From assembly GCA_963681505.1 (NCBI GenBank), contig OY811972.1, positions 10,744,775 to 10,808,774 of the forward strand: a DNA stretch of 64,000 bases, written 5' to 3'. The notes beneath the pieces are model-generated. The model searched no databases. It worked only from the letters and a program-made list of their open reading frames with translations, and was not told the DNA's origin. This stretch comes from Eunapius fragilis. Lineage: Eukaryota > Porifera > Demospongiae > Spongillida > Spongillidae. The position numbers and the translations under genes were made by a program. Each line of letters begins with the position of its first letter. The first letter of the stretch is position 1. Positions 1 to 64,000 of the stretch are shown one piece after another.

Positions 1-95
1 AATTTACATATACTTATGCATATCATACCATTAGAGCATAATAATGCAATGATGGAACACACTAGTTGCAAATTAATTCATTACTGTACCCACAG

Positions 96-3000
96 TCCCA
101 TCATCGCCTATTAATATGACACTGGAACCTATTCCTGGATCACCAAATCAACTTGCTATTAGATGGGCTCCTCCCTATCAGAAGAATGGCATCATCATTG
201 GGTACACTGTGTATTGCAATTCATCTGCCAGTCAGGCATATCCTGAACAAGTAATTGGTCCAAACGTGCCAACAATACGAAAATTGGTGAATGGGACTAC
301 TCTTGGGGATGTAATTGTCACAGGACTTTATCCATTCATAAACTATGATTGTTGGATGACAGCCAATACATCTGCTGGTGAAGGGATTCCATCACTTGTT
401 GTCACTGCCAGAACTGAAGGAACAGGTGAGTGCTATAGAAGCCTAATAACCTTTAGTTAATTATATATACAGATAATTTCAACCAATATTACATGGATAA
501 ACAACACATGTATATGTGTACATAAGCATCACTGAATAACTTCTATGTTTTGGAGTTATGTAGGTTAAGTTAATGTGATGTATTATTGGACATTGCTACT
601 GCTAGCATCAATTAGTTATGCTGGTTAGAAGCTAATGTGATGTATTGCTGGGAAATACATAATCATTTCAAGCATTAATTAATTTAATTGCTCTCACTTT
701 TCCAGTTCCAACTCCACCTCAGAATTTTTCATTGTCATCAGTGCCTCACTCACCATACCAACTCTATGCAAGATGGTCTCAACCTGCTAAGAAGTATGGA
801 AATATAATTGCATACACTGTGTACTGTAATACATCTGCCAGTCAAGAATACCCAGAACAGGTCATTGGTCTAAACAGCCCAACCATTAGATCAGTGGTGA
901 ATGGGGTGACTTTTACAACTGTATTTAATTTTGGAATTATGCCATTTACACAATATGACTGCTACATATCGGCCAACAACTCATATGGTGAGAGCGCTGG
1001 TTCTGCAATTGTCAGAAGCCAAACAGAAGAAGCAAGTGTGTACAGTTAGATACATCATGCAAACTGGTGATAATATATTTTGTTTCCTTCGTCTCAGCCC
1101 CATCTCCTCCGGTCAATATTACGATGGATTCTATTCCTGGATCACCTAATCAACTCATCGTTAGATGGGCTCCTCCCTATCAGAAGAATGGTATCATCAC
1201 TGGGTACACTGTGTACTGCAATACATCTGCCAGTCAAGTATATCCTGAACAAGTAATTGGTCCAAACAGGCCAACAATACGAAAATTGGTGAATGGAACT
1301 ACTCTTGGGGTTGTAATTGTCACAGGACTTTATCCATTCACAAACTATGATTGTTTAATGACAGCCAATACATCTGCTGGTGAAGGGATTCCATCACTTG
1401 TTGTCACTGCCAGAACTGAAGGAACAGGTGAGTGCTATAGAAGCCTAATAACCTTTATTTAATTATATATACATACTTCAACCAATATTACATGGATAAA
1501 CAACACATGTATATGTGTACATAAGCATCATTCAGTGAGTTTTAAGTTTTGGAGTTATGTAGGTTAAGTTAATGTGATGTATTATTGGACATTTCTACTG
1601 CTAGCTTCAATTCGTTATGTTGGTTAGAAGCTAATGTGATGCATTGCTGGGAAATACATAATCATTTCAAGCATCAATTAATTTAATTGCTCTCACTTTT
1701 CCAGTTCCCACTCCACCTCAGAATTTTTCATTGTCGTCAGTGCCTCACTCACCATACCAACTCTATGCAAGATGGTCTCAACCTGCTAAGAAGTATGGAA
1801 ATATAATTGCATACACTGTGTACTGTAATACATCTGCCAGTCAAGAATACCCAGAACAGGTCATTGGTCCAAACAGCCCAACCATTAGATCAGTGGTGAA
1901 TGGGGTGACTTTCACGACTGTATTTAATTTTGGAATTATGCCATTTACACAATATGACTGCTACATATCGGCCAACAACTCATATGGTGAGAGCGCTGGT
2001 TCTGCAATTGTCAGAAGCCAAACAGAAGAAGCAAGTGTGTACAGTTAGATACATCATGCAAACTGGTGATAATATATTTTGTTTCTTTATTCTCAGCCCC
2101 ATCTCCTCCGGTCAATATTACGATGGATTCTATTCCTGGATCACCTAATCAACTCGTCGTTAGATGGGCTCCTCCCTATCAGAAGAATGGCATCATCACT
2201 GGGTACACTGTGTACTGCAATACATCTGCCAGTCAGGCATATCCTGAACAAGTAATTGGTCCAAACAGGCCAACAATACGAAAATTGATGAATGGAACTA
2301 CTCTTGGAGCTGTAATTGTCACAGGACTTTATACATTCACAAACTATGATTGTTTGATGACAGCCAATACATCTGCTGGTGAAGGGATTCCATCACTTGT
2401 TGTCACTGCCAGAACTGAAGGAACAGGTGAGTGCTATAGAAGCTTAATAATCTTTATTTAATTATATATACATACTTGGATAATTCAAACAATATTAAAT
2501 GGATAAACAACACATGCATATGTGTACATAAGCATCATTCAGTGAGTTCTAAGTTTTGGAGTTATTTAGGTTAAGTTAATGTGATGTATTATTGGACATT
2601 TCTATTGCTAGCATCAATTAGTTATGTAAGTTAGAAGCTAATGTGATGCATTGCTGGGAAATACATAATCATTTCAAGCATCAATTAATTTAATTGCTCT
2701 CACTTTTCCAGTTCCCACTCCACCTCAGAATTTTTCATTGTCATCAGTGCCTCACTCACCATACCAACTCTATGCAAGATGGTCTCAACCTGCTAAGAAG
2801 TATGGAAATATAATTGCATACACTGTGTACTGTAATACATCTGCCAGTCAAGAATACCCAGAACAGGTCATTGGTCTAAACAGCCCAACCATTAGATCAG
2901 TGGTGAATGGGGTGACTTTCACGACTGTATTTAATTTTGGAATTATGCCATTTACACAATATGACTGCTACATATCGGCCAACAACTCATATGGTGAGAG

Positions 3001-3433
3001 CGCTGGTTCTGCAATTGTCAGAAGCCAAACAGAAGAAGCAAGTGTGTACAGTTAGATACATCATGCAAACTGGTGATAATATATTTTGTTTCTTTATTCT
3101 CAGCCCCATCTCCTCCGGTCAATATTACGATGGATTCTATTCCTGGATCACATAATCAACTCGCTGTTAGATGGGCTCCTCCCTATCAGAAGAATGGCAT
3201 CATCACTGGGTACACTGTGTACTGCAATACATCTGGCAGTCAAGTATATCCTGAACAAGTAATTGGTCCAAACAGGCCAACAATTAGATCAGTGGTGAAT
3301 GGAACTACGCTTGCTGTTGTAATTGGAACTGGATTATACATATTTACAAATTATGAATGCTTTATAACAGCCAATACATCAGCTGGTGAAGGCAGAGCAT
3401 CGTATGTGGTTAATGTTAGAACTGAAGGACGAG
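96..3433 (+). repeat. Tandem array of about 1-kb units, each with two FN3 exons
   Basis: Type A exons start at 96, 1098, 2097 and 3104; type B exons start at 706, 1705 and 2712, giving a period of 999-1007 bp. Introns are almost as similar as exons: the A-to-B introns of about 280 bp and the B-to-A introns of 62 bp align across units. This shows recent unequal crossover and not old domain duplication. All exons are 330 bp with phase-1 borders, so unit number can change without breaking the frame. Confidence 0.95.
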
Positions 3434-6400
3434 GTTGGTATCTCATTGCAGTACACTATTCTACTCTCATACCTCGTGATCTACATATGTTTATGTATTT
3501 AAGTATTGGATCCATATTTGGCTGGATCATATCATTACTGCATGCATGTCCCAAGAAATTTTGTTGTTGCTAATGTGGGGCACAAAATACTATTTTATAC
3601 AGCGTGCAGATTAAGCAACTGCATGATATATTTCAGATGTAGTAATGTTGTACTTGATTTTTTTTTTAATAGAGTGTCCGAAGGCACCTGAAATTACTAT
3701 GAATCCTGAAAGTGTGTCTAGTGATTTGTACTCGAAGGTGATTCTAGAATGCCAGGCATCTGGATGTCCACATCCCACGATCACGTGGTATAAAGACAAC
3801 CAGGCTATTTTAACTGGATCAACCTTGGTTATTCCAGCAGTTGTATTGTCTGACAGAGGTTTTTATGCATGTAAAGCCATAAATAGCTATGGGAATGCAT
3901 CTTCCAGTGAAGCAAAAGTTTCCATAAAAGGTTATTGACATAGTTAAATAGCAATGAGTTCATATCGCTTCTTCTTAATGTCCACAGGAGTATTCCAATA
4001 TTCTGCACATCTAAAGTTGAATATTACAGTAACATTGGACATAGTGTATCAGGTGATGACCTGCAATTGCTATGTGGATGCAAAGACTGGTGCTAATTTT
4101 ATAGCAGAAATTAATTTCAGATATTGTGTATATTATTAAAATTAATATTTTTCATTATCAGTTGAATACCAGTCTTACTGGAAGATTTGTTGAGAATGGC
4201 AGTGCAAGTATTATTTTTGCCTATATCAGGTACGTGTCGGGAAAATGTTAGAGTGAAATATATTAATAGATTAATTGAGATGCAATGTATGCCAAACGTG
4301 TGATACATTATATCAAATGCAGTAGACATCAAAATAATATATATGGGCATCTTTATACATAGCCTTTATTGTTAATGGCATCTATCGCAGCTAAAGGGTA
4401 TGCCTAGGGCTGTACAAGGGGGGTATCCCATATGACTATTCAATGTTAACGTAGCTTTCCAGCGAGGCCATTACCAGTGAGGCAATGCTTGGATAATTTC
4501 TAATGCAAATGTTCCCAGTACAATCTGTATTCCCACTTCGAGGGTTGTCATTTGCACATCATTCAAGATATTAATTTCAACTGTGTATATATCGATTTAA
4601 TGTGTTCTATATGCACTACATGTAATTAATGGAGCAGCCATGCAGCTGTGAGTCAATGTTGATTGACATCTGCAACACTGAATATTCAAGTTGAAGTAAT
4701 GTCATTTATATGACCATAAAGGGGTAGCATTAATGAAAACTGGGTAGGTAGGTAATGAAAGTTTTGAGATTGAATAATTATATGATAATGCCATGTGAAT
4801 ACTTAAGCTTTTTATTCCTTTCCAAATGACTGTGAATGCACACATATAATTTTCCTGCCTTTCTACTTACAGTAGCCAGTACGTTCAAGAATTATCATTT
4901 ATAATATGTAATATCTTTTTACATTTCTATAGCTATTCAGATACAACAATCGATGCGCTCATTACTTTCATTGGAAATGAATCATTGGTCAACAGTTCAT
5001 TGGTTAATGAAGTGAATTTAATTCTATCTGATATTATAACCAGAAATGCTGATCAAAAATATGCTCCAGTGATTAATAGCAGTGTGGTTCGATTCGGTAA
5101 GACGAAATGCAATGCTTTCATCAATTCCACGTATTTTGATCAACCACAACAGATGGCTGCCCTTTCATCAATGTTTGTAATGGCAGATACGTGTGGCAAG
5201 AGGCTGAAATAGGGTCCAATTCTATGGTATCTCCTTGCATCAAGCGTCACTGTGGAGGAACATACTCTACTGGGGGTCAGTGGGAACCAGTTATAATTAC
5301 ATGTCCTACAGACTATATAGCATGTGAATGGGAAAACCTTGTGAAAGATGCACTTAATAACACGGAGGTTAGTGTGTTTATAATCACATCTTATTTTAAC
5401 ATATATTCTTTTATCAACACATGTGCAGGTTGCCATTCGGCTTTTATCTGTTGTAGATGATTTAATAAATTCTAACAATACTGGACCCCAAGATGCTAAC
5501 AGGTATGGTTCTATCAAACTATGGTAATCTGAAAGTAATAATAATTTAAAGTATACTTAACTTCATTGATGTGCTATCTCATCTGAAACTTATTCTTTTT
5601 AAAAATACAATTTTAATACAAATACATAGAAATATATTAACCATCCCCACTAATACGCTTTTTTTTTACACAATTTTATTCGTTCCTACGTACAGCCTGT
5701 TGAACATATTGAACTACTACTCCAACAATGCCATTATCAATCAAACCACTTTGTATACTGGAAAAGTATTTGCCATACAACTGGAAGATGTTACCCTTTC
5801 AAATGACTGCTTCAAAGGAACGAGCTTCAGTGTCAACCTGGGTTCTGTAGATATTGAAGCAATAGAAAATACAACAATTGATCGAGGTTCTATTGGTTCA
5901 AATAGCACAGAAAACAATACTGCCACTGTAAAACTTGTACCAGTACGTTCAAATAACTGCAGCAACACTGGATCGTCCGTGTATAGATTGGCATTCTACA
6001 CATTTTTAAAAAACACACTATTTCAGTCTCCTGAACAGGAAAAGAATGGCTTTAAACTTGGTTCCATTATTTTGAGTGTTGGAGGTAGTGCTGTTTTACT
6101 AGCTGAGAAACTTATTTTCACTTTTAGAGTTATTAAGGTAAATTATCAAATGTTATGTGGCCTGATGAAGATATTACGTATATATTTTGTAGGATGATAA
6201 AAGACCTAGTTTTGCACAGTGGAACACAAGTTACACTAATGAAACTGGAAGTTGGATAACAGAAGAATCCATAATATCTACTCCAACAAAAAATATGTTC
6301 ACAGCAGAAATGGTGCTAAAAAACAAACTCAATAGAAGAAAATCCACTGTTTATCAGGGAAATTTTGCTATGCTCTTGGTGAGTTTAAGAGTATTTTGCC

Positions 6401-7819
6401 GTCTAATTTGTAATATTTTTGTAACCAAAGAATCTCAATCCTGGTGATGAGAGATGTTTGGCTGCTGAGGTAATCACAACTATTGGAACAATCATCTCAA
6501 TCATTTCTTTGCTATTCTTCATTATAACTTACCTCTCCTCAAAGTAAGCACATCACAGATGTTCACATGATATAAAATGCATGCATACATATATATTTAA
6601 TTCTCTCCAGAACTCTACGCAGTTCTGAACATGGCCAATTGCTCATTAATTTATGCTGTGCACTGTTGTGCCTGTACATCGTGTTTGGGGTGTCTGGATA
6701 TACAACATCTGTACCGGCCATATGTGGAATCAGTGCAGCCCTAGTTCACTACTTCATGCTGGTTTACTTCATGTGGACATCATCTGAAGCAGTATTTCTG
6801 TACATTAAACTTGTGAAGGTCCTGGGAAATTCAATGCACAAGTTTTCACTAAAAGCTGGGCTAGTATCATGGTGTGAGTCAAGTTGTATTGATTCATCGC
6901 GTGAAATATGCATCATCAATTTCTTTTTTGTTTCAGTGGTCCCCCTTGGCATAGTGATCATTTCAGTTGCAACAGGCTATCGCTATTATTACAATAAAAA
7001 TTAGTATGTTGCCATAATAATATATACATGTTCATGACAGAATTTTTTCATTCCCTTTTTTTGTGTTTAATATGAACCCGATGCTCACTTTCTGACAGCT
7101 GCAGGGCTACTTCTCTACCATTCTACCTTGGATTTGTTCTACCATTCTCTTGTATATATTTTTTCAACTGGATTGTGTTTGCTGTGATAATGGTCTCCAT
7201 CTTGAAGCATTCATCTAAGTCTAGTAACACAGATGGTAAGACTGTCACAATGCGCAATGTTGTGATAGCTGCTGGCTTAGCACTGGTTCTAGGGCTTGGC
7301 TGGGGCTTTGGTATTGCAGCAAGCAGTCACAAAATCAGTGTCTTGGCTTGTGTATTTCAAGCTTTATTTAGTTTATTTGTGAGCAGTCAAGGCCTTCTCA
7401 TTCTTATATTCCATGGTGTACGAAGCAAAGATGCAAAGGCTGTTTGGCGATCATGGTTTAGAAATCACAGGAGGCTATACTCTGTTGCCACAAACACACT
7501 GCGGGATGGCGGCGTGGTGCAAAGATCAGGCCTTGCTACAACCTCACAGTCCACTCATTCTACTGACGAACCATCAATATCTCTAGACAAAACGTCTGGA
7601 TATCCCACTGCAACTGAAGAGTTCATAGCTATTGATGCATCATTTGGAAAAAATAGCTCTCCTTACGACCTTTCTGTGGAAAAAAGACCACAAACTATTC
7701 CCAGGAGTTTCTTGTCGCTATCAATCATTAAGAAGGACGCACTCGCCGACGGAGTGGTGCCGCGGACTTTTAGGAGTGACAGTCAGTGTAGAGCTGTTTC
7801 TGAAACAGCAAAAACATAA
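96..7819 (+). CDS. Adhesion G-protein-coupled receptor, 5'-partial, 19 exons in window
   Basis: Cell-surface receptor with a long extracellular part and a 7TM core. Exons: 96-425, 706-1035, 1098-1427, 1705-2034, 2097-2426, 2712-3041, 3104-3433 (seven FN3 domains, 330 bp each, phase 1), 3673-3930 (Ig, with C..W..YxC), 3988-4052, 4162-4229, 4933-5096 (SEA-like or unassigned), 5153-5367 and 5429-5502 (hormone-receptor-like motif, W..G..PC..C..G.W), 5696-6137 (GAIN-like), 6193-6378 (GPS position), 6431-6543 (TM1), 6611-6873 (TM2-3), 6937-7003 (TM4), 7099-7819 (TM5-7 and tail). About 1647 residues are visible and all phases agree. Family marks in the 7TM are LVHYFMLVYF with a later E in TM3, GWGFG in TM6 and SSQGLLILIFHG in TM7. 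The GPS lacks the usual Cys pairs and the His-Leu-Thr cleavage site (YQGNFAMLL instead). The 5' exons, with start codon and signal peptide, lie outside the window. Exon borders were inferred by eye. Confidence 0.9.
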
Positions 7820-8340
7820 TAGGCCTTTTACGCAATACCATGTATATGTATGCATTCCATAAGCTGTATTAACAAACCATGGTTACCATACTAACATATA
7901 TCCCTAGGTACGCGCATGTTTCATTTTCTATCAGTCATTCTGTTAAAGAAACGGGCTTAACACACAAAACAAACTATTAGATGCAATATGTGTGTGCCGT
8001 GTGTATGTGTGAGAGCCGTGTGTGCATGTAACTAATTCTGTCAAAGACACGTATTTAACACACAATACAAACTATAAGATGTGTGTATGTGTGCTGTGTG
8101 TATGTGTTTGTGTATATGTGTGTGCCGTGTGTGTATGTGCGTCTGTGACGCATTTGCGACAACTATCTTGTATAAAGTCAACTAATGGTTGAAACTGTTA
8201 CCAATGCAAGCAATAGTCATTGTGATTTTCATCACAGTCACAATGTCATCTGAGGATTCAATAGCATTGCTCATATCTACGAAATAAATGAGCAAAATGT
8301 AGTAACATGTATTCCTCACCACGAATGTTACCAATGCAAC
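7820..8340 (+). other. 3' flank of the GPCR gene with GT-rich simple repeat
   Basis: No coding sequence is seen. GT/GTAT-rich simple sequence runs at about 7987-8145. A possible poly(A) signal AATAAA lies at 8283-8288. The closer signal found in the second copy (24778-24783) is changed here to AACAAA. The region belongs to the segmental duplication shared with 23.1-31.3 kb. Confidence 0.5.
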
Positions 8341-9480
8341 TCAGATTGCTACAATAGTTTTGTATGTGAGGCTAAAACATCACAAATGAATTTTACGTAA
8401 ACCACGCAGTAATTATTTACTTGCAGGCATCCATCAAGATTTTTGCGCCTTACAATATTGATTTCCAACGCATACATTTCACCTTTGTTGGAACAGGTGT
8501 TGAACAGTCTCCGTAATGTTCGTTGCCGCACCTGTTGCCATCGTGACAATGAGAACGGCATTGTAATTAATTTTTCATGCAATGGCACTGGAGATTTTTA
8601 CAGCTACCAACGCGATAATCAAGATACACTTGTTTACAGTCACGAGGCTTGCATTTTAGCTGCATCTCATAAGGTGACACGTGTTTCATTTTCCCACCCC
8701 TCTACTAGGACTGGTATGCTCAAGTCTCCAGAAAATAGCTCAAGGTCCCCGGCATGGTAACATCTAATGACACCACAACTACGTCTAAGAAGATACGTGC
8801 ATACCAACAATATCACATGCATGCCAATCGTTTTATAAGTCAGTGCTTGCTAGGTCTATTCGAAGCACATGCTGGCCATAGCAAGTGTTGATTATATCGA
8901 CCAAAGTTTCATTCATGTGTGCCGTACGTTTATTTAACCATTTAGTAAGCCATTGTCAGACAGGCAGGAAGGCACATAAAACGATTTACGACCAATTTCT
9001 GTACACGAAGGAAACGACTGTCGACTAAAGAAAAACAGAATCGGTTATTTCGACGGATCGGAAAGAGATTCTGAAATTGAATAGTACTAAATGCATAGCC
9101 GACCGAATGGGTAATCGCGATTAACCTTTTGAAAAAAATCTGAATCCTAATTTGTTGATGGTAGTTGTTAATTTCTTTTCTCTTTCAGTTCATCATGAAA
9201 CATCTCTACCGCTCTCCTGGTTTTCCGCCTTAAGTGGATGTCCACTTGTTTATGGTGTTTTCCTGTGCACCTACGGCTTTCTCAATCTTTGTGAGTCTCA
9301 ACTGATGGAAGCTATAATTGAGCTCAGTGAATACATTATATGTATAGTATCAGGGGCGGACGTACGAAGCGGTCGACGCGGCAGAGGAAGAGGGTTAATG
9401 GTTTATTCACAACTATCAATGTAGATTGCCTAATTGTCTGCTATGAATAACAATCGAAGGGGTGGAGGGGTTTAAACCCC
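8341..9480. other. Non-coding duplicated DNA with old repeat relics
   Basis: Short open stretches occur (for example 8443-8760 on +), but the matching stretch in copy B (29600-29860) does not keep the frame, so I see no gene. About 8930-9130 is related, inverted, to part of the element at 52.5-53.3 kb: both hold a Cys-Gly-rich-looking GTCAGACAGGCRGGAAGG block and runs of TCGACTAA/TTAGTCGA-like sequence. Confidence 0.5.
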
Positions 9481-9486
9481 CCAACC

Positions 9487-9506
9487 CCCCCCCCCCCCCC
9501 CCCCCT
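9487..9506 (+). repeat. Poly(C) tract
   Basis: An uninterrupted C run flanked by further C-rich sequence. It is the first of many long C or G homopolymers in the window. Its length is unreliable in sequencing. Confidence 0.8.
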
Positions 9507-9649
9507 TACCCCACCCCACCTAGATCCACTATTGACAGTATCGTTAATTCGTTATACATATATTGATACTGAATCTATCCACGACCATGCATATGCTGCG
9601 CAATATAAATTTTCATTTTCTTTTCGATGTGCCAGGAAGATGACTTTCA

Positions 9650-9900
9650 CTTATTCTTTCTTGCACTGGTGGCCTTGTGCCTCAAGCCACAGCAAGCTAC
9701 ATGTGTATAAGCGTCTGACCTCTCTGCTCTCTGCTAAATGGAACCAGGCCTACAGGCTAACCATCATGTCAGTGGTTGAGATGCCGACTTGCCTACTCAT
9801 TACTGCGAAGTTCAGTTATGTGTATTCGAGGGGCACGCTCTCACCTTGGCCATTATATGTCTGCTGTAATGATGGTTATTACAGGAGTAGAAGAATACAA
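9650..9900 (+). pseudogene. LINE 3'-end fragment (protein C-terminal part)
   Basis: The + frame holds a YKRLTSLLSAKWNQAYRLTI-like stretch, which aligns with YKRLASLIAEKHDQPYSLTL of the fragment at 12.7-13.0 kb on the other strand. Both look like the C-terminal tail of a LINE protein. It is short, without start codon or catalytic motifs. It lies right where the segmental duplication copy A stops matching copy B. Confidence 0.5.
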
Positions 9901-10037
9901 TTATACATTTCAATAATAATAAACATATGCAACCATAATTTTTATCATTATGTCCACACATAACACCACTAAACTACAGCTATAGCACTAATGTTGCTAT
10001 CATAAGTCCAACTAAACGCAGATGATGGCACGTATGA

Positions 10038-10274
10038 TCACATCAGAATAGCTCCAGCACTGGCCCGTACCAAAATCATGCTGAGATGACCATAGAGGGT
10101 GGCCAGAGCTCTTGACTTGGTGGAATTAGTCCGGATAGCCAGTCGTGATGCCACAGTTGAAAACACCTCAATGGCTTCAGCTCCCCATACACCATAAGTT
10201 TCCACCACTAAAGGTATAAAGTAATTAACTGAGATGGAAGTCGCACTGCGAGTACGGTTGCTACATACACGCAC
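10038..10274 (-). pseudogene. LINE C-terminal fragment
   Basis: The minus frame reads IPLVVETYGVWGAEAIEVFS followed by ASRLAIRTN. It aligns with the last 65 residues of the large LINE protein ending at 29294 (IPLVFETYGCWGAEAVAAFS) and with 34964-35230. It is a 5'-truncated insertion of a related but different subfamily. Confidence 0.75.
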
Positions 10275-10528
10275 CCTCCTTTTTGACGGTCAATTTCTCA
10301 ACTTGGTTCACAACGTAAATCGATATGATGATCCATAAGTTCTGGCCCTTATCTCAATACACTAAACAGAACACGATTAGTCCATTGCAATTATGCAGTT
10401 GTGTGAAATGTATATAGCCATCATGTTGTGTGAGGTCTGTGCGAATAGAATGACACAAAGCAATTGCTTTGTAAATTTCATTATATATGTAAAAGGTATT
10501 CGAAGGCATTCTAAGTTTTAAGTCCATA

Positions 10529-11359
10529 CAGGGGGTGACTCGTAAATGGAGACTTTTCGCACCTCGCAGATTGAGAAAATACGCAACATTCATTGCACCT
10601 TTAAAATAACTATGAGTTGATCCACCCCTGCGGACTTTAACATACCGCTTATAATATTCATTGACTACAGAAAACGTTGCGGGCGCTTCGTAACCTGCCC
10701 CTTTTCTCCAATCACTATAAATAAGTATTTATTTCCTAGCTTCTGCACTCCCTGCCTACTTCTTACCTTCGTTACAAGGCTACGTGAACCTAATACCTGC
10801 ATGCTCACTTAATATGAATTAAGATCTTCAACCTTGCTTTGTTACCTTGGTGGAGAGATAGGCACAACCTGAGTACCCACCCAAAGTAGGAAACTTTGAA
10901 TGGTGCACTGTACAGACGCTCACAACGAAGGGGAATAACCAAGAGAACAAGAGTGCATGTCAAGCAAGTGAACACTTGAGGTAATATTGAAGTAACAGTG
11001 TATTGTATAGGGCATCATTCAAAGTTTCCTACTTTGGGTTGGGTACTCAGGCTGTGCCCATCCCACCACCAAGGCAATAAAGCAAGGTTGAAGCTCTTAA
11101 TCATTATGACTGGAAGTGAGCATGCAGATATTAGGTACACGTAGCCTCGTAATGAAGGTAAGAAGTAGGCAGGCAGTGAAGAGGCTAGGAAATAAATTTT
11201 TATATAGTGGTTGGAGAAAAGGGGCGGATTAATAAGCCCACAACGTTTTCAGTAGTCGTACTGAAGTCGGCAGGAGTATATCAACTGACAGTTATTATAA
11301 AGGTGCAAAAAGTCTCCATCTGCGAGGTGCGAAAAGTCTCAATTTGCGAGTCCCCCCTG
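10529..11359. mobile_element. Palindromic (foldback) DNA element with TA target duplication
   Basis: The ends are CAGGGGGTGACTCG and CGAGTCCCCCCTG, flanked by TA on both sides (10527-10528 and 11360-11361). The two halves are long inverted repeats: about 10640-10905 pairs with 11010-11270, and outer parts pair too, leaving a small centre. The related block at 34447-34448 shows the empty TA site. No transposase is present. The TA duplication suggests mobilisation by a Tc1/mariner-type enzyme, which is inference. Confidence 0.85.
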
Positions 11360-11361
11360 TA

Positions 11362-11555
11362 GACAACCTTTAGGATCGGATTATTTTTGTATTCCGGCGG
11401 ATATGATGTCACATATAGACATTACGATGAAGTCCGTTGCTGTCTTAATTGGACCCCACAACGATATGACTATGTGGGGCCCAACAGAAGCTAGAGACCA
11501 CAGCCGTATAGTCTATAGGTGACATCACATTCGGAGTACAAAATCTGAAGTTGTC
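11362..11555. mobile_element. Short palindromic MITE, copy 1
   Basis: The ends are GACAACCTTTAGGATCGGAT and its near complement ATCTGAAGTTGTC, flanked by TA. It is the same element as 34449-34668. Inner arms pair around an AT-rich centre (GGACCCCACA .. TGTGGGGCCC). The foldback element at 10529-11359 is inserted exactly at its left TA. Confidence 0.75.
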
Positions 11556-11571
11556 TATTGCGTCATGCATA

Positions 11572-11820
11572 TGTCTATATTGTTTCGTATATTTGTGACA
11601 TACTGAAACGGCAAAATAAAATAGTGAATAATTTGCATTAAATTTGACTACTTGCTGCAATATGCGTACCCGAATCAGCTCCCGTTGTAGAGATTTTTTA
11701 AGATAATGGCTCCACCCCCCTTCCCGAGCAATGTTATGACTGGCATCTTAAAACGCCTGAGTGAAGTTGGCGACACTTGAAACTGAGCAACAGGTTCACG
11801 ATCAGGCTGCATGTTTTGAT
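11572..11820 (-). pseudogene. Decayed copy of the small secreted-protein gene (exon 3 end and exon 2)
   Basis: The minus strand keeps the start of exon 3 (11572-11605, 'tttcgtatatttgtgacat' on +), the short intron, and exon 2 (about 11665-11815), with many changes from the intact gene at 36533-37393. Reading frame and splice sites are damaged, and exon 1 is not in place. The same decayed form occurs at 34685-34915. Confidence 0.6.
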
Positions 11821-12039
11821 AAGATTGATATCAATTATGTCATTAAATTCATTCCATTACCAACACATACAGTAGCATTGCAACAATTTGCCGACATTGG
11901 GAAAATATGCCCTATTCATAATGATGTTATCTAGGACCAGAGATAATAAGCTAGGACCTTGTGTTCCTAGCGATCGCTACAACCAGAGATAATACTATAT
12001 TATCTCTGCTACAACCCACCGCTAATGAGTTCATTTCGT

Positions 12040-12440
12040 CAAGGAATAAAAGGTATATATCCGTTTATACTGAATTAAAGTTGTTTCGATGTTCCAGGTC
12101 GTATCCATTGTTATGGATACCTCCTGGCACATCGCGTTACGAGGGTATTTCATTGCCAATCGAAGGTTCTGTAATAGGACGCCGTAGCGTTGGTTACCAG
12201 ATTATTGATCAGTTTTATGAATAGTTATGAAGATTCGCCGAGCGGTAATTGAATAAGAGTATCGAATTACACATTCCGAGAAGGTTCTGCAACTGCATGC
12301 GTAACGTTGGATACAAAACTAATTAAAATAATGCGTCAAACGGTCGCCACGTTGCTATACATCATATACCTTTTGACGGTTAATATCTCAACCTCAGTTT
12401 GCAACGCAAATCGAGGGTTGAAAAAATGTCACCCAAGATG
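12040..12440 (+). repeat. Dispersed repeat family R, copy 1
   Basis: Shared with 31220-31560 and 35890-36300. Common blocks include CCATTGTTATGGATACCTCC, the TGGTTACCAGATTATTGATC block, and GTATCGAATTACAC. The right part (ACCTTTTGACGG .. ATCTCAACCTC) also recurs near 10260-10320 and 34170-34250. No coding frame is kept between copies. Confidence 0.7.
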
Positions 12441-12712
12441 GTTCATAAGTATAAATGATCTCTGGTACTGGCCCTCATCTCACTGGTATAGAAACCGGAT
12501 GTCCTAAGATAGAATAAAGGACGATTTGCATGATATATGGAATAATTGATTATTCTGGGGAGCGGCATTCAAATAGGCAATGCACATATATGTCTATACA
12601 CTATTGCTTTCAGTCATTATTAATTCGAACGTTTGCTACCAATCTAATTAATGGATTGTTTTTTTTATTTACATTAAAACCTGTTTGAATTTCAAGAATA
12701 AATGTCCATGTA

Positions 12713-13718
12713 TTACACATACACAAACATTAGGGCATTTCTGCCTGCTGAGCAGGACAGATCAATGGCAGAGTCTTGTGGTGAGCATGAGCCTCGATGG
12801 TATGACGATCTAAAGCCACGGAGACACATGATTGCAGAACGTAGCAATGAAAAGCTCAATTTGGCATGAAGCCAAAAAAGGGTTAGGCTGTATGGCTGAT
12901 CGTGCTTTTCTGCAATAAGTGATGCAAGCCTCTTATAGAAGGTTTTGGCAGCAGGACCTAATCCACCAGAAGTAGAAAACACCAGTGGTGTGAAACATCC
13001 AAGTTCTACTTCACGAATACTGGCTTCATAGGCTGTCCATTTCTAAACGACGATAGGATTGGGTCAGTGATTCTTTCACATTAGAGTCCAGGGCCGACGC
13101 CGCCGTTCAAGCAGGTGCGGCCATGGCCGCACCACTTTTTGAAACTTCGATTTAAAAAAAAATTATACTTTATAGTTAATTGCGTACTCTGCTGCATGAT
13201 GCAAGTGCTATTCATTTAATACTCATCTCGCTTGTGGCTCCTTTTTGCTCATCAATCCATGTTTCATTTCATACAAGCGCCCGGCCTGCGCGCGGTTTGG
13301 CCGCACCACTTTTTAAATGCCGGCGTCGGCTCTGAAGACTTGGCAAAAGGATTGAACACTTTGACATCAAGATAGCTCTCCTGTCTGTTAAGACACCAAA
13401 GGTTCTTTGCAGCAATGTCTACACGAGCTTCATCCGCATTATTTGCTGTCTTGTTATGAGAAAATCACCAGATAAAGGTTGTAGACCAGGCTCGGTTCCA
13501 ACACTGTGGCAAACTTGAGTAAGCAATGTTGCAGTGATGTCTTGTAACTCATTGTGCCGAATAGATGGATAACCACCACAGGGACAGTTTAAGGCATGTT
13601 CAATAGAAAAATGTCTTGCCACAAACACAGGTCGAAGGAAGCAGGTTAGGCTGCCAACCATATAGCGCAAACAAAGAGCATCTCGATCTAAATGCTCCCT
13701 TATGTAAGGCAAAGCCAT
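12713..13718 (-). pseudogene. LINE 3'-end fragment, interrupted by a MITE
   Basis: Two minus-strand pieces of one LINE protein tail. Piece 13419-13718 has a Cys-His knuckle (HALNCPCGGYPSIRHNEL) like the CKHGGDVVSRHNKLRD region of the large LINE. Piece 12713-13075 has the tail FSTSGGLGPAAKTFYKRLAS. A short element at 13089-13334 separates them. It is 5'-truncated with no reverse-transcriptase motifs, so it is a relic. Confidence 0.75.
13089..13334. mobile_element. MITE inserted in a LINE relic
   Basis: The terminal inverted repeats are CAGGGCCGACGCCG and CGGCGTCGGCTCTG. Inside both ends lies a second inverted block, GTGCGGCC..GGCCGCACCACTTTTT. At 246 bp it is non-coding. The target duplication is not clear. 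It splits the LINE tail of 12713-13718. Confidence 0.75.
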
Positions 13719-13794
13719 TTTCTTGGATAGGCAGCATAGAAAGCCAATCGAGTGCCCTACTCTCCATTTCTAGTGACATGCACATGGACCATGG

Positions 13795-14045
13795 GCGTCC
13801 CCAGGGGTTGAATGGCGCCCCCGCCCCCCGCCCCCCCCCCCCCCCCCCCCCCCCCCCCCCTTGTAATAAAAGTTTACATACATGCGCACCCCCCACTGGC
13901 TGAATTGGCTGAAAGCGGACAGCGCACCCACTACCCACTGGTTGAATCTGCCGAAAGCGGACAACGTATTCGCGGCTGTCAAATGGCGCCCCCTTGCCCT
14001 ATCCTGGCCCCCCCTTCCAGAAAAGTTGGGGGCGCCCATGATGCA
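13795..14045. repeat. C-tract minisatellite element, copy 1
   Basis: The ends are inverted (CATGGGCGTCCCC and GGGGGCGCCCATG). The interior has a C run of about 33 (13828-13860) and two degenerate units of the form ACTGGYTGAATYGGCCGAAAGCGGAC. The same element, with more units, lies at 16785-17285. A short (TA)n tract follows at 14063-14080. Confidence 0.75.
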
Positions 14046-15135
14046 TCAATCAGTTTTTGCTGTATATATATATATATATATTGGTAGTGGACTGAGACAT
14101 ACTGCTGTCCTGGGGTGTGTGATGTGATAGGTGACTCTATGAGGGGTTGAGGGTGGGGGGTATACTAAATATCCATGTCCAAGGGGTGACTTCCCATGAT
14201 GTAATCAGCAGGAATAGCTCCATTGATCCATCGGTTGACAAAAGGTGGGGATGGAGAAACAATTGTGTGGACCAGGAAGCAAGTAAGTAGAGGGAGAGAT
14301 CCGAAAAGGGCAAGGTTGCAAGGGAGAGAGTTAGTCAGCTTAAGAGAGACAGTGGTAATGCGCCTACTATCATGGACTAAATCTAGAGAGCTCTGCATGC
14401 TAGCTTTTTTTGGTGTGTAGGTTTCTTGGCCACATCTGATCAATTTGTTTGGTGTTGTGTAAACATGCCATACATATGTGTTTACCCTAGCTGACATGCA
14501 TGTGTCCAAGTGCATGTATGACTATTGATTTAACATGTATGGCTGACTGTTCGGAGTCATGAACTATTCTTTAGGCTGCAGCTGGCCATTAACCAATTCA
14601 TGGATTACCAAATGAATGCGATTGAGGTCTGAAAAGGAGAACGGTGGATGCAACTTTATACATCTTGGTGCTCTCCACACAACCTGTGGATGAAGTGTAA
14701 CATGTAGAAGTGAACACAGAAACCATGCGTTGCAGAATCATAATCTATCACATCCGCGGTTATAACCGAGTATACATAGGGACTGGAGTACATTTGCTAA
14801 TGTAGATTTCAGGACTTCTCAGTTGCAATTGCTAGGTTAGAAGCTTGATAGAAGATTGCAGCCTGAAACCTTGTAAAAAGCTCACAGCTCACAGCTCACA
14901 GTCCAAATGAATGAGATGAATGAAGCTATGATGTGCATAACGAGAGGGTGGTTTCCAAGACTGAGGGGCTCCCCCTCTACATCATTGTAGCTGTAGCCAC
15001 TGCTTTGGGTATCACATTCTATCTGGTTTGCATGTGTGTTTTGCTTATGTACATGTGGCAGTGCACAATGAAGCTAAACATATCTCTAATGTGGGGATTG
15101 GGTGAATGGGCTATACGGAGCATGTGGGATGGAGG
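14046..15135. other. No gene seen
   Basis: Several short open stretches exist but none has splice context, a recognised domain or a repeat partner elsewhere in the window. It includes a small direct repeat 'ctcacagctcacagctcacag' type tract near 14880-14901. Confidence 0.5.
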
Positions 15136-15456
<321 letters not shown>

Positions 15457-16251
15457 GAGACACTCACGAGGCAAAGCGTACTGCATATAATACACCGCCC
15501 ATTTTAAAAAGTTAGTCACGTCTTAAATAATTAATTTGGTTGGTAATTATGCAATGAAGTTTATAAACAACCGTTCACGAATGTACAATCCGCAACTATT
15601 GTCAATTCCTTTTGACCTCTCATTTCTGGATTCATACTAATTGACGTCATTGTACTGTAAGAAGTGAACACTTTCATTACTACAGTCAAAATCATTAAAT
15701 GCTCACAGATGGAAATACATGATGTACTACATCTCTAATTGCATGCAGCTGTGGAGTTTTTCGATTGAAAGTTGCTTTGCACCCAACTGTTTTCATTTTG
15801 CTGATTGTTCGAATTCGGAAGCAACGTGTACAGTGTCGCCATAGGCAAACGAAGCTGCTCGTTTTTAAGTTTCAGGTCCATTACGTCCTGTCTCGTACAT
15901 TTAAAAGGCCTGGTAGTGTTTCGTATATTTGTGACGTACTGAAACTGCAAACATAGTAATGCTAAAATAATTTGGCTAAATGCTGCAATACACTTACCCA
16001 TAAACACGCATCAGCTTCTAGCCCGTTGAGGAGATCGTTCAAGGTGGTGGCTCCAGCCCCTTCCTGAGCAATATCCTTTATCTTACGGCTTGCGTCTAAA
16101 ATTTTTAATAGAGCTTGAAAGACTGGCTGAAAAGTGGCAACCCTTGAAAACGACTGGTTCACGAGCATCTGTTCTGATAGTCCTGTTATCGGTATAGTTA
16201 AATATAAATATTGATTTCGTAAATTGCATTATTTGCATAGACTTAATTTCC

Positions 16252-16590
16252 ATTTTCCTGAGTGTCCACCCGGGGGTACAATTGGACACCCGGGTGGACA
16301 GCAAAAAAAGTTTTTGCCGTTCAGGGGCCAAATTGCATTATTGGCCGTAGCTCGTATACGATGTACCGCACGGAGCGTAATGGATTGGTCCACTAGCACG
16401 GCTCGTTTTACTGGTATCAAAAGGATGTAAGCCTTATTTTATCTCGGCCCGATCCTAAAAAGACTTGTTCTGTAAGCCAGTACTGTTAAATGCAATTTGG
16501 ATCCTTCCATACCGAACGGCAACGGCAAAAACTATTCTTGATGTCTACCCGGGTGTCCAATTGTACCCCCGGGCGGACACTCAGGAAAAT
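16252..16590. mobile_element. MITE with long GC-rich terminal inverted repeats
   Basis: It starts ATTTTCCTGAGTGTCCACCC and ends with the complement. The arms of about 75 bp hold GGGGGTACAATTGGACACCC and AGTTTTTGCCGTTC. It lies in intron 1 of secreted-gene copy alpha and is absent from the same place in copies beta (near 21320) and gamma (near 37070). A TAGACTTAA / TAGACATTAA pair may be its target duplication (hAT-like size), but this is uncertain. Confidence 0.75.
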
Positions 16591-16757
16591 AGACATTAAG
16601 GGTGAAATATCATTCATACGCGAAAATGATGCATGCATAAAAGTGGAAGGTATTCAAACTGATGTGATGTATAATTGCAACTAATCTCCGTGAATAAAAG
16701 GCACTCGAGTCAATCCATGATATGTATATACAACACAGTATAAATTTCTGTACTTGC

Positions 16758-17285
16758 ATGGGGGGGGGGGGGGGGGAGATGGACTCATTGGCGCCCCCCC
16801 TTGTAATAAAAGTTTACACGATACATGCGCACTGGCTGAATTGGTTAAAAGTGGACAGCACCCACCGTCCACTGATTGAATCCGCCGTAAGCGCGGACAC
16901 CTCATAGATTGAATCGGCCGAAAGCTGACATCAGCCCCCCCCCCCCCCCCCCCCCCCACTTGTTGAATCGGCCAAAAGCGGACAGTACCCCTCCTCACCC
17001 CCCCCCCCCCCCCCCCCCCCCCCCACTGTTTTAATCGGCCGAAAGCGGACAGCACCCCCCCCCCCCCCCCCCCCCCACTGGTTGAATCGGCCGAAAGTGG
17101 ACAGCAACCCCCCCCCCCCCCTTCCCCCACCGGTTGAATCGGCCGGAAGCGGACAGCACCCCACTGGTTAAATCCGCCGAAAGCGGACGACGTATTCGCG
17201 GCTGTCAGATGGCGCCCTCTTGTACCTTGTACTTGGGTGCCCCCCCCCCCCCCCCCCCCCTTCCAGAAAAGCTGGGGGCACCATG
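16758..17285. repeat. C-tract minisatellite element, copy 2 (about 7 units)
   Basis: Units of about 50-65 bp consist of a long C run followed by ACTGGTTGAATCGGCCGAAA and GCGGACAGCA. C runs are at about 16936-16957, 17000-17024, 17056-17076, 17107-17120 and 17240-17260, with a G run at 16760-16776. The outer parts match 13795-14045 (TTGTAATAAAAGTTTACA, and CCAGAAAAGCTGGGGG). The long proline or glycine frames here are artefacts. Confidence 0.8.
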
Positions 17286-17416
17286 ACTAGCCGTACCAAT
17301 ACTTTCATATTCGCCTTTAGTCCACCTGCGAGCGCTACAGACTCCGGAGTTCCCCCTCCGCTGCTGGCGCATTGAATGAATACCAAACAGAACACGACTA
17401 TTGCTGTGCACTGCAT

Positions 17417-18604
17417 TGCAACTGGCTGTGTGTATGCAATTGCATGTGTGAAATGCACGTTATATATAGCCATATGTTGTTCGAATTGCTAGGTAAATAA
17501 CATTGTGCAGAAGACATTCGAGGTTGTCATGGGCAACGAGATAGGAGAAAGGTATGCATCTCGTAATTCCGTGAATCCCGACTAGTGCAATAATTAACAC
17601 CATTGCATGTTTAGAGCGTACAAGTCACATTGGGTATATATAGGTGATTTGTAAAAACATTGCGCGGTGCGAAAGAACTGTCACGCAGGAACTGGGTATA
17701 ACATCCGAAGTGAAGAGCCATCTTTGTGCCGCACTAGGGAGGCGATCTTTTTTTAGAGAGTTGCAAAACCAAGAAAGTGAAATTCTGACCGCTCCATTGT
17801 CCTTGGTCTCTCCAAGACTCAACTTCATGCCATGTACTCTGCTTTTTTTTTTTCATGGTGTGTATGCCTGATATCTTCACTCCTTCGACCGCTTAAAGAT
17901 GCAATCATACTCCATTTCACGTCATCAGCGATGTTGAGAGCGATCATTTCGCTCTTCCAGCAACGCTTAAGTATGTGTTGCCACACCCATAACCCCACGG
18001 AGTCAGCTTATTCCGCATCTATATATAATCACAGCCTCAATTGTAGCTGTTGTCAGTGTATGAACTATCCTCTTGCACTCCACCTTGCTCAAATTAACGG
18101 CGAATATCCATTCCCTGAGACAGCCGGCCATTTCATTCATCTGCTCTGATGCAACTAAAAACTATGTCCTGCTCCTACCAATGTGAGTAAAACGTGCTTC
18201 AAACGTGCTTCATTTTGAATTGGCTTTCTGTCCTGCCAATCAGTGATCATGGTTTTGCATATTCCACAATCATTATGATGCATGTGTTGACTGGCGCACA
18301 CCATGCAACACTACCAATTCAAGTGTGTCTGCGACAGTTCTGCATGCATGCATACTTGCATGCGCCACATGTGATGGACTGGGGACTTTAATTGATAAGA
18401 GAAAATACTATTGTGGGCTGACGCGTTAATCCATGAGAGAAACCTCTTGTTAGATAGCCCATCTATTGGACTATTGTATTGTAATTGACCCTTGTGCTAC
18501 TGCTGATGTCATGTGTACGTACATGTGTTAGTAGTTTTTAAACGTTTGTGTCCATGTACTTACAATCTTCGATTCAAGTCTTGTTGTACGGCATTTAAGC
18601 TGTT
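17417..18604. repeat. Duplicated flank block shared with 37394-38672
   Basis: The two blocks align over their whole length with small indels, starting at the secreted gene's 5' flank. Short frames, such as the one holding HLCAALGRRSFFRELQNQES at 17644-17871 (+) and 37648-37893 (+), are similar in both copies but have no recognised domain and differ at their ends. I therefore do not call a gene. Confidence 0.65.
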
Positions 18605-20950
18605 TGCCTCCGTTATATTCGCTGCGCAAGGCTGCATGGCCATGCATTCAAATGACTCAAAAGGGAAAGACTTGCAGTAAGGGGCCTTCTTTTAGTGTTA
18701 TAGTGGATGAATTCTGGCTTTTCATGGGATACCATCTGTACATGTTGTGCCACCCAGCTGACCTCCCTGCACAATATAAAAGCGATGTATTTGTTAAAAA
18801 TTAAATTTGGTATTTATAAGTTATGGCAGATTTCGTAGACTTCTGCAGGCTTTTACTCTTGCACAGTACCCTATTGTTGATGGTCAAACTGATCCTTTCG
18901 CATTCATTTGATGTTTTGCTGATGAATGGAACATAAACATGCTGCGCTGTGTAACACCAGATGGTATTTTGGTGGTCGATGAGAGTATGGGGCAATGGTT
19001 GGGTAAGGGTATGCCCGGATTGATGCACTGTTAGAAAACCTACCCCAGATGGAAGAGAAGGGCATACTGCTGCTGACAGGGAAAGTGAGATCTATGAAGG
19101 AAAGGCCCTGATGGCTGATAAAGAATATGTGAAATATCTGGGAGCTGGCTTAGTGACTGCTATGAGACTTACTTCAAAATGGAGAAATTCTGGTCATATT
19201 GTGATCCTTGATAGTGCATTTGCTAGCTTGAAGGCAGCAAAGGCTTTGGCAGGCGTAGGAGATTGGTAATGTCAAAACAGCTCACACAGGGTTTCCAATA
19301 CAATGGCTAAATAGCAAAGCGGAGCAGGCATGTGCTATGAATTCCTTTACATGCAGTCAATGGTCAACAGTGGGGTGTCCTCGCGGCCATTGATAAAGAC
19401 AAGCAGCCAATGTCCCTTACCACAAACATGGGAAACACTCTCACAAGGCACTTTACTGTACGTTACAGTAATGGTGACTGGCAGAATAAGAAGTCTGCAC
19501 ACTTAGACCAATTGCATATTCAAGAGCTTTTTCATTTTAACTTCAATGCTATTGATAAGCACAATGCCAAGAGGCAAGGAGGAACATCCTTTGAGGATAC
19601 ATGGAAGGCACATAGCTATTTAGTATGTCAGAAGTGAATTCTTTTATCTTCTGGAATAAATTTAAGCCAGGACAGGAAGTGACACCTGTGGCACACTTCT
19701 GCATGCAGCCGTGTCATCAAATGCTAAAGAATAAGCTGAAAGAGAGGCAGCCAGTACTGCATGGGTGATTCAGGCTGAAGCAGATGTTGAACATAAGCTA
19801 GTCAGCTGTGACAGAGGCCGCTGCAGGATGTGTGGTAGGATTACACGATGGAGGTGTGCACGTGTGGCGCTGTCACGGAGGAAAGTGTCCGTCGGAGTAA
19901 ATTATCCTACCGGACATTTTACTCCGGAGTAAATTGCCCCCGACGGAGTAAGTGGTCCTTCATATATATCGTGTAAATTGCAATTCAAACTATAGTGCGC
20001 AGCCACGTGGTTTAAGTTGTTAATCACTACCGATAAGGAGCGTAGCTGCCAGCTGGCTTTCAGGGGTTGTATGTGACATTTACAACATTTATAGCTGATG
20101 TAAATGGATGAGACTTATGAGTGAACATGCCGATGAAAACGTAGAACGAGAGTTTGCTGATGTCAGTTGAACTCAGGGCACATGCATCAATCCAGCGTAA
20201 GGTAAGCAGTCCTAGGACATATTACTACGGAGTAAATTGACCTAGGACATATTATTCCGGAGTAAGTTATCATACTCCGGAGTAAATTGCCCGCAGGAAG
20301 AGAGTTGGGTAGGGACAGTTCACTCCAGATGGGGACAGCCTAACTTGTCCTAGAGGGACAGGTTGCTCCGGAGTAAAGTGTCCTAGGACAACTTACGCCG
20401 AAGTAAATGGTCCGGGCGGACAGTTTACTCCGCGACAGTTTCCTCCTTGATAGCCCAATCCCCTCGCGGGGGAAGCCCAGAAGGAAGGAAGCTTCAGCAC
20501 TGTACCTGTGTCCTGATTCAAAGCATAGGTGTCTGATACTTCACTTGGAAGGTGTTAAACCTGCAAATAAGAAGAGGTAGACAGCGTTGCAGAGATGGAA
20601 GAGAAGCAGTGTTGTTAGTTCATCTTCTTCAGCAAATGATTTGCAACTCTGAGTGCATTACGAGTTATACGCTATCACATACATGGTGTTTCCTTACACA
20701 ATATATAAGCACACTGATCCAAACGTATGCGATGTTATCAAGATTTAAAATTGTCGAGTGATAATTACCAGTCATACCACACAACATACGTGCATGTATA
20801 TTTATCTTATACTTGTACAAAGTGCACGTGCACAGATGTGCACACTGTACCAAAAAGGAATTAGTGCTCTGTACACAATAATCTTAATAAATTAAAACCA
20901 CATATTAGTAATGTTGTCTGGGATGGTGTACTGCAAATGTTCACTTGAAA
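18605..20950 (+). mobile_element. piggyBac-like element, truncated copy with decayed transposase
   Basis: The + strand carries transposase pieces related to the copy at 38717-41108 (which is inverted): FWLFMGYHLYMLCHPADLPA near 18715-18774, then frameshifted pieces matching VVDESMG and IVILDSAFAS. Many stops mean it is dead. Transposase homology spans about 18640-19840. The 584-bp GGAGTAA element (19870-20453) is inserted after it. The last part (20560-20950) matches 39000-39430 inverted. Both termini are missing. Confidence 0.75.
19870..20453. mobile_element. GGAGTAA-rich MITE, copy 1
   Basis: The ends are CTGTCACGGAGGAAAGTGTC and, inverted, CTATCAAGGAGGAAACTGTC. Beside each end are clusters of degenerate palindromic units such as TTTACTCCGGAGTAAATTG alternating with TCCTAGGACA. 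The unique middle (20050-20160) includes CACGTGGTTTAAGTTGTTAA. It is inverted relative to the copy at 22497-23092. There is no open frame of note. Confidence 0.85.
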
Positions 20951-21645
20951 GCCGATAATGTACGTTTCAGGTCCATTACGTCCTGTCTCGTACATTTAAA
21001 AGGCCTGGTAGTGTTTCGTATATTTGTGACGTACTGAAACTGCAAACAAAGTGATGCTACAATTGTTTGACTAAATGCTGCAATACACCTACCCATAAAC
21101 ACGCATCAGCTTCTAGCCCGTTGAGGAGATCTTTCAAGATGGTGGCTCCAGCCCCTTCCTGAGCAATCTCCTTTATTATACGGCTTGCGTCTAAAAATGT
21201 TACTAGTGCTTGAAAGACTGGCTGAAAAGTTGCAACCCTTGAAAACGACTGGTTCACGAGCAGTCTGTCCTGTTATATAAATATAAGTATTGATTTCGTA
21301 CATTGCAATAAAATGTCATTATTTGCATAGATTTAAGTGAGAAATTTCATACTACTGCAGCGCGAAAGTTATGCATGCAGCATTTTGCATAAAACTGGAC
21401 AGATGTGATCTATAATTGCAACTAATCTCCGTGAATAAAATATTCTGGCACTCGAGTCTATCAATGACATGCCATATACAACATAGTATAAATTTCTGTA
21501 CGTGTGTACAGTCGATCGGACGTACCAATACTTTCAGATTCGCCTTTAGTCCACTTGCGAGCGCTACCGACTCCGGAGTTCCCCCTCCGCTGCTGGCGCA
21601 TTGAATGAATACCAAACAGAACACGACTATTGCTGTGCACTGCAT
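20941..21645 (-). pseudogene. Small secreted-protein gene, copy beta (exon 3 truncated)
   Basis: Exon 1 (21526-21645) keeps the signal peptide and exon 2 (21093-21269) is open with a 9-bp in-frame deletion. Splice sites look usable (donors GTACGT and GTAGGT). Exon 3 (20941-21039) keeps only its first 25 or so codons, through CTRQDVMDLK. It then runs into the truncated piggyBac-like element and stops after a new tail ending SAFK. It could still make a shortened 131-residue secreted protein, but the loss of about 55 C-terminal residues suggests a degenerate copy. Confidence 0.65.
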
Positions 21646-21879
21646 TGCAACTGGCTGTGTGTATGCAATTGTGTGAAATGCACGTTATATATAGCCATAT
21701 GTTGTTCGAGGTCCGTGCATGCGCACTAATACAATGACACAAAGCAGTTGCTAGGTAAATACACATTATATTGTACAGACGACATTCGAGGTTGTCATGG
21801 GCAACGAGATAGGAGAAAGGTATGCATCTCGTAATACAGTGAATCCCGACTAGTGCAATAATTAACACCATTGCAAGTT

Positions 21880-22030
21880 CTTAATACCGGCTAGCTGGCC
21901 TGCTTTAAACCGGGTCAGCCGGTTTTAAAGCGGACCACATATAACCGGCTTTAAAACTGTCTATTCAGCCGGCTTTAAAGTGGGTTGCCTAGCCCACCTT
22001 AAATATAGCTATCTGACCAGTTTTTAATAA
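21880..22030. repeat. Cluster of AACCGGCTTTAAA-type repeats
   Basis: About five degenerate copies of CCGG(C/T)TTTAAA in both orientations within 120 bp. A weaker version is at 46640-46800. Such clusters often sit just inside transposon ends, but no terminal repeats were identified here. Confidence 0.45.
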
Positions 22031-22188
22031 CAAGACAAAAATGATCATATACAAGCATTATCTTTTATTATTATTTAATAGCATTGTGTTTAGTGTTTGC
22101 AGTCGATAATAATGTAATATGAAGTAGTTGATAAATGCGAAGTGACTGTCAAAGAATGAATTAGTAAATGGAACATTTCCACATGGTT

Positions 22189-22470
22189 TTAGGTGCTTTT
22201 TTTCAGCTGTACACATCTGCAGTGGAACCATTTGCCACATACTTCACACTCTATCGTGTTGTTATCATAACACTCAGGTAGATTGCAATGGCAACGCAGC
22301 AGAATGGTGAATTCCTTCCACACGTTCCTCTTGATTTCATTGGTGTTTGATGCAGCTGAGAAAGGGATAAAAGATTCCATTTCAAAGCAAGCAACGAGAT
22401 GCTGCCACATCAAACATTGATCAAATGTTATTTCAGCTACATTGTTCCTCGCAGCTGTATGCAAATGCAA
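22189..22470 (-). pseudogene. Transposon protein C-terminal fragment with PHD-like finger
   Basis: The minus frame reads DQCLMWQHLVACFEMESFIP, then RCHCNLPECY and ECEVCGKWFHCRCVQL. This CxC..C..C..W(F)H..C order is a PHD-like zinc finger. The preceding DQ..M..HL..CFE..PF stretch is familiar from the C-terminal tails of some metazoan mobile-element polyproteins; that is my recollection and is unchecked. No start or upstream exons are visible. The GGAGTAA MITE begins just beyond it at 22497. Confidence 0.5.
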
Positions 22471-22496
22471 TGCTCATCACACCGCAGTCTGTTGAA

Positions 22497-23092
22497 CTGT
22501 CACGGAGGAAACTGTCCGCGGAGTAAAGTGTCCCCCTGGACCATTTACTCCGGAGTAAGTTGTCCTAGGACACTACTCTGGAGCAACCTGTTCCTCTAGG
22601 ACAAGTTACATCGTAGTAAGCTGTCCCCATCTGGTGTAAACTGTCCGGTCCCTACCTCAACTCTCTTCCCGCTGACAATTTACTCCGGAGTATGATGTCC
22701 TAGGACAACTTATTCCGGAATAATATGTCCTAGGACAGTTTACTCCGTAGTAATTTGTCCTAGGACTGTTTTATTTTCGCTGGGTTGATGCATGTGCCCT
22801 GAGTTCAACTGACATCAGCATACTCTCGTTCTTCGCTTTCATCTGTCCTCTCATGAGTCTCATCCATTTACTATAACGTAGTAGAAGTCACATACAACCT
22901 CTGAAAGCCAGCTGGCAGCTACGCTCCTTATCGGTAGTGATTAACAACTTAAACCACGTGGCTGCGCAATAGTTTGAATTGCAATTCACACGATATATAT
23001 GACGGACCACTTACTCCGTCGGGAACAATTTACTCCGGAGTAAAATGTCCGGTAGGATAATTTACTACGATAGACACTTTCCTCCGTGATAG
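22497..23092. mobile_element. GGAGTAA-rich MITE, copy 2
   Basis: Same element as 19870-20453 in the opposite orientation, with ends CTGTCACGGAGGAAACTGTC and, inverted, CTATCACGGAGGAAAGTGTC. At least ten degenerate ACTCCGGAGT palindromes or half-palindromes occur within it. Its right end abuts, with no gap, the first base of the GPCR duplication (GCCTGATGAAG at 23093). Confidence 0.9.
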
Positions 23093-23125
23093 GCCTGATG
23101 AAGATATTAGGTATATATTTTGTAG

Positions 23126-24726
23126 GATGCTAAAAGACCTAGTTTTGCACGGTGGAACACAAGTTACACTAATGAAACTGGAAGTTGGATAACAGAAGAA
23201 TCCAAAATATTCAATTCAACAAAACATATGTTCACAACAGAAATGGTGTTAAAAAACAAACTCATTAGAAGAAAATCCACTCTTTATCAGGGAAATTTTG
23301 CTATGTTCTTGGTGAGTTTAAGAGTAATTTGCCGACTAATTTGTCATATTCTTGTAACCAAAGAATCTCAATCCTGGTGATGAGAGATGTTTGGCTGCTG
23401 AGGTAATCACAACTATTGGAACAATCCTCTCAATCATTTCTGTGCTATTCTTCATTATAACTTACCTCTCCTCAAAGTAAGCACATCACAGATGTTCACA
23501 TGATATAAAATGCATGTATACATATATATTTAATTCTCTCCAGAACTCTACGCAGTTCTGAACATGGCCAATTGCTCATTAATTTATGCTGTGCACTGTT
23601 GTGCCTGTACATCGTGTTTGGGGTGTCTGGATATACAACATCTGTACCGGCCATATGTGGAATCAGTGCAGCGCTAGTTCACTACTTCATGCTGGTTTAC
23701 TTCATGTGGACATCATCTGAAGCAGTATTTCTGTACATTAAACTTGTGAAGGTCCTGGGAAATTCAATGCACAAGTTTTCACTAAAAGCTGGGCTAGTAT
23801 CATGGTGTGAGTCAAGTTGTATTGATTCATCGCGTGAAATATGCATCATCAATTTCTTTTTTGTTTCAGTGGTCCCCCTTGGCATAGTGATCATTTCAGT
23901 TGCAAGAGGCTATCGCTATTATTACAATAAAAATTAGTATGTTGCCATAATAATATACATGTTCATGACAGAATTTTTTCATTCCCATTTTTTGCGTTTA
24001 ATATGAACCTGATGCTCACTTTCTATCTACCATTCTTCCTTAGATTTGTTCTACCATTCTCTTGTATTTAAATTTTCAACTGGATTGTGTCTGCTGTGAT
24101 AATGGTCTCCATCTTGAAGCATTCATCTAAGTCTAGTAACACAGATGGTAAGACTGTCACAATGCGCAATGTTGTGATAGCTGCTGGCTTAGCACTGGTT
24201 CTAGGGCTTGGCTGGGGCTTTGGTATTGCAGCAAGCAGTCACAAAATCAGTGTCTTGGCTTGTGTATTTCAAGCTTTATTTAGTTTATTTGTGAGCAGTC
24301 AAGGCCTTCTCATTCTTATATTCCATGGTGTACGGAGCAAAGATGCAAAGGCTGTTTGGCGATCATGGTTTAGAAATCACAGGACGTTATACTCTGTTGC
24401 CACAAACACACTGCGGGATGGCGGCGTGGTGCAAAGATCAGGTCTTGCTACAACCTCACAGTCCACTCATTCTACTGACGAACCATCAATATCTCTAGAC
24501 AAAACGTCTGGATATCCCACTGCAACTGAAGAACTGATAGCAATTGATGCATCATTTGGCAAAAAAAGTTCCTGTCGATACAGCGGAAAAAGAACCACAA
24601 GCGATTCCCAGGAGATTCTTGTCGTTATCAATCATTAAGAAGAATGCACTCGCCGACGGAGTGGTGCCGCGGACTTTTAGGAGTGACAGTCAGTGTAGAG
24701 CTGTTTCTGGAACAGCAAAAACATAA
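23126..24726 (+). pseudogene. Adhesion GPCR 3'-half pseudogene
   Basis: Copies of the last five or six GPCR exons: 23126-23311, 23364-23476, 23544-23806, 23870-23936 and about 24045-24726. There is no extracellular part. Three lesions: (1) about 20 bp covering the acceptor AG and first codons of the last exon are missing (compare 7092-7111 with 24024); (2) the TM5 codon reads TAA in ATTTAAATT near 24067 where copy A has ATATATTTT; (3) a frameshift near 24570 changes the tail, the correct frame resuming as VVPRTFRSDSQCRAVSGTAK up to 24726. A poly(A)-like AATAAA is at 24778-24783. Confidence 0.9.
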
Positions 24727-24879
24727 AAGGCTTTTTACGCAATACCATGTATATGTATACATTCCCTAAGCTGTATTAATAAATCAAGGTTACTATACTA
24801 ACATATATCCCTAGGTACGCGCATGTTCATTTATATTTTCTATCAAGTGATGAAGTCATTCTATTAAAGACACGTGTTT

Positions 24880-25750
24880 AACACACAATGCAAACTATTA
24901 GATGTAATATGTGTGTGCCGTGTGTGTATGTGTGTGAGGCGTGTGTTTGTATGTAATTAATTCTGTTAAAGACACATTTAGCATACAATACAAACTATTA
25001 GATGTGTGTATGTGTGTGAGCCGTGTGTGTATGTGTGTGTATGTGTGTATATGTGCGTCTGTGACGCGTTTACGACAACTATCTAATACTATAATTTCCA
25101 TCGTACGTACGTACGTCCGCGTAACTCATTTATATACTCGGCCTAGCGCCTATTGGTTGCTGGGTATGTACGCGTACCTAGCTACCAATAGAAACGACCA
25201 CCTCCCACACAAAAGGCGGTCGCAATGACAGCTGGTTTCCACTTCACATTTAATATCTAAATTTTTTCAATATTTCTTGAATTCAAAGTGGGGGGAGGGG
25301 GGAACTGCATAAGTGCCGAAACAATAAATGCAACGCTATATTGTGGTTTACTCTCAAGTCTCATCGTACAGGCCGAGAACATGTAGTTACTACCTGAAAT
25401 TGCGCGGGCATGTTATAGAGGTTGCGTAGTAACCGTGTGTTAGAACAGGTGATAGATTATATATGCAACATTTAGTAAAACAGCCGGTAAAAAAAAAAAG
25501 AGGAGCTAGGAGGTAGACCAACTGTTCTTCTGGCAAATGAATAAAGAGACGGATAATCAGCCCGTGATTTTTCACGGGGACACGCTAGTCTTGTATAAAT
25601 TCTAAACGTCAAATAGGAGTTTACTAAGTCTAAGTTATCAAACACATTTTCGTCAGTGCTAACAGTGCAATTGACAACGAAGGATCATAAGCTATTTCTT
25701 TGGGGTCTTGCGATGCACACAATGATGACAACCAATGGTTGAAACTGTTA
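24880..25750. other. GT-rich simple repeat, then unassigned DNA
   Basis: Simple GT/GTAT-rich sequence at about 24905-25070 matches 7987-8145. From about 25083 to 25715 the sequence is absent from copy A. It has no recognised gene; it includes TACGTACGTACGTAC at 25104 and an A run at 25489. The match to copy A resumes at about 25715 (ACCAATGGTTGAAACTG). Confidence 0.5.
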
Positions 25751-25757
25751 TCCAATG

Positions 25758-28700
25758 TGACTCTGATATTTTTTTAATTAGTACTATAATCCTTGGCTCC
25801 TTCCTCCCAGTGTGGGTCACAATCTCCAACTTGTTGCAAGTGCTACACCTCAGGTGCCCGTTGCACATCTTGTAAGTGTTGTCGAGAGGGGCACCCGTGT
25901 GTGAACTGTTACCCGGGGAGAAGTGGGAAATGTGCTAACGTTGTTCTCTCAAGCACTGTCATCCTACCTGCATCTACACCACAATTAGAGACAGTTCTCC
26001 AACCCAATAGCTTGAATTCTCTTTCCAACAATCAGGGACAAGATTTACAGCCATCTATGTCTTGGACACCCTCGCCTCAGAGTCCACCGTTTCTCACAGA
26101 AGAACAGGATTACAATGTCACTAGGCCACTCTCTCTCAACACCCCCTCTAACTTTGCAATGACTCCACATGCACCTTTTCCATCATCGTTTGCTCCACTA
26201 CCATGCCTTAGCAATGGCCATTCCAGTCTGGACTCTTCTATTTTAGAATTCACAGCTAATGATCCACTGCCAACACAGTCACATGTATGTGATGTACCAC
26301 AGGAGCAGAGTGAAGTCCCGTCCTCTAGCCAGCACCCCCATAAGAAATCCTGTCCAGTCCAAGGCTGCCAACAACTCATTGCTCCCACCATGTGGCGTCA
26401 ACATATGACCTTACATTGCTCAAGGTTTCTTCTCTGGTGCAGTACCTGGCTCTTGGCTTCAAGAACAAGATCTTTTCATTTGTCCCAATTGTCAGCAGCT
26501 GGTGGCTAACTCACGCCATTCTTCTCATCTTCGCAAATGCACACATGCCACTGCTGCACCTCCTAGTCTGTCCCCTCTCAGTGTCCAAGAAGCCGATCCT
26601 TCTCTTTTCCTCCTCCCCACATTTGAATCTGTGTGTAAACTACCAGGCCGTACAGTTCGGCACATCCCTTTGAAGGACAGACTTGCATTTGCTCTTGTTT
26701 TGTCTTCTGCCTTGAGGTCTGCTGTGCATGATAACTCTGAGGATGCTTGGCTGAAGCTGTTAATGCTGCCTAAATGTGTTCTTCTTGCTCCAAAGCGTGC
26801 AGGCAGACATCACAAGCCGGTGTCTATCAGTCGTCTATGCGCCCAATGGTCCAAAGGTGAGTTTAGTGCACTATGGAATAGAGCATCCAATCATTCCCCT
26901 GGCCCCATGCGTCCTACCTCTAACCACAAATCTTCAAGTGTCCAGACAGCAGTTTCTCTTGCTAGGGAGGGACTCTTATCTAAGGCCTGTCAGACTCTAA
27001 CTTCTTCGGGCCTGGCCCCCGACAACAACACCACATGGAATCTATTGGTCTCAAAGCATCCCAAAGGAACCCCTCTCACTCCTCCCACAGCACCTCTCTT
27101 AGCTGCCCCTTACCTTCCCCCAGACTTCAACATCATGGCTGTATTGCACTCCTTTCCAAAGGATACAGCGTGTGGCCCCTCAGGTCTCCGCATACAGCAT
27201 CTGATAGAAGCAGCAGAGGTTCCCCTTCAGTTCCCGATCTGTGCTGTACTTAGGGATGTGGTTAATTTGCTTATCTCGGGCAAGGTTCCTGTACAAGTGG
27301 CTAGGTTCCTTGCAGGGGGTAACCTGGTGGCGCTGGAGAAGAACAAACCCAACTGCCCCCCCGACATCCGGCCTATTGCAGTTGGAGAGGCTATTCGGCG
27401 TCTGGTTGGGAAATGCCTATGCTCCATGACTAAGGCAAAGGCCCATGATTTCCTCGCTCCTTTTCAACTTGGGGTAGCTTGTCAAGGGGGTGCAGAAAAG
27501 ATTATTCATGGCCTCAGAAGCTGTACGGACGAACATTGGCAGGAGGATGATTTTGCAGTATTAAAGATCGATTTGCTCAATGCATTTAATCTGGTATCAA
27601 GGCAGGCCGTCCTTAATGCTTGTGCCCTTCACATCCCAGAGCTGCTCCCATGGTCTCAATGGTGCTATGGGCAACATCCCGCTTTGTGGCACTCTTTGGG
27701 TTCTATTTCTTCAGAAACAGGTGTACAACAAGGCGATCCCCTAGGTCCCCTTCTTTTTTGTCTTGTATTGCAACAGATTATATCAGCAATTGCGGAGGAT
27801 GTTGACTGTGAATCGCTATTGTTTCACCACTGGTATATTGATGATGGTGTTGTCGCAGGGCCCGTTGCAGCCATTGCTCGTGTTCTCGCCATTATCCAAG
27901 AACGCGGACCACCACTCGGCCTCAATATCAACATCGCCAAATGTGAGTTGTTCAGTTTGAGGGATCTAAGTTCTTTCCCAGAGGAGATGAGGCGATCGAA
28001 TGTGCCACACTTTGATATCCTGGGGGCTCCCATAGGGGATTTAGTGTTCTGTGCAAAATTTGTAGCGCAGAAACAGTCGGAGGCTTCCAAGTTGCTAAAG
28101 GAGTTAGAAGCTGTGGGTTCTATCGACCCCCAGGTGGCCCTACTTCTTCTCAGGCAATGTGGGAGCTATTGCAGACTAGTTCACTTAGCTAGGAACACTC
28201 CACCTCTCCTAGTTAAGGAGGCCTTTGCCTTGTTTGATGATGGCGTGCAGCGATGCTTTTCGGAATGCACTGCAGTGGATGCTTCTGCTGCCACCTGGCA
28301 ACAGGCACAACTTAGCTTGAACAGAGGGGGTTTAGGGCTTCGGAGCTTAAGTTTCCACTCTCCTTCAGCTTACATTGCATCATTTTTGTCCTCAGGCCTT
28401 TCTCCATCATCATGTAGGTATATATCCTCGTCATTGCACCTTTACAACAGTCTAGTGGACCCCCAAGATTCTCTCACCCCTGAGTCTGTAGGTGATTCTC
28501 CTCTTTCACAGAAGGTTCTGTCTTCCAAGATAGAAGACCAACAATTCAATAATCTTTTTCACAATGCATCTGTGACTGACAGGGCTCGTCTTTTGTCCAT
28601 TTCTTCACCTCATGCCTCTGCTTGGCTGTCAGTCACTCCCTCCCCACGACTCAACCTCCACTTGGAGCCTGCTGAGTTTCAAGTGGCACTTAAGTGGTGG

Positions 28701-29373
28701 ATGGGTATTCCAGTGGTCCAAGGCCAAATTTGCCCTCACTGTCCTTCCTGTGTGTTAGATGACTTTGGCCATCATTCTCTCACTTGCAAACATGGAGGGG
28801 ATGTGGTTTCGCGACACAATAAGCTCAGGGATGTGTTTTATGACTTCTGCCAACGTGCTTGCTTGGGTCCACATCTGGAAATGGGTTGTGGGGCGGGATC
28901 CGATTCTCAATCCCGCCCAGCAGATGTTCTTGTTCCTAACTGGGACCTTGGCAAGCCGGCTGCCTTTGACTTGTCCGTCACGTCTACGCTACAATCAAGT
29001 ATTCTGCTAGAAGCGAGCGTGACGGCTGGTTCGGCAGCCCTGTTGGCTGAGAACAGGAAACACAACAGCAGCGACAAAAAGTGTGATGAACTGGGGTGGG
29101 CTTGTATCCCACTTGTTTTTGAGACCTACGGGTGTTGGGGGGCTGAAGCAGTGGCAGCATTTTCAAAGCTTGCAGGTCGTCTCTCTATCAGAAATAACGA
29201 ACTGAAGTCCAAGACCATTTTTAGCCTGTACAGCCGCCTAGGGTTGTCATTAGTAAGGGCGAACTGCAGAGCTATCCTATCTAGGTTAACATGACTGTTA
29301 AAGGACTTATTTTAGTGTATATAATAATAAATGTGTATTTATTCCTTTTTATTCCCTATATACTATACATATA
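25758..29373 (+). mobile_element. Non-LTR retrotransposon (LINE), nearly complete, flanked by CCAATG duplication
   Basis: Insertion limits come from comparing copy B with the uninterrupted copy A: CCAATG occurs once at 8201-8206, but at both 25752-25757 and 29374-29379 here. The element is about 3.6 kb with one long protein frame and a short 3' UTR (29295-29373) that has no poly(A) tail. It is young enough to keep most of its coding capacity. Confidence 0.85.
25793..29294 (+). pseudogene. LINE protein: zinc fingers, reverse transcriptase, endonuclease-like C-terminus; one frameshift
   Basis: Copies the element RNA into DNA at the target site. Order of parts: Cys-rich block (CCKCYTSGARCTSCKCC) at 25830-25930; C2H2-like finger CPVQGCQQL..H..HC near 26350-26420; second finger CPNCQQLVANSRHSSHLRKC at 26485-26545; reverse transcriptase with motif A LKIDLLNAFN (27561), motif B GVQQGDPLGP (27720) and motif C YIDD (27834); Cys-His knuckle with RHN (28730-28830); then RPADVLVPNW..AAFDLSVTS (28915-28985), resembling the restriction-like endonuclease of R2/NeSL-type LINEs. 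One base is missing near 26420, splitting the frame (25793-26509 and about 26430-29294). The likely start codon is TTG at 25793, just after an in-frame stop. It was probably active recently but is now broken. Confidence 0.8.
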
Positions 29374-30333
29374 CCAATGCAAGCAACAGTCGTTGTGATT
29401 TTCATCACAGTCACAATTTCATTTGAGGAATCATTAGCATTGCTCATATCCAAATGAGCAAAACGTAATAACATGTATTCTTCACCATGAATATTACCAA
29501 TGCAACTCAGATTGCTCCAATAATTTTTTTTTACTTTTGTATGCGAAGCTAAGACATCACAAAAGAATATTACGTATACCATTCAATACTTATTTACTTG
29601 CAGACATTGAACAATAACTTTGCGCCTTTCAATATTGATTTCCAACGCATGCATGTTAGAACCTTGGTGTTGAACAGTCTCCGTAATGTTTGTTGCTGCA
29701 CCTCCTGCCCCCTTGACAATGAGTACGGCATTCTAGTAAATTTTTCATGCAATGGGCACCGGAGATTTGTACATCTATAAGCGCGATAATTGCACTTAAT
29801 TGCTTACTGTCCACGAGGCTTGCATTTTAGCTGCATCTCATAAATTGATCTATTCGAAGCACACGCAGGGTTACATAGTCCCATAGCAAGTCATTGTGCC
29901 GTACCGTTTAATTAACCCGTTAGTAAGCCATTGCCAGACAGGCGGGAAGGGCACCTACACCGATTTCCGATGGATTTCTGTACATGAAAGAAACTAATCG
30001 CGACTAAGAAAAACAGAATTAGTTATTTCGACCGAAGGAAATTCTGATATCGGTTAACCTGAATATTACTAAATGCATAGTTGGTAATCGCGATTAACCT
30101 AAAATAAATCTGAATCGGTTACACACCCTATTTTGTTGATGGTAGTTGTTCATTCTTTTCTCTTTCAGTTCATCATGAAATATCTCTACCTCTCTCCTGG
30201 TTTTCCTTTTTAAGTGAATGTCCGCTTGTTTATGGTGTTCTTATCTTCCTGTGCACCTAGGGCTTTCTCAATCTTTGTGAGTCTCAACTGATGGAAGCTA
30301 TAATTGCAATTAAACTCAGTGAATACGTGTGTA

Positions 30334-31134
30334 AGGGTGTTTGCGAAAGAACGCAACGCTTTAAAACCCCTATAACTCAGGATTGGAATTAATTAACCGC
30401 TTAATTTTTGTTGCAGTAGTTAGGCAAATGCCAATTAGATTGTAAGCGGTTAAGTAACTGTATCAAATCCCTCATAAATCAAAATATTCAAAGCCCTCTA
30501 TTAACAAAGTTATTAAAAGATTGTTGTTTGCGATAGTTGATTTTAATAACTACTAATAAGTAACACACAATCTGGATATGCGGTGGAACAGTACTGATTT
30601 CAAGTTCCTAGGTTTAATAGTGAGTTATTCACATTTAAGACCATCATTTGCTTTAAAGTTATTAAGGTTGAAGCTGTTATGTGGTAAATATTTTTAATAA
30701 CCATCATAAATTATTCCAGTATAAAATGAAGTACAAAACACTACTTGATTTGGTAATGGATTATTTAATGGTGCGTTATTAAAACTCAAAGTAAATAAAA
30801 ACGTAGTGGTGATATTGCTTTTTCAAGTTTGATTTGTTGTTTTGGATATTAACTAGTAAAACGCCAATCAAATTTCATACTTTTTAAAATTCTCATCCAT
30901 TCTATTTTGCAGTTTATAAATAACGTAAAAGTTGTCGTACATTGTTTTGTCAGTTTAGTTCATTGCAAGCTATTTGATTTTATCTTTTGAACGGCTAAAG
31001 ATAAACGAATTGTAACAATGCGGTTCGTATTTGACTAAACGTGGTTATTGTACGTTCATAAATTCATTTAGATTGACAATCCTATTAATGAATTATATTC
31101 ATTTTAAAGCGTTGCGCTCTTTTGCAAAGACCCT
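30334..31134. mobile_element. 801-bp inverted-repeat DNA element without transposase
   Basis: 33-bp terminal inverted repeats: AGGGTGTTTGCGAAAGAACG.. at 30334 and the complement of AGGGTCTTTGCAAAAGAGCG.. ending at 31134, both continuing CAACGCTTTAAAA. Copy A of the duplication lacks it (empty site near 9335), and TA-rich flanks suggest a TA target. The interior is AT-rich with no open frame of note, and carries repeated TTATTAAA/TTTAATAA-like runs. Confidence 0.85.
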
Positions 31135-31219
31135 ATATGCATAGTATCAAGAGCGGACGTACGAAGGGGGCGTGGCAAAAAATGGGGGGGGGGGGGGGTC
31201 AATGGTTTATCACAGTATA

Positions 31220-31560
31220 CATACACACGTTAATCCGTTATACATCTATTCATACTGAATCTATCCGCGACCATGCATATGCTGCGCAATCATTTTCTTT
31301 TCGATGTGCCAGGAAGATGTATTCATGACAATGAATACCTCCTAGCACATCGCGTATCCAGGGACAATCGAGTAATTGATATTGCAAGTTCCGAGATTCG
31401 AAGCGGTTTCTGTAGTAGCGTTGGTTACCATGCACGTTATACATTACTGATCAGTTTTATGATGATTTATGAAGATTCGTCAAGCGGTAATTGAATAAGG
31501 GATGAAGTATCGAATTACACATTCCGAGGTTTCGGAATGCGTAATGTTCGAGACTATATT
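31220..31560 (+). repeat. Dispersed repeat family R, copy 2
   Basis: Aligns with 9535-9645 plus 12095-12240 and with 35890-36180 (GACCATGCATATGCTGCGCA, ACCTCCTAGCACATCGCGTA, TACTGATCAGTTTTATGATG). It follows a poly(G) run at 31184-31198. Confidence 0.65.
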
Positions 31561-31632
31561 TAACATATGCCCGCATATCGCATTGCTAAGGAGATAAATA
31601 GTGCTTTGCTCAGTGGCAATATTAATGTCAGC

Positions 31633-34068
31633 CACTGTGCAAAAAATAGGATATACGCTATTGTATATTTTGCGTATATTTCGAGTATACGCATGAATAT
31701 ACGCGTGCGTATACGCGAAATATCCCACTGGTATATTTTGCGTATAGAACCAATTTCGCACTGCGTATATTTCGAGTATCCTCAAATGTATCACGTGCGC
31801 TTATGGAGGATTCTCTAATTAATGTCTCCGGATACTACACTGTACCTACGTTGACCGTATACTGTATTGGGTACGCCACCCGATTATGTTCGTTGTATAC
31901 TGGCTTGATTAGTATTAAAATTATTATCAATATTAAATAAAGCAATACAATCAATAGACAACGTTCAAGCTCTCCAGCCATCCAGGAAGGAGATACTCCA
32001 GTAGTGGCCCTCCAACCCGCCGTTGCCACGAGTTGCTCAGAAATCCATTGCAACCTCTTCTAACGAAACGCGCGGCAGTAGTTGAGCGTAGGCTTCAAAC
32101 TGCTTCCCTGTACTGTCACCATAGTCCATATAGCTACAGCAAAATAGAGCATCCATACGATACAAATGCAAACAGAGGCCTACACTGACGGCGGGATTGC
32201 TTGACAAGCTCAGCTGAATCTGAAGTTTCCTTGTCTAGCTGCAGGGAATATACAGGGTTAAAACAAACGAAGCCATTACCTTATACTCCAAAGCAATCCG
32301 CTACTTCTCTATCTCCGCTCTTCGTATAATTTGTCAATTCTGACAACTGACACTGATAAACAGCAAGTGTGAATGAAAACGCAATCTCTTACCCGCTCTG
32401 CCTTTGCTAGTTTTTATGACGTCTCTAAATTTGACTCGAGAAAAAAAAGGTGATGATTACTTACCACCGGTTGGGGTACTATCCACCTGTTACGGGAAAT
32501 CATAATGGTGAGAGAATGAGATACCTGATCGCGACACAATGCAGTTACGTTCTCAAGATTCGAAACGATCTTAGAGATTGAAGCCAACCACGCGCGCTCT
32601 CAGCAAAGGGGGCATTGTACAATCTGTCGGATGAAGAGCCGCCAATTAGCCAATGCATTTTGCAACCAACCAACACCAACACCAACAGTTTCTCATCTCG
32701 ACGAATAGAACGTCGAACGGTAATTTTTCCGCTCAAGCCACGTTGTGCTTGGCTCCAATTGAAATTACTAACTGAATTTTGTTTTAATAAATGGGTGCTG
32801 TGTATAAATGGAGCATTATGGATATCCAGTAAGAGTGAAATAGAAAGAGAGGGGTTGGAAAGAGAGGGGGAGGGGGGGGGGGGGGGGGGAGGAAGATATG
32901 GTCATATCACAGAAAGTGACCGAAAATCTATGATGCCACACAACTGATGACATATTCTAATTACACACACACCAATTAAGTTTGTGTACCTGAGACAGCA
33001 TGAAAAGCTTAAGGACATACTGTCCTCAAGGTCTGGTGGTGATTACGTGCAAGTGTGCAATACATTAAATTGTACAACTCACCTTTCAAGTGCCACACCC
33101 ACTAAAGTCACGTGATTCCAATGACCCCATCAAGGTTGTAAGGTCTCAAAGCATGAAATGCTTTAGGGACATACTGTCCTCAACGTCTGGTGGTGATTAC
33201 GTGCCAGTGTACAATAAATTAAATTGTACAACTCACCTATCAAGTGCCAAGACCACAAGGTGTCACTGCTATTTCACTGCTATTTCAGTGGTGATCATAC
33301 ATTTGGCCTATTTGTCAGGAACCATATCAGCTAACCTCTGCAACTCTAGGTCCTTCTCACTGGGGATCTTGACCATTCTCCTGCTCCTTTACACACTTTA
33401 AAACAATGGCTGATATAAATGATGAGCTGCAAATATATGGTTGCATGGGCGGCCAATTCATCACCCTGCTGGGCTACCTGGTTTCAAAGATTGATCCCGG
33501 TCAAACATGGCCTCCCATGCTTCCTACCATCCTGTAGACACATTGACCCACTGGTATACAGCATACAATTACGCATTCGTTAACTTAGCTAGTGTTGCCT
33601 AAAGTACCCACTGGTCAACATCGCACTGCATAACACACGTGACGCATGCGATAACACATAACCCTGGCATACTCACCCCCATTCCTGTCCTCCTCACTTA
33701 TCTTACCCACCTGTTAAGCCATGCCATGCATCATTAATATCTTACATACGTACCGACGCTTATAGTTCAAGTGGTAAACGTCCATAATGCTCTACGTTCG
33801 AATTCACATAGCAGGCATACTGCGGTTCAAATTATTCATATCAAAGTTATACATGTAAGTTATTTAGATTTGAATGCATTGCATAATTCATTGCGGTGTG
33901 CGTATACGTGATATTTCGAGAATACGCACAATGAATAATTGTCACCTAGGGATTCTTGAAATATACCAGGTGGATATTCGAAATATACACTACCCTTGGT
34001 ATAATGATGGTATACGCGAAATATACGCAAAAATATACGCTAGCGTATACTAGGTTTTTTGCACAGTG
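31633..34068. mobile_element. CACTA-like (EnSpm-type) DNA element, non-autonomous, 2.4 kb
   Basis: It begins CACTGTGCAAAAAATAGGAT and ends with the near-complement GTTTTTTGCACAGTG. It is flanked by the 3-bp duplication AGC (31630-31632 and 34069-34071), as expected for the CACTA superfamily. Many short subterminal copies of GCGTATA and ATATTTCG lie in both orientations at 31650-31790 and 33895-34050, also typical. No transposase frame was recognised. A poly(G) tract lies at 32870-32889. Confidence 0.85.
32999..33260 (+). repeat. Direct repeat of about 105 bp inside the CACTA-like element
   Basis: 32999-33106 and 33153-33260 align (CATGAAA, GGACATACTGTCCTCAA, GTCTGGTGGTGATTACGTGC, AATTGTACAACTCACCT). 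About 47 bp separates them. No domain is recognised. Confidence 0.75.
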
Positions 34069-34139
34069 AGCGTTTAATTTTTTTTTTGTGTTTGACCAAC
34101 AAGATTGAGATCATACAATAGCTGTTCAAACAAATAATC

Positions 34140-34448
34140 GGCCCTGGGATGGAAGTATCACCACGCGTACGGTTGCCACCTTGCTATATACACCTAGCTT
34201 CCTTTCTGACGGTCAATTTCTCAATTTCGGTTCACAACGTAAATCGATCAGGGTTGACCCATGAAGATCTCAAAACACTAAACGAAGCATGATTAGTCCA
34301 TTGCAACTATGCAGTTGTGTGAAATGTATGTAGCCATCATGTTGTTCGAGGTCCGTGCATGCGCATGAATACAATGACACAAAGCAGTTGCTAGGTATAT
34401 TTCATTATGTAAAACGTATTCGAAGACATTCTAAGTTTTAAGTCCATA
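34140..34448. repeat. Block shared with 10230-10528
   Basis: Contains the repeat-R right end and the 5' flank of the small secreted-protein family (compare 37400-37520): AATGACACAAAGCAGTTGCT and CATCATGTTGTTCGAGGTCC. Exon 1 itself is missing. Confidence 0.6.
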
Positions 34449-34668
34449 CACAACTTCAGGATCTGATTATTTTTGTATTCCGGATGTAATGTCACCTATA
34501 GACATTACGATGAAGTCCGTTGTTGTCTCTAGCATTTAATTGGACCCCACAACGATATAATTATGTGGGGCCAACAGAAGCTAGAGACAACAAAGGACTT
34601 CTTCTAAAAATAAAATGTCTAGGTGACTTAACATTCCGGGTACAAAATAATCGGATCATGAAGTTGTC
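34449..34668. mobile_element. Short palindromic MITE, copy 2
   Basis: A 220-bp near-complete palindrome, ACAACTTCAGGATCTGATTA .. CGGATCATGAAGTTGTC, with TA on both sides (34447-34448 and 34669-34670). Its left TA is uninterrupted here but is the insertion site of the foldback element in the block at 10.5 kb. Confidence 0.8.
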
Positions 34669-34684
34669 TATTGCGTCCTATCTA

Positions 34685-34915
34685 TAGTATTTCGTATATT
34701 TGTGACATTCTGAAACGGCGAACAAAATGGTGTTAATTAATAATTTCACTACTTGCTGCAATATACGTACCAAATCAGCTCCCTTTGTAGAGATCTTTTA
34801 AGATAATGGCTCCACCCCTTCCCGAGCAATGTTACCACATACGTCTTAAAACGCTAATAATGCCTGAATGACTGCTGAAAAGTGGCGACACTTGAAACTG
34901 CGCGATCAGGCAGCA
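34685..34915 (-). pseudogene. Decayed copy of the small secreted-protein gene (delta)
   Basis: Exon 3 start (34688-34718), short intron and exon 2 (about 34790-34905) are recognisable on the minus strand but carry indels relative to 36832-37017. Closest to the relic at 11572-11820; both lack exon 1 and the rest of exon 3. Confidence 0.6.
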
Positions 34916-34963
34916 TGTTTAGATAAGAATGTTAAATTAATTTTGTTTTTTTTTCACAATAAA

Positions 34964-35435
34964 TCAAACAACCTTAAAGTTACTAGACAAAAACATCGTC
35001 GGAACAACTTGCTCACAAGATGCAAAGTGAGACCTGCTAAGTATGGCTCTAGCATTGCACCTAATCAAAGTGAAGTAAAGACGACCATATAGGCTGTTCA
35101 GCATTTGGGATTTGTAAGTGTTGGTTCGAACAACAGCCAGTCGTGAGGCCAACTGCGACAAAGCCTGCCTTGCCTCTGTGCCCCAACAACCATAAGACTC
35201 CACCACCATTGGAATGCAGCGCCATCCCAACTCTGCACACTTCGCGTCATTGTTTCTATGTTTGCGTTCTTCTGTTGCCTTTGCTGCTGCCCCAGGTGAT
35301 ATGCCCTATTCTACAATGTGTAAAGGATTAAGCGGGGATGTCACTGAGACATCAAAAGCAGCAGAAAAGCCTCTGTCCCAGTTAGCTACTACAATATCTG
35401 CTGGACGAGACTTTGGCTTTTCAATACTATTATTT
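34964..35435 (-). pseudogene. LINE C-terminal fragment
   Basis: The minus strand reads SRPADIVVANWDRGFSAAFD (about 35435-35370) and, after a gap or frameshift, GWRCIPMVVESYGCWGTEAR to LYGRLYFTLIRCNARAILSR (35230-35000). It is the same endonuclease-like tail as in the LINE ending at 29294, from another subfamily. It is 5'-truncated. Confidence 0.75.
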
Positions 35436-35513
35436 CGATAATAACACACTAAATAATCTTATTAAACAGACTACTACAAAGTACCTAAGCCTAACTAATG
35501 TTTCAAACACAGT

Positions 35514-35738
35514 TTACTCAAATGATTGGGGCAGACTTCTCGTCAAAATAGCTCTTGCTATGCTACGAGTTAACACCAGACTAAGTCTGCCAAAAAGATC
35601 AGCAGTGACCTTACTTTTCGGCAGAGAAACACAGATGGCAAGCCTAGTGGCCAGACGGGTAAAAGTGGTGTGTGCTTCTCTGCCCCAGTTGATAAGATTG
35701 ATATAAATTATGTCACAAAATTCATTCCGTACCAACAC
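35514..35738 (-). pseudogene. LINE C-terminal fragment
   Basis: The minus frame reads INWGREAHTTFTRLATRLAI and LFGRLSLVLTRSIARAILTR, matching the last 55 residues of the LINE tails. It is a different subfamily from its neighbour at 34964-35435. Confidence 0.65.
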
Positions 35739-35889
35739 ATATGTGCATGAGGTTTAAAATGTAAATTTCATACGGATGCGGCGAAAAGTTATGCACGCAG
35801 CATAAAAGGTATCTGTTTATAATTAAAGTTATAATTGCAACTAAGCCCACGAATAATACACGTTAACCTAGTATACATAATACATACTG

Positions 35890-36300
35890 GCGAATCTATC
35901 CGCGATCATGATAACAAATTCGTTTCGATTGCCAGGTGAACGTATCCATTGTTATGATGATACCTCCTGGTACATCGCGTATCGAGGGCCGAGGTAGTTT
36001 TATCTTATTACTGCAAGTACCGCGAATCGAAGGTTCTGTAAACACAATAATAGCACGCCGTAGCGTTGGTTATCAAATTATTGATCAGTTTTATGAATAG
36101 TCACGATTCGCGGACGGGTAATTGGATAGGTATCGAATTACACGTACCGAGAAGGTTCTGCAACCGCATGCGTAACGTTGGATACAAATAATGCGTGCTA
36201 TCACAGCAACGGTTGCCACGTTGCTATACATCATACCTTTTGACGGTAAATATCTCAACCTCGAAATCGAGTGTTGAAAAACTGTCACCCAAGATTATTT
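35890..36300 (+). repeat. Dispersed repeat family R, copy 3
   Basis: Aligns with 12040-12440 along its whole length (CGTATCCATTGTTATGATGA, CACGCCGTAGCGTTGGTTAT, AGAAGGTTCTGCAACCGCAT, ACCTTTTGACGGTAAATATC). Confidence 0.7.
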
Positions 36301-36532
36301 ATTATGGTATTAAACAATGAAGTTTATAAACAACCGTACACGAATGTACAATCCGCAACAATTGTCAATTCCCTTTGACCTCTCATTTCTGGATATGCTG
36401 TATGTTGCATGGCCGTCCTCTAACCTATTTAATATATGGATGGTACTTTTAATTATAAAAAAAGATATCATATACTAATTGACGTCATTGTACTGTAAGA
36501 AGTGAACACTTTCATTACTACAGTCAAAACCA

Positions 36533-37393
36533 TTAAATGCTCACAGATGGAAATACATGACGTACTACATCTCTAATTGCAGCTGTGGAGTTTTTCGATT
36601 GAAAGTTGCTTTGCACCCAACTGTTTTCATTTTGCTGATTGTTCGAATTCGGCAGCAACGTGTACAGTGTCGCCATAGGCAAACGAAGCTGCTCGTTTTT
36701 ATGTTTCAGGTCCATTACGTCCTGTCTGGTACATTTAAAAGGCCTGGTAGTGTTTCGTATATTTGTGACGTACTGAAACTGCAAACATAGTGATGCTAAA
36801 AATATTTGGCTAAATGCTGCAATACACTTACCCATAAACATGCATCAGCTTCTAGCCCGTTGAGGAGATCTTTCAAGATGGTGGCTCCAGTCCCTTCCTG
36901 AGCAATCTCCTTTATCTTCCGACTTGTGTCTAAAAATGTTAATAGAGTTTGAAAGACTGGCTGAAAAGTGGCAACCCTTGAAAACGACTGGTTCACCAGC
37001 AGTCTGTTCTGATAGTCCTGTAATATAAATATTGATTTCGTAAATTGCAATCAGTAATATTTGCATAGAAATTTCATACTACTGCAGCGCGAAAGTTATC
37101 CATGCAGTATTTTGCATAAAACTGGAAGGTATTAACACTTATGTGATCTATAATTGCAACTAATCTCCGTGAATAAAATATTTAGTTGCATACTGGCACT
37201 TGAGTCTATCAATGACATGCCATATACAACATAGTATAAATGTCTGTACGTGTATACAGTCGATCGGACTTACCAATACTTTCATATTCGCCTTTAGTCC
37301 ACTTGCGAGCGCTACCGACTCCGGAGTTCCCCCTCTGCTGCTGGCGCATTGAATGAATACCAAACAGAACACGACTATTGCTGTGCACTGCAT
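36533..37393 (-). CDS. Small secreted protein, three exons, unrecognised family (copy gamma, intact)
   Basis: Predicted 183 residues: exon 1 37274-37393 (40 codons), exon 2 36832-37017 (62 codons), exon 3 36533-36778 (81 codons plus stop). All splice sites are canonical (GTAAGT donors) and both introns are phase 0 (256 and 53 bp). The N-terminus MQCTAIVVFCLVFIQCASS is a good signal peptide. The mature part is rich in helix formers, has only two Cys (DACLW near the end of exon 2; PFKCTRQD early in exon 3) and three N-glycosylation sequons (NQS, NTT, NST). I do not recognise the family. Two near-intact and two decayed copies lie within 26 kb. Phase-0 introns, helices and one possible disulfide recall helical cytokines, but that is only a thought. 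A minus-strand AATAAA lies at 36298-36303. Confidence 0.7.
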
Positions 37394-38672
37394 TGCAACT
37401 GGCTGTGTGTATGCAATTGTGTGAAATGCACGTTATATATAGCCATCATGTTGTTCGAGGTCCGTGCATGCGCACGAATACAATGACGCGAAGCAGTTGC
37501 TAGGTAAATAACATTGTGCAGAAGACATTCGAGGTTGTCATGGGCAACGAGATAAGAGAAAGGTATGCATCTCGTAATTCCGTGAATCCCGACTAGTGCA
37601 ATAATTAACACCATTGCATGTTCTTAATTTAGAGCGTACAAGTCACATTGGGTATATGGGTGATTTGTAAAAACATTGCGCGGTGCAAAAGAACTGTTCT
37701 CGATGTCACGCAGGGACTGGGTATAACATCCGAAGTGAAGAGCCATCTTTGTGCGGCACTAGGGAGGCGATCTTTTTTTAGAGAGTTGCAAAACCAAGAA
37801 AGTGAAAGTCTGGACCGCTACATTGTCGTTGGTCTCCAGGACTCAACCTCATGCCATGTACTCTGCTTTTTTTTTCATGGTGTGTCTGCCTGATATCTTC
37901 ACTCCTTCGACCGCTTAAAGATGCAATCATACTCCATTTCACGTGACAGCATCAGTGATGTTGAGAGCGATCATTTCGCTCTTCACAACGCCTAGGTGTG
38001 TTACCACACCCATAACCCCACTGAGTCAGCTTATTTAGAATATTCCGCATCTATATATAATCACAGCCTCAATTGTAGCTATTGTCACTGTGTGAACTAT
38101 CCTCATGCACTCCATCTTTGTTAATTGCTCAAAATAAAGGCAAAAATCCATTCTCTGAGACAGCCGGCCATTTCATTCATCTGCTCTGATGCGACTGAAA
38201 ACTATATCCTGCTCCTGCCAATGTGAGTAAAAGGTGCTTCATTTTGAATTGGCTTTCTGTCCTGCCAATCAATTATCATGGTTTTGCAAACTCCACAATG
38301 ATGCCATGTGTTGACTGGCACCCACCATGCAACTCTCAATTCAAGCCATTGTGACTGCGACAGTTCTCCATGCATGTGCATGCATGCTTGCATGCGCCAC
38401 ATGTGATGGACTGGGGACTTTAATTGATATGAGCCACCATGGGAAAAAACTATTGTGGGCTGACGTGTTAATGAAATTGTAATCTCAGTACATCCGTGAG
38501 AGAAACCTCTAGAGATAGATAGCCCATCTATAGGACCATTGTATTGTAATTGACCCTTGTGCTACTGATGTCATGTGTACGTACATGTGTTAGTAGTTTT
38601 TAAACGTTTGTGTCTATGTACTGAGAATCTTCAATTCAAGTCTTGTTGTACGGCATTTAAGCTGTTTGCCTA
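37394..38672. repeat. Duplicated flank block shared with 17417-18604
   Basis: Aligned over its length with copy alpha's flank. The match ends at TTTGCCT (38670), where copy alpha runs into its truncated piggyBac-like element. No gene was recognised. Confidence 0.65.
37433..37441 (-). promoter_or_regulatory. Possible TATA box of the secreted-protein gene
   Basis: TATATATAA on the minus strand, 40-48 bp upstream of the ATG. The same motif at the same distance occurs in copies alpha (near 17460) and beta (near 21685), and in altered form in the decayed flanks near 10415 and 34330. Conservation of the whole 5' flank by duplication weakens the argument. Confidence 0.4.
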
Positions 38673-38716
38673 TATTAAGGCTAAAACGTTGGATAAAAAG
38701 AGAACTGGTTCTAAGA

Positions 38717-41108
38717 GATTTACTGTCTATTTGCATCCGAACTGAACAGGTGTGCACACTTTACTCCATAACTTCCTCATTGTATTACACCAGTAAGGAA
38801 GATCAGATCAGGTCATGAGTTATGCATAACATACCCAAAGGCAGTCGTGATGTATGGCATTAACCTTATTCGAAACTGTTTAGTTCATATGATGATTTGA
38901 GTGTTTCATGTAAGAGATGTTTTTGAAGAATTTTAGCTAGGAAATTAGACCTAACTCTCCTGGTATGTAATTACCAGGGGGATGTGATTTTCGACTGTCC
39001 AGTGAAAATTTGCAGTACACTATCCCAGACAACATTACAAATATGTGGTTTTAATTTATAGGGTATTGGTGGCTAAATTTATTAGGCTTAAGTAAAGTGT
39101 GAATGCATGTTCACACATTACTTTTATTGGTACTTTAAATAGAATTATGCATCAGGGGAACATGATCGAAAATAGCAAATCTCAAGGATGATAAAAGCCA
39201 TTAAGCTATAGGCCTATGTATCTCATCTTGAATCATAGAGCACTAATTCCTTTTGGTACAGTGTGCACGATGTGCACGTTGTACAAGTATAGATATGACT
39301 GGTAATTATCACTGGACAATTTTTAATCTTGATAACATTGGATACATTCGGATCAGTGCTTATTGTGTAAGGAAAAACCATGTGATAGCGTAATGCACTC
39401 AGAGTTGCTAATCATTTGCTGAAGAAGATGATCTGTCATGGCTGACTAGCTCATGTTCAACATCTGCTTCAGCCTGAATCACCCATGTAGCACTGGCTGC
39501 CTCTCTTTCAGCTATATCCACTTATTTGTTAGCAATTGATGACAAGGCTACATGCAGAAGTGTGCCACAGGTGTCTCTTCCTGTCCTGGCATAAATTTAT
39601 TCCAGATGATAAAAGAATTCATTTCTGACATACTAAATAGACTTGAAAGTCCCTCACCCACCAGCTATGTGCCTTCCATGTATCCTCAAAGGATGTACCT
39701 CCTTGCCTCTTGGCATTGTGCTTATCAATAGCATTGAAAAAGTTCATGAATATGCAATTGGTCTAACTGTGCAGACTTCTTAGTCTGCCAGTCACCATTA
39801 CTGTAACGTACAGTAAAGTGCCTTGTGATAGTGTTTCCCATGTTTGTGGTAAGGGACATTGGCTGCTTGTCTTTATCAATGGCCGCGAGGACACCCCACT
39901 GTTAACCATTGAATGTAACGGAATGCATAGCACATGCCCGCACACCGAGAAACCTTGCAATTTAGCCATTGCTTTGGTAACCCTATGTGAGCTGTTTTGA
40001 CATTACCAATCATGAGCAATCCTACACCTGCCAAAGCCTTTACTGCCTTCCAGCTAGCAAATGCACTATCAAGGATCACAATACAACCATAATTTCTCCA
40101 TTTTGAAGTGGGTCTTATAGCAGTCACTAAGCCAGCTCCCAGATCTTTCACATATTCTTTATCAGCCATCAGGGCCTTTCCTTCATAGATTTCATATCGA
40201 ATTATACACTCAGTTTCACTGTCAGCAACAGTATGCCCTTCTCTTTCATCTGGGGTAGTTTTCTAGCACCATTGGGCATACCCTTACCCAACCATCGCCC
40301 CATACTCTCGTCTACCACCAAAATACGATCTGGTGTTACACAGCGCAGCATGTTTATGTTCCATTCATCAGCAAAACATCGAATGAATATGACATGATCG
40401 GTTTGACCATCAACAATAGGGTACTGTGCAAGAGTAAAAGCCTGCAGAAGTCTACGAAACGTATAAATACCTAATTTCCCAAGATCATGTTTAACAAATA
40501 CATCGCTTTTATATTCCCCATAATCTTGTGCGGGGAGGTCAGCTGGGTGGCACAACATGTACAGATGGTACCCCATGAAAAGCCAGAATTCACCCACTGT
40601 AACACTAAAAGGGTGCCCCTTTTCTGCAAGTCTTTCACTTTTCAGTCATTTGAATGCATATTTCGTCTACAAGGTTTCGGGGAATGCATGCTCAAATTCA
40701 GTGCCTTCAACTGAATTGAGAAGGTGAAACTGAGTTGATTGGGAATAGCCATGAGCTAATGCAGGACAAACAGCTCGTCCAGTATCCTTTTCCCACCTTA
40801 CATCATGAGCATACGCATCCTCCCGGTGTGGTTGCTGCACCCCATCGAACTCCTCCTCCTCCTCTGTGTCTAGGCACTCACCTTCCCTGGATTCAGAGCA
40901 AATTTTGAAGCAAATTTGAGATTAGTTAATTTAATAACCTGTTATTATTAATCATTGTCCCCCCATCCTCAGATCCTTTTATGTAAAAATCTAAAACACT
41001 GCTCATTTGTATCAAATAGTGCAGAGCTGAAAGTAAACTGTGCACACTGTGCATACAGTGTGCACAGGTGTTCGCACGGATGCAAATAGACAATAAGGGG
41101 CCATTTAA
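38717..41108 (-). mobile_element. piggyBac-like element with both inverted ends
   Basis: Candidate terminal repeats are TACTGTCTATTTGCATCCGA (38720) and the inverse of TATTGTCTATTTGCATCCGT (ending near 41095), each followed by GTGCACA-rich sequence (near 38750 and 41040-41070). TTAA, the piggyBac target, lies at the right edge (41105-41108) but is not seen at the left. The transposase is on the minus strand. A decayed, truncated copy in the other orientation is at 18605-20950. Confidence 0.7.
39450..40940 (-). pseudogene. piggyBac-like transposase, frameshifted
   Basis: N-terminal acidic part with a TEEEEEFD run near 40860. The open piece 40202-40597 has FWLFMGYHLYMLCHPADLPA and VVDESMGRWLGKGMP (first catalytic Asp region). 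Piece 39876-40190 has EIYEGKALMADKEYVKDLGA, then VILDSAFASWKAVKALAG (second Asp region of DDE_Tnp_1_7). The remainder lies at 39450-39800. The frames do not join without indels, so the gene is dead. Confidence 0.75.
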
Positions 41109-41149
41109 TGGTTCAGTTCTACAGATGACCAGGTTAAAGCACATTATGG

Positions 41150-42021
41150 AAGAGTGTGGCAGCGTGAAACTAACTTAAAGGAGGCTATATATATATATAT
41201 ATATAATTAATATATATAATAATATATATATATTATTATTGCTCTTGCTTTTTATACAGATAGAAGAGAGGCAAGTCTATTGTAGCGGTCCAGTGTCAGC
41301 TGAGTCGAACTCTGCATGACCAGCCTTGCGCAGCGAATATATTGAATACAAAGGAGCACCAGATACGAGTTTTATCATTACCAGTAAATGTGGCCGCACG
41401 TGCAATAATGGATGGATTTATTATCCCAATCCTTACTAGAAAATGCTTCCTAAACTTAGGAATGCATAATCGTGATCAGTTACGTAGTCTATAAAAAATG
41501 GACGAGGCGCATAAAATTACTTTTATGCATGCTAGCTTCCATTATACATGCAACCGTGTTCCCTAGCTAATCTAATAATGACGTCCAAAATACCTTTCCT
41601 ACAACCTAATAAAAGCGCTCATCTTCTTAAAAACACTGTTAGAGAGTTAAATACGGTCGCAATTATGGATAGAACGTTAGATCATGCAATACCGGATTGA
41701 ACCCGTAACAGTTAATTTGATGTGTGCACCTTGCATGGAATCAAAATGGATTTTTAAAAATACACCACAGTTCGGCAATATTCATGAATGGGTTTAAGCG
41801 AATGAATGGTGGTCATGTGTGCACTTTATAAAGGCGCGGAGTCCAAAGGATGAAGGATTACAACTTTCTCTCCATGGATAATGCCACCCATTGAACATGG
41901 TGCAAGAGAACAATGGTCTTTAATGTGTATAGGCGTGCATATCTGTTTTACCTACTGCCTTTAAATAGACACTATTCTCAGTGTAGTTACGCCAAAAAAA
42001 GCCCGTTACAAAACCTCAATA
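41150..42021. other. 5' flank of lipoxygenase C with (TA)n tract and possible TATA box
   Basis: A (TA)n/AATATA tract lies at about 41188-41240. A TATAAA at 41827-41832 precedes a GC-rich GGCGCGG, about 190 bp before the ATG. This is a plausible core promoter, but no transcript evidence is available. Nothing else was recognised. Confidence 0.4.
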
Positions 42022-45000
42022 ATGGATCCAGGGTCGCATAGTACCACAGATTCTCCAAAAGAGAATAAAGAATGCCAGATGGAGAGAGACCGCGAGGAAG
42101 AAGGGCTAGGGATCAGACCTTCTCCGCCCGTGGAAGACCTAAATAAAGTGAAGACAAGGTCCCCGGGGATGGTGAACGAAGAAGAGGAAGGTCAACTGAT
42201 TGTAGAGACACAGAGTACCGAGTACGTGCCTAGAAACCCGGTCGAAGAGAGAAAAGTTGAACCAGCGGTTGTAGCATTGCCCGAAGAAGTGAAGTGTGAG
42301 ATCGTGAAACGCGTTCATGGGGATTTGGATAAAATCATTACCGTCCCATCGATGTCTCTCGTCGAAAAACCAAAGCGTAAGTATAAGTAGGTTTTAAATG
42401 CAAATATGTCATAATTCTCCACCTGTTTGCACACGCTGTTAGTCGGTCACAGTTACTACGAAGTGTTAGTATCAACGGGGGAGGAGGAAGGAACCGCCGG
42501 TTTTGATCGGGGCATTTACCTCGTCGTGGAGGGTACCAAGGGTTCATCTGGAAAACTCTACGTTAGGAAACTCTTCAGCATTGCGTCATCGAAAGGGGCG
42601 GCCTACCTCGTACAGATTGAAGCGAGCGGTGACCTTGGAGAGATACTCGTCACCACAGTGGGCAGTGATCCCCATCAAACCTCTGTGTTTGACAAAGGAA
42701 TGAAGCCGAAGCCGTGGTTTGTGGAATTCGTTATAGTTCATAACTTCCAGAGTAAATACACTTCGACATTTCCATGCTATCATTGGATCGCATTTGGAGG
42801 TTCTGTGAGCCTTACCTCGGGAACCGGTAAGTGTGCGGGAATATATATTAGTGGTAAGGTTATAAAAAGATTGCGGCCGCAATGCACGCAATTGTAGCTT
42901 ATAGCTGCATGATTTAAGGAAGCGTATACTGCTTGGCACAGATTAAGATGCGCTTTAGTAGTAGATGCATTTGTTAATCATTATTGATGAAGCAAGATGT
43001 GCGATGTGTGGTTTATTTATTGTTCATTAATTATTGTTCATTAATTTTAAGCGGCAAGTGATCCGTTATGTTAGGATGAAATTTTAACTTCACTGGCAAA
43101 GTGACGCGTAATTTAACCTATGTAGCTGTATATTTGCTGCAGTGGAGCTAGTTATTTCTATCTAAACTGCCGGTACTGATTCCTTTAGCCACATTGAAGA
43201 CCGTTAGTGGATATGGTTCACTTATCGACTACAGGAGGAACCAATTAGAACATCGAAGGAAATTATACGCATGGCGCGAATTTCCTGGTACTATGCTACC
43301 ATCTGGTTTGGATACAAGCGTTGCTGAAATGCCATTGGATGAGGAATTTGACTACGTCAAAAATCTGGACTTTTCTGCTGACGCTAATAAGTCGAGGGCT
43401 GTGCAGTCAGTTACTACTAAGCGACTTACGTCAAAGCGCCTAACCGTGGAACACCTGCGAGACTTTGAGACTCTAGCCGAATCCGAAGCAACAGTGTTTC
43501 AACCTAAACCTATATACGAACTTGGGCGTTGGACGAGGGACCTGGAGTTCGGTTTCCAGTTGCTGAACGGATTGAATCCACGAGCTGTTCGAAAATGTAC
43601 AAAATTGCCCGAAAATTTCCCGGTCACGTCGGCTATGGTACAAGGTTCCCTCACGAGGGGATCGAGCTTGGAGGATGAGATGAAGGTGAGTGTCATGATG
43701 CCCCACTACAATTTATTATTGCGTTAACATCTGTCATGCTGTAGAATGGTCGCGTGTACATATGCGATCTCGGGATTCTTGACGCCATTCCGTGTCGTGA
43801 GTACTTCTACATATCCGCTCCGCTGTGTTTGCTTGTCGTGAACACGTACAATCAGCTAGTACCAATTGCCATTCAGCTGAAGCAGGCGCCGAGCGACGAC
43901 AATCCGATCTTTCTTCCCAGTGATAACTGGATTGACTGGCTGCTCGCTAAGATGCATTTTCAAAGCGCATTTGCGCAGGTAAGTGAATTGGGAATGCATA
44001 TATATATATATATTAAAGCAGTGCTACTTAACGATGCAGTATAGCGCACATATTTTTCACCGCTTCTCTAATGTATAATGCATATTTGTACTATTGCAGC
44101 TGCATCAGATAGTGGCTCATTACTTCTCATGTCATTTCATTATGGAGGCCTTCATCGTAGCTACCATGCGCAATCTACCTGATCAGCACCCTGTCTTTAA
44201 GCTCCTCCGTCCGCACATGCGTACCACGTTGTCCATCAACTCGCGGGCACGTGAGACGCTTTTGAACGATGGCGGTTTGTTCGACCAGCTCTCTTCTCTT
44301 GGGCAAGAGGGCAAGAATGAGCTTTTCAGGAGAGCGGCGAGTGCGTTCAACCTGCAATGGAACAATATAGCCAAGGACGTGAAGGAACGCGGGGTGGATA
44401 ACCAGGAAGAATTACCTGGTTATTACTACCGAGATGACGGACTTAAAATATGGAATGCTTTCCAGCACTACGTGGATGGAATTGTCTCTCTGTTTTACGA
44501 AACAGATGAGGAAGTGGCAAATGACCCAGAAATACAAAGTTGGGCTGAGGATATGTACATTCACGGCAGCCCAAAGTCTGGCCATGACTGCGGCATTCCA
44601 AGGAAGATAGATTCCAAGGAATTACTCGTGGAAACCTGCTGTACAATAATCTTCACGGCCACTGCTCTTCATGCGGCTGTAACTGCCAACCAGTTCAGAT
44701 ATTACAGCTTCATACCAAATGCACCGTACAGCATGGCAATGGCTCCTCCCAGCATCAAAGGTGTTGCAGATATGACCATGTTGATGGCATCGTTGCCAAA
44801 TGAAGAAATGTCTGCCAAGGGCGTGGCAATGTCAATGTTGCTATCACAATATTCCAGCACCCCGGTACGCGCAAGTGTGTGCAAGTTAAATCTTGCATGC
44901 GTGCATGCATCTTGACATGCTGAGGATGCCCGGCTTTATTATCTGTTCTTCTTCTCCACAGCCATATTTGGGGAAATTCCCTCATCTAGCAAGCTTTAAC

Positions 45001-45159
45001 TATCAGTGGTTTACAGAGCAGAAGGCAAAGGACCTGGTTACCAACCTCCGGGTAGCATTGGATATCATATCCATGCAGATCAAGGAGAGGAATAGATATC
45101 TAGATGAACCATATACCGCTCTCATTCCTGAACTGGTTCCTTGCAGTGTGACCATATGA
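42022..45159 (+). CDS. PLAT-domain lipoxygenase C, complete, six exons
   Basis: Predicted non-haem iron dioxygenase of polyunsaturated fatty acids, 810 residues. Exons: 42022-42376, 42443-42826, 43189-43685, 43745-43978, 44100-44864, 44962-45159; phases agree. Residues 1-118 are a charged, probably disordered extension that ends with KCEIVKRVHGDLDK, also found in paralogue D. Residues 119-247 are PLAT (GHSYYEVLVSTGEEEGTAGF, PCYHWI). The catalytic part starts at about 250 (RWTRDLEFGFQLLNGLNPRA; LVPIAIQLKQ). Iron ligands: His492 and His497 in HQIVAHYFSCHFIMEAF, His681 in ALHAAV, and C-terminal Ile810 (PCSVTI). The residue four after His681, usually Asn (sometimes His or Ser), is Thr685. An AATAAA lies at 45691-45696. 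Regiospecificity cannot be read. Confidence 0.92.
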
Positions 45160-47067
45160 AATAGTAGGATTGCATCTACTTATTCACCATTCATCGTGTA
45201 GCAGGGCATGATGTGTTTAGTGCTATTTAAGTGCTTGATAAACGATCATTTTATATGTGTGCGTGCGTGTGTGTGGGGTGAAAGGCACACTCTGCTCCAT
45301 GCAGTACACTATTATTGTTCATCAAAGTAGTCTAAGAATGTCTAGTCCCATGCAGCACAACAGCATTGTAGGTATACGGATTCATTCCAAGTGCTATCTT
45401 ATGTTGAGGAAAACAAACCTCAAAGATGCCCATGACATAACATGCAAAACTGTATAGAGGAGAACCGGGCTGACGAAAACTTCATTGAGCTCTAGTGCAA
45501 ATACAGGCATGGATGCTGGTATTATTGGATGAAAAACATAATATCTTGTTTGCCACAGAACTAGACCAGTGCATCTGTCATTCAGTACTGATGTCAGAAA
45601 TGACGCAAGAATGCCTTAATCATAAAACAGGCTATTACATCAGGATGTGCCATCATCTTTGCTGGGTTAATTCTCAGGTTAAATGCTTATAATAAAGACA
45701 TAAAGTCCCTCTATCATTCGTGTGAATTGTTCAATGATGCCTGAATGATTCCTCCTCACAGCAAAATTACATACTTACCTACTTAGGCCTGAGGCTTTGA
45801 AGCTGCTTACTCTGATTGAGCATGTTGCAGCAACAATTGACTGATACATGCAGGATTAGTTACAAATATTTACACCAGCAATTACAGTGAGTTCGCCTGT
45901 TCTTTCACATGCCACTTGTCACACTGGTGCCAGGAATATCCTTATAAACAATACATGACAGATCACCAAGGATGTTATCTTTTACTTCACTAATGGTAGT
46001 ATCACATCCATCATGCACATACATGTACATCACAAATTACTGGCATCTAAATTCAAACTAGATTACAACATTAACAACAGTCTTGATAGAATTTCCCTGG
46101 CATTGGCTCTAACCAGTGAAAGGTTTAGTCTTCCATAAGATTAAACAGTGATCAGGGACTGGAGAGTGAAAGTGGGAATATAGCCAGATGAGGTAACAAG
46201 CATTGGAAGAAAATATGCATAAGACATCATTACTTGTGTTGTGCTTTCTCAACTCTGATGCATGCTTGTAGAGCTGCACAAATGTTTGCTCCTGCCTCGG
46301 CTAAACTTTTGGCATTTAGCAGCGATATTAACATTGAAGGATTATTACCTGCGCCTTGTGTATGTTGGTTAACCCCAAGTCTGCAGACAACCATTACTTT
46401 AAACCCATCCATGCCTCCGTTTGTATGGTCAATGGAACTATGAGATGTGTGTCCAAACCCAGCCAAAATTGGGTCAACTGAAGGTGTAAGGCTCAATCTC
46501 TCAGATGCTGACTGAAATGCAGCATGTGGGGTAGTATGCATGGAAAACAGGTGAGTTTATCAGCTAGCCTTAGGGATAAATTGTTAAAAGGATTGACTAG
46601 TATGAAAGCTTTATAGCTGGATCAAATAAACCATTTATCTTCGTGCAGGCCTAAGGCTTGAAACCGATTGTGTCGGTTAAGCTGGTTTAAAATACAACTG
46701 TTAGTGAGGAATCAATAACCGCTTCACCCAGAATTAATAACCGCTTCAGCTGGTTATTTTTACAACTTACCGGTTACTTTTGTTTTTCTGGCGAGCGAAA
46801 TATACAACATATTATTTTGCAGACTAAATTATCAGTATCCAAATTTTGCATTGTTAATTTATTAATGCCTGTGCATTATAAAGTTTGTCTTACGAAGTAA
46901 GATGGCGCCAAAAAATAAACATGTCAAAATCTGAATAGTCAAAATCTATTCTTGCTCCATCATATAGTGAACATCAAAAACGTTTTTGTCATAGTAAACG
47001 TCATAAACGTTTTTGTTTGCTGCACAGCAGTGTATACCATATTATAGAGATTCGAATATATAACAAT
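45160..47067. other. Intergenic region, no confident gene
   Basis: It holds the poly(A) signal of lipoxygenase C and a minus-strand open stretch of 103 codons (46230-46541) with no recognised domain. That stretch could be an exon, as possible acceptor and donor sites flank part of it, but nothing joins to it. A weak AACCGCTT/ACCGGTTA repeat cluster lies at 46660-46790. Confidence 0.4.
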
Positions 47068-48004
47068 GAACCTCTTGAAGGGATGATCCGGGTGAACCCC
47101 TCAGCCATTCAGTCTGTTGCATACTAGTACTAACTCTGACTCTGTTTCGTATATATTGTTTAAATAAATTTATCTATAGCGGTATGCTTAGCTCTTGATA
47201 TTCCAATAACATAATTTATAATGGTTTGAGTTCACGGCTTCGCTAGAGGATCATATGAGATATAACATAAGCGCCAGTATAACAACTACTTCGAGGCACA
47301 TTTACAATGGTTTTATTCATCGGGACTCGTGCGACAGATGTGAATGCATTTACGAGTTAGTCATTCATGCACAGTGCGTGCATTGTTATTCGAATCAGTT
47401 AAACATTAATTATGTGGGAGGATAACATGTCGAATGGCATGCGGGATCGACACGTCACGTATATACGTTGTGGCCACGTTGCACTCAGAATACATTATAA
47501 GGACTCTATAATATGGTACACACTGCGGAGCAGCAACGAAAAAAAAACGTTTTTGTCGTCTACTAGTGGGCGTCCATCATGTCACTCTGCGGGGTTAATG
47601 CGCATAAACCGCTGCAGCTTTCAGCTTAGCTCCGCACATACAGGTGGTCTGGCATGGAGTTATGCTGTGCCATTTTTTTAGCAACTGACTGCTGGCTTGG
47701 GGTTTGGAATAACAATGTACGCACTTGGCATGAATGACTAACTCGTAAATACATTCACATCTGTCGCACGAGTCCCGTTGAATAAAACCATTGTAAATGT
47801 GCCTCGAAGTAGTTGTTATACTGTCGCTTATGTTATATCCTATATGATCCTCTAGCGAGGCCGTGAACTCAAACCTTTATAAATTATATTATTGGAATAT
47901 CCAGAGCGCAATAGATAAATTTATATTTAAACAATGTATGCACGCTATGTACGAAACAGAGTTAGTTTGGCTGAGTGCGGGCAAATTATATTCATAAGAG
48001 GTTC
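47068..48004. mobile_element. Long inverted-repeat (foldback-like) element upstream of gelsolin-like gene 1
   Basis: Arms 47068-47391 and 47707-48004 are near-complementary, with small indels. Examples are GAGGCACATTTACAATGGTT against its complement near 47790, and ATGATCCTCTAGCGAGGCCG near 47845. The loop is about 315 bp. The outer edges are GAACCTCTT and AAGAGGTTC. No protein was recognised. It ends 64 bp before the ATG of the gelsolin-like gene, so it lies in that gene's promoter or 5' UTR. Confidence 0.85.
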
Positions 48005-48067
48005 CGGACGGATCCCAGGCCATGAATAGATCGATTCACGTAACTCCAAGCCAGCAGTAGCTAAGAA

Positions 48068-51000
48068 ATGGCAGGTCTTGTAAAGGCAAAGAAGTACGAC
48101 TGGAAAGACTCGAACGTCTCGCAGATTGGATCCGACGGGGACCGCAAAGTGAGCTCTTCTAATTTCAGCCTGGCGGCCTTACGCTACTTCTCTCCGACCA
48201 GGTCAAAAAGTCTTCTGCTCAGACGGAGGCGGCGTGGAAGGATGCTGGGTCGAAGGTAGGATTGCAGATCTGGAGGATAGTGAAGTTCAAGGCGAGTATG
48301 GCATATTATGCTCGTGTCGCTGAGTGCGAAGTATTGCATTTACCCGTATACAGGTCGCCCACTGGCTTAAAGAGGACTACGGCAAGTTTTACAACGGAGA
48401 TTCGTACATCATTCTCCACACGTACAAGAAGCCGGATTCGGATGTGAGCCTTGATACCTGTATTATATTCGCCCCATGCCCTGGTATGGGGTCATAGGCG
48501 TTGGAACAGCCTTAATAGGGGGGCCCTAAGTCATATTATTCATCGATTTTCACCGTACATGGGGATAGGTGATACCATGTAGGGTGAAATTCAATGAATA
48601 ATATGACTTTGGCCCCTCCCCCCCTCCCCTATTATGGCTGTTTCTACACCTGTGTGAAGGTCTGAATAGTATGGATCAGTGCTAGCGATTGCTGTCCGTT
48701 CCTTTTGTGGTGGGCTGTTATCCTGTTGAGGGTGGGGCGGTGGTATTGTGTACCCTTTGTTGCTTTGTTGGTATTGTTGTGGCCACAATTGAGGTCCACG
48801 TGAAAACACACCACAATGTATGTGTAACATACTGTATCAACACATAATGCCAAAGACAGAGAGGCAGTAATGATACACAGCTACTTCATTGCTTCATGTA
48901 TTCTAAGAGTTAGGTAGATATACACCCATTGCATTAAGAAGAGAAATAGCTCTTAAATTAGCAGAGAACTGTACAGTATTCTCCTTTCAAGTATAACGTT
49001 AAGTCAGTTTATGTCAGTTGCTGTAGTGGTGCTTTTAAGAAACCAATCTAGACAGGGGACTAGTAAGAGGTCCAGCCACTGCTGCAAAGCACTGCTGAAA
49101 TAAAGGTAATAACTACAGATAGATCACCAACCTCCAAAGCATTGCTGCTTTAGAAATAATGTCTTTACTCCTCAGTTGCAGTACATACAATCCATATCAA
49201 TTGACTATTTTTGAGCATTTGCTTTCCAACCTTAAAGTGGTAACCTTTGAAAGTTAGTCTATGATGAATAGTGCAGCTAATAAAAACCCACTGCAATTGT
49301 CCATTAGGTATTGCCAAAGGCTCCACAATACCCCAACCATATCGCTTGGTATTTATCTTACCAAATTGTGTATTCAGTTCATGTGGCCAATATATTTGTC
49401 ACACTCTTCAATTGTTTGATTATTATTGATGCATAACATGGCTTTCGTATTAAACTGATGCGACTTATATTTGAAGCTATTGTGCTGTTCATATTCTCAG
49501 GGGTTATTATATGACCTTCACTTCTGGATTGGCCAATACTCAACCCAAGATGAGTATGGTACAGCAGCATACAAGACTGTGGAGCTGGATACTTTGGTAC
49601 GAATGTGAATGCAAATGTTTTTTTTTAAATGTTTTACTGATATCATGATATACAATTTTATGTATCCTGCTATACAAAAGGCTGGCTTATAACTCATTTT
49701 GTTTGCCCAAAAGACATTAATGTTTTATAAAATGCAACGAAGTGAATGAAGTATATCAATGTTCATATTCAGCTGGACGACAAACCAATTGAACACAGAG
49801 AAGTAATGGGATATGAGTCTGACCTTTTCCGAAGCTACTTCAAAATAATCACCATTTTGGAAGGAGGGTAGGTGGTGGATGCAGAATGTATCTCAAAGTG
49901 TATCATTATCAGTACTAGTCCTTGAAGTGCAGCACTGCAAGAGCTGTGTTTTTGCCATACAATGAATTAGTGGGTAATGGTATTCTAGAATATCTATCCC
50001 TTAAGTATAATGTAGCAATTAAGTATTTTTTATTCAACTTGGCTGGCTGGTGGTTCAATGTTATGGGGATATGTCAGAGAAAGACATAAATGGGACAGTG
50101 TCTAGCACAATCACGCTTTTGAGTATGTCTTCAAGCTTCACATTTTCTGTGCTCCCAAGAGCTTCTAACGCATCTAAAATTGGGCAATTCATCATAAAGT
50201 TATTGGGCACTGAACTTATTATTAGCCATACATTTCAATGCCAGCGTTACTTTTCTTTTTGCTTGTCGTAGTAAATTTGAAAAGTATCATCGGGGTGATT
50301 TTGCTGGACACAGTTCCAAATAATGAACAAGAATTTTAATTTCTTGTTTTGGTGTAATATTTGTTTATCTCTGCTGGAACTTTGTGCTTAAGAAAAGTGG
50401 GATAGAATAAGGTATTTAAAACCAATGTGCTTAGAATGTTGTTTACTTCCTCATGATTCATCAAGATGTGGTAATGCTAGCTTAAATTAACTAGGGCTAT
50501 GGTAATATTTTTAACAGTTGTAATATTATAAATGTTATAAGAAATGGGAATTTGATTACTTACTTATCTTTTTGTAGTGCTGAGACAGGCTTTAAACGTG
50601 TAAAACCTCAGGAGTACAAGCCACGCCTTCTTCATTTTCATGGTGACAAGGTATGCATCATTTTCTATAGTATATTATAAAGTATTATTAAATCACAGCA
50701 TGGGGTGAAAGTGACAGAGAAGCCACTGAACAAGCACTGTTTGGACTCCAGTGATGTGTTCATCCTTGATCTGGGTCTAAAGCTCTACCAGTGGAATGGA
50801 GCCTCTGGCAACAAAGACGAGCGGTTCAAAGCTGCAGGTTACTTGCAAGCATTGGAGGTATAATTGTTGGAAATTATGGGCACAAGCAATGCAGCATAAT
50901 TCTCATATTGCAGCATGAAAGAGATGGGAAAGCAGTGTCTGAAGTGATTGGTATGTTCATATTGTTGAACAAAACAAATCTGTAAGATATATATTTACTC

Positions 51001-51893
51001 TATCATGAATTTATGCATAATGACTACTTCATTTGACGAGTGATGTGAAGGAATGAGCATGTATGGTCTTTATGCCATAACCCATGTTTGTGTGTAAATT
51101 GCGAGTGATTCTGAACCACTTGCATGAGTAATTGTCCAAGAAGGTTAGTGCCTATTGTAAAAGACCATTTTGTAATGTGCATACCAGGGCTATATATGAA
51201 ATTGTGAGGAGGTAAATTATCGATATGAAATAGCACTGGGAACATAAAATTGATGAAAAATCTATACCGTGTAGATGAAATCAGCACAGAGAAGACACAT
51301 GTATTCTACACCACCCTTTCTGAAGAACCTCTCAGCGAACCTAATGAGGTATCTGCAGCTTAATGATTCATCCACAGTACCTAAACACTTTTTTCTGCAG
51401 GAGCAAGTGCATGTGAAACATGACTCCACCACATTCAAGCCATGCATGTTCAGGTACATCAAGTGCTACATTTTATTTTAGCTGTGAATCAATGGGCCAT
51501 GCTCGCATTTAGGCTGAGTGATGAAACGGGCAAGCTTGTGCTAACACCCGTTGCTGGTTCACTGTCCAAAAAGAACTTCGATGAGAATGATGGTATGTCA
51601 AACACATATTTTGTATAGTATCAAATATTTGAATATGATATATTTATTCAGTGTTTTTGGTGGACAATGGAAAGCATCTATTCATATGGATTGGAAAGGA
51701 CACTAGTGTCGAAGAGAAAAGGAAGGCAATGCTCCACGCTCATGTAAATTGCTCAAATTTTCCACTTTGATGTCTTCTCATGCTCTGTTTCATTTAACAG
51801 AATTACTTGAAGGACACTGATCACCCTCTTGTCCCTGTGTCATGCATCAAGTCCGGATATGAAACTGATGCGTTCAAAAGTGTGGTTAAATAA
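48068..51893 (+). CDS. Gelsolin-like (severin/CapG-type) actin-binding protein 1, 13 exons
   Basis: Predicted 370 residues with three gelsolin repeats, the size of severin or CapG. It should cap and possibly sever actin filaments in a calcium-dependent way in the cytoplasm. Exons: 48068-48148, 48202-48291, 48354-48443, 49501-49596, 49773-49867, 50578-50650, 50699-50857, 50914-50950, 51275-51348, 51401-51453, 51513-51592, 51652-51743, 51801-51893; frames agree. G1 is about residues 45-155 ([41 protein letters not shown]), G2 about 170-245 (DVFILDLGLKLYQWNGASGN) and G3 about 270-350 (HLFIWIGKDTSVEEK). No villin headpiece or signal peptide. Intron 2 (48292-48353) starts with GC instead of GT. 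The start ATG is supported by the identical MAGLVK start of the paralogue. Confidence 0.93.
50096..50313. mobile_element. Short inverted-repeat element in intron 5 of gelsolin-like gene 1
   Basis: The ends are CAGTGTCTAGCACAATCAC and GTGATTTTGCTGGACACAG. The same family occurs at 62498-62689 in intron 2 of lipoxygenase D, with shared internal blocks CATCTAAAATTGGGC/CATCCAAAATTGGGC and TTATTAGCCATACAT. Non-coding. Confidence 0.7.
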
Positions 51894-54061
51894 GATGGCA
51901 CAGTCTATGTGAACAGAGAAAAAAGAGAACACTTTAGCATAACTCCCGGTAATCGGCGCTCATTGTACATATATGTGTAACCATTTAAATTTCATTATGT
52001 CGGAACCTATGAACATTGCATTATCACTTTTATATAATGTAGACACACGCCTGCTACCGTACGGGACGCGGTTTGCTTAAATCATTGGCGCGAATCGAGC
52101 GGGAAAGCTTGCACTCACAGCAATATCTACCGGCAGGATAAAACATAGACTGTTAAATGGCTACAGTACTCCAAATCTACTCAATTGGGTACGCTTACGA
52201 CATCCTTAGCTGGGACACTTAGAATTCTAACCAAGCGCGTTGGTGACTCGGCACGGTAATTAACGAAAATGGCAAGATGAGAGCCAAAATTGGTTAAATA
52301 GTATAGTCATTTGGATTACTTTATACTGCCTATAATACTCGTTATTTGCAAATCAATTTCTTTGCACTTTGTAAATAGAGCATACTGATATAAACTAAAG
52401 CAGCCGTGTAACTACAACAGGAAATTCTGATGTACTATTGGCTCGGGGGTAATAGTGGTATTATCCCACATGTCTGCGGTGTGTAACAATTTTTTTGGAT
52501 TACTTATTCGGTCGAGTACTATTCAGGTCAACCGATTTAAAAATTTACTTCAGTCGAAATAACTTTCTTAATCGCGATAATCGTTTCCTTCATATGCTGA
52601 AATCGGTCGGAAATCGTTTTAAGTGTCCTTCCCGCCTGTCTGACAATTGCTTACGAATGGGTTTATGAAATGGTACGGTAAGATGAAACTTCGTTCAATG
52701 TAATCAACACTTAGTCTGGGGACCAACCATCAACCAGGTCCCCAGTAATCAACACTGAAATACGTGGCCATTTGCGCTCACGTTTGAACTTCCCGCTGTG
52801 CATCAATCAAACTCGCTATACATACTCTTTTCCATCAACTAATTATAGGTGTTCAATTGCTTCCCATGCAGGGTGTCATCTTCGGGCCTAAATACTTAGG
52901 TACACCCTTTTCCAGACGTTCACTCGATCATGACATCCTGAATATGATTGACGCTACTTGTTGCTTTTATTTAATTCTTGAAGGGCATGCTGTTCGAATA
53001 ACTACAGGGCACGTGTTTGTACAATAATTCTAATCTGATAAGCTAAAAGGAATAGCGACATATAAACTTTTTAAAGAGGAATTTATCGTGCCAATAAATC
53101 GGAAAACCTCGAAAACTTAGATAATCGTTGGCAAATTAATAGTACATTATATTCACCTCCAAAATCGATTTTTATGTTCCTAATAACCGATTTGGGACGG
53201 GCTGTAAACCTGAAAGATCGATTAGACTTTTTTTCATAGTCGAAATAATCTATCTTGATTTTTCTAAAAGTTTACACACCCTAAATGCAACAAAAAAGTG
53301 AATATCACTAATTAAACCGTTTCATTGTTGACGCATACCAGAAGTACACACTGCATCAGAGTTTCACCACGGGACACAGGTTGGATCATAAATATGTATC
53401 TTCTCGGTGCTTATGATGGAATCATATACTCTTGTAATCATCCCAGTTTGAGCCATTTGTTGCATAATGGTGTCCGTCCTGTTTGATTTTATTGATTGCT
53501 ACATAAATATAAGCAATGGGTTCCTGTTCATGTAAAAGCATCTCCCTGCGCTATTGTGGACACATTGCATCATGAAACGCATTTTTAAATGGATGACAAG
53601 TATTGGCTTTGTGCGGGAGTTGGAATTTAACACAACTACATGATGCCATTAGTAGTACGATAATACTTGCATTGAAGTTTGACAGTATGCCCTCATGATC
53701 ATGCTGAGGTCAAGATGAAGTAAAGGTTTAGTGATGCCTCTGGTGAAGTAATGTGCCATTACATCAGGTACAGGATTGCACTTCTTTATTTTTAGTACAC
53801 TGTGATACGATTGATCAAGGGGTATCTTTCCTGTAAATCACATGATAATGGTGATAGCACATGGCAGTGAATGGGCATTTGAATTACTAACTAAACTGGA
53901 TTTGTTTTGACAAGAGCTAACGTATCCATTTGAGAGGTTATAAAAGTAATAATAAACTTAATCACCATTGAGAAGTTTCATTCTACATGTTATTCACCTA
54001 AACAAACATATGTACCATTTCTTTTTCTTTGTCACACAATCGAAATGACCATTAAAGTGCT
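51894..54061. other. Convergent intergenic region with repeat 52480-53283
   Basis: This lies between the 3' ends of the two gelsolin-like genes. A repeat with ends GGTGTGTAAC and GTTTACACACCCTA occupies about 52480-53283. It carries TCGAAATAA, AACCGATTT and related short motifs near both ends, and parts of it recur inverted at 8930-9130 and 29900-30125. No gene was recognised. Confidence 0.5.
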
Positions 54062-57000
54062 TCATTTGAAAACACTCGTAAATGCATCATTTTCAGATCC
54101 AGATTTCATACAGGATATTGTTACAAGAGGGTGATCTGTGTCCTTTAGGTAGTTCTGTTGGTTAACTTCAGTATTTAGGATGCTTATAAATAGCCTACTG
54201 ATCCCTTACATGAGCGTAGGTCATTGCATTCTTCGTTTCATCTTCACTGGTTTCCCTTCCAACCCATACGAACACCTCAATGCCAGTGTCCACTACGAAA
54301 ACTAAAAATATCAATCTTTAATGACCACTAATTTTTAATTGCATATAATTTTACCATCCTTCTCTTCAAGCTTGCTCAGAGAAATTGGACCTTCAACAGT
54401 AGAAAAGGTCAGCTTTCCTGTTTCATCACTCAGCCTAGATTAAAAACAATAAAGATGCTAAGGACTGCTTCATTCACTTAAACAGCATACAGGGACAAAC
54501 AAGACTTTACACTATCATTAGTTACAGCACTGATAGTAAATATGAATATGCAGTTTGAACATCATGCAATAAATATCAATGGAAGGATTACAATTTTGCT
54601 CAGCCACAACTCAACATTTCACCACATCTTTCCTGGCATGCTGGGGGGGGGGGGGGGGGGGGGGGGGGAGGGGGGGCTTTGAAAAGATAAACATTTCGTG
54701 TAGAAAATGGGCAATAAAGCTGCCTTATGACAACTGTACTTATATTCAAACCTGAACATGGTTGGTTTGAAGCTCGTAGAGTCATGTACCACGTGAACAA
54801 TCTTGAATAAGAAGGGTACAGAGATTGATTTCATGAGGAAATTTCTGCACATCAACTTACGCCCTCTGATTCCAATGGATTATCAGAAAGGGTTGTGTAA
54901 AAGATGTGTGTCTTCTCTGCATTGGCCTCCTCTACAGAGTATTGGGTTTCATAAAAAAAGCAATTGTCAGTTATAATTTGGAGGTAAATAGTAATTGTAG
55001 AAGAAAAATATTGCAAGGGGCTATAATTTTTATGAGATAGGATTAGTGAAATCACCTATACTAAGATTTTTAAGAACAGTCCACTGACTTATATCATTAT
55101 TGTTGCAAATGACATGTAAGTACACATGTACTAAATTCAAAAAATTACTTCATGGTCTAGCTATATAATTACCATTACATTTGCATGCACACAAATTAAC
55201 ACATTTCTACGACATACGGTTTTAATATACTCAATATAACTTTGCATGAATCTATACAATTGTAGGGCAATTAAAAAAATTAAATGCATTCGTTTCTATA
55301 CCTTCTACGACATACACACATGGCTCATACCAAGCACTTCGAGTTTGGCCTTCCCATCCCTTTCAGTCTGAGAACAAAACAAGAGGCATTTCGACCTGCA
55401 CAAAAGGAATCTGAATTTGGATACCTTGATTCCCTGCAAGTACTCAGCTGCTTTGAATCGCTCATCTTTGTTGCATGTGGTTCCATTCCACTGGTAGAGC
55501 GTAAGACCCATATCAAGGATGAAGACGTCACTGGTATCCAAACAGTGCTTATTCAGAGGTCTCTCTGTCACCTTCACTCCGTGCTAAATAATGCCATAAT
55601 ATACATAAGAACCAAAATTGGAAATAAGCTCACCTTGTCACCATGGAAATGGAGGAGACGAGGTTTGTATTCAGTGGGCTTTACATTATTGAAGCCACTA
55701 TCAGCACTGTGACACACATGTATAGGCATTTACATTGAGGCTATTGTGAATCATACCCTGCACCTACCCTCCCTCAAGGATTGTTATGTTTGTAAAGTAG
55801 CTCTGGAAAAGGTCAGACTCGTATCCCATTACTTCTCTGTGCTGAACTGGCTTGTCATCCAACTTTAGAAGATAATCAAATACAACACTTGACCACGGAA
55901 TCATATGGCAGATATCAAGTTTCACTAATTACAATCCTTGAAAGTTAGAAAGTTATAAAATATGTTTAGGTCCAATGTAGAACATTACATCCATGCATGT
56001 TAATAAAAATGACTGGAGTGATACTTAAATCAGTTAGTCACAAAAACTTCAAGTGTTTTGTCAAGTTAAGGTGGTTACAATGTGCAAGGGTGAGCGGGAT
56101 CACAGTACATAGTGATTACCAAAGTATCCAGCTCCACAGTCTTGTATGCTGCCGTACCATACTCATCTTGGGTTGAGAACTGGCCAATCCAGAAGTGAAC
56201 ATCATATAACAGAGCCTTGAAAGAAATAGAAAAACATCACAAGGAACTATGTAGTGAAGTTTAACAGATGGAATGAACCAATGATAAAGTTTCCAGATAT
56301 TAAGCAACCTCATCCAATGACCCCTTGCAGAGGCTGATGAATTTTGGTAATGGATGTGTTTGGTATCTGGACTGAATTCATGAATAGACAATATACATGC
56401 ATAATTCCCATATGAGTTACTATGTGCCAATACATATTGGTACTAGCACCTACAAGGGCTGACACATCAGGGTCCCTCCAAATTGACATTCACAAAGAAA
56501 CGTGCAAAAAAGTAATGAAGGGTTAGTAACAGTGCCTTGGTGAAGGCAGTACCATTCATGAATGGAGCTTCCATAGTAGGATATAACTATATAAGTAGGC
56601 GTTGCCAATATTTTATTTATTAATTTTTACCGTAGGCTAACAGGATTAAAGTCCTCGAAATGCAAAAGTCTAACAGTTATCCAAATGGCTGACGTATGAC
56701 AGTTGTGCGAACTGGCTGATGCTGATTTGGTCACTATAGCGCTTTCTCTGCATGGTGTAGGGATCGAACTCTACGTTGTTTCGCATTCCTCTAGTGACTA
56801 TAACTTGCCTCCGATTCCGGTTTCTTGTAAGTATGAAGAATGATGTATGAATCTCCGTTGTAAAACTTGCCGTAGTCCTCCTTAAGCCAGTAGGTGACCT
56901 ATTGTAGTTGTGATGACTTTGTGTGACGTAGTACTAAGTTCTGATGCATCAGCCTTGCCTTAAATTTGACTATCCTCCAAATCTGCAATCCGACGTCTTT

Positions 57001-57182
57001 TCCCGCGTCCTTCCAAGCCGGTTCTGTCTCTGCGGCACTTTTCTTGACCTGAAACAACATTGCGTGGATAGATCAACTGGCACGCTGTACAGGGAGCGTA
57101 CTTTGCGGTCTGCATCGGATCCGATCAATGATATGTTGGAGTCCTTCCAGTCATACTTCTTAGGCTTTACAAGTCCTGCCAT
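54062..57182 (-). CDS. Gelsolin-like (severin/CapG-type) actin-binding protein 2, 13 exons
   Basis: Paralogue of the gene at 48068-51893, tail to tail with it; 368 residues. Exons in coding order: 57102-57182, 56959-57048, 56809-56898, 56120-56215, 55768-55862, 55634-55706, 55425-55583, 55331-55367, 54861-54931, 54752-54801, 54355-54434, 54210-54301, 54062-54154. All exon sizes match gene 1 except exons 9 and 10 (3 bp shorter each), and every intron position and phase is shared. It starts [16 protein letters not shown]; other marks are [45 protein letters not shown] and [12 protein letters not shown]. Introns 2 and 3 both begin with GC (GCAAGG and GCAAGT). Intron 10 carries a poly(G) tract at about 54641-54676. 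Confidence 0.93.
54641..54676 (+). repeat. Poly(G) tract in an intron of gelsolin-like gene 2
   Basis: A run of about 35 G with one A interruption (C-rich on the coding strand), lying between exons 10 and 11. On the transcribed RNA it forms a long C or proline-like stretch close to splice sites. Confidence 0.85.
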
Positions 57183-57766
57183 TTCCTTTGCGTGAATTAA
57201 GTGTTGAACTCAGCTAAAATTCCATACGGGGAGCATGTTAAATATACCTTTTACCGCTGACGTCACAAATGCATGAGTATGTTTGACAAGCATAAGTCCT
57301 TATAGAAACGCCGCGAAAAAAAAATTGCAAGTTCAAAATGAATGCATAAAAATAAGTATCTTCGCAACTTACGGTGCAGATATTACTGCATGCGCTCACA
57401 ACACAAGATACGGAAAGTGACTCATGCTTTTCCTTTCAAAAAGTAAATTATCATGATCCTGTCCAACTTGATGAAGCTCCCGAATTGTCCGCGCCTGCGC
57501 ATTTCGTAAAGCAGTTCACAACAGCGAGGTCAAAGTTTTTCAAGGCTTCAACACGTTCTCGTCATACATACCAGGATTGCCGAGCTTCCCGGTTTGCCAT
57601 CTTCACGAACAAACCGAAATCCATGATCCTGTCCATCTTGTATAGCAAACTTAGTATTATCCTCGTATGTATGACACCATACCGGCTCGTGACGTAATTC
57701 TGGGAGAAAGAGATCTGAATACTTATGCAAACACCACCTCTCGTCACCATGATTATATCCAACGGC

Positions 57767-57965
57767 CTGTCAAGGAGGAAACTGTCCGCGAAAAAAATTG
57801 TCTGCAAGACCATTACTCCGGAGGAATTGAGTGGTCCTGGGACACTTTACTCCGGGGTAAACTGTCCCCCTAGGACAATTTACTTCGGAGTAGGCTATCG
57901 CCATCAGGAGTAAACTGCCCTACCTCCAACTCCCATCCCAGGTAATTCACTCGGCGGAGTAATAC
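57767..57965. mobile_element. GGAGTAA-rich MITE, partial copy 3
   Basis: One end, CTGTCAAGGAGGAAACTGTC, is followed by units such as TTTACTCCGGGGTAAACTGT and TTTACTTCGGAGTAGGCTAT, as in 22497-22700. The other half is missing. A further small fragment with the same units lies at about 59660-59725. Confidence 0.75.
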
Positions 57966-58154
57966 ATCCAAACCTGGTTAGGATTGCTTACTCCATGTAC
58001 ACTGATATATTTCAATTTATGCCATTAAATAATACATCAAGAACAGGAATGAGTGAGGAACAGTTTATATGATGGACCATAATGTTCATGAGGTGAGTAC
58101 TATGAAACGTATCCACATTCAGTTTCATCACTTTGCTTGAAGTACATAATCCAA

Positions 58155-59215
58155 CACATCTACTTCTTTACATCTCCCGTCACACAGGCTAAGTGGCACC
58201 TCTCCTTCCATCCTGAACATTCAATTGGCATTCGGCAAGAGCAGAATATTTCAATTCTATTAATGCTGTAGAGATATACAGCTTGTTTCGTCATCCACTT
58301 CAATAATTGCACCGATTCCTTTTCATTTTGTTTTTGCTTTGCCAAAGAAATTCCCTGGTGGAGCCTTTGAGCAGCATAGTTTTTGATTTTTATGGTGGTG
58401 GCATGCCTTGATTTGTCTTGAAAATCTGAAGACTTAGAACGGCCAAGGGGGTTGCTGCTATGCAAGGATCCAGATTTGTGGTGGAAGATATTTGGCCAGA
58501 TACCACTGGACACTTGTCATCATCTGGTACCAGTGTATAATCATCATCATCATTGGTGTCACATTTCGAGGATTGCATGGTTTTACTAGGCACTTTAACT
58601 GGAGAGGGTTCAATGGGTGAAACAGATGATAGATCGGAACAGTTATCCTTCGCTTTTTCAACAAGTGAATGGCAGCAATTGCACTTGAATCTACACATTC
58701 ACTACAGACATTCTACCTAAAAGCACCACCAATTCACCTGGTTGCAGAAATAACAGTCCTATGTCTTCAAAGCCTCTATCAACTTCAACCATGCGGTAAT
58801 CAGCACATACATGTGTTCAGCAGAGGTTTCAGAGAGTGGCCCTATTAGATCAATGGAACCAAAGTGTAGCTCCGGGCAAGTTTTATCAAACCTTTGGGTA
58901 TCAGTATGATGGCTCTGGTCACAAGCATGACATCACCTACATTACGTAACGAGATACATCAATAAGCAATTAACATTATTTAAAAGTTTTAGTAAAGTGC
59001 AATGTACTTACTAATGCAATGTACATACAATTTTCTCTACCTCCTTGAAGACTCCAGGCCAGTAAAAGCGTCCGGACACCTTGTAGAATCTCCCTGTTTT
59101 ACCAAGGTGGCCAGCAGTGGGGTCACTGTGGCCGGACTCCATGATCTGCTTCCTCTGGTGCTTGCGAATATCACTTCCACCACATGCCTTTCCTTGTCAC
59201 GTACTGCATTTTAAA
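58155..59215 (-). pseudogene. Retroelement integrase fragment with Cys-rich tail
   Basis: On the minus strand, 59140-59010 reads HSDPTAGHLGKTGRFYKVSG then RFYWPGVFKEVEKIV, an integrase zinc-binding domain. 58935-58800 reads CPELHFGSIDLIGPLSETSA, the start of an integrase core with its first Asp. The core's DDE remainder is missing. 58700-58160 holds acidic sequence (NDDDDYTLVPDDD) and a Cys-rich end, IFCSCRMPIECSGW..RCHLACV, like the finger at 22189-22470. Frames are broken in several places. A Ty3/gypsy- or Ginger-type origin is likely. Confidence 0.6.
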
Positions 59216-59507
59216 ATCTTGCACTCTGAATATGTGGTATTTAAATAATAAAGCTGATCATATGCATGCAGACACCGCACTAGCCCATTTCACTGACGAG
59301 CGTTAGAACATACATTTGAAAATAGTGCTCACACGTAAGCAACATATATGCACTACTAAACATCAAGTGTGAACTATCTATTAATACCTGCTTGCGTTTT
59401 CTTTGAAGGAGTCTCTTCAGTGGCGGTGTAGCTGGGGTGGAAAATCCATATACCTTTCAGTAGTTTGAAGTTTACAGGCGATTATGCGGAGAAATGCTGC
59501 TTTGCCC

Positions 59508-59540
<33 letters not shown>

Positions 59541-60912
59541 ATCACCCCGCTCACCGCTACGGATTATCTTTTCATTAGCGGCGCAGGCATCGCGATAAAT
59601 ATCTTCTGTTAGATACCTGGTGGACATTCATCCATGGCTGCGCCACAATTTTCACAAATTATAACGGACCACCGAACAATTTAGTCCGGAACATTCCGCT
59701 AGGACATTCTACTCCGACGGATTTCTCTGTGTTTTAATTATCGACTTCCTCCTATTGGCGGCATTTGCAGTGAACGAAATGTAGTTGCAAATATTCACAC
59801 CGAATCGAACGTAAAAACTATGTAGCATATATTTACAATAAATACCCAACTAACTGTGTACGTATGTGATGGTCCTTTCTAAGCTGCCCCAAAATCCATG
59901 GTCGCCGTTTCTATGCTCACGTATGTATGCTAACCTTCATAAATGATTCGCTGCTTGGGTAATGAATGTTACGTAATAATTTCTGACGTAATATAAACTG
60001 CCGCCATTCAGGAGGACCTGGACCTTGTACAATTGAATGGCATCTAACTCAAGATGCGATAACGTAACTACTAGAGATCCTATGTATGAAGACATCGATA
60101 TAGCTGTACGAGCTTTTTTGTGGACGGGCTTGTGCAAAACAGAGATGATCGTATAATTTGTGTCATTTCATGTAGTTCGTTGGTCTGGGACCGAGACTAT
60201 AATGCAAAGATATAGCTGTCTATAGCTAAAAAAAAATAACCTGCTGAAAACGTGCCTCCCCCGGCCCAACTAAGAAAACCTGAAATTCACCGCTGCGCTG
60301 CTTCAAGTATAATACTGCCTACCAATATGGCAGTATCTTTTGCGACTATAATTTGAAAGTTCCCTGGTATTCCATAGATCTCTTGCTTTCAGCTAGCCGA
60401 AGTTAAAAGGTCCTTCAATTCACCACTAGAACTTTGAAAACCTTACAGCAAGAAGATCAAACTCCCTTAAAGACTAAACGCCATACATTTGTCAAATCAG
60501 TGTGCAAATCCACTAGCATTTAGTCCGTATGTAGAACGATACAATTAACCTTTTCGTGCACAATACACACTGCGGGTCAGCATTTCGATACACTGCAGCA
60601 TGTGACTAAGGCTGAACCTTTACATGCACACTGTGGTCATGCTCGTGACCTTCGTATGGATGCATATGCATGTGTACAGGAGACATTTTCGGGTGTACTG
60701 AGCACTGAATGGCAGCTGAATCAACCAGGGCAAAGTTGTTCGAACTTATGGAACAGCAAAGATATATTCCATTCAAAACAATGGAACACGTTACGAATCG
60801 GAGTTCGAAAGGTGAGCGACGTCACAATGATGTGCATTAATACAGGATGAAATTTTATTGCATATAAGCTAGCGAATTGCTTGCGTATATCATTGACGGC
60901 AATTTTTAAACA
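59216..60912. other. Intergenic region with poly(C) tract
   Basis: A C run lies at about 59509-59541. A small GGAGTAA-family fragment lies at 59660-59725. A short + open stretch at 60602-60850 has no recognised domain. No gene was seen up to the ATG of lipoxygenase D at 60913. Confidence 0.45.
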
Positions 60913-63900
60913 ATGGAGACGAGAAAGTTATCAGGACAGGGAAAAACAACCGAAGGAGGAGGATCCGAGGAGATACCATCCGAAAAGGGATCCGTGGTTG
61001 AGGAATCTGCAGTAAAGCCCTCTGAGAAGTTTTCTGAGAGGCAACAGTCAGGTGGGAAGTCTCACGGAGAAGGTGTAGAAGGAAAACCACTGGAGGGAAT
61101 GTCTTCCGGAGGAGAACAGAAGACAACCGAAACAGGAGGATCGGAAGAGAAACCTTCCGGATCGGATGATTTATCCAGAGAAAAGAGCTCTTCAGATACA
61201 CCATCCGAACAGAAAGGCTCCGAAAAGGAATCTGTGGAGGACTCCACAGTCGGGCAAATGAAGAAAGTTTTCGAAGAGCCATCGGAGAATGTGTCTGAGA
61301 AGGAACAGTCAGGCGGAAAAACTTCAAGGGAGGAAGAGCAAGTAGGGAAAGAGGAAACCCCACAGGAGCCAAAACCTTCCGGAGTTGAACAGGGGACCGG
61401 AAAATCCGAGGAGAAACTCTCCGGATCGGAGACTTTATCCGGAGAAAAGCGTTCTTCAGAGACACCGTCAGAACAGAAAGGCTCTGAAAAGGGGCCCGAG
61501 AAGCTTTTCGACGAAGGAGTTGAAAAACAACCAGAGGGGCAAAAAGCCGGAGGACAGTCCTATCCTGAGGGCCGGGAAGAGAAACCACGGCTAGAGCAAC
61601 CGGAGAAGGAAGTGCGGGAGGAGGAAAAACCGGGAACGAAACAATTGCCTTCTCGTGAGGATCAAGGACGCGAGACAGGGGCCGCGCCACCAGACCTGGA
61701 AGAGAAGGGGCGGGTTGAGGAAGAGCAGGGAAAGAAAGGACCTTTCCAGAGAGAACACGGAGACATATTGACAATAGCCGAAGCAAAACCCCCGCCGGAG
61801 CTGCCAGATAGAAAAGAGCGGAATGAGGAAGGGGAAGGGAAGGACTCGGGAAATGTGGGGAAGGACGTAGGGAAAGAAACACAGCCAGGAGAGAAAATAT
61901 GGGTACAACAGGACGTAAAATGCGAAATCATAAAGCGATCCCACGGAGAGCTGGATAAGAACACAACTGTTCCGATAACGCAAGTGGATAAACCAAAATG
62001 TAAGTGAAGCGTGTTTAATCGCCTGAATGCTATTGCATGTGCATGTATATGAATGAATGCTAAATTATTTGTGTTCTGTACATACAGCTGGTCACAGCTA
62101 CTACGAAGTGATCATCTCAACTGGGGAAGAGGCCGGTGCATCGACATTCGACCGAGGCGTGTATTTTGTTCTGGAGGGCACAAAGGGAGCGACGGGCAAG
62201 CAGTACGTCCGTAAGCTGTTTAGCAAAGCAGCCACGAAGGGGGCAACAGATGTGTTGCAGTTGGAAGCTAACTCCGACCTTGGGGACCTGCTGGTGGCAA
62301 CCGTAGGGAGCGACGAGCCGTGGGTGGAGATGCTAAAGAAGCCGTGGTTCGTGGAGTACATCGCGGTCCACAACTTCCAGAGCCGAGAGACGATGACGTT
62401 TCCTTGCTATCATTGGATCACTTCAGGCAGTTGGATGAGTATGGTCTCACGTACAAGTAAGTCGTGTGCGAATACTTGCAGTTATTGTATTATGGGACCG
62501 TCTAGCAAAATCGTCGAGTTTTTTATTTTTTTTAAATTTCCGTGAACTCTATAAAGAACTTCTATCAAATAGTCCTTACGCATCCAAAATTGGGCTATCC
62601 ATCAGTTATAAGGCACTGAATTTATAATTAGCCATACATATCAATGCAAACGTTACATTTGTATTACAAGGGTGATTTTGCTGGATACTATGACGAGCAT
62701 GTAAGCAGGAAAATAGTTGACCAAAACGTGTCGGGGATTATTCGAGTGACAATAGGCTTGACCTGCGGGTATGAATAATAACCTGATTGCGCTCTCATCC
62801 CCATGCTCACACTCATCCACGCTCCGTAGCTTTAGAGAAGGACGTAACCAACAATGGAGTACTGACCTACCATAGAAAGACAGTTTTGGAGCAGCGAAGG
62901 AAGCAATACCTGTGGCAGGAGTTCCCGCAAACCCTGTTGCCTTCGGGGCTAGACACCAGCGTAAGCCAATTGCCCCAAGATGAAGAGTTCGACAACGTCA
63001 AGAACTTTAACTTCGTTGATGCGGTGAACAATTCGCCCGTCTTGTCGGCTAGGATTTCCTCCAGAAATCAAAACCTAGAGCATCTCCGGGATTTCGAGAC
63101 TTTGGCCGAGGCCGAACCGCACCATCACGTGCGCTCGCCCCTTTACGAGGTGGCCCGCTGGACGAGGGACGACGAGTTCGGTGAGCAGATGTTGAACGGG
63201 GTTAACCCGTGTTTGATCCGCAAGTGCACTTCGCTGCCCGAGAACTTCAACGTGAGCAGTGAGATGGTTCAAGGATCCCTTACAAGAGGATCAAGTTTAG
63301 AAGACGAAATGAAGGTTGGTAGTGGAAGTTATATTCATACACCTAATGTCTGAATTACGTTATTTTTTTGTCTTCCTAAATTGTAGAACGGACATGTGTA
63401 TATATGTGACCTGAAGATCCTTGATGAAATTCCTTGCCGCGAGTCCTTCCACTGCGCCGCGCCTCTATGCCTGCTTTATGTCAATAGTTACAATAAGCTG
63501 GTCCCTATTGCCATCCAGCTTAAGCAGAAACCTGGTGATGATAACCCTGTGTTCCTTCCAAGCGACAGAATGATTGACTGGCTGTTGGCTAAGATACACT
63601 TCCAAAGCGCATTTGCACAGGTGAGGATATTGCATGTGTCCGCACTGCTTGTATAATCGCAGTTGTAGAATTAACTAGCATTGTAATAAGAGTAATTATC
63701 ATTGTGTGTGCTAGCACTAAGAACGATTAAATGCCCCCGCGTGCACATCGAATTGTTAAGCATGGACCCCGATAAACGTTCTTTTCAACCTAATAGATGA
63801 ACCTGTTGGCGATGCATTACCTTTCCTGCCACTTCATTGTGGAAGCATTTATCGTGGCTACCATGCGCAATCTCCCCGATTCCCACCCTGTCTTCAATCT

Positions 63901-64000
63901 TCTCCGTCCGCACATGCGCACAACACTGTCGGTCAATTGGAGGTCTCGGGAGACACTGCTAAACGACGGTGGGTTGCTCGATCAGCTGATGTCCATAGGC
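60913..64000 (+). CDS. PLAT-domain lipoxygenase-like protein D, 3'-partial, likely catalytically altered
   Basis: Paralogue of lipoxygenase C, cut by the window end after 793 residues. Exons: 60913-61999, 62088-62456, 62830-63314, 63387-63620, 63797-64000 and beyond; the intron phases equal those of C. Residues 1-362 are a Glu/Ser/Lys/Gly-rich, probably disordered extension with loose repeats (KPSG, EKxSSxTPSEQKGSEK), three times longer than in C, ending with VKCEIIKRSHGELDK. PLAT lies at 363-486. The catalytic part keeps ARWTRDDEFGEQMLNGVNP, LVPIAIQLKQ and MRNLPDSHPVFNLLRPHMRT. At the iron site it reads MNLLAMHYLSCHFIVEAF: Asn727 stands where His492 of C binds iron, and the following Gln is Leu; His732 is kept. 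Unless misread, normal iron binding is lost. Confidence 0.88.
62498..62689. mobile_element. Short inverted-repeat element in intron 2 of lipoxygenase D
   Basis: The ends TCTAGCAAAATC and GATTTTGCTGGATAC match the intronic element at 50096-50313, with about 60-70 bp of shared interior. Confidence 0.55.

Follow-up and report, generated by a model that had tools for sequence, protein, structure and literature searches.

One intact candidate secreted-protein gene among broken local copies in the freshwater sponge Eunapius fragilis

The locus and its intact gene

The window, by which we mean the whole 64,000-nucleotide stretch of DNA that was analysed, covers bases 10,744,775-10,808,774 of chromosome 2 (OY811972.1) of Eunapius fragilis. 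Its minus strand carries an intact gene of three exons, here called gamma, a frameshifted copy (alpha), a truncated copy (beta), two relics and two decayed pieces of promoter and start region (Table 1). In chromosome 2 coordinates gamma lies at about 10,781,307-10,782,167. The published genome description puts the genome at 218.91 Mb in 23 chromosomes, chromosome 2 at 17.64 Mb and the mitochondrial genome at 28.5 kb (PMC12616128). The assembly that was searched holds 218,937,333 bases in 24 contigs.

Table 1 Gamma and its copies (positions are those of the window)
Feature	Position	Strand	Description
Gamma exon 1	37393-37274	minus	40 codons; start codon, signal-peptide-like segment, residues 1-40
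Gamma exon 2	37017-36832	minus	62 codons; residues 41-102; two predicted helices; C100; sequon N49
Gamma exon 3	36778-36533	minus	81 codons and stop; residues 103-183; C118; sequons N111 and N165
Gamma 5′ flank	37394-37532	minus	TATA-like run (TATATATAA); its end lies 39 nt upstream of the ATG
Two ATTAAA hexamers resembling polyadenylation signals	36428-36453	minus	Start about 80 and about 100 nt past the gamma stop
Alpha	15695-17416	minus	Copy with two frameshifts and repeat-filled intron 1
Beta	20941-21645	minus	Open frame, 131 aa; exon 3 cut by dispersed repeat at 20961
Relic	11578-11732	minus	Exon 2 (part), intron 2 and beginning of exon 3; aligns more weakly on to about 11810
Relic	34685-34897	minus	Exon 2 (part), intron 2 and beginning of exon 3; aligns more weakly on to about 34914
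Decayed promoter and start region	10229-10530	minus	New in this analysis
Decayed promoter and start region	34144-34450	minus	New in this analysis

The gene model can be read directly from the DNA. The original prediction had described gamma as an intact three-exon gene, and its coordinates, splice sites and open frame of 183 codons were all borne out. The introns (256 and 53 nt) are GT-AG and both in phase 0; the donors are GTAAGT and GTAAGT, the acceptors TTACAG and TTGCAG. The 183-residue product is hydrophobic from residue 3 to residue 14, with a mean hydropathy of 3.09 as against at most 1.17 in any window from residue 26 on, and small residues follow near positions 17-19. By the −3,−1 rule, small residues suit a signal-peptidase site. 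Judged by hydropathy, the product carries a putative N-terminal signal peptide. On that basis the predicted signal peptide was found again, as were the two mature cysteines, the three sequons and the phase-0 introns. If the signal ends at residue 19 the mature part has 164 residues and a computed pI of 9.59. A search for RNA families gave no match at the gathering threshold.

Several other genes and repeats occupy the window. The stretch 93-3435 consists of units of about 1 kb that are repeated in tandem and share 92-94% identity, and the open frame 77-457 of the one unit scanned matches fibronectin type III. The membrane segment of a secretin-type (adhesion-like) GPCR is present twice, at 6159-8168 (with a 7tm_2 match) and at 23092-25084, the two being 92.8% identical. 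Between the second of these and the relic at 34685-34897 lies an open frame of 961 residues with a reverse transcriptase domain (26409-29294). Upstream of gamma, the stretch 37656-38304 has counterparts on many chromosomes, which align with it for as much as 650 bases and are about 65% identical. The region 39432-40659 resembles a piggyBac transposase (Pfam DDE_Tnp_1_7 at 22.0 bits, just under the cut-off of 22.4); an inverted copy of it lies at 18642-19815, and related sequences occur in other parts of the genome. Parts of a gene with PLAT and lipoxygenase domains lie at 42415-44915, and a second, related stretch at 62057-63987; the domain scan covered the first stretch.

Broken copies and the search for relatives

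The copies other than gamma are broken in different ways. One of the two frameshifts of alpha falls in exon 2 and the other late in exon 3, as the prediction of a frameshifted copy would have it, and intron 1 holds a palindromic repeat (16240-16602) and G/C tracts. That repeat has 366 candidate places in the genome, 40 of which were scored. Beta was expected to be truncated yet open, and so it is: its match to gamma ends at 20961, the adjoining 20887-20959 matches a dispersed repeat at 38987-39059, and the last residues of its frame are derived from the repeat. The acceptor region of beta exon 2 differs from that of gamma and the exon starts three residues shorter. GT/AG is retained at the splice sites of both alpha and beta.

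The two relics, likewise anticipated, are about 71% identical to gamma and have broken frames. Both run, at the same place, into one and the same palindromic repeat (34447-34673 and 11360-11543), for which 38 places outside the window were scored (of 139 candidates 40 were scored, and two of these fall within the window). The decayed 5′ pieces extend what had been predicted. They are 78.6% alike and match the gamma 5′ flank at 75% (10229-10530) and 83% (34144-34450), the latter reaching 87% over 92 bases in a separate comparison; the stretches that resemble the flank are 10392-10491 and 34308-34423. Read along the minus strand, each piece follows a relic, a position that would be expected of a head-to-tail array.

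Searches of the whole assembly, in which first-look candidates were scored, gave nine matches to the gamma protein, seven to the gene DNA, three to exon 2 alone and four to exon 3 alone. All are within this 27-kb locus apart from one match of exon 3, which lies on C16 (E 1.08, 38% over 37 residues) and was taken as chance. No convincing further member was therefore found elsewhere in the 219-Mb assembly with whole protein, exon 2, exon 3 or gene DNA as query; since the relics were detected by DNA and not by protein search, members more diverged than they are could escape detection. The prediction of at least five copies holds as a count, whereas only one intact copy was found in the assembly. 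"Family" is too generous a word for what has been found so far, namely one intact gene with four copies that are broken and, in addition, the two decayed 5′ pieces.

Beyond the assembly, gamma has no match at E up to 10 to any family in Pfam or in NCBIfam (a prokaryote set). PDB sequences returned seven matches without a common theme, the best at E 0.23; those at E 0.23 to 1 (ATP synthase g, sporulation kinase D, CheA, coat protein) were taken as chance. With a method that finds close relatives only, none of 9 pattern stretches in IMG/VR and none of 96 in GTDB genomes was confirmed as a relative of gamma. These results agree with the earlier statement that no known family is recognisable, and as none of the five collections is a sponge collection, absence there says little. 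The restriction of gamma to its lineage is accordingly provisional. No paper on the gene was found among open-licence PubMed Central papers.

Coding signal, constraint and fold

The gamma frame was compared with chance by counting, among 200 dinucleotide shuffles and 122 other segments of the window, the 908-base sequences that yield a frame of 183 or more codons interrupted by at most two introns; the segments overlap, span both strands and may include coding DNA. Such a frame arose in 0/200 shuffles and 0/122 segments when a GTAAGT donor and a CAG acceptor were required, a strict rule picked after the gamma gene had been seen. With GTAAG or GTGAG donors and CAG acceptors the counts were 1/200 and 1/122. 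With any GT/AG they rose to 7/200 and 7/122, and under this rule the gamma stretch itself yields a longer alternative frame of 208 codons. Only the demand for consensus splice sites sets gamma above shuffled DNA.

Comparison of the copies gives an uneven picture of constraint. Between gamma and beta (123 codons) dN is 0.027 and dS 0.093, a dN/dS of 0.29 (one-sided Fisher p 0.016) carried by exon 2 (0.24, p 0.036); gamma-alpha gives 0.47 (p 0.096, not significant; 157 codons) and alpha-beta 0.90 (p 0.42; 122 codons). With sequences in common, the pairs are not independent, and the p values are uncorrected for 12 tests. Exon 1 carries no signal of constraint, its replacement and silent changes numbering 2/0 in gamma-beta and 2/1 in gamma-alpha. 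A hand count on the unrooted tree assigns 4 replacement and 5 silent changes to the codons that set gamma apart from alpha and beta, 7 and 1 to those unique to broken alpha, and 3 and 2 to those unique to beta.

Insertions and deletions are scarcer in exons than outside them. The gamma-beta alignment has nine in 544 nt outside the exons and one, near the edge of exon 2, in 385 exon nt (binomial p about 0.04, by hand). The 3′ part of gamma-alpha has two in 432 exon nt and three in 172 other nt, the 5′ part none in 120 exon nt and five in 235 other nt. Substitution in the exons, by contrast, is hardly slower than in the surrounding DNA. Mismatches number 17 in 385 exon nt and 26 in 544 outside for gamma-beta; for gamma-alpha they number 16 in 432 and 5 in 172 in the 3′ part, where the exons are slightly faster, and 3 in 120 and 3 in 235 in the 5′ part.

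Codon usage was scored after training on 1480 codons of neighbouring genes. Gamma scores −0.019, compared with a mean of −0.101 for 142 open stretches from presumed non-coding parts, of which 19.7% score as high as gamma; its proper frame is the second best of six. Ten known segments, on which the score had been trained, lie between −0.005 and 0.279. Taken together, the comparisons lend modest support to gamma being a coding gene under weak or recent constraint.

Structure prediction with AlphaFold2 covered exon 2 and exon 3, each by itself. Exon 2, with the three copies aligned, was modelled as helices 2-38 and 43-61 (pLDDT 71.3, pTM 0.37). Exon 3 gave no confident model (pLDDT 54.1, pTM 0.25).

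Interpretation of the locus

We favour, at a probability of roughly 0.6, the reading that gamma is a genuine, single-copy, lineage-restricted and helix-rich secreted-protein gene of a freshwater sponge, the sole survivor of local tandem duplication. The case that gamma is a real gene can be summarised as (i) consensus splice sites and an open frame beyond what shuffled DNA yields, with GT/AG kept in alpha and beta; (ii) the gamma-beta dN/dS, the few exon indels, and the contrast between gamma and alpha in the counts of unique codons; (iii) a hydrophobic start, a TATA-like run, ATTAAA words, the helices of exon 2 and protein matches confined to the locus. Against it stand the unremarkable codon usage, exons that change hardly more slowly than non-coding DNA, the 7/200 shuffles under any GT/AG, the gamma-alpha p value, the alpha-beta ratio, the unconstrained exon 1 and the fact that no homologue was found outside the locus.

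These same points could mean that gamma is non-functional too: either a chance frame, or one copy of a dying array, silenced not long ago and intact by chance. The weak codon signal, exon divergence close to that of the surroundings and the breakage of every other copy found would all fit. We regard this as possible but rather unlikely, as chance seldom yields an open frame together with consensus splice sites, the gamma-beta exons have few indels and their dN/dS is low. It is very unlikely that some copies are alternate haplotypes set in tandem by the assembler, which would make the array smaller than it appears. The genome does seem to be very heterozygous, to judge from the k-mer completeness (primary 55.49%, alternate 43.92%) and the eight haplotypic duplications removed by curators that its published description records (PMC12616128), and the two GPCR segments are closely alike. 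The window, however, contains no N, and its blocks, among which there are an inversion and different repeats, diverge by about 8% to 29%. We think it still less probable that a mobile element contains the gamma exons or carries them as cargo. Dispersed repeats and the piggyBac-like transposase do lie beside the copies, and beta is cut by such a repeat, but the exons and promoter were found at this locus only while the neighbouring repeats are found on many chromosomes. All nine protein and seven DNA matches are here, and the product contains no transposase, reverse transcriptase or capsid domain by Pfam. A transposon origin was rejected as unlikely on these grounds; signs that the exons are a transposon fragment, which would have undermined the original prediction, were looked for and none was seen.

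A helical-cytokine-like fold had also been thought conceivable. In size, secretion signal, helical exon 2 and phase-0 introns gamma does recall class I helical cytokines, and its two mature cysteines would fit as well; cytokine genes favour phase-0 introns. It differs from them in that no sequence or profile match joins them (Pfam gave no family and no PDB match was a cytokine) and in the lack of a confident model for exon 3. The cytokine fold is an up-up-down-down four-helix bundle; the models of gamma cover single exons. A receptor was not found in two weak genome searches: EpoR_lig-bind gave no match in this genome, with two control genomes below the cut-off, and STAT_bind none, with silent controls, so absence is not shown by either search, both of which can miss domains split between exons. 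To our knowledge no cytokine-like helical ligand has come from sponges, and none turned up among open-licence PubMed Central papers. The class I receptor CRLF3 is reported absent from Porifera (PMC6797617). To read gamma as a secreted ligand with a helical bundle, on a par with the class I helical cytokines, is to favour something highly improbable. We would give equally little credence to a cytokine-like sponge signal of independent or unrecognised deep origin, with the array as the remains of a once larger set of ligands.

Under the favoured reading, that gamma is a genuine secreted-protein gene, the locus would have been built by repeated local duplication, after which the other copies would have been broken by frameshifts and repeat insertions. 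If expressed, gamma would encode a small (about 164 residues with the signal ending at residue 19), basic (pI 9.6), N-glycosylated and helix-rich protein with one likely disulfide, C100-C118. The secretory pathway would export this protein, and outside the cell it would most likely serve as a soluble ligand or effector, though any such role is conjecture. Genes for secreted proteins are often copied locally where they take part in defence or recognition. The proposed defence or effector role is nevertheless unsupported here; the other copies found are dead, which fits a dispensable gene as much as an arms race.

Two known kinds of system come close to this locus. Like the orphan secreted-protein genes of animals, gamma is small, of secreted type and accompanied by local decaying copies, with no homologue detected; unlike them, its locus has one intact member and its restriction is provisional. 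As in tandem birth-and-death arrays, copies are clustered here, with open and broken ones mixed and some dead, but such arrays would hold more than one functional, diverging member, and a second intact, diverged member was not found, the 219 Mb having yielded one intact copy. What had been seen in the DNA is confirmed and enlarged by the two 5′ pieces, and its interpretation contracts from an expanding family to one intact gene that is probably real.

Gamma would matter more only if its full-length fold proved to be a cytokine-like bundle, as we know of no such ligand in sponges. The gene is probably genuine, though an ordinary case of lineage restriction. If real, gamma would be one more lineage-restricted secreted gene, of modest value in itself, caught after local duplication to at least five copies, of which all but one of those found have since been broken by frameshifts or repeats.
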